Source: a virus. Taken from it: a DNA stretch of 21,873 nucleotides. A program made the translations under genes and the position numbers. The stretch covers positions 1-21,873 of IMG/VR virus record IMGVR_UViG_3300021976_000078, one strand, 5' to 3'. The notes beneath the pieces are model-generated. The model had not been told where the DNA came from and made no database searches. It saw only the letters and a program-made list of their open reading frames with translations. Below, piece by piece: positions 1-21,873 of this stretch (the stretch's first letter is position 1; the number at the start of each line of letters is the position of its first letter).

Positions 1-22
1 CAAAGTGGTGGTGGACAAGTGA
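1..22 (+). CDS. 3' tail of a gene that begins before the window
   Basis: In the frame starting at base 2 the window opens with codons for K-V-V-V-D-K followed by TGA at 20-22. That stop overlaps the GTG start of the next gene (GTGA), the same junction used throughout this window, which suggests it is a genuine gene end. Nothing can be said about function from six residues. The alternative is that this is simply the leader of the next gene, which also has no upstream stop in its own frame. Confidence 0.4.
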
Positions 23-462
23 GTGACGAACTAATCCGTTGGTACATCGCAGATAGAGGTCATGGGAAGACGACTGACCTGATCACCTGGGTCAAGCTCG
101 GTAACGTGACAACCTCGTATCCTGGATGGTCACGTATCATTCTCGAGCCAACTCAGCAGATGGCTGACCAACTCCGTGGAGGTTCTGCAAAGAACAACAA
201 GTACGGTCTTGACTATCACCAGGTCTTCTACTGGGATGAGTGGGTCCAGGCTCGTGGCAGAATGCTTGACAAGGTGGAAATCGGTCTTGACAACGCTGAC
301 ATCATTCTGAACATGATATTCCATAGTCATGGAGTACATGGACAGATCACTCGTGTGACTGCTACTGGTGATGCTTTGCGTTGGCCAGAGCTCCTTGAAA
401 GAGACAAGTCGAACTTGTACATACCACGTAACGAGATCTCAGATAGGTTCGAGCCTAGATGA
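19..462 (+). CDS. Small P-loop NTPase-like phage protein
   Basis: 147 aa from a GTG start that overlaps the preceding TGA. Residues 11-18 (ADRGHGKT) fit a Walker A phosphate-binding loop, A/GxxxxGK[ST], with K17 and T18 as the expected nucleotide-binding residues. A hydrophobic stretch ending in acidic residues near 88-95 (IGLDNAD) could be a Walker B. The protein is too short for a terminase or helicase and has no recognisable partner domain, so a small ATP/GTP-binding protein is as far as the sequence goes. The frame is open to the window edge, so a start further upstream cannot be fully excluded, but the GTGA junction argues for this one. Confidence 0.7.
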   Translation: MSDELIRWYIADRGHGKTTDLITWVKLGNVTTSYPGWSRIILEPTQQMADQLRGGSAKNNKYGLDYHQVFYWDEWVQARGRMLDKVEIGLDNADIILNMIFHSHGVHGQITRVTATGDALRWPELLERDKSNLYIPRNEISDRFEPR

Positions 463-650
463 GTACCAGGCACATGTACTTCCACGATGCTCAGAAGTAC
501 GACCTTCAGAAGATGAGAGCTGACGCGCACCGTCATTCAATTGGTGACAACCATAACAACCCACAAGAGGTACTCATTCATCATCACAAGAAGGAAGTAC
601 CCTGTACCGACAAGCAGCACGAGTCATTTCCACAAGGAGGCAGACCGTAA
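459..650 (+). CDS. Histidine-rich small protein, unknown
   Basis: 63 aa. The ATG overlaps the previous stop (ATGA) and its TAA overlaps the next ATG (TAATG), so it is bracketed by translational-coupling junctions on both sides. The composition is very polar, with many histidines, including a run of three at about residues 41-43, and no membrane segment. The histidines could bind metal, but there is no spaced Cys/His motif to support a zinc fold. Function unknown; coding status is supported mainly by the junctions. Confidence 0.6.
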   Translation: MSTRHMYFHDAQKYDLQKMRADAHRHSIGDNHNNPQEVLIHHHKKEVPCTDKQHESFPQGGRP

Positions 651-1246
651 TGGCTGAGATGCCTGAAAAGATTACAGCAAGCACCGAAGTGACTCTCACG
701 ATGGACATGACTGCATTCTTGCAAGCAACCATCGGAGAGGTCCCTTCATACGGTACATCCTTCGACCCCGAAGACGACTGGCAGCCTGACCCTGTTGTTG
801 GTGCCATCATCGATACTGCTGGACGTATCGTTGCAGAGAAGCTCATGTCGAATGAGACCTACTACCAAGGCATGACAAAGAGGCTCAAGGAGACCATCGA
901 CCAAGCTCTTGCAGACATGGTCATTGCCGAACTCGACAAACCCTTCAAGCTTGTCGACACCTACGGTGAGGTAGTACGTGGAGTAGATCCTGTCACCCTT
1001 CGTGAGCGTATTAAGGAACAGATCGAAACGACCCTCGCGAAGGGTATGCGACCGGGAGATCGCTATGCTGGTAGTAATGCGGGTGTTGATGGTAAGGTCA
1101 AGGAGTACGTCGACAAGGCTATCCTTGAGGTCATCAACAAGGACTTCAAGACCGCAATCGACCAGGCCAAAGCTACTGTCGTCAAGAGGATCAGGGACAA
1201 CGCCGAGCAGGTCATTGCAGATACTATCGCAAAGGGGGTGAAGTAA
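650..1246 (+). CDS. Helical hypothetical protein
   Basis: 198 aa, starting at a TAATG junction with AAGGAGG-type Shine-Dalgarno sequence (cacaaggaggc) about 8 nt upstream. The first 25 residues are Thr-rich and could be beta. From about residue 50 onward it is a long amphipathic helical protein with repeated A/I/V-x-x-E/K/D patterns and no cysteine. There is no signal peptide, transmembrane segment or catalytic motif. Its position just before a membrane protein and a lipoprotein, all coupled by overlaps, suggests co-expression with them. I do not recognise the family. Confidence 0.7.
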   Translation: MAEMPEKITASTEVTLTMDMTAFLQATIGEVPSYGTSFDPEDDWQPDPVVGAIIDTAGRIVAEKLMSNETYYQGMTKRLKETIDQALADMVIAELDKPFKLVDTYGEVVRGVDPVTLRERIKEQIETTLAKGMRPGDRYAGSNAGVDGKVKEYVDKAILEVINKDFKTAIDQAKATVVKRIRDNAEQVIADTIAKGVK

Positions 1247-1743
1247 TGCCAAGAGACGACAAGTTCGACAAGTACACTGAGCGATCCGATCGAGACTTCA
1301 AGGAGTTGAACTACGGCACTCGGCATAGCTACTGGTACGCCGTGACATGGATTACTGCAAGCACCGTCGCGATCTTCGCCATCGGGGTCCTGCTCTGGGG
1401 ACTCGGTGTGTTCAGTGCAGGACCGAAGGGTGCAGGGGATGCCTATAAGGAGAACCAGTCTGGTCAGAACCGTGTAGAGAAGCAGGAGATGTTCGAGGAT
1501 CTCTACCAGGACATTCAGGCTGCTGACAAGGGTGTTCATGGAGCAGCCCTAGCCAAGGCTGACGACCCTAGCTTCGTTACCAGAACCAACTACACCGGCG
1601 CTGTCAACTACTGCAATGGTCTCGTTGCGAAGTACGACGCTGAAGCTAGGAAGTACACGTCTGCTGACTGGCGCGACAATGTACTGCCTGAGAAGATCGA
1701 CCAGAGCAAGTCCGAATTCGATTGCAAGGAGAACGTGGAATGA
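1246..1743 (+). CDS. Single-pass membrane protein
   Basis: 165 aa, beginning at a TAATG junction with 'gggggtgaag' upstream. Residues 1-27 are charged and hydrophilic. Residues about 28-54 form one long hydrophobic segment (YWYAVTWITASTVAIFAIG and onward) rich in W, I, V and A. The remaining ~110 residues are polar and helical with two cysteines. The positive N-terminus and single span suggest an anchored protein; topology is uncertain. It is coupled by ATGA to a lipoprotein gene, so the two may act together at the cell envelope. Not a holin by pattern, since the soluble C-terminal domain is too large. Confidence 0.75.
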   Translation: MPRDDKFDKYTERSDRDFKELNYGTRHSYWYAVTWITASTVAIFAIGVLLWGLGVFSAGPKGAGDAYKENQSGQNRVEKQEMFEDLYQDIQAADKGVHGAALAKADDPSFVTRTNYTGAVNYCNGLVAKYDAEARKYTSADWRDNVLPEKIDQSKSEFDCKENVE

Positions 1744-2234
1744 AGAACCGTATCGTCAAGCTCATCGCAGGTACTGCAGTGGCCGGACTCGTTCTGACTG
1801 GTTGCACGGGTAGCAACGACACAGCGAAGAAGCGTGAGCAGGAACAGAAGGCAACGACTGCGACAGGACCTACTCTCGAGCAGACCAATCTCGACGCGAA
1901 GCGGAAGTTGGAGGACAATCCCAACGCTATCGGATACGTCTACCTCATGTCCTTCGGCAAGGTGTTCGGGTACTACGTATCGAAGGGTAAGATCTCGAGC
2001 AACGGTAGCCAGATGGGTCCGATGGACGAGCTCGTCAGGTACTGTCAGAAAGGTGACTGCTACGTCGGCCCTGTCGACAGCAAGCAGGACGACGGTTCGT
2101 ACGGCTCGCCCGATCCCGGTATCTTCTTCTTCACCACTGATGGTGCCAAGATCGTCTGGGGTTCTGACGAGTACATCCATAGCACTCAGCCAATTGCAAC
2201 GACCGCACTAGCAGGCGTACCGAAACTGGGCTGA
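1740..2234 (+). CDS. Predicted lipoprotein
   Basis: 164 aa from ATG 1740, which overlaps the previous stop (ATGA) and has AAGGAG at 1727-1732, 7 nt upstream; a longer frame from TTG 1722 would add six residues and is less likely. The N-terminus has K/R residues, a hydrophobic core and a lipobox LTGC with Cys22, the hallmark of signal peptidase II processing and lipid attachment on the outer face of the membrane. The mature part begins with a polar Lys/Glu-rich linker, followed by a ~100-residue domain with a YCQKGDCY pair of cysteines that could form a disulfide. Phage lipoproteins are often superinfection-exclusion factors, but no known one is recognised here. Confidence 0.82.
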   Translation: MKNRIVKLIAGTAVAGLVLTGCTGSNDTAKKREQEQKATTATGPTLEQTNLDAKRKLEDNPNAIGYVYLMSFGKVFGYYVSKGKISSNGSQMGPMDELVRYCQKGDCYVGPVDSKQDDGSYGSPDPGIFFFTTDGAKIVWGSDEYIHSTQPIATTALAGVPKLG

Positions 2235-2236
2235 TC

Positions 2237-2377
2237 ATGATCTACACCAATGGTGATGGTATCTGGTTCCGCTGCTCTTGTCAGAACACTGGCTCAGTAC
2301 TGATTGCTACCAACAAGCATCCAACGATCACTATGGCTGAGCTGAAAGAACTAGTCCAACAACATGGGCACCACTAA
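2237..2377 (+). CDS. 46-aa small protein, unknown
   Basis: ATG 2237 lies 2 nt after the lipoprotein stop; the ORF ends at TAA 2375-2377, immediately before a strong AAGGAGG Shine-Dalgarno sequence for the next gene. The product has an F-R-C-S-C cysteine pair, a basic middle and a His-rich end (QQHGHH). The tail (T-M-A-E-L-K-E-L-V) looks like an amphipathic helix. It fills what would otherwise be a 150-nt gap in a gene-dense stretch. No family recognised. Confidence 0.5.
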   Translation: MIYTNGDGIWFRCSCQNTGSVLIATNKHPTITMAELKELVQQHGHH

Positions 2378-2388
2378 GGAGGTAACAC

Positions 2389-2544
2389 ATGGCTGTTGTT
2401 GTCTGGTGGCGTTGTACAGAAGGTTTCAAAGAGGGCAACACGGATGCCTCCTATCCAACAGGTCCAATCGAAATCGTCAGTGAGGATCGTACACCTGCAG
2501 GCCCAGGCGACTACGAAGTCACAATTGGATACAAGGAACTATAG
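2389..2544 (+). CDS. 51-aa small protein, unknown
   Basis: ATG 2389 follows a near-perfect Shine-Dalgarno sequence (AAGGAGGT at 2376-2383) at ideal spacing, and the stop TAG at 2542-2544 abuts the next ATG. It begins with a hydrophobic beta-like run (AVVVWWRC) and ends with YEVTIGYKEL, giving a small mixed or beta-rich protein. No motif is recognised. The strong ribosome binding site is the main reason to accept it. Confidence 0.6.
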   Translation: MAVVVWWRCTEGFKEGNTDASYPTGPIEIVSEDRTPAGPGDYEVTIGYKEL

Positions 2545-2760
2545 ATGGATCTCCTACCTAACCAGATTCTGGTAACATTCAGTAGTGAAGGTGAGGCTGA
2601 CGGCTTTGCATTGGACTTTGTAGAAGAGTCCAATGGACTGATCACTGCGCAGCCTCCTACTAATTGCAGCTGCTGCGATGACGATGCTCCGTGGAGCTAC
2701 CTAGTGACTAGTATCACACGTGACAAGAAAGGGGTGGGTACAGGATGGCCATCTACCTAA
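2545..2760 (+). CDS. 71-aa hypothetical protein, paralogue of next gene's N-terminus
   Basis: 71 aa starting directly after the previous stop. The first ~35 residues (an ILVTF strand, then an acidic loop and an amphipathic helix GFALDFVEE) resemble in pattern the N-terminus of the next protein (a YLMLEF strand, then an acidic loop and HTFVKDVLEH). The centre holds an N-C-S-C-C cluster that could bind metal. It overlaps the next gene by 16 nt. Function unknown. Confidence 0.6.
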   Translation: MDLLPNQILVTFSSEGEADGFALDFVEESNGLITAQPPTNCSCCDDDAPWSYLVTSITRDKKGVGTGWPST

Positions 2761-3230
2761 TGCTCGAGTTCAAAGACGACAACGATGCACATACCTTTGT
2801 CAAGGATGTACTCGAGCACGGCGCAGTAACTGCTTCATCTGCAGTAGTCGAAGAGGACCGTGTCCTGACAACTCTGATCGTACCTACAACCGTTCGAGCT
2901 GTCTGGAAGAAGCCTACGATCTTCTGTACCTGTGAGAGCTTCGAGCGCAAGATGGGATTCACTCGAGGTCGCAAGTATGGTTGGTGGGTACACTCCAAAT
3001 GCAGTAAGCCTTCGAAGCTATGGGCTGCAGGTAACCACTGGTGCTCTGAGTTTGGTATGAACTTGTTACCTCAGAGCGAGATCGCTCCAGAGTACAGGCC
3101 TCCGCACTTCGAGTCGCCGGAGCCTTGGAAGTCACTGGAGCTCCTATGCAACCCATCTGGGGAATGGGCGTTCAAGAATGACCACTATCAGACGACAGTG
3201 GAAATGTCTAGGAAGGAAGAACATGCGTAA
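2745..3230 (+). CDS. Hypothetical protein with Cys-rich centre
   Basis: 161 aa from ATG 2745, with 'aaaggggtgggtacagg' upstream. The N-terminal ~50 residues look like a small alpha/beta unit related to the preceding gene. The middle has F-C-T-C-E followed by R-G-R-K-Y-G-W-W-V-H-S-K-C-S-K-P, a Cys/His/aromatic arrangement suggestive of a zinc-binding or RNA/DNA-binding loop. The C-terminal third is Pro/Glu/Trp-rich and probably partly disordered. It ends inside the signal-peptide region of the next gene (8-nt overlap). Not assigned to a family. Confidence 0.65.
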   Translation: MAIYLMLEFKDDNDAHTFVKDVLEHGAVTASSAVVEEDRVLTTLIVPTTVRAVWKKPTIFCTCESFERKMGFTRGRKYGWWVHSKCSKPSKLWAAGNHWCSEFGMNLLPQSEIAPEYRPPHFESPEPWKSLELLCNPSGEWAFKNDHYQTTVEMSRKEEHA

Positions 3231-3945
3231 GAAGATCATCGCATTGATCGCAGGGTTGGGGTTAGCACTTTCCCTGGCACACGCGGTCCCCTCGAACGCA
3301 AACACCACAGGGGTCAGCTCTGCCGCTTCAAGTGTGACGGCTACCGAAGCTGAGGCACCAACCGTTGCATACTTGCCTGTAGGGTCGAATACAGTACAAG
3401 GTGTTCCCGGTTACTTCGGCTGGCGATACCTGTTCAAGGACATCTGCTTGCATGACATCCAGATGTCGTCGGACTGGGACTTTGGCTGGACGGGCAATAC
3501 CTGGGAACCTGCCGTAGTTACCGGCTGGCGTTCCTCAGCTTCTGGTTGTAACGACTATCCGGCCTGGCAGCGGATGCGCCTGTACCAGTACTCGGAGCCC
3601 GACGGATTCTGCGGGAAGCTAACTGGTACTCGTACTGCAGCTACTCCTCCGCATCCTGTGAACTCCCACTACGCCGAAGTATGGACCGGTACCGATGGTG
3701 GACCAGCGATCTGGTTGAACCTGTGGTACTACGCCGGATGTCGGGACACTGCTACGAGACGAAGCAACGCACTATCCAAGTTGGAAGGGCACGCGTTCGG
3801 TCTGAACAACTACGGTCCCGCTTGCGGCGACAACACGGTTGCGACCGCTTCTGTACTGAACACCTGCGCAGCTGAACAGTATCTCCGTGCAGGTGCTTAC
3901 GCGAAGGACAGGAATGTCCTGACCCTGTTGATGAACCCGAGCTAA
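3223..3945 (+). CDS. Sec-secreted protein with six cysteines
   Basis: 240 aa from ATG 3223, chosen over an in-frame ATG at 3178 because it has AGGAAGGAAG just upstream and gives a clean signal peptide: R2-K3-K4, hydrophobic core at 5-19, and AHA ending at residue 21 as a signal peptidase I site (A26 is a second option). The mature protein has six cysteines, which would suit three disulfides outside the cell, and is rich in W, Y and G. Near the C-terminal third, L-E-G-H-A-F-G-L-N-N resembles the metzincin zinc helix (HExxHxxGxxH), but the first His and the catalytic Glu are missing. It is the first of two tandem secreted proteins. Function unknown; extracellular location is well supported. Confidence 0.8.
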   Translation: MRKKIIALIAGLGLALSLAHAVPSNANTTGVSSAASSVTATEAEAPTVAYLPVGSNTVQGVPGYFGWRYLFKDICLHDIQMSSDWDFGWTGNTWEPAVVTGWRSSASGCNDYPAWQRMRLYQYSEPDGFCGKLTGTRTAATPPHPVNSHYAEVWTGTDGGPAIWLNLWYYAGCRDTATRRSNALSKLEGHAFGLNNYGPACGDNTVATASVLNTCAAEQYLRAGAYAKDRNVLTLLMNPS

Positions 3946-4106
3946 GCTAGGTACAAGGGCCAAGTCGCAGATGAGAGAAGGCAGCACAGCTATCACGGCT
4001 TGCCGACTGATAGTGTGGGTTTTGCAGCAGAGAGCGACTGGACCCACCTTCCGCCAACCTTCAAGTTCGACCAACCGGTCGGATGACAACGAACAAAGGA
4101 ACTGTA

Positions 4107-4967
4107 ATGCGATCCAAAAGAATTGCTATTGCGGCAGGAATCGTTGCCACGCTAGCACTGTTCGGAGGCACCGTAGCATCAGCTGCTCCTGTCAGTCCGA
4201 ACGGTACAGGAGCTGTCAGGCAGGCAGCAGCGACTCCGAACAGTGTCGACAGCTCGTCTGTCGTAGACAACTCGCTTAGCCATCTGGATGTGAAGAACGG
4301 CACTCTTGGTCAGAGTGACATGTTCCCTGGTGCCAACTCAGCGTACCTCAGCACCTACGACAATACTGTCAGGTCGATCTCCGTTGTGAATGGCTCATTG
4401 GGTCAGGTTGACCTTGACGCTGCAACCAATGCGAAGATCAACGCGAATGCCATTCTGACCGTGACTGCTGACACCATGGTCACCAATCGTCCGGACACTG
4501 CAACTGATGCATCTGTCTGGGCGAAGGACAACATGACTCGGACGTTGACTGTCGTTCGGCAGCACGCTACCAAGGCAAGCAACTGCGGTTCGGGTGCAGT
4601 GAAGTGCTGGCTGTATACAGGCACAATCAAGGACAATGGTACCTTCACTACAATTGCTGGAGCGCACGGGCCGAACAGTGCTACTCCTATCAACGGTATC
4701 GTGAACGGTACTGTCAACGGAGTGTACGAGATCGAGTTCTACGCCAACTCTGACGTGCCGAACTCGACTCACGTAGACTCAACTATCGATGGATCCTCAC
4801 CGAGCACCAGTGACTGGATGAAGCTAGCATTCCCTGCTGGTACGCAGTTCAGTGGCTTTACTGGTGTCGACTACAAGTGGGTCTACAACGCACCGGGAAC
4901 CTGCGAGGTTCACACGCAATCTACAGCTAGCAACACTGGGGACATCCTAGGCGTTAACGGCTGCTAA
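4107..4967 (+). CDS. Sec-secreted surface-like protein
   Basis: 286 aa from ATG 4107 (AAAGGA at 4095-4100). An in-frame ATG at 4083 is less likely because it would put eight polar residues before the signal peptide. The signal peptide runs R2-K4-R5, hydrophobic core 6-23, ASA ending at residue 26, then AP. Mature residues about 45-105 carry recurring NSL/NGTL/NGSL-x-x-x-D units of the kind seen in actinobacterial surface proteins. The C-terminal ~150 residues are Thr/Ser/Asn/Gly-rich and probably beta, with four cysteines, one being the last residue. Likely an exported or cell-surface protein made in infected or lysogenic cells. No enzyme motif is visible. Confidence 0.8.
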   Translation: MRSKRIAIAAGIVATLALFGGTVASAAPVSPNGTGAVRQAAATPNSVDSSSVVDNSLSHLDVKNGTLGQSDMFPGANSAYLSTYDNTVRSISVVNGSLGQVDLDAATNAKINANAILTVTADTMVTNRPDTATDASVWAKDNMTRTLTVVRQHATKASNCGSGAVKCWLYTGTIKDNGTFTTIAGAHGPNSATPINGIVNGTVNGVYEIEFYANSDVPNSTHVDSTIDGSSPSTSDWMKLAFPAGTQFSGFTGVDYKWVYNAPGTCEVHTQSTASNTGDILGVNGC

Positions 4968-4977
4968 GTACGTGAAG

Positions 4978-5022
4978 GGGCTCCATTAGGAAAGGTATAC
5001 AAAAATTTCCTAATGGAAGCCC
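4978..5022 (+). terminator. Long stem-loop after the secreted-protein genes
   Basis: Left arm 4978-4993 (GGGCTCCATTAGGAAA) pairs with right arm 5006-5022 (TTTCCTAATGGAAGCCC), giving 16 bp with a single bulged A and a 12-nt loop. It lies just downstream of the 4967 stop, which suits transcription termination. However, neither strand has a run of T after the stem, so it is not a textbook intrinsic terminator. Its base touches the -35 box of the next promoter, so an insulating or operator role is equally possible. Confidence 0.6.
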
Positions 5023-5052
5023 TTGACGTCCTTAGGTCTTTCAGCGTATAAT
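5023..5052 (+). promoter_or_regulatory. Sigma70-type promoter for the recombination module
   Basis: TTGACG (5023-5028) and a perfect TATAAT (5047-5052) are separated by 18 bp. It points toward the gene starting at 5085 and the coupled genes behind it, up to at least 8668. The expected transcription start is about 5059, leaving a leader of about 25 nt. A small palindrome CCTTAGG sits in the spacer. Confidence 0.8.
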
Positions 5053-5084
5053 TATACATAGAAGCAAGCAACAGGGAGCGGACT

Positions 5085-5300
5085 ATGACTGAAGTCATTA
5101 AAGGTCAACTTACTGCTAATGAACTGATCGAGTTACTTACTGCTCTGCCTCCTGAGCAACGAGAGCTCCCTGTCGATATAGAGGGCTGTGATTGTGACGG
5201 CCCTGCCTTTAGTGTTACAGTCGAAGGTAGTAGTACTGTCTACATTGGACGTGGTGTAGAAAGGTACGTAGACGGAGTCTCAGTTTGGAGCAAGTCGTGA
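5085..5300 (+). CDS. 71-aa hypothetical protein, first gene after promoter
   Basis: 71 aa, acidic. Residues 1-25 form an amphipathic helix (ANELIELLTALPPEQRELPV). This is followed by an E-G-C-D-C-D-G segment and beta strands ending in YVDGVSVWSKS. The 'L-P-P-E-x-R-x-L-P-V' pattern is often seen in small phage proteins of unknown role. It is the promoter-proximal gene of the module and is coupled by GTGA to the nuclease gene. The ribosome binding site (cagggagcg) is moderate. Confidence 0.7.
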   Translation: MTEVIKGQLTANELIELLTALPPEQRELPVDIEGCDCDGPAFSVTVEGSSTVYIGRGVERYVDGVSVWSKS

Positions 5301-6583
5301 CTCTAACTATTGACGAAGCGCTCGGACTGATCGAGCTCAAACTTGTACACGAGATTCATACAAGTGAACGCAAGTCATTTCAGGGTTGTCGACGTCGATG
5401 GGATTGGTTGTTCCGTCAGAACTACTACCCCAAGGTGACTGCTAAGTACTTTGAGTTCGGTACTGCCTTCCATGCTGGTATGGAGAAGTACTACGACCCT
5501 AAGACGTGGAAGCTTGATCGCAAGGTCATTGCCAATCTGGCTATCCTTGAATTTGTACACGTTTGTGAAGAGCAGAAGAAGGACATGATCAAGCTCACAC
5601 AATCGATGTACCTCGACTACGATGTCGAAGAGGACTACGCTGAGCGTGTCGAGCTCGGTAAGGGGATGCTGAACTACTTCTTCGACAAGGTTGCTCCCAA
5701 GGAAGATCATGGCTGGAAGCCCGTCAAGGTTGAGATTGCCTTCATGCTTCCCATTCCCAATCCTGAGACCGGCGAAGCGGTAATGTTCTGCAAGTGTAAG
5801 GGCTGTAAGGAACGCTGGTACACGCATCTCACTAAGACCGAGAACCCAGACGCTCAGAAGATCATTTCCACCGAAGGTAACATGGTCGAGCACTGCGACT
5901 ACTGGGGTGAGTGGCAAGGCCTTCCCGTCGTCTATGCTGGTCGCATTGACATGCTGATCCAAGACGAACGCGGACACTACTGGATCGTTGATTGGAAGAC
6001 AGCAGCTCAGATCCGTGAGGATGATGACAGCTTCCTCTACCTAGATGATCAGGTCGGTTCGTATGTCTGGGCTCTACGAAGGCTCGGACTAGATGTGAAA
6101 GGGTTCATCTATCACCAGCAGCGTAAGGCCTTCCCCCAGCCACCGACGCGTAATGCACATCGACGCCTCGGTCGTCTGTTCTCAGTCAATCAAAATCAGG
6201 CAACAAACTATGACGAGTACCTTGCGACTGTGTCCGCTGAGGACAAAGAAGCGTACGAGGAAGGTAAGTATGACGAGTTCCTTGAGTTCCTAAAGAACGA
6301 AGGCATTACCTTCTATGCTCGTCACCAGATCCACAAGACGCACTACGAGGTGGATGAAATTGAACGGAACATCGGCTACGAAGCCCTTGACATGCTCGAC
6401 CCAGGCCTTCGTGTTTATCCATCAAGTGGTCGATTCTCTTGTGGAAGCTGCGCTTTTAGACAGCCTTGCCTCGGTAAGAATGCCGGTGAGGATTATCTTT
6501 ACACCCTTAACACGATGTTCGAGCAAAGGGAACACTACTACCTCAGGAAACGCCCCTCCACCGAGAGTAAGGGTGGCGAGTGA
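5297..6583 (+). CDS. Cas4/AddB-like PD-(D/E)XK nuclease with 4Fe-4S cluster
   Basis: 428 aa from GTG 5297, which overlaps the previous TGA; an in-frame TTG at 5285 would add four residues. The nuclease core shows GRID with D218 and D-W-K-T with D232 and K234, the two acidic residues and lysine of the RecB-family active site, followed by a QxxSYxxA-like helix (DDQVGSYVWALRRLG). C31 near the N-terminus plus C382-x2-C385-x5-C391 near the C-terminus is the cysteine pattern that holds an iron-sulfur cluster in Cas4 and AddB. An additional C-K-C-x2-C insertion near residue 160 may bind zinc. Likely a ssDNA/dsDNA exonuclease preparing ends for recombination with the Sak4-like ATPase downstream. No cas1/cas2 or CRISPR array accompanies it. 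Confidence 0.85.
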   Translation: MTLTIDEALGLIELKLVHEIHTSERKSFQGCRRRWDWLFRQNYYPKVTAKYFEFGTAFHAGMEKYYDPKTWKLDRKVIANLAILEFVHVCEEQKKDMIKLTQSMYLDYDVEEDYAERVELGKGMLNYFFDKVAPKEDHGWKPVKVEIAFMLPIPNPETGEAVMFCKCKGCKERWYTHLTKTENPDAQKIISTEGNMVEHCDYWGEWQGLPVVYAGRIDMLIQDERGHYWIVDWKTAAQIREDDDSFLYLDDQVGSYVWALRRLGLDVKGFIYHQQRKAFPQPPTRNAHRRLGRLFSVNQNQATNYDEYLATVSAEDKEAYEEGKYDEFLEFLKNEGITFYARHQIHKTHYEVDEIERNIGYEALDMLDPGLRVYPSSGRFSCGSCAFRQPCLGKNAGEDYLYTLNTMFEQREHYYLRKRPSTESKGGE

Positions 6584-6813
6584 CTCCTAAGAGATGGGCC
6601 TACATACGTCGTCAGTGTCATACACTGATATGGCTGTTAGTAGCGATTGCTGGTACAGTCGTGATTGCACTGTATATATCAGACGATGAGTGGCCCCATT
6701 GGGCAACGATCATCCTCACTCCGATGGCCTGGTGGCTCTCTATCCGTCGTATCGCTGCAGATCTCCTAGTCGATGTGATAAAAGAGGTGGACCGTCGTGG
6801 GCGACAAAGATAA
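6580..6813 (+). CDS. Small two-span membrane protein
   Basis: 77 aa from GTG 6580, coupled by GTGA to the nuclease gene. Residues about 14-33 (LIWLLVAIAGTVVIALYI) and 41-59 (WATIILTPMAWWLSIRRIA) are two hydrophobic segments joined by an acidic loop (SDDEWPH), with a basic C-terminus. Size and topology resemble small phage holins, but no endolysin is nearby and the gene sits inside a recombination module, so that reading is not secure. A membrane-targeted helper protein is an alternative. Confidence 0.7.
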   Translation: MTPKRWAYIRRQCHTLIWLLVAIAGTVVIALYISDDEWPHWATIILTPMAWWLSIRRIAADLLVDVIKEVDRRGRQR

Positions 6814-6988
6814 GGTCGTTAAGTCTGACGTTGAAGAGTTCATGCGGAACCTTGGCATCAAGCTCTCGTCCTCACAGCGTCAACGACGTGCACACAGATT
6901 CCTTCTACGGGACAAACCAGACTCGACTCCGATCGTTAAGGTGGAGGAAGGTGATGACATGAGGCACAAGGAAGGGAACGAGTGGTGA
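6797..6988 (+). CDS. 63-aa basic hypothetical protein
   Basis: GTG 6797 has GAGGTGG about 8 nt upstream and overlaps the previous gene by 17 nt; the stop overlaps the next GTG. The product is highly charged, with a basic centre (SSSQRQRRAHRFLLRDK) and acidic ends. A nucleic-acid-binding role is conceivable from charge alone; no fold is recognised. Confidence 0.5.
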   Translation: MGDKDKVVKSDVEEFMRNLGIKLSSSQRQRRAHRFLLRDKPDSTPIVKVEEGDDMRHKEGNEW

Positions 6989-7236
6989 GTCTACAACGTC
7001 TAAGGTTTCATGACCTTCCTCAAGATGCTCAACAAGGACTGAACAAGGTCCTTCAGAGTCTCACCTCGCATCGACGTGATATCGAAAGCATTCAGATCTC
7101 AATCACCAACATCAAGGACGAATGCGACATCCATGTCGATGCGATCATTCCCGATCGTCCATTGTACGTAGTGAAGGGAGGTGAGAACAATGGCGAAGGG
7201 GGAATCCAAGAGCCAGAAGATGAACGCAGCCGCTAA
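6985..7236 (+). CDS. 83-aa hypothetical protein
   Basis: GTG 6985 overlaps the preceding TGA (GTGA); an adjacent in-frame GTG at 6982 is equally open. Residues 8-40 look like a helical region (DLPQDAQQGLNKVLQSL), followed by a possible ITNIKDECDIHVDAII beta segment and a charged, disordered tail. It overlaps the next gene by 47 nt, which is long for this genome; the tail could be the less reliable part. Function unknown. Confidence 0.55.
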   Translation: MSLQRLRFHDLPQDAQQGLNKVLQSLTSHRRDIESIQISITNIKDECDIHVDAIIPDRPLYVVKGGENNGEGGIQEPEDERSR

Positions 7237-7372
7237 GAAGCGGGCTGAGCGCACTCCTGGCGAAGGCTTCAACACTGCGATGAAGAAAGTAGCCAAGAAG
7301 GCAGCACCTGCGAAGAAGGCCACGCCAACCAAGAAGGCGGCACCCAAGAAGGGCGGTACACGTGGCTACTGA
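7190..7372 (+). CDS. Lysine-rich basic protein with histone H1-like tail
   Basis: 60 aa from ATG 7190, with AAGGGAGGTG at 7174-7183. The composition is dominated by Lys, Ala, Pro and Thr; residues 38-55 (AKKAAPAKKATPTKKAAP) form the repeated KKAxP pattern typical of bacterial histone H1-like tails and of the C-terminal tails of actinobacterial HU proteins. There is no HU core, so this is a tail-only protein. It probably binds DNA or RNA non-specifically through charge. It overlaps the downstream ATPase gene by 11 nt, hinting at a role in single-strand annealing or genome compaction. Confidence 0.65.
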   Translation: MAKGESKSQKMNAAAKKRAERTPGEGFNTAMKKVAKKAAPAKKATPTKKAAPKKGGTRGY

Positions 7373-8174
7373 GACACTGACTCCCAAATCTATTGCGGGC
7401 CTGACTATTGTTCCGGTCCAAAATAGAGCTCCGTACCTGAACATCCTTATCTATGGGGACTCCGGAGTGGGAAAGACGACGCTAGCTGGTAGCGCTGATG
7501 CAGTACCAGGTATGCGTCCTGTGCTCGTTGTAGACGTTGAAGGAGGTACGGAGTCGCTTCGTGATCCGTATCCTGACGTCGAGACGGTACGAGTCAAGAG
7601 TTGGCAGGAGATGCAGAACCTGTATGATGTTCTCTACGTTGGAGACCACCCTTACAAGACGGTGGTGCTGGACTCATTGACTGAGATCCAGAAGTTCAAC
7701 ATGAACAACATCATGAATGATCTCCTAATGAAGCATCCAGATCGTGAACTGGATGTTCCATCCATGAGAGAGTGGGGTATCAACCTAGAACAGATGCGAC
7801 GTATGGTTCGAGGATTCAGAGACCTCGAGATGCATACCATCATGACAGCTCTGGAGAAGGACGACAGGGACGATCTTACTGGTAAGCGTAGAGTGCTCCC
7901 GATGTTGTCGGGACAGCTCGCGAAGCAGGTAGCAGCGTTCATGGACGTAGTAGGGTACTACTACGTCAAGCAAATCGGTCAGGGTGACGGTGCAGAGTTC
8001 AGGCGTCTACTGCTCACTCAGGCAACCGACAAGTACACAGCGAAGGATCGTTCAGGCAAGCTTCCTGCAGTCGTAGAAGCTCCTGACATGCCAGCGCTGT
8101 TCAAACTGATGTACCCGAAAACGACTGACAAAACAAACAAAACTGACAAACTGAAAGTAGAGGTCGCACCATGA
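7362..8174 (+). CDS. Sak4-like RecA-fold ATPase (AAA_24 family)
   Basis: 270 aa from GTG 7362. Walker A is G32-D-S-G-V-G-K38-T39, and Walker B is the hydrophobic strand TVVLD with D104. An additional VVDVEGG strand at 56-62 is typical of this phage family of compact RecA/Rad51-like ATPases. The N-terminal PYLNILIYGDSGVGKTTLAG segment matches the phage Sak4 or 'AAA_24 NTP-binding' group. The C-terminus has a charged low-complexity tail (DKTNKTDKLK). Sak4 proteins act in single-strand annealing recombination with an ssDNA-binding protein, and such a candidate is encoded immediately downstream with an ATGA overlap. Likely role: homologous recombination or replication repair in the host cytoplasm. 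Confidence 0.85.
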   Translation: MATETLTPKSIAGLTIVPVQNRAPYLNILIYGDSGVGKTTLAGSADAVPGMRPVLVVDVEGGTESLRDPYPDVETVRVKSWQEMQNLYDVLYVGDHPYKTVVLDSLTEIQKFNMNNIMNDLLMKHPDRELDVPSMREWGINLEQMRRMVRGFRDLEMHTIMTALEKDDRDDLTGKRRVLPMLSGQLAKQVAAFMDVVGYYYVKQIGQGDGAEFRRLLLTQATDKYTAKDRSGKLPAVVEAPDMPALFKLMYPKTTDKTNKTDKLKVEVAP

Positions 8175-8668
8175 GTCCAGAAGGTCTTCACGTCAACTTC
8201 ACCGGTGAGGAAGCCTCCAGCGAGGCGAGGGTTCTCAAGCCTGCACCGAATGGCTGGTACCACTGCACCGTCTTCGAGATCGAGGAGAAGGAGGCGGGCG
8301 ACGAGGCGAAGAACCCAGGTGCTCCTTACTGGGCCGTCACGCTTCAGTGCATCCAGGAGGGCGACCACTACAAGCGTCGCTTCTGGGACAACGTCATGCT
8401 CTTCAACGGAGCACTGTACTCTCTCGCGCAGCTGATGAAGGCACTCGGCTACGACATCAAGCAGGAGGACTTCGAGGTTCCTGACATCGAAGAGGTGATC
8501 GGGAAGGAAGTCCTTATCAGTGTTGCACGGGTTCGTGACAAGTACAACGAGAAGAAGATGGGTGACGGAGAGGCCATCTTCAAGAACGAGGTCAAGGGCT
8601 ACAAGGCAGTCGATGACGCTACGCTCTCTGCCATCGGCAAGACTGGTAAGACGAGCCTTCTCCCCTAA
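8171..8668 (+). CDS. DUF669-like putative ssDNA-binding protein
   Basis: 165 aa, ATGA-coupled to the Sak4-like gene. The pattern P-x-P-N-G-W-Y-H-C-T-V-F near residue 31, followed by W-A-V-T-L-Q-C-I-Q-E-G and an R-F-W-D-N-V segment near residue 75, matches the layout of phage DUF669 proteins, which are OB-fold-like and usually encoded next to Sak4-type recombinases. The C-terminus lacks the acidic tip of bacterial SSB and ends SLLP. The assignment is from pattern and context; an alternative is another OB-like phage protein. It is the last gene before the 517-nt non-coding region. Confidence 0.65.
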   Translation: MSPEGLHVNFTGEEASSEARVLKPAPNGWYHCTVFEIEEKEAGDEAKNPGAPYWAVTLQCIQEGDHYKRRFWDNVMLFNGALYSLAQLMKALGYDIKQEDFEVPDIEEVIGKEVLISVARVRDKYNEKKMGDGEAIFKNEVKGYKAVDDATLSAIGKTGKTSLLP

Positions 8669-8806
8669 GCCCTACTAGGCAGACGACGTTACAAAAGCTG
8701 GCGCTGTGTTAACCGGGTCAAACCAATCCAGTACTGGTGAATATACATCAGGGTGACCGATCCGTGGCATCTACTCGTCGAGTTGGATGTTCTCGAGCAC
8801 GGGGAG

Positions 8807-8816
8807 TCAGTTAGTA
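8807..8816 (+). repeat. Direct repeat copy 1, TCAGTTAGTA
   Basis: This 10-mer recurs exactly at 9147-9156. Its core AGTTAG also occurs at 8857-8862 and, inverted, at 9041-9046, all within the same non-coding region. The set could be iteron-like protein-binding sites. Confidence 0.4.
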
Positions 8817-8908
8817 GTGGTCAGTGGAGGTTCTGTCTAGTAGGTCGCTCCATGTGAGTTAGGTCTTTTCCCGACACTATGTGGGGATGATCCTAAACCG
8901 GGAGCAAA

Positions 8909-9000
8909 ATGGAAGTGGTGGGGTGCTGAGCAGGCCAGTGTAAGATTGTGTTCAGCCAAGTGAGTACTGAACAACTAACAGCCTCACCACTTTCTTCCAT
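8909..9000 (+). ncRNA. Nested stem-loop, putative structured RNA element
   Basis: ATGGAA (8909-8914) pairs with TTCCAT (8995-9000), GTGGTG (8915-8920) with CACCAC (8985-8990) and GCTG (8925-8928) with CAGC (8979-8982). Inside, GTTCAG (8950-8955) pairs with CTGAAC (8967-8972) around an 11-nt loop. The only interruption between the two outer helices is a 4-nt bulge (8991-8994). The strand is assumed from the direction of all neighbouring genes. It could instead be a DNA-level structure of an origin. Confidence 0.4.
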
Positions 9001-9146
9001 GAACTACCTGCGACAATTCTAGATGAGTTGCAGGCAAGAGCTAACTAGAGGTCATCTCTAAGAAGCGGATTGATCTTCCGTGGAGAGAGCGGTGCGTCGG
9101 CGACCTATATGGCACCCGAGTTGAATGGCCTGGGCGGCAGCCGATC

Positions 9147-9156
9147 TCAGTTAGTA
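9147..9156 (+). repeat. Direct repeat copy 2, TCAGTTAGTA
   Basis: Exact copy of the repeat at 8807-8816, placed 30 nt before the primase-helicase start. The spacing between copies (340 nt) covers all the hairpins of the region. Confidence 0.4.
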
Positions 9157-9185
9157 CTCATTGCGAATGACAATAGGGGATTCCC

Positions 9186-11402
9186 TTGGCGCATTTAGAG
9201 ACGAATGACGAGATTGATCTGAAGCGGATTACCTTCTTCAATCTCCTCTTCGGCAAGGCGTCTGGATACCTATGTCTGGCCTTCCTATCATCCGCTGACA
9301 GGAAGGACTTCCACGAGGAGTACTATGACTACCCAGATCAGCTACCTGCAATACTAGGTGCAATCAATAAGGGTAAGCTGGGCTATAGCGTCTACTTCTG
9401 TCCGCAACTCTTCAAGAGCAAGAAGCGTGTCAAAGAAGAGGTAAAGGCAACACCTTGTGCATGGGCTGACCTCGACAGATGTCACCCTGACTTGATTGAA
9501 GTAGAGCCCTCCATAATTGTAGAGTCCTCTCCAGGAAGGTTTCAGGCTTACTGGGTCTTTGACAGGCAAGTCGATCCTGACGATGCCGAAGACATTAGCA
9601 GACGAATAGCATACAAGCACGCCGAGGATGGCGCCGACCGAAGTGGGTGGGATCTCACACAACTGCTACGCGTACCACTGACACTGAACTACAAGTATGA
9701 TCTACGTGCAGGTAGCGAAGTTCCTCTTGTAGTGATTATCAAAGCATCACGAGACCTGTATCGAATCTCGGACTTTGAAGGCTTCCCTCAAGCCGAAGGA
9801 TATCAGTACATTGATGTCCCACTACCTGACGTATCAGATCTAGGTGACCCCGAAGACTTGCTACAAAGCTTTCGAGGTAAGATCAACCCTTTGATCTGGC
9901 AATTGTACTCGCAGGAGCCGGAAGAGAAGAAGTGGAGTCAAGCCCTGTGGCAACTAGAGATGCTCCTCTTCGAAACAGGGCTCAGTAGGGAACAGGTCTT
10001 CCTGATCGCTAGTGCCTCTGCATGTAACAAGTACGCACGAGATGGTAGATCTGAAAAGCTGTTGTGGAAGGATGTGTGTCGTGCCTTTGCAAAGAACGAA
10101 GCCAACAACAATCTATTCGTTCCACGCGATGAGGATGACCCAGCCCTTCTTACCGAACAGGAAAAGGACTTCCTCAGAGACCTGGAGGATGGCTTCGTTG
10201 AGCGGTACCAACATTGGGCCAAGAGCGTTGGAGATGCTGCCCACCAATATCATCAGGCTGGGGCGTTCATGGCCCTCTCAGCAATTACATCAGGCTCTGT
10301 TAAGCTGCCAACATCGTTCGGTACACTAATTCCAAACCTGTGGTTCATGATACTGGCAGACACCACCTTGACCCGTAAGACCACTGCTATGGACCTAGCA
10401 ATGGATCTAGTTATGGAGATCGATCCAGGTGTTCTTATGGCGACTGACGGTTCTATTGAGGGTCTGCTGTCAGCTCTTGCTGTTAGACCTGGCCGTCCTA
10501 GTGTGTTCCTTCGTGACGAGTTCTCTGGTCTACTGGAGCAGATGACTAAGAAGGACTACATGGCAGGTATGCCTGAGCTCCTCACCAAGTTATACGATGG
10601 TAAGATGCAGAAGAGAATCTTGCGAAAGGAAAGCATTGAGGTACAGAACCCTCGGCTCCTGATCTTTGCCGGAGGTATCAAGAGTAAGATCACGTCGCTA
10701 CTCACATTCGAACAAGTCAGTTCAGGCTTCATGCCGCGGTTCATCTTTATCACAGCTGAGTCCGATCTGACAAAGGTCAAGCCTCTAGGACCTCCGACAG
10801 CAATCGATCTGTCGAATAGGAATGCAATCCTAGAGGAGCTAGCCGACCTGTACAAGCATTACAATGTCTCAGACAAGATGCACATTAGCAAGTTGGAAAC
10901 CACTGTCGAACAGAAGCGTGAGTGGGATGCACAACTAACACCTGATGCATGGGAGCGTTACAATCTATTGGAGTCCCAAATGCTTCAGGCAGGTCTCTCA
11001 CATCAGCGTGCAGATGTTATGACTCCTACGTACGACCGTCTGAGCAAGTCCATTCTCAAAGCTGCAGTGCTACTAGCTGCAGCACGACAGCGAAGTGCTA
11101 ACGTTATAGTAGAGATGCAAGACATCCTTCGTGCTATCCTGTATGGTGAAGAGTGGCGTGCCTTTGCCAAAGAGGTACTGATGCAGGTAGGCAAGGGCGG
11201 ATCGGAACGTCAGTTCGACCTTATCCTGAATGCCATCGTTCGGCAACCTGGTATTGCAAGGTCGCAGTTGATGCAACGCTATCACCTCACGTCAAGAGGT
11301 GCATCAGAGATCTTCACTACACTCGAAGACAGGCAACTTATCATTGTACAGAGGCAAGGTAAGGGTCAATTGTTATTCCCAAACGAAAGGCAACTAGCAT
11401 GA
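9186..11402 (+). CDS. RepB-like primase fused to DUF3987-like helicase
   Basis: 738 aa from TTG 9186, with AGGGGA about 7 nt upstream; no better start is seen. The N-terminal third resembles phage RepB-like (AEP-type) primases: A-D-L-D-R with D95 and D97 as the metal-binding DxD, then S-S-P-G-R-F-Q-A-Y-W at 114-123. The central part resembles DUF3987 phage helicases: a degenerate Walker A (ADTTLTRKTT, 391-400, K398) and a Walker B-like FLRDE with D444 and E445. The last ~70 residues look like a winged helix (ILNAIVRQPGIARSQL onward). Predicted to prime and unwind DNA for replication. It is coupled to queC by ATGA, and the putative origin region lies directly upstream. Confidence 0.8.
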   Translation: MAHLETNDEIDLKRITFFNLLFGKASGYLCLAFLSSADRKDFHEEYYDYPDQLPAILGAINKGKLGYSVYFCPQLFKSKKRVKEEVKATPCAWADLDRCHPDLIEVEPSIIVESSPGRFQAYWVFDRQVDPDDAEDISRRIAYKHAEDGADRSGWDLTQLLRVPLTLNYKYDLRAGSEVPLVVIIKASRDLYRISDFEGFPQAEGYQYIDVPLPDVSDLGDPEDLLQSFRGKINPLIWQLYSQEPEEKKWSQALWQLEMLLFETGLSREQVFLIASASACNKYARDGRSEKLLWKDVCRAFAKNEANNNLFVPRDEDDPALLTEQEKDFLRDLEDGFVERYQHWAKSVGDAAHQYHQAGAFMALSAITSGSVKLPTSFGTLIPNLWFMILADTTLTRKTTAMDLAMDLVMEIDPGVLMATDGSIEGLLSALAVRPGRPSVFLRDEFSGLLEQMTKKDYMAGMPELLTKLYDGKMQKRILRKESIEVQNPRLLIFAGGIKSKITSLLTFEQVSSGFMPRFIFITAESDLTKVKPLGPPTAIDLSNRNAILEELADLYKHYNVSDKMHISKLETTVEQKREWDAQLTPDAWERYNLLESQMLQAGLSHQRADVMTPTYDRLSKSILKAAVLLAAARQRSANVIVEMQDILRAILYGEEWRAFAKEVLMQVGKGGSERQFDLILNAIVRQPGIARSQLMQRYHLTSRGASEIFTTLEDRQLIIVQRQGKGQLLFPNERQLA

Positions 11403-12199
11403 CCGGTACTACCGTAAGCGACGCAAATAGAGTGAAGATGATCGCTGTCTTGAGTGGAGGCCTCGACTCCACTACGATGGTGTACGACTACAAGGGTTCG
11501 GGATTCGACGTAGACTGCATCAGCTTCGACTACGGGCAGAGGCACAGCAAGGAAGTAATCTGTGCACGCGAGACGGCACGGAAGCTGCAGCTGCGTCATG
11601 ACATTGTCAACATCAAGTCCATCACACAGTTCCTGCAAGAGAGTGGTTCGAGCCTCATCACTCCTGGACATGCGATCCCAGAAGGACACTACGCTGAAGA
11701 CAACATGCGTAGTACTGTCGTACCGAATCGCAATATGATCATGCTGTCCATCGCAGGAGGTATTGCAGTAGCTCGCAATGCAGCATTCATCGCTACGGCA
11801 GTACATGCAGGTGATCATGCCATCTACCCTGATTGCCGTCCAGAGTTCTTCAGTCCCTTCAACTATGCCCTGTGGAGGGCGAACGAGGGGTTCGGTGCAT
11901 TCGAGCAGCCCAATCACACCGAGACTGCAGGCCCAGTACGTACTCCGTACATCAACTTGAGCAAGGCGGACATTGCACTGAGCGCACTCGCTCTCGGTGT
12001 TCCTCTTGCTGATACTTGGAGCTGCTACAAGGGTGGAGAGTACCACTGCGGCAAGTGTGGTACTTGTGTAGAGCGTCTCGAAGCAATCGATGAGGCACAG
12101 CGTCGCTGGAACGATGCCGACAACATGCAAACCCCCGCTCCCGAGGATAAGACCGTGTACGAAGATACCGAGTACTGGAAAGAGGTACTAGCAAAGTGA
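11399..12199 (+). CDS. queC: QueC, 7-cyano-7-deazaguanine (preQ0) synthase
   Basis: 266 aa. QueC uses ATP and ammonia to turn 7-carboxy-7-deazaguanine into preQ0, the last step of the pathway from GTP. The N-terminal PP-loop ATP site S19-G-G-L-D-S-T25 is intact, and the zinc site C209, C217, C220, C223 (HCGKCGTCVERL) has the usual spacing. The start at 11399 is supported by the ATGA overlap; an in-frame ATG at 11438 would begin right at the PP-loop strand. The C-terminal ~30 residues (acidic, after the zinc site) extend beyond typical bacterial QueC. It lies about 2.3 kb before queD, separated by small genes, and shares the pathway with queD, queE, folE and dpdA. Confidence 0.95.
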   Translation: MTGTTVSDANRVKMIAVLSGGLDSTTMVYDYKGSGFDVDCISFDYGQRHSKEVICARETARKLQLRHDIVNIKSITQFLQESGSSLITPGHAIPEGHYAEDNMRSTVVPNRNMIMLSIAGGIAVARNAAFIATAVHAGDHAIYPDCRPEFFSPFNYALWRANEGFGAFEQPNHTETAGPVRTPYINLSKADIALSALALGVPLADTWSCYKGGEYHCGKCGTCVERLEAIDEAQRRWNDADNMQTPAPEDKTVYEDTEYWKEVLAK

Positions 12200-12492
12200 A
12201 ACACAGTAATATGACTCCTACCCCTGTACCCAAGATCGCTAAGCAGGCACGGCCCTGGGCACGTGTCTTCCCCGTCGGACCACCTATTGGTATTAGTGAC
12301 AATGCATGTGGGACCGTTGAAGCCATGCACGACGTCGAAAATGTAGATGGAGTTCAGTGTCCCGTCTACCGTGACTACTGGAAACCTTCGGAAGAGCAGC
12401 TGAAGATGTTGAACGAAGGAGGCTTCATCGAGCTTGCACAGTACGCTCCTCAGATGATAATGCATGCTATGACAGTTTGGGAGGACAAGTGA
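12196..12492 (+). CDS. 98-aa hypothetical protein
   Basis: 98 aa from GTG 12196, which overlaps the queC stop (GTGA); ATG 12211 is an alternative start. The N-terminus is Pro/basic-rich. The centre has GVQCPVYRDYWKPSEEQL followed by helices (LKMLNEGGFIELAQYA). The W-x-P-S-x-E-E-x-x-x-L-N-x-G-G pattern is one I associate with small phage proteins of unknown role next to metabolic genes. No catalytic motif is seen. Confidence 0.65.
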   Translation: MKHSNMTPTPVPKIAKQARPWARVFPVGPPIGISDNACGTVEAMHDVENVDGVQCPVYRDYWKPSEEQLKMLNEGGFIELAQYAPQMIMHAMTVWEDK

Positions 12493-12695
12493 GTGCCCTT
12501 CAATATGAATTCGACTTCAAGTTTGAAGAAGCAGACAGTATTGACTCTCTCATCCATCTAGCGATCGGTGCGGCCTCAGTGTGTTGGGAAGACATGAGCA
12601 ATACTGGTGTCTTTCGCGAAGACAGAGCAAGGGCTATTGCCCAACAGCTCAAAGAAGAACTCAAGCGCCGACTGGTACCATTGGAGACTTTGTGA
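12489..12695 (+). CDS. 68-aa hypothetical protein
   Basis: GTG 12489 overlaps the previous TGA (GTGA); TTG 12477 is a poorer upstream option. It is acidic and helical: an N-terminal beta-like YEFDFKFEEA, then SLIHLAIGAASVCWEDM and a basic C-terminal helix (RARAIAQQLKEELKRRL). It is coupled on both sides. Function unknown. Confidence 0.55.
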   Translation: MSALQYEFDFKFEEADSIDSLIHLAIGAASVCWEDMSNTGVFREDRARAIAQQLKEELKRRLVPLETL

Positions 12696-13027
12696 GCATT
12701 ACACTTGATCCGGAGAACCCGTTCGAAGCTGTGTTGATCCAGATGGTCGAGACACACAGAGCGAAGGCGAAGGACTACGCAGGTGATGATCACCCCAATC
12801 AGAACTTTTACGACACTGCCTACCAGCTCGGACTCACTGCCGGCCACTCTGTTGAAACTCTTATCGGAACAAAGCAAGCCCGACTACGTGTTCTCCTACC
12901 ACGCATGTGGCGTAATGGTGACAGCCCTAGCAACGAGGGCATCGATGATACTCTGTTGGATCGAGCCGTCTACTCTGTCATCGCCAAGACCCTCTGGGAA
13001 GAAGGAGGATACACTCTAGATAAGTGA
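12692..13027 (+). CDS. DUF1599/Nmad1-like small protein
   Basis: 111 aa from GTG 12692, overlapping the previous TGA; the longer open frame upstream is a shadow. The helical pattern H-R-A-K-A-K-D-Y-A-G, then K-Q-A-R-L-R-V-L-L, then N-E-G-I-D-D-T-L-L-D-R-A-V-Y resembles DUF1599, called 'nucleotide modification associated domain 1', found beside DNA base-modification genes. These domains are all-alpha and of unproven activity, perhaps handling nucleotides. Its location between queC and the rest of the deazaguanine genes fits. It ends 44 nt before a promoter. Confidence 0.5.
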   Translation: MSITLDPENPFEAVLIQMVETHRAKAKDYAGDDHPNQNFYDTAYQLGLTAGHSVETLIGTKQARLRVLLPRMWRNGDSPSNEGIDDTLLDRAVYSVIAKTLWEEGGYTLDK

Positions 13028-13071
13028 CTACGAAGTTCAAACTTTCATAAAGGAAAATAAGAGATCCCCTA

Positions 13072-13101
13072 TTGAGAAAACCCCTAAGGTTCCTCTATAA
13101 T
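13072..13101 (+). promoter_or_regulatory. Sigma70-type promoter for the modification genes
   Basis: TTGAGA (13072-13077) and TATAAT (13096-13101) with an 18-bp spacer, in the same geometry as the promoter at 5023-5052. It lies in a 112-nt gap in otherwise continuous coding sequence and faces the gene at 13140, which has a strong TAGGAGGAG ribosome binding site. It likely drives the gene block from 13140 through dpdA and the polymerase. CCTAAGG in the spacer is the inverted copy of the palindrome in the first promoter. Confidence 0.75.
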
Positions 13102-13139
13102 TAAAGGAGAGCATAACTTTCAATAGGAGGAGAAGTACA

Positions 13140-13562
13140 ATGGTAAAGTTCATCCCTGTGGATCCCGATGAGATCCCGAACTTCCGAGAGAGCCACCGTG
13201 GTCGTGTCAGCTACCCAATCCTCAAGTCGTTCCTCGAGACTGGCGAAGTACTTGTCAAGCTCGATCGAACTGGCATGCAGCAGGGTCTGCAGAACCTCAA
13301 CAGCTCGCTCAACGCCTACATCAAGAGTCACAACCTTCCGGTCAAGATCTTCAACCGTGGAGGCGAGCTATACATCATGCGTACCGACACCGATGAGAGT
13401 GGCAAGGTGGAAGCTGCCCGAGTCAGTGACTTCAGAGCAGGCATGCTACAGACTGGTGTCGCTCCCGCAGAGCTGAAGGCAAACCTGGATGACATCCCCC
13501 TCGTGGACGAAAGCGAGGTGGATGGACGCTTCCAGGAAGAGAAGGGTCAGGTGACTAAGTAG
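13140..13562 (+). CDS. Promoter-proximal hypothetical protein, possibly regulatory
   Basis: 140 aa from ATG 13140, preceded by TAGGAGGAG at near-ideal spacing and by its own promoter, so it is probably well expressed. Residues 15-90 look like a compact alpha/beta unit (RGRVSYPILKSFLETGE, then a Q/N/S-rich helix, then VKIFNRGGELYIMR). The last 45 residues are acidic and probably flexible. The R-G-R-V-S-Y-P start and the 'GGELYIMRTD' strand recur, from memory, in actinophage proteins of unknown role. A DNA-binding or regulatory role is a guess only. Confidence 0.7.
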   Translation: MVKFIPVDPDEIPNFRESHRGRVSYPILKSFLETGEVLVKLDRTGMQQGLQNLNSSLNAYIKSHNLPVKIFNRGGELYIMRTDTDESGKVEAARVSDFRAGMLQTGVAPAELKANLDDIPLVDESEVDGRFQEEKGQVTK

Positions 13563-14224
13563 TGGCACATGTCCTAGTAGTGTGTGCACGACGTTACAAT
13601 GGACACGAGTTGTGGGTAGCTTTAGGTGTCATGAAGCAGCGAGGTCATACCTTCGAACTGATCTCGACTGACTACGTTATTCAGGACGAAATCACCATGC
13701 GACCGAATCGTATTAAGCGCATCATCGATGAGGTTGATGCTATCGAGATCGAAGAGGGCAAGTTCGACGCATTCATGATCGTGTCAGGGAACATGGCTGA
13801 CACAGAAGCATACTGGAAGCACGAGCGAGTACTGACCTATATCGGAACTGCCAATGCAATGAGTCTACCGATTGCAGCCATCTGTTGTTCAGTACCAACT
13901 ATTAGAGGAGCGGCTGGAGGAAAGAAGGTTTCGTTCTTTCCTCTGGTTCGCTCCCGGAAGCTTCTTAGTGAGGCAGGAGCAGACTTGCAGACAGTCGCTC
14001 TGACGCGAGACAGGAACCTAGTTACAGCGGAACACCAGATGGCCTCACAGATGTGGGCAGACGAGTTCTGCAATCTCATTGAGGGTCTCGAGCCCACGTA
14101 CACCTTTACTGACTCAGGGTACACACCTAAGGGTCGTGAGAGAATGCCCATTCCTGAAGTGGAAGCTCTGCGCATCAAGATGGGACGCGAGCCTATCAAG
14201 ATCAGGAAGGCGAAAGATGTGTAG
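13562..14224 (+). CDS. DJ-1/PfpI-family protein
   Basis: 220 aa from GTG 13562 at a TAGTG junction. The fold pattern of the DJ-1/PfpI superfamily is clear: an N-terminal AHVLVVCARRYNGHEL strand/helix, a central FDAFMIVSGN strand, and the nucleophile elbow A-A-I-C108-C109-S-V-P-T, followed by AGGKKVSFFP and NLVTAEHQMAS. C108 sits where DJ-1 has Cys106 and PfpI its catalytic Cys; the His that follows in PfpI is replaced by Cys. The family includes proteases, deglycases, chaperones and glutamine-amidotransferase-like enzymes. It lies between queC and queD, so a role in 7-deazaguanine chemistry (for example amide chemistry on preQ0) is tempting but unproven. Confidence 0.75.
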   Translation: MAHVLVVCARRYNGHELWVALGVMKQRGHTFELISTDYVIQDEITMRPNRIKRIIDEVDAIEIEEGKFDAFMIVSGNMADTEAYWKHERVLTYIGTANAMSLPIAAICCSVPTIRGAAGGKKVSFFPLVRSRKLLSEAGADLQTVALTRDRNLVTAEHQMASQMWADEFCNLIEGLEPTYTFTDSGYTPKGRERMPIPEVEALRIKMGREPIKIRKAKDV

Positions 14225-14546
14225 TTGTGAAAAACACTGGAATCCAGATGCTACATGTACATGTGACTGTACACACAGCTGGAGTGCAGTTACTGAAGAC
14301 AGTATCATAGGAAAGCACATCTATTCGGGTAAGCTAGACATCACTGCAGAAGGAGTAGAGATCATGGATGAAGAGAACTCGACACGACTAGTCAGGTACG
14401 TCTATGTGCACAATCACAAGTGTTCATTGCAGGGTGAGGAGTTCGTATACAACCCGCCAACAGTAGGAGGCGTCATGTTGATCTCCCAGCCTACTTGTGT
14501 TGAGCATGGCAGTGCACTTGTATTGGTAAGGTCAGAGTCTGTATGA
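14217..14546 (+). CDS. 109-aa protein with Cys-rich N-terminus
   Basis: ATG 14217 overlaps the preceding gene's end by 8 nt; the longer open frame starting at 14079 is a shadow. Residues 1-20 contain C2, C4, C14, C16 and C18 plus two histidines, a dense potential zinc site. The rest is beta-like (VRYVYVHNHKC, GVMLISQP) with two more cysteines. The stop overlaps the queD start (ATGA), so it is translated with queD. No family recognised. Confidence 0.65.
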   Translation: MCSCEKHWNPDATCTCDCTHSWSAVTEDSIIGKHIYSGKLDITAEGVEIMDEENSTRLVRYVYVHNHKCSLQGEEFVYNPPTVGGVMLISQPTCVEHGSALVLVRSESV

Positions 14547-15094
14547 GTGACAACTTCGGGACTGTCTGTTTCGAACACGACATCCAAGTAGCGCACAGAC
14601 TCTTTAAGCAGCCTGGTAAGTGCCAGCAGATTCATGGACACTCGATGCATGTAATACTCTACTTGACAGTTCGCTTCAACGAAGACCCTGACGGGTATGC
14701 GACCGATCAGGAGGGTAACCAACTCGAGTTCGGAGATGTCAAGAAGAGATTCAGAGAGCACCTAGACAGCTTGTACGATCACAGACTACTCCTGAACAAC
14801 GAAGACCCCTGGGCAGGTCCTGTCTGGCACGCTAATAACGATACAAGCACTAAGCTTCCTGGTCTCATAGCCTGTGAGGGAGATCCAAGCACTGAGAACA
14901 TCTGCAAGTGGATTGCAGACGTGTGTGCAAACATGTTCAAGTGTGACGTCATGGTCGATCTGGAAGAGACCAAGACTAACAGTGTTCAACGTAGCACGAC
15001 GTACATCTCTCCTCGAGAAGGCAAGATCAATCTGGAACGTCTAGCAGACAATTCACCACTGAGCATGTGGTCGCCGAGACCAGAGGAGTTGTAA
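14543..15094 (+). CDS. queD: QueD, 6-carboxytetrahydropterin synthase
   Basis: 183 aa. QueD converts dihydroneopterin triphosphate (from FolE) to 6-carboxytetrahydropterin. H18, H31 and H33 (C-Q-Q-I-H-G-H-S) give the zinc site and C27 is the catalytic cysteine, in the same spacing as bacterial QueD. P-S-T-E-N near residue 115 and the E-E-T near 141 are the substrate-binding PTxEN/E motif of the PTPS fold. It is somewhat longer than the ~120-aa bacterial enzyme because of an acidic insertion after the HGHS strand and a C-terminal extension. It is coupled to neighbours by ATGA and TAATG. Confidence 0.93.
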   Translation: MSDNFGTVCFEHDIQVAHRLFKQPGKCQQIHGHSMHVILYLTVRFNEDPDGYATDQEGNQLEFGDVKKRFREHLDSLYDHRLLLNNEDPWAGPVWHANNDTSTKLPGLIACEGDPSTENICKWIADVCANMFKCDVMVDLEETKTNSVQRSTTYISPREGKINLERLADNSPLSMWSPRPEEL

Positions 15095-15324
15095 TGTCAT
15101 TGACATATGATGAGCAAGAGGAAGCCAAGAAACGTCTCGAGCTGGACAGGCGTGTATTCGCCCTCAAGTTCGCCGTTGAACAAGTACGATTCAGTATGAA
15201 TAAGGATGACAAACCTCCCATCTACGAAGAGACTCTCGAGTCTGCACGGGAGTACTACAAGTTCCTGAATGGTGACACTAGTGACCCTGACGGTGCATTA
15301 GGTGATGTTGACAATGGTTCTTAG
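15094..15324 (+). CDS. 76-aa helical hypothetical protein
   Basis: ATG 15094 at a TAATG junction with queD. The protein is almost entirely charged helix (EEAKKRLELDRRVFALKFA), followed by a second helix around LESAREYYKFL and an acidic Gly/Asp tail. The tail overlaps the start of queE by 11 nt. Possibly a small coiled-coil partner; function unknown. Confidence 0.6.
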   Translation: MSLTYDEQEEAKKRLELDRRVFALKFAVEQVRFSMNKDDKPPIYEETLESAREYYKFLNGDTSDPDGALGDVDNGS

Positions 15325-16021
15325 AGTCAGTGAACACTACGTCAGTACACAGGGCGAAGGTCCAAGAGTAGGTCTGCCTACACAATTCCTCCGCTTCGGC
15401 GGATGTAACCTTCGTTGTCCAGGATGGCCATGTGATACACAACATGCCATCGATCCGAAGTATCGCAATGAGTGGACCAAACTCGAATACACAGACATCA
15501 TCCAGAGAGCCATCGAGCTTCGTGACGAGACAGGTGCTACCAACGTCTGCTTCACTGGAGGAGAACCTTTCCTGCAGCCTAATGATGACCTGATGCTCCT
15601 ATTCAAGAACCTAGAGCGTATGGGGTTCACTGTCGAATGTTTTAGCAACGGAACGCTTCTATATCCTCACTGGGCTACTGACATTCGATTCGTAGTAGAC
15701 TGGAAGCTGAACGGTTCAGGTGAGAAGGATATCAACGTACAGACACGTTGGAAGAACCTATTCACACTCGCTACTTCAGACTACGAGCAAGCAGTTAAGT
15801 TCGTACTGAATGACGAGAGTGACCTCGACGACGCAGAGAGAATCTATAGCCACTTCGCACGAATGGAACTACAGTGCCTCCAAGTGTTCTACGGTCGTGT
15901 CTGGCAAAGCAAGTGGACTGATGCAGAGATGATCGAAGCAGTCCTCAAGCGTAAGCTCCCATGGAGGCTAAACATTCAAGTGCACAACTACATTTGGGCA
16001 CCTCACGAGAGGGCACGTTAA
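15314..16021 (+). CDS. queE: QueE, 7-carboxy-7-deazaguanine synthase (radical SAM)
   Basis: 235 aa from ATG 15314 (AGGTG about 9 nt upstream); in-frame starts at 15302 and 15305 are possible. QueE makes 7-carboxy-7-deazaguanine from 6-carboxytetrahydropterin using S-adenosylmethionine and a 4Fe-4S cluster. The N-terminus S-T-Q-G-E-G-P matches the QueE substrate-binding signature, and the cluster motif is C31-N-L-R-C35-P-G-W-P-C40-D-T, i.e. CX3CX4C, two residues longer than the classical CX3CX2C. F-T-G-G-E-P near residue 83 is the SAM-binding motif. The C-terminal QVHNYIWAP is typical of QueE (HxxxW). Coupled to neighbours. Confidence 0.93.
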   Translation: MVLRVSEHYVSTQGEGPRVGLPTQFLRFGGCNLRCPGWPCDTQHAIDPKYRNEWTKLEYTDIIQRAIELRDETGATNVCFTGGEPFLQPNDDLMLLFKNLERMGFTVECFSNGTLLYPHWATDIRFVVDWKLNGSGEKDINVQTRWKNLFTLATSDYEQAVKFVLNDESDLDDAERIYSHFARMELQCLQVFYGRVWQSKWTDAEMIEAVLKRKLPWRLNIQVHNYIWAPHERAR

Positions 16022-16275
16022 TGGGTGCACATCGATTACGTAGCATGGCTACAGATGAAGAGTACGACGCATTCCACTTTGAAGGTCCCGGTGACTTTGA
16101 AGGGCTCGAGAAGTTCGTCGGTGGTGATGCAGAGATCAGAGGTAATAAGATCATCGTGGCTGGTCCTGAAGGAAGGCTCGAGCTGGATCTCAATGGATGG
16201 GTAGTAAATATTGGACCTAGTAAGTTCTCAACTTCTAGCGACGTGGCAACGAAGTTGCTATTCAAGGAGATCTGA
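16021..16275 (+). CDS. 84-aa hypothetical protein
   Basis: ATG 16021 at a TAATG junction with queE; the open frame from 15961 is only the shadow extension. The protein looks beta-rich with Gly turns (F-E-G-P-G-D-F, I-R-G-N-K-I-I-V-A-G-P-E-G-R, N-G-W-V-V-N-I-G-P), ending in a short helix. The G-N-K-I-I-V and G-W-V-V-N-I-G-P pattern is reminiscent of small phage beta-barrel proteins of unknown role. Sandwiched between queE and folE. Confidence 0.6.
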   Translation: MGAHRLRSMATDEEYDAFHFEGPGDFEGLEKFVGGDAEIRGNKIIVAGPEGRLELDLNGWVVNIGPSKFSTSSDVATKLLFKEI

Positions 16276-17132
16276 TGGGTAGCGATTGGGACCATCGCAA
16301 ACGTCAGACTGGAAACGACAGCTTTCATGTAGACCCTGCCGAAGCTTATGATGGGGAGATCAAACCAATCATGAGTCCCTACGAGTCAGCACCAAACTTC
16401 ATGGTGCAGTCACTAACAGGACAGCATGTACATCCTGACAATGATGGTATGTACACCATACCCGAAACTGGTGTCTACCAATACGAAGACGGAGTGTTCA
16501 AGTTGATCTCCAATTCGAATGAAGCGCACCCCATCGGAGTTGATGTCGAAGGACATCTCGTTGGACACACAACCAACGAAGACCCTGCGGTTGAGTATGC
16601 AGAGCTTCTCCTTTCCTCGATGAAAACGTGGAACAGGACGCCAGAAGACCACAGGGCTGAGACTCCTCGCCGGTTCGTGAGTATGTTGCATGAGATGACG
16701 ACACCCGATCCGGAGTTCAAGTTTACGACGTTTGATGATGACACTGCGGACGAGATGATCACTCTGGGACCGATCCCGTTCTACACTCTGTGTGCACATC
16801 ATGCTGTTCCATTCTTCGGCAACACATGGATCGGATACGTACCGAACGGACGCCTTGCAGGTCTGAGTAAGTTCCCTCGCACGGTGAAGCACTTGGCAAA
16901 GGGCTTCTGGGTTCAGGAGACTCTGACGATCGCAATTGCCGACTTCCTTGAGGACAAGCTCGACCCTCATGGTGTTGCAGTAGTCATGAAAGCAGAACAC
17001 ATGTGCATGGCAATGAGGGGCGTAGCACAGCCAGGAGTCATCACGACTACCTCTGCAATGCGAGGCGTATTTGCAGACCACTCGAAAACTGCCAAGGCTG
17101 AGTTCATGCAGGGCATCAACGGGAAGCACTAA
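16275..17132 (+). CDS. folE: FolE-type GTP cyclohydrolase I with N-terminal extension
   Basis: 285 aa from ATG 16275 at a TGATG junction, with AAGGAG at 16264-16269. The enzyme opens GTP to dihydroneopterin triphosphate, the first step of the pathway. C173-x2-H176 (YTLCAHHAVPFFG) and C244 (EHMCMAMRG) form the zinc site with the same 71-residue spacing as in the E. coli enzyme (Cys110, His113, Cys181); H175 and H242 are the active-site histidines. G-L-S-K-F-P-R is also present. The catalytic core starts near residue 100; in front lies an extra region with low-complexity and beta-like segments (IPETGVYQYEDGVFKLI), so the protein is about 63 residues longer at the N-terminus than E. coli FolE. 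Confidence 0.94.
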   Translation: MGSDWDHRKRQTGNDSFHVDPAEAYDGEIKPIMSPYESAPNFMVQSLTGQHVHPDNDGMYTIPETGVYQYEDGVFKLISNSNEAHPIGVDVEGHLVGHTTNEDPAVEYAELLLSSMKTWNRTPEDHRAETPRRFVSMLHEMTTPDPEFKFTTFDDDTADEMITLGPIPFYTLCAHHAVPFFGNTWIGYVPNGRLAGLSKFPRTVKHLAKGFWVQETLTIAIADFLEDKLDPHGVAVVMKAEHMCMAMRGVAQPGVITTTSAMRGVFADHSKTAKAEFMQGINGKH

Positions 17133-17142
17133 GGAGATGACA

Positions 17143-17556
17143 ATGCCGCCTAGTAACAAGAAGCCTAGCACTACAGGCATGCTGTCCATTCAGTGCAGAG
17201 AAGACGCTGTCAAGTGGTTTGGTGACAGCGGTGTAGCAGAAGGCTTTCCTGCACTAATGCACCATTCGCTGGCCTTGGCAGGAGAGGTCGGGGAGTTCTG
17301 CAACATCGTGAAGAAGATCGATCGAGGCTCGTTGAATCTTGGCGATGCTATCGTACGGAAAGACCTTGCCTTCGAATTGACGGACGTCTACATCTACACC
17401 CTGAACCTTGCGGGTCTCATGGGTGTTGACCTAGAAGAGCTGTACAAGCTGAAGCGTGCAGAGAATGACCAAAGATTTATGGTACAACGTCGTCTCCGGG
17501 AAGCGCGTGAGAGCTCTAAGCAGAACGGAGGTCGTGCTAGTGACAGCTCTGGATGA
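17143..17556 (+). CDS. MazG-like nucleotide pyrophosphohydrolase
   Basis: 138 aa from ATG 17143, chosen because AAGGAG at 17131-17136 is 6 nt upstream; ATG 17137 overlaps that ribosome binding site too closely. E48-x2-E51 (LAGEVGEF) and E78-x2-D81 (FELTDVYIY) form the EExxE...ExxD-like magnesium site of all-alpha MazG/dCTPase pyrophosphatases, with the conserved K-K-I-x-R-G between them. The C-terminal ~35 residues are basic and disordered. It would hydrolyse an (d)NTP to the monophosphate, helping control nucleotide pools during replication or base modification. It follows folE directly. Confidence 0.82.
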   Translation: MPPSNKKPSTTGMLSIQCREDAVKWFGDSGVAEGFPALMHHSLALAGEVGEFCNIVKKIDRGSLNLGDAIVRKDLAFELTDVYIYTLNLAGLMGVDLEELYKLKRAENDQRFMVQRRLREARESSKQNGGRASDSSG

Positions 17557-17899
17557 TGCACGAGAACTTAGAGAGGCATCTCGTGAGGCACATGAAGCCA
17601 TCCAGGACTTGAGAGTAGCAATGAAAGACGGCAAGCAGCTGCTTCAGGAAATACGTACAGCCGCTAAGGGTGCAGTGGACGAGCAAGTAGAAGCCGCTAT
17701 TGAAGCTGCTGTCATGCGCTTGAAGGAAGCAGTTGAAGCTGCCATTGAGCCAGCAACTGCAGAAGTCTTCAAACGTTTCGATACGATCACAGACACGTTA
17801 ATGGGTGAAGATAGAAGAAGCAGACGTCAAGGCAAACCATCCGTTCCCGAAATGATCGACGAGAGAATGCATCCACACCGAGGAGACTACAATGGCTGA
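17540..17899 (+). CDS. Coiled-coil hypothetical protein
   Basis: 119 aa from GTG 17540, with GGAGG at 17527-17531; it overlaps the MazG-like gene by 17 nt. Residues 5-95 are strongly helical with Ala/Glu/Lys/Arg heptad-like spacing (ALDDARELREASREAHEAI, then EAAIEAAVMRLKEAVEAAI), so a coiled coil or helical bundle. The tail is basic then acidic (RRSRRQGK...). It overlaps the next gene by 8 nt. No catalytic motif; possibly a structural or oligomerising partner. Confidence 0.65.
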   Translation: MTALDDARELREASREAHEAIQDLRVAMKDGKQLLQEIRTAAKGAVDEQVEAAIEAAVMRLKEAVEAAIEPATAEVFKRFDTITDTLMGEDRRSRRQGKPSVPEMIDERMHPHRGDYNG

Positions 17900-18236
17900 T
17901 GAAGACAAGGCCGCATGGAGTGCTACTGACGGTGCTGCTATGCTGGAGATGATCAAACACTTCAGTGACGAGTTCGCTTCTCTTCGTCAAGAACGTCACA
18001 AGGCTGGAGCGGCTGAGTACGGTGCCTTCACCTTCCTCGGCAACGACGTCGTTCGCATGATGGCTGAGGAGCTTGCCGACACAGCTAACTACTGTGAGAT
18101 GCAGTTCATCAAGCTCATGATCCTGAACAAGTACTTGACTGAGCACGTCGCAAACGAGATTGCTGAAGGCGACGAGATCACCATCGGACTACAAGCATTC
18201 AAGGGGACAAAGGAAGGGTGGAATCGTGGACGATGA
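17892..18236 (+). CDS. All-alpha protein, possibly MazG-like
   Basis: 114 aa from ATG 17892 with GAGGAG upstream. Helices dominate; E-Y-G-A-F-T-F at residues 42-48 and A-E-E-L-A-D-T-A-N-Y at 58-67 (E59, E60, D63) resemble the second metal-binding helix of MazG-like phage pyrophosphohydrolases, though the first ExxE helix is not obvious. It could be a divergent nucleotide hydrolase or a catalytically dead relative. The stop overlaps the next small gene's ATG (ATGA). Confidence 0.6.
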   Translation: MADEDKAAWSATDGAAMLEMIKHFSDEFASLRQERHKAGAAEYGAFTFLGNDVVRMMAEELADTANYCEMQFIKLMILNKYLTEHVANEIAEGDEITIGLQAFKGTKEGWNRGR

Positions 18237-18349
18237 CTCAGATGAAAAGGGTCTCAAGAGTGGTCAGCCGTCATCGTTTGGAGGTGACAGTAACCGTTCT
18301 ACTGATCGGGATCATCTACGGTCTGTATACAATCCTGAGCTTGGGGTAA
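18233..18349 (+). CDS. 38-aa single-span membrane microprotein
   Basis: ATG 18233 overlaps the previous TGA (ATGA) and has AAAGGAAGGG about 14 nt upstream. The product is a basic N-terminus (T-Q-M-K-R-V-S-R-V-V-S-R-H-R) followed by one hydrophobic helix (LEVTVTVLLIGIIYGLYTIL), the classic layout of a small inner-membrane protein. The competing reading is a 101-aa frame from GTG 18226 that runs through to 18531; its N-terminal half is polar and looks like out-of-frame sequence, so I prefer two short genes. Confidence 0.55.
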   Translation: MTQMKRVSRVVSRHRLEVTVTVLLIGIIYGLYTILSLG

Positions 18350-18357
18350 GTACAGGT

Positions 18358-18531
18358 ATGAACTTCCAGAACAAGATCGAAGACGACCTGTATGAGAAGC
18401 CTGAGACACCTACTCCTGAAGATCCATGGAGCAAGTGGATCGGAAGGGGTTGCTGGGCAGCTGTAGGTCTGACAGTTGTCAACTTCCTCGCAATCTTGTG
18501 CTACCAAGGATGGCAGTGGGTGAGACCATAA
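18358..18531 (+). CDS. 57-aa single-span membrane protein
   Basis: ATG 18358 lies 8 nt after the preceding microprotein stop; the ribosome binding site (acaggt) is weak, so translation may depend on coupling. Residues 1-30 are acidic and Pro-rich (KPETPTPEDP), and 33-52 form a hydrophobic span (CWAAVGLTVVNFLAILCYQG) ending in Trp-rich membrane-interface residues. It may be the C-terminal part of a 101-aa protein from GTG 18226, the alternative discussed for the previous gene. The stop overlaps the next ATG (TAATG). Confidence 0.6.
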   Translation: MNFQNKIEDDLYEKPETPTPEDPWSKWIGRGCWAAVGLTVVNFLAILCYQGWQWVRP

Positions 18532-18620
18532 TGACTTGGTCCTACGCAAAGACATACACGACCTGGCCTCGTGCGATGAACTGGAACTACGCACAGACCT
18601 TCACTAAGACGGTGTACTAA
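18531..18620 (+). CDS. 29-aa aromatic microprotein with internal repeat
   Basis: ATG 18531 and TAA 18618-18620 both sit in TAATG junctions with the flanking genes, so this exactly fills the space between two coupled genes. The product is rich in Trp, Tyr and Thr and consists of two related halves: W-S-Y-A-K-T-Y-T and W-N-Y-A-Q-T-F-T. No known family; could be membrane-interface or protein-binding. The main doubt is its tiny size. Confidence 0.5.
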   Translation: MTWSYAKTYTTWPRAMNWNYAQTFTKTVY

Positions 18621-18838
18621 TGCAACTAGCAGAGGCACTGAAGACACTTGATCTGGAACTCGAGATCGATGACAATGCAATGGTCACAGATGTGTTGGTG
18701 ATCGCTAAGGTCCAACGACTAGATGGTGCAACGTCCGTAGTACACTGTGCAACTGAGTGTACTGACTGGGTCACAGCGATGGGACTGGTGACAGCTGCTA
18801 AGAGGGCAGTAACTACAATGGAAGGTTACAGCGAATGA
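18620..18838 (+). CDS. 72-aa hypothetical protein
   Basis: ATG 18620 at a TAATG junction; the stop overlaps the dpdA start (ATGA). It appears alpha/beta: an N-terminal helix (LAEALKTLDLEL), then MVTDVLVIAKVQ and a Ser/Val/Cys strand, then a C-terminal helix (WVTAMGLVTAAKRAV). No motif recognised. It is co-translated with dpdA, so it could be an accessory factor, but there is no direct sign of this. Confidence 0.6.
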   Translation: MQLAEALKTLDLELEIDDNAMVTDVLVIAKVQRLDGATSVVHCATECTDWVTAMGLVTAAKRAVTTMEGYSE

Positions 18839-19605
18839 AATTGGCCTTGATCCCACCCATCAGCTGGATCAGTACGACTAGCTGTACGGACTACCAGCTC
18901 TTGCTACCCCAGCTACTCATGTACCCCAAGTATGTCGAGCACTACACCAGACTTGCCAAGTCGGAGGATCAGCACCTCATCCTAGACAATGGTGCGAATG
19001 AAGGTGCACAGGTCAATTCTACATCACTAGTCCGCATGGCAGACGAGGTAGGCGTCGATGAAGTAGTCGTACCTGATGTCCTGCTTGACGATGTCGCGAC
19101 ACTCTCCAGAATGGCGACATTCTTTGACAGAGTCAAAGACAAGGATGTAGGGAACCTCAAGTACATGGGCGTCGCACAAGGTAGTACAGAAGAGGCTGTA
19201 CATAGCTGCATCAGCACCATGATGTCTGAGTTTGGTAGCAAGCTTCACTCCATTGCACTGCCACGTCATTTGCTGGAGACCCTAGAGACTGTAATGGCTC
19301 GTCTCACACTAGCAGAGTACATTAGGGACCATGCGCGTGAGGGTATCGCAATCCACTGTCTAGGCGCATCTCCTCTTTGGCCTAAAGAGTTACTTGCTCT
19401 AGCGAAACAAGGTATTGTACGAGGCATGGATACTTCGATGCCTTACAACTTCGCCTACTACGGTTGGCACGTCGAAGACTCAATCCATCTTGGTCATGTC
19501 ACACGTCCTGCTCGTTACTTCAATCATAGGTCAATCATGTTCAAGAACGATTGCCTCCACTCCAACATTGGCACCATGAAGCGGTGGGCAAATGGAACAG
19601 AGTGA
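18835..19605 (+). CDS. dpdA: DpdA, TGT-like DNA-guanine transglycosylase
   Basis: 256 aa from ATG 18835 (ATGA junction). DpdA is the tRNA-guanine transglycosylase homologue that exchanges guanine in DNA for preQ0 (or a derivative). The TIM-barrel signature is visible: I-L-D51-N-G near the first barrel strands, V-V-V-P-D-V-L-L-D-D, V-A-Q-G-S (VQGG in TGT), H-C-L-G-A-S, and M-D199-T-S-M-P, corresponding to the nucleophilic Asp in TGT's D-x-x-x-P-T. The C-x-C-x2-C-type zinc site of bacterial TGT is absent, as expected for the short phage form. Together with FolE, QueD, QueE and QueC it completes a DNA-modification pathway. It overlaps the polymerase start by 14 nt. Confidence 0.88.
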   Translation: MKLALIPPISWISTTSCTDYQLLLPQLLMYPKYVEHYTRLAKSEDQHLILDNGANEGAQVNSTSLVRMADEVGVDEVVVPDVLLDDVATLSRMATFFDRVKDKDVGNLKYMGVAQGSTEEAVHSCISTMMSEFGSKLHSIALPRHLLETLETVMARLTLAEYIRDHAREGIAIHCLGASPLWPKELLALAKQGIVRGMDTSMPYNFAYYGWHVEDSIHLGHVTRPARYFNHRSIMFKNDCLHSNIGTMKRWANGTE

Positions 19606-21873
19606 TCCTGAACCGATACAGCGAAAGCATCCTGACGCTGAATGTGAGAAGTGTCCGCTCGCAAAGGTTGGTAAGTTCGTTCCAACGTTCGGGCCGCGCA
19701 AAGCAAAGCTTGCATTCGTTGGCGAGGCGCCAGGCAAGTTTGAAGCTCGTCAAGGGATACCGTTCTCTGGTCCTTCTGGTAAGCTCCTGAACATCGTGAT
19801 GAACCATCACGGGATAGAAAGGAAAGACGTTGTCCTCGCGAATGCGTGCTCGTGTCGTCCGCCAGACAATGCAACTCCTCCACCTGCAGCCATCGTGGCA
19901 TGTCGTCCAAGGCTCGTGGGAGAGCTCCAAGAACGTGGAGTTGACACGGTCGTCGCGTTGGGGAACTCCGCGTCACAGTCGCTTCTCGGCAAGACTGGAG
20001 TCACCAAACTACGAGTCGGCCCCGGTAAGCAAAGTAGTTATTTGCCTGGAGTTAGAATCATCCCGACCCTCCATCCTGCAGCGGCTCTTAGGCAAGCTGA
20101 TCACTTTCCTTTTATCGTCACTGACGTTGGAAAGGTGGTAAGCCCTCATGTCGTATGGATTGAACCTAAGTACTACGTCGCTAACACTGTCGATGAAGCC
20201 CTCCAAGTCATTAGCGAACTGGAGAAGCGAGAAGGGCCAATTGTCACTGATATTGAAGTCGACATTGAAAAGGACACCTCTCACGATCACCCAAATCACT
20301 ATGGTATGCTCTGTGTTGGAATCGCTTACGCACGGGACCGAGCGGTCATACTTGCTGAAGGTGTCATGGCATCGGAAGAAGTTCGCGATGCGCTTAGAAA
20401 GCTCTTCCGAGCCAAGCGACTTGTTGGACAGAACCTCAAGTTCGACCTCGCAGGACTATATCCGTTGCTCGGACCCCTTGAGGGTTGGTTCGACACAATG
20501 CTCGCCAGCTACGCCTTCGACGAGCGACCTCGCATCCACTCCCTCGACTTCCAAGGAATCGAGTACCTCGGCACCCCCGACTGGAAGCACGAGATCGAAA
20601 AGTACAAAGTCACAGGACAAGGCTACGGAGTCATCCCCAGAGACATCCTCTACAAGTACTGCGCCTACGACTGCTGCGTCACCTTCCAGCTCAAAGACTA
20701 CTACGAAGACAAGTTCCAAGACGACATAGACAACCCACCGACGGTCCTAGTACCAGGTGTACCGTACAAGCCACTTCGATACATCCATGACAAGATGGTT
20801 GAGTGGAGCAACGAGCTCATGTACTTGGAGCTCAATGGGATCTACATTGACAAGGAACATCTCAACAAGCTAACAGAACTGTTCACGGATCAGATAGCTA
20901 CCTTGCGTATGGAGATCTGTGAGATCGTCGGATACGATATCAATCCTAACAGTTGGCAACAGGTACAAAAATACTGGCAGTCGAAAGGTATCAACTCGGC
21001 CTCGACAGATGCCGATCACTGTGAGTTCATCCTGAAGGCTGTGCACCCAGATGGGAAGCACCCTGACCAGGAGGTGTACCATTTCATCACCAAGCTACTC
21101 GAGCATCGTGCTGTCGGAAAGCAGTACGGGACTTATGTTAAAGGCATTCGTAAACGTCTATACGGGGGACGAGTGTTCTCCTCCTTCCGTCTCCATGGAA
21201 CTACAACTGGAAGGCTCGCCTCACGGAATCCTAACCTGCAGAACATCCCAAGAGACTCGAACATTCGCAATCTCTTCATCCCGGCTAAACCGGAACGCGT
21301 CTTTGTCGAAGCCGACTTCGCTCAGGCTGAATTGCGGGTGCTCAGTTATCTTGCAAGAGATTCGTACTTCCGCAACATCTTCCTTACAGGCCGTGACCTC
21401 TTTGATGAACTTACGCCGATCCTTTATCCGGGGGCAGTCAAGCCCATTGAAGTCTTTAGTACTCCGGAAGAGTTCGCGGCGTGGAAAGAACTCCGCATCC
21501 GAGTGAAGGCGTTCGTGTACGGTCTGTCTTATGGACGTACCGAGTTCTCCATTGCACCTGAGTTTGGCATTCCACTGTCAGAAGCTAAGATGCTGAAGAC
21601 GAACTTCTTTGGAGTCATCCCAGAGGTTGTAGACTTCCAGAAGACAGTCAAGAAGATCGTCTTTGCGGGACACCCTCTGATCACTCCATTTGGCAGGCGT
21701 CGCAGGTTCCACCTCATCACGAATGACAACCTCAGAGAGGTAGAGAACGAAGCACTTGCGTTCTTGCCTCAGAGTACTTCATCAGATATCACCCTAGGAG
21801 CGATGTCAATGGCACGTCGTGACCTAAGGGGCAAGGGATGGATTCGAAACATCGTGCATGACTCTATCCTAGC
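19592..21873 (+). CDS. polA: UDG-DNA polymerase I fusion (3' end off window)
   Basis: 760 codons without a stop, cut by the window edge. Residues ~15-170 are a family-4 uracil-DNA glycosylase: C18, C21, C88, C104 for the 4Fe-4S cluster, G-E-A-P-G at 44-48, F-S-G-P-S-G, and H161-P-A. A DnaQ-like 3'-5' exonuclease follows: D220-I-E222, N-L-K-F-D285, and Y356-x3-D360. The polymerase shows motif A with D575 (DFAQAELR), motif B R-I-R-V-K639-A-F-V-Y643-G-L-S-Y647-G, and motif C H756-D757-S. The residue at the E. coli Phe762 position is Tyr643. No 5'-3' exonuclease domain. An N-terminal UDG-like domain on a phage PolA is known from SPO1 polymerase. Replicative polymerase of this phage. Confidence 0.93.
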   Translation, partial: MEQSDPEPIQRKHPDAECEKCPLAKVGKFVPTFGPRKAKLAFVGEAPGKFEARQGIPFSGPSGKLLNIVMNHHGIERKDVVLANACSCRPPDNATPPPAAIVACRPRLVGELQERGVDTVVALGNSASQSLLGKTGVTKLRVGPGKQSSYLPGVRIIPTLHPAAALRQADHFPFIVTDVGKVVSPHVVWIEPKYYVANTVDEALQVISELEKREGPIVTDIEVDIEKDTSHDHPNHYGMLCVGIAYARDRAVILAEGVMASEEVRDALRKLFRAKRLVGQNLKFDLAGLYPLLGPLEGWFDTMLASYAFDERPRIHSLDFQGIEYLGTPDWKHEIEKYKVTGQGYGVIPRDILYKYCAYDCCVTFQLKDYYEDKFQDDIDNPPTVLVPGVPYKPLRYIHDKMVEWSNELMYLELNGIYIDKEHLNKLTELFTDQIATLRMEICEIVGYDINPNSWQQVQKYWQSKGINSASTDADHCEFILKAVHPDGKHPDQEVYHFITKLLEHRAVGKQYGTYVKGIRKRLYGGRVFSSFRLHGTTTGRLASRNPNLQNIPRDSNIRNLFIPAKPERVFVEADFAQAELRVLSYLARDSYFRNIFLTGRDLFDELTPILYPGAVKPIEVFSTPEEFAAWKELRIRVKAFVYGLSYGRTEFSIAPEFGIPLSEAKMLKTNFFGVIPEVVDFQKTVKKIVFAGHPLITPFGRRRRFHLITNDNLREVENEALAFLPQSTSSDITLGAMSMARRDLRGKGWIRNIVHDSIL

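Follow-up and report, generated by a model that had tools for sequence, protein, structure and literature searches.

The gene order primase-QueC-QueD-QueE-FolE-DpdA-PolA is found in two isolates, Bacillus phage BSP7 and Weizmannia phage Youna2, in which DpdA is annotated as hypothetical only and no DJ-1 or DUF6884 gene is present in the whole genomes. Campylobacter phage CP220 (Firehammervirus) is a large phage of 177 kb with another layout, and 100% of the dG in its DNA is replaced by dADG (PMC8306585). Flavobacterium phage immuto carries a gene deposited as 'DNA guanine transglycosylase' with a pyrophosphohydrolase gene directly upstream and with QueF and a formyltransferase-like gene beside it, and it has no DJ-1 gene. 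FolE, QueD, QueE, QueC and DpdA suffice for dPreQ0 in the phages Rosebush and CAjan, the DNA of Rosebush being almost pure dPreQ0 (PMC6884629). DUF6884 is the domain of dpdC in the bacterial dpd islands, and dpdC is required for dADG (PMC11888242). The finishing of the phage 7-deazaguanine bases is only partly known, and CP220 has its dADG without any DUF6884 or DJ-1 gene having been found.

The DNA analysed here, called the window, comprises the 21,873 bases of IMGVR_UViG_3300021976_000078, a genome fragment of an uncultivated phage. The genes for QueC, QueD, QueE, FolE and a transglycosylase constitute one operon-like run within the phage replication genes, and all are located on the + strand, like the other features described below, and are free of frameshifts. 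A preliminary description made from the letters alone had placed the five genes at the same positions, and the families, a profile and the TGT fold now bear this out. The same gene order is seen again in dozens of viral contigs, which is far beyond chance, and the pathway proteins of BSP7 are 25–41% identical to those of the window. A primase/helicase-like protein (9186..11402; RepB_primase 9e-6, DUF3987 2e-15) is encoded directly upstream of QueC, and its stop codon overlaps the QueC start (ATGA). QueC, the 7-cyano-7-deazaguanine synthase of 266 aa (11399..12199), matches Pfam QueC over aa 13–233 (7.4e-57) and NCBIfam TIGR00364 with 176.6 bits against a cut-off of 150.3, carries the motifs SGGLDST and HCGKCGTC, and lacks a glutamine-amidotransferase domain. 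No QueF, Gat-QueC or ArcS was found among the window proteins, in agreement with the preliminary description. QueD, 6-carboxytetrahydropterin synthase (14543..15094), is recognized by Pfam PTPS (1.3e-19) and PHROG 2389 (7.7e-27), and QueE, 7-carboxy-7-deazaguanine synthase (about 15314..16021), by Radical_SAM (4.8e-8), TIGR04349 (5.6e-32) and PHROG 2076 (4.8e-38). The cluster motif of QueE is CX3CX4C (CNLRCPGWPC) instead of the usual radical-SAM CX3CX2C, but this is the majority form among its relatives (46/69) and is therefore not a sign of damage, a detail to be noted beside the intact key residues that had been claimed. FolE, GTP cyclohydrolase I (16275..17132), has about 120 additional N-terminal residues in front of the domain matched by Pfam GTP_cyclohydroI (residues 124–281, 6.9e-47). 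It is followed by a MazG-like nucleotide pyrophosphohydrolase (17140..17556; PHROG 229, 1.7e-8), which has a conserved position upstream of DpdA and belongs to a cluster found in 80 loci, and by g31 (17892..18236), a conserved small protein adjoining DpdA, which is found in 76 loci and was assigned to no family in the family search. Downstream of the transglycosylase is a fusion of a UDG domain and a family-A DNA polymerase (19592..21873; Pfam UDG 4.5e-27, DNA_pol_A 6.5e-50) that runs past the end of the record and adjoins DpdA in most loci.

The transglycosylase itself (18835..19605, 256 aa) obtained no family label from Pfam, NCBIfam or any named PHROG, and tblastn against 50,697 phage records gave no match at 1e-3, and its identification as DpdA is therefore based on a family profile and a predicted structure. 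With the DpdA of a related contig (L009) as the query, tblastn against phages reached CP220, immuto, phiST and BSP7. The AlphaFold2 model has a pLDDT of 96.2, and the best 50 solved structures listed against it are all TGTs, with Z scores of 16.7–17.1 over about 230 residues and 17.1 for 1iq8; Foldseek alone against the PDB put other TIM barrels first, and the VIA second look put TGTs first. The TM score to the phiST protein M4SLA5 is 0.83. Residues D51, D81 and D199 are invariant among 68 homologues, and they align with catalytic and recognition positions of TGTs in sensible alignments of weak statistics. In hhalign, the DpdA alignment gave E values of 0.08 and 0.13 to the JenP2 DpdA and E. 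coli TGT with the motifs sensibly aligned, and since such values are weak the structure was used for the identification. A profile built from eight DpdAs gave a chance match only when compared with the PDB. The CxCxxC...H zinc site of the tRNA TGTs is absent from the window protein, which has isolated cysteines only and no CxC. The family profile detects BSP7 (3e-44), Youna2 (2e-42), immuto (1.8e-32) and CPT_0056 of CP220 (8.5e-27), while it misses the 9g-like JenP2 (E 0.34) and the DpdA of Coffee, a phage of the same species as Rosebush (E 0.24), and E. coli TGT is also left out. Judged by profile and model, the enzyme is thus a TGT-fold DpdA related in sequence and fold to those of BSP7, CP220, immuto and phiST, a clade that presumably corresponds to "DpdA3", and the profile search did not relate it to the 9g/Rosebush type. 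The comparison with Rosebush that had been drawn earlier is consequently not supported for the key enzyme; Coffee shares FolE, QueD, QueE, QueC and a TGT-type enzyme with the window, but its DpdA of 385 aa is encoded next to the terminase and in another gene order.

Two further genes, g21 and a DJ-1/PfpI gene, form a unit at 13140–14224, between QueC and QueD. They had been overlooked when dPreQ0 was named the simplest product on the ground that no converting gene was seen. The first, g21 (13140..13562), encodes an orphan protein of 140 aa that has no Pfam or PDB relative and is the constant neighbour of the DJ-1/PfpI gene, the two being side by side in 40/40 loci checked. The second (13562..14224) has a start that shares one base with the stop of g21 and encodes a protein of 220 aa with the DJ-1/PfpI fold (Pfam DJ-1_PfpI 1.5e-10), a candidate tailoring enzyme. 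Its model (pLDDT 91) has Z scores of 25.6 to 4hcj, 24.7 to PfpI of P. aeruginosa (8r3n) and 23.6 to protease I of P. horikoshii (1g2i). Like these PfpI proteins, with their nucleophilic Cys and buried Glu, it belongs to the superfamily by its conserved nucleophile-elbow Cys108 and its Glu16; a copy in the contig L061 is without Cys108. It differs from the PfpI proteases and methylglyoxalases in that the catalytic His directly after the Cys is replaced by Cys109 (a Cys in 33/35 sequences), and in newly conserved residues, D42, N77, D80-T81-E82, W85 and E157. Neither tblastn against the 50,697 phage records (1e-3 for DJ-1, 1e-2 for g21) nor the comparison of the DJ-1 model with viral predicted structures (none under 1e-3) gave a relative, and none was found in prokaryote genome contigs at the sensitivity used; among the collections searched its occurrence was thus confined to viral contigs (>30). 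In DJ-1 records of at least 26.5 kb, this DpdA is present in 19 of 20, and the remaining one has a FolE cut by the record edge. In many of the DJ-1 phages the pair is located at least 5 kb away from the Que genes, and most DpdA phages of the lineage are without DJ-1, so that the core pathway does not depend on it.

In close relatives the slot between QueC and QueD holds a pair with DUF6884 (DpdC-like), or nothing, the slot being empty in about half of the relatives. The gap is about 1.5 kb with either cassette and has a median of 256 bp when empty. Contig L091, with DJ-1, is 74% alike in primase and 68% alike in DpdA to L076, with the DUF6884 pair, and 72 and 61% alike to L059, another DJ-1 phage, and is thus as close to the one as to the other. 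DUF6884 is found in 7/38 records without DJ-1 and in 0/35 with it, counts that are uncorrected for kinship and fragment length, and it has no match among the scanned proteins of the window. In the first 50 records the exclusivity was not significant, about 1.7 overlaps being expected, and with 23 more DJ-1 records it became suggestive (about 0.008, a hand calculation uncorrected for kinship). The slot DUF6884 protein matches DpdC of PADLOC with 2e-4, but its best PADLOC match is PDC-M57A (2.8e-18), and the DJ-1 protein is unrelated to DpdC in sequence. The reading of DUF6884 as a constant sign of dADG was dropped on account of the DUF6884 gene in Coffee, and the analogy is imperfect because of this gene and because CP220 makes dADG with neither of the two.

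Since the overlooked unit is tied to the pathway and is swapped with the DUF6884 pair, the product may differ from dPreQ0; it may be dADG, dG+, another derivative, or dPreQ0 itself, which is no safe default, and a converting gene could also lie outside this genome fragment. The module is expected to be a DNA modification system built into the replication operon. FolE should convert GTP to dihydroneopterin triphosphate, QueD should convert this to carboxytetrahydropterin, QueE should then form 7-carboxy-7-deazaguanine and QueC preQ0, and DpdA should exchange guanine in the phage DNA for the 7-deazaguanine base, steps that are supported by families and structure. We infer that g21 and the DJ-1/PfpI protein would act on preQ0, whether it is still free or has entered the DNA. 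Cys108, together with Glu16, would most likely attack the nitrile carbon, and the finished base would then not be preQ0; the amide (ADG) is a first guess, followed by the amidine (G+) or a new derivative. The DJ-1 superfamily includes proteins that hydrate isonitriles (PMC3160306). The modified DNA would resist restriction enzymes of the host. The DNA of this phage very probably contains 7-deazaguanine, the unit is probably part of the pathway, and the combination of these two with the TGT clade assignment is still likely. That the unit tailors the base has a little under an even chance, and that the product is dADG specifically is an unlikely outcome. The broader proposal, that DJ-1/PfpI and g21 form a new phage-only enzyme system which converts preQ0 to another 7-deazaguanine base and is exchanged as a cassette, is tentative. 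If true, the pair would join the known amidotransferase/reductase and DpdC types as another class of tailoring enzyme, and related phages would alter their DNA chemistry by swapping one slot. The slot suggests that the modification chemistry evolves through the exchange of cassettes, which would fit an arms race against restriction enzymes. The five-gene kind of pathway is already known, whereas a DJ-1/PfpI-like enzyme was previously unlinked to guanine replacement, and our literature search found no paper tying PfpI to phage 7-deazaguanine modification; a phage-only pair bound to this DpdA clade provides a concrete gene to test.

It is also conceivable, though rather unlikely, that the DNA contains plain dPreQ0 and that DJ-1 and g21 are an unrelated pair, active in host takeover, stress or proteolysis, and in the operon by chance. 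The sufficiency of the five enzymes in Rosebush and CAjan and the many empty slots agree with plain dPreQ0, and many DJ-1 proteins function in stress (PMC3160306), but a chance neighbour would hardly be tied to this DpdA in nearly all sizeable records, swap with the DUF6884 pair at one site and have best-conserved residues unlike those of PfpI proteins. An action on glycated nucleotides has been suggested for the DJ-1/PfpI family, and the unit might protect or repair, by removing glyoxal-type adducts from guanine or 7-deazaguanine or by handling a reactive by-product of the pathway. The retained nucleophilic Cys and Glu would fit, as would the PfpI relatives that are methylglyoxalases, but methylglyoxalase activity of PfpI requires the His (PMC11987610) that is a Cys here, and this role is improbable. 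A supply of queuosine for host tRNA, or of small-molecule 7-deazaguanine, is highly improbable. FolE-QueD-QueE-QueC are indeed the queuosine enzymes and the TGT fold is common to both routes, but the window has no QueF, QueA or tRNA-type TGT, QueF is above the cut-off in 0/50 relatives, and the transglycosylase lies in a replication operon beside a DNA polymerase and belongs to the CP220 clade, in keeping with the pathway to DNA that had been claimed. Below-cut-off QueF matches in the relatives, where checked, fall on FolE.

Clusters c15, c20 and c24–c26 were considered as extra slot genes and dropped, as they appear to be out-of-frame ORFs over neighbouring genes. A promoter-like site, TTGAGA-18-TATAAT (13072..13101), with 11 of 12 consensus positions, is located in the gap directly before g21; sites were overall no more numerous than in shuffles, and a promoter at this place is suggestive only. 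Upstream of it a small protein (12692..13027) with a weak match to phrog_1485 (0.0012) is represented by homologues at 8 loci of this module (cluster c35).

The virus record is a fragment of 21,873 bases, and the + strand carries a replication block with the preQ0 genes inside it. Genes for a PD-(D/E)XK nuclease, a Sak4-like AAA protein, a DUF669 protein and the primase are followed by QueC (11399–12199), small genes, g21 (an orphan 140-aa protein, 13140–13562), a DJ-1/PfpI-like protein (13562–14224), QueD (14543–15094), QueE (15314–16021), FolE, a MazG-like protein (17140–17556), g31 (a small conserved protein, 17892–18236), a transglycosylase (18835–19605) and a UDG-PolA fusion (19592–21873), all on the + strand. 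Overlaps of a few bases at primase/QueC, g21/DJ-1 and transglycosylase/PolA are operon-like, as expected. The gene set given in the preliminary description is confirmed, and the identities of QueC, QueD, QueE and FolE are upheld by curated profiles. The N terminus of FolE (16275–16640) has about 120 additional residues with no Pfam match, and FolE is much shorter in several relatives.

The transglycosylase was named by no sequence library searched, and its nearest relatives come from uncultivated phages, for which 80 of 156 candidate contigs were retained. An AlphaFold2 model built from 68 relative sequences (pLDDT 96.2, pTM 0.92) had tRNA-guanine transglycosylases as all 50 of its 50 best solved structures, with Z 16.7–17.1 by VIA alignment, and among viral predicted structures Cellulophaga phiST reached TM 0.83. 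Ten residues are invariant in the family, including D51, D81 and D199, which line up with TGT motifs. Families and structure together show that the window encodes the enzymes for making preQ0 and an exchange enzyme of the TGT type. The family profile matches BSP7 gp57 (3e-44), Youna2 (2e-42), an immuto protein whose deposited name is DNA guanine transglycosylase (1.8e-32) and CP220 CPT_0056 (8.5e-27), but fails on the DpdAs of the Rosebush species (0.24) and JenP2 (0.34) and on E. coli TGT (0.33). The window enzyme thus belongs with CP220 in one clade of DpdAs. This clade is presumably what was later named DpdA3. Clade and position in a replication operon indicate that the enzyme would act on DNA. 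The pathway and target proposed earlier stand; the analogy to Rosebush and dPreQ0 as the default product were less right. Rosebush DNA carries dPreQ0 (PMC6884629), and in CP220 dADG takes the place of 100% of dG (cited in PMC8306585). In none of the 50 records searched did QueF reach its cut-off.

Dozens of contigs share the order primase-QueC-[slot]-QueD-QueE-FolE-MazG-g31-DpdA-PolA, as do the isolates BSP7 and Youna2. The MazG-like protein and g31 lie directly upstream of DpdA in about 76–80 loci, immuto has a pyrophosphohydrolase at the same place, and the two proteins may influence which nucleotides are available while guanine is being replaced. A uracil-DNA-glycosylase domain is joined to the N terminus of the family-A DNA polymerase in the window, and this fusion adjoins DpdA in most loci. 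Contigs L024, L026, L029, L033, L035 and L041 (also L022, L023, L030) have no QueE between QueD and FolE, and wherever enough flanking sequence is present, a QueE match is found about 6 kb upstream of QueC, the gene therefore being relocated in this subgroup. The QueE cluster motif differs inside one syntenic lineage (the window, L059, L076, L090, L091), and among the relatives is CX3CX4C in 46/69 and CX3CX2C in 19/69, with a longer insert ahead of the third Cys in four of the 69 (CNLRCPGWGYGTLPDGTVVPGC).

The system is a variant of the known phage preQ0/DpdA modification, and its unexpected part is the DJ-1 unit. The DJ-1/PfpI-like protein matches DJ-1_PfpI at 1.5e-10, and its model, with pLDDT 91, superimposes on solved PfpI structures across about 165 residues at 1.6–2.0 Å, with Z up to 25.6. 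Glu16 and Cys108 are each kept in 34 of 35 family sequences, the exceptions being one sequence cut before Glu16 and, for Cys108, contig L061. The His that follows the nucleophile in PfpI, required for methylglyoxalase activity in P. aeruginosa PfpI (PMC11987610), is a Cys in 33 of the 35 phage sequences, and D42, N77, D80-T81-E82, W85 and E157 are near-invariant and peculiar to the phage proteins, which therefore constitute a separate family. This family is present in 34 viral contigs, L061 and the window, and was found neither in a pattern-based search of a genome collection of 84,980 species nor in the phage records searched. g21 adjoins the DJ-1 gene in all 40 loci checked, and a DpdA of the window family is present in 19 of 20 DJ-1-bearing records of at least 26.5 kb, the 20th having a truncated FolE. 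The L061 copy (5130–5876), without Cys108 and other family residues, is perhaps inactive.

Among loci with both flanks visible, the slot between QueC and QueD holds g21 and DJ-1 in 10, a DUF6884 protein with a 300-aa partner in 5, and neither cassette in 47. Close kin differ here, with DJ-1 in L059 and L091 and the DUF6884 pair in L076, despite primases 70–74% and DpdAs 61–68% identical in all pairings; DUF6884 occurs in 7/38 records without DJ-1 and 0/35 with it. The DpdC domain is DUF6884, and a bacterial dpd island requires dpdC for dADG (PMC11888242). Against PADLOC DpdC, the phage DUF6884 protein gives only a weak match (2e-4). This tie and the slot exchange make it plausible, by analogy, that the cassettes tailor the modified base. 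The reading is weakened because the Rosebush species, with dPreQ0 in its DNA, has a DUF6884 gene (phage Coffee, 6038–6508, opposite strand, near the preQ0 cluster), and because neither DUF6884 nor DJ-1 was found in CP220. That either cassette accompanies closely related DpdAs suggests that DpdA inserts preQ0 first and the cassette acts afterwards; a DpdA that is tolerant is just as possible. With less confidence than for the action on DNA, Cys108 may attack the preQ0 nitrile, by analogy with the hydration of isonitriles in a different branch of the DJ-1 superfamily (PMC3160306). The DUF6884 partner (L057:3554–4429, L078:63–971; 10 copies of about 300 aa, with a second copy in L078) has no family match and contains a methyltransferase-like DPP motif.

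Predicted secreted or lipoprotein genes are located at 1740–2234, 3226–3945 and 4083–4967 in the window and at 1337–2002 in L051; part of them are actinobacterial in look, a hint of an actinobacterial host.
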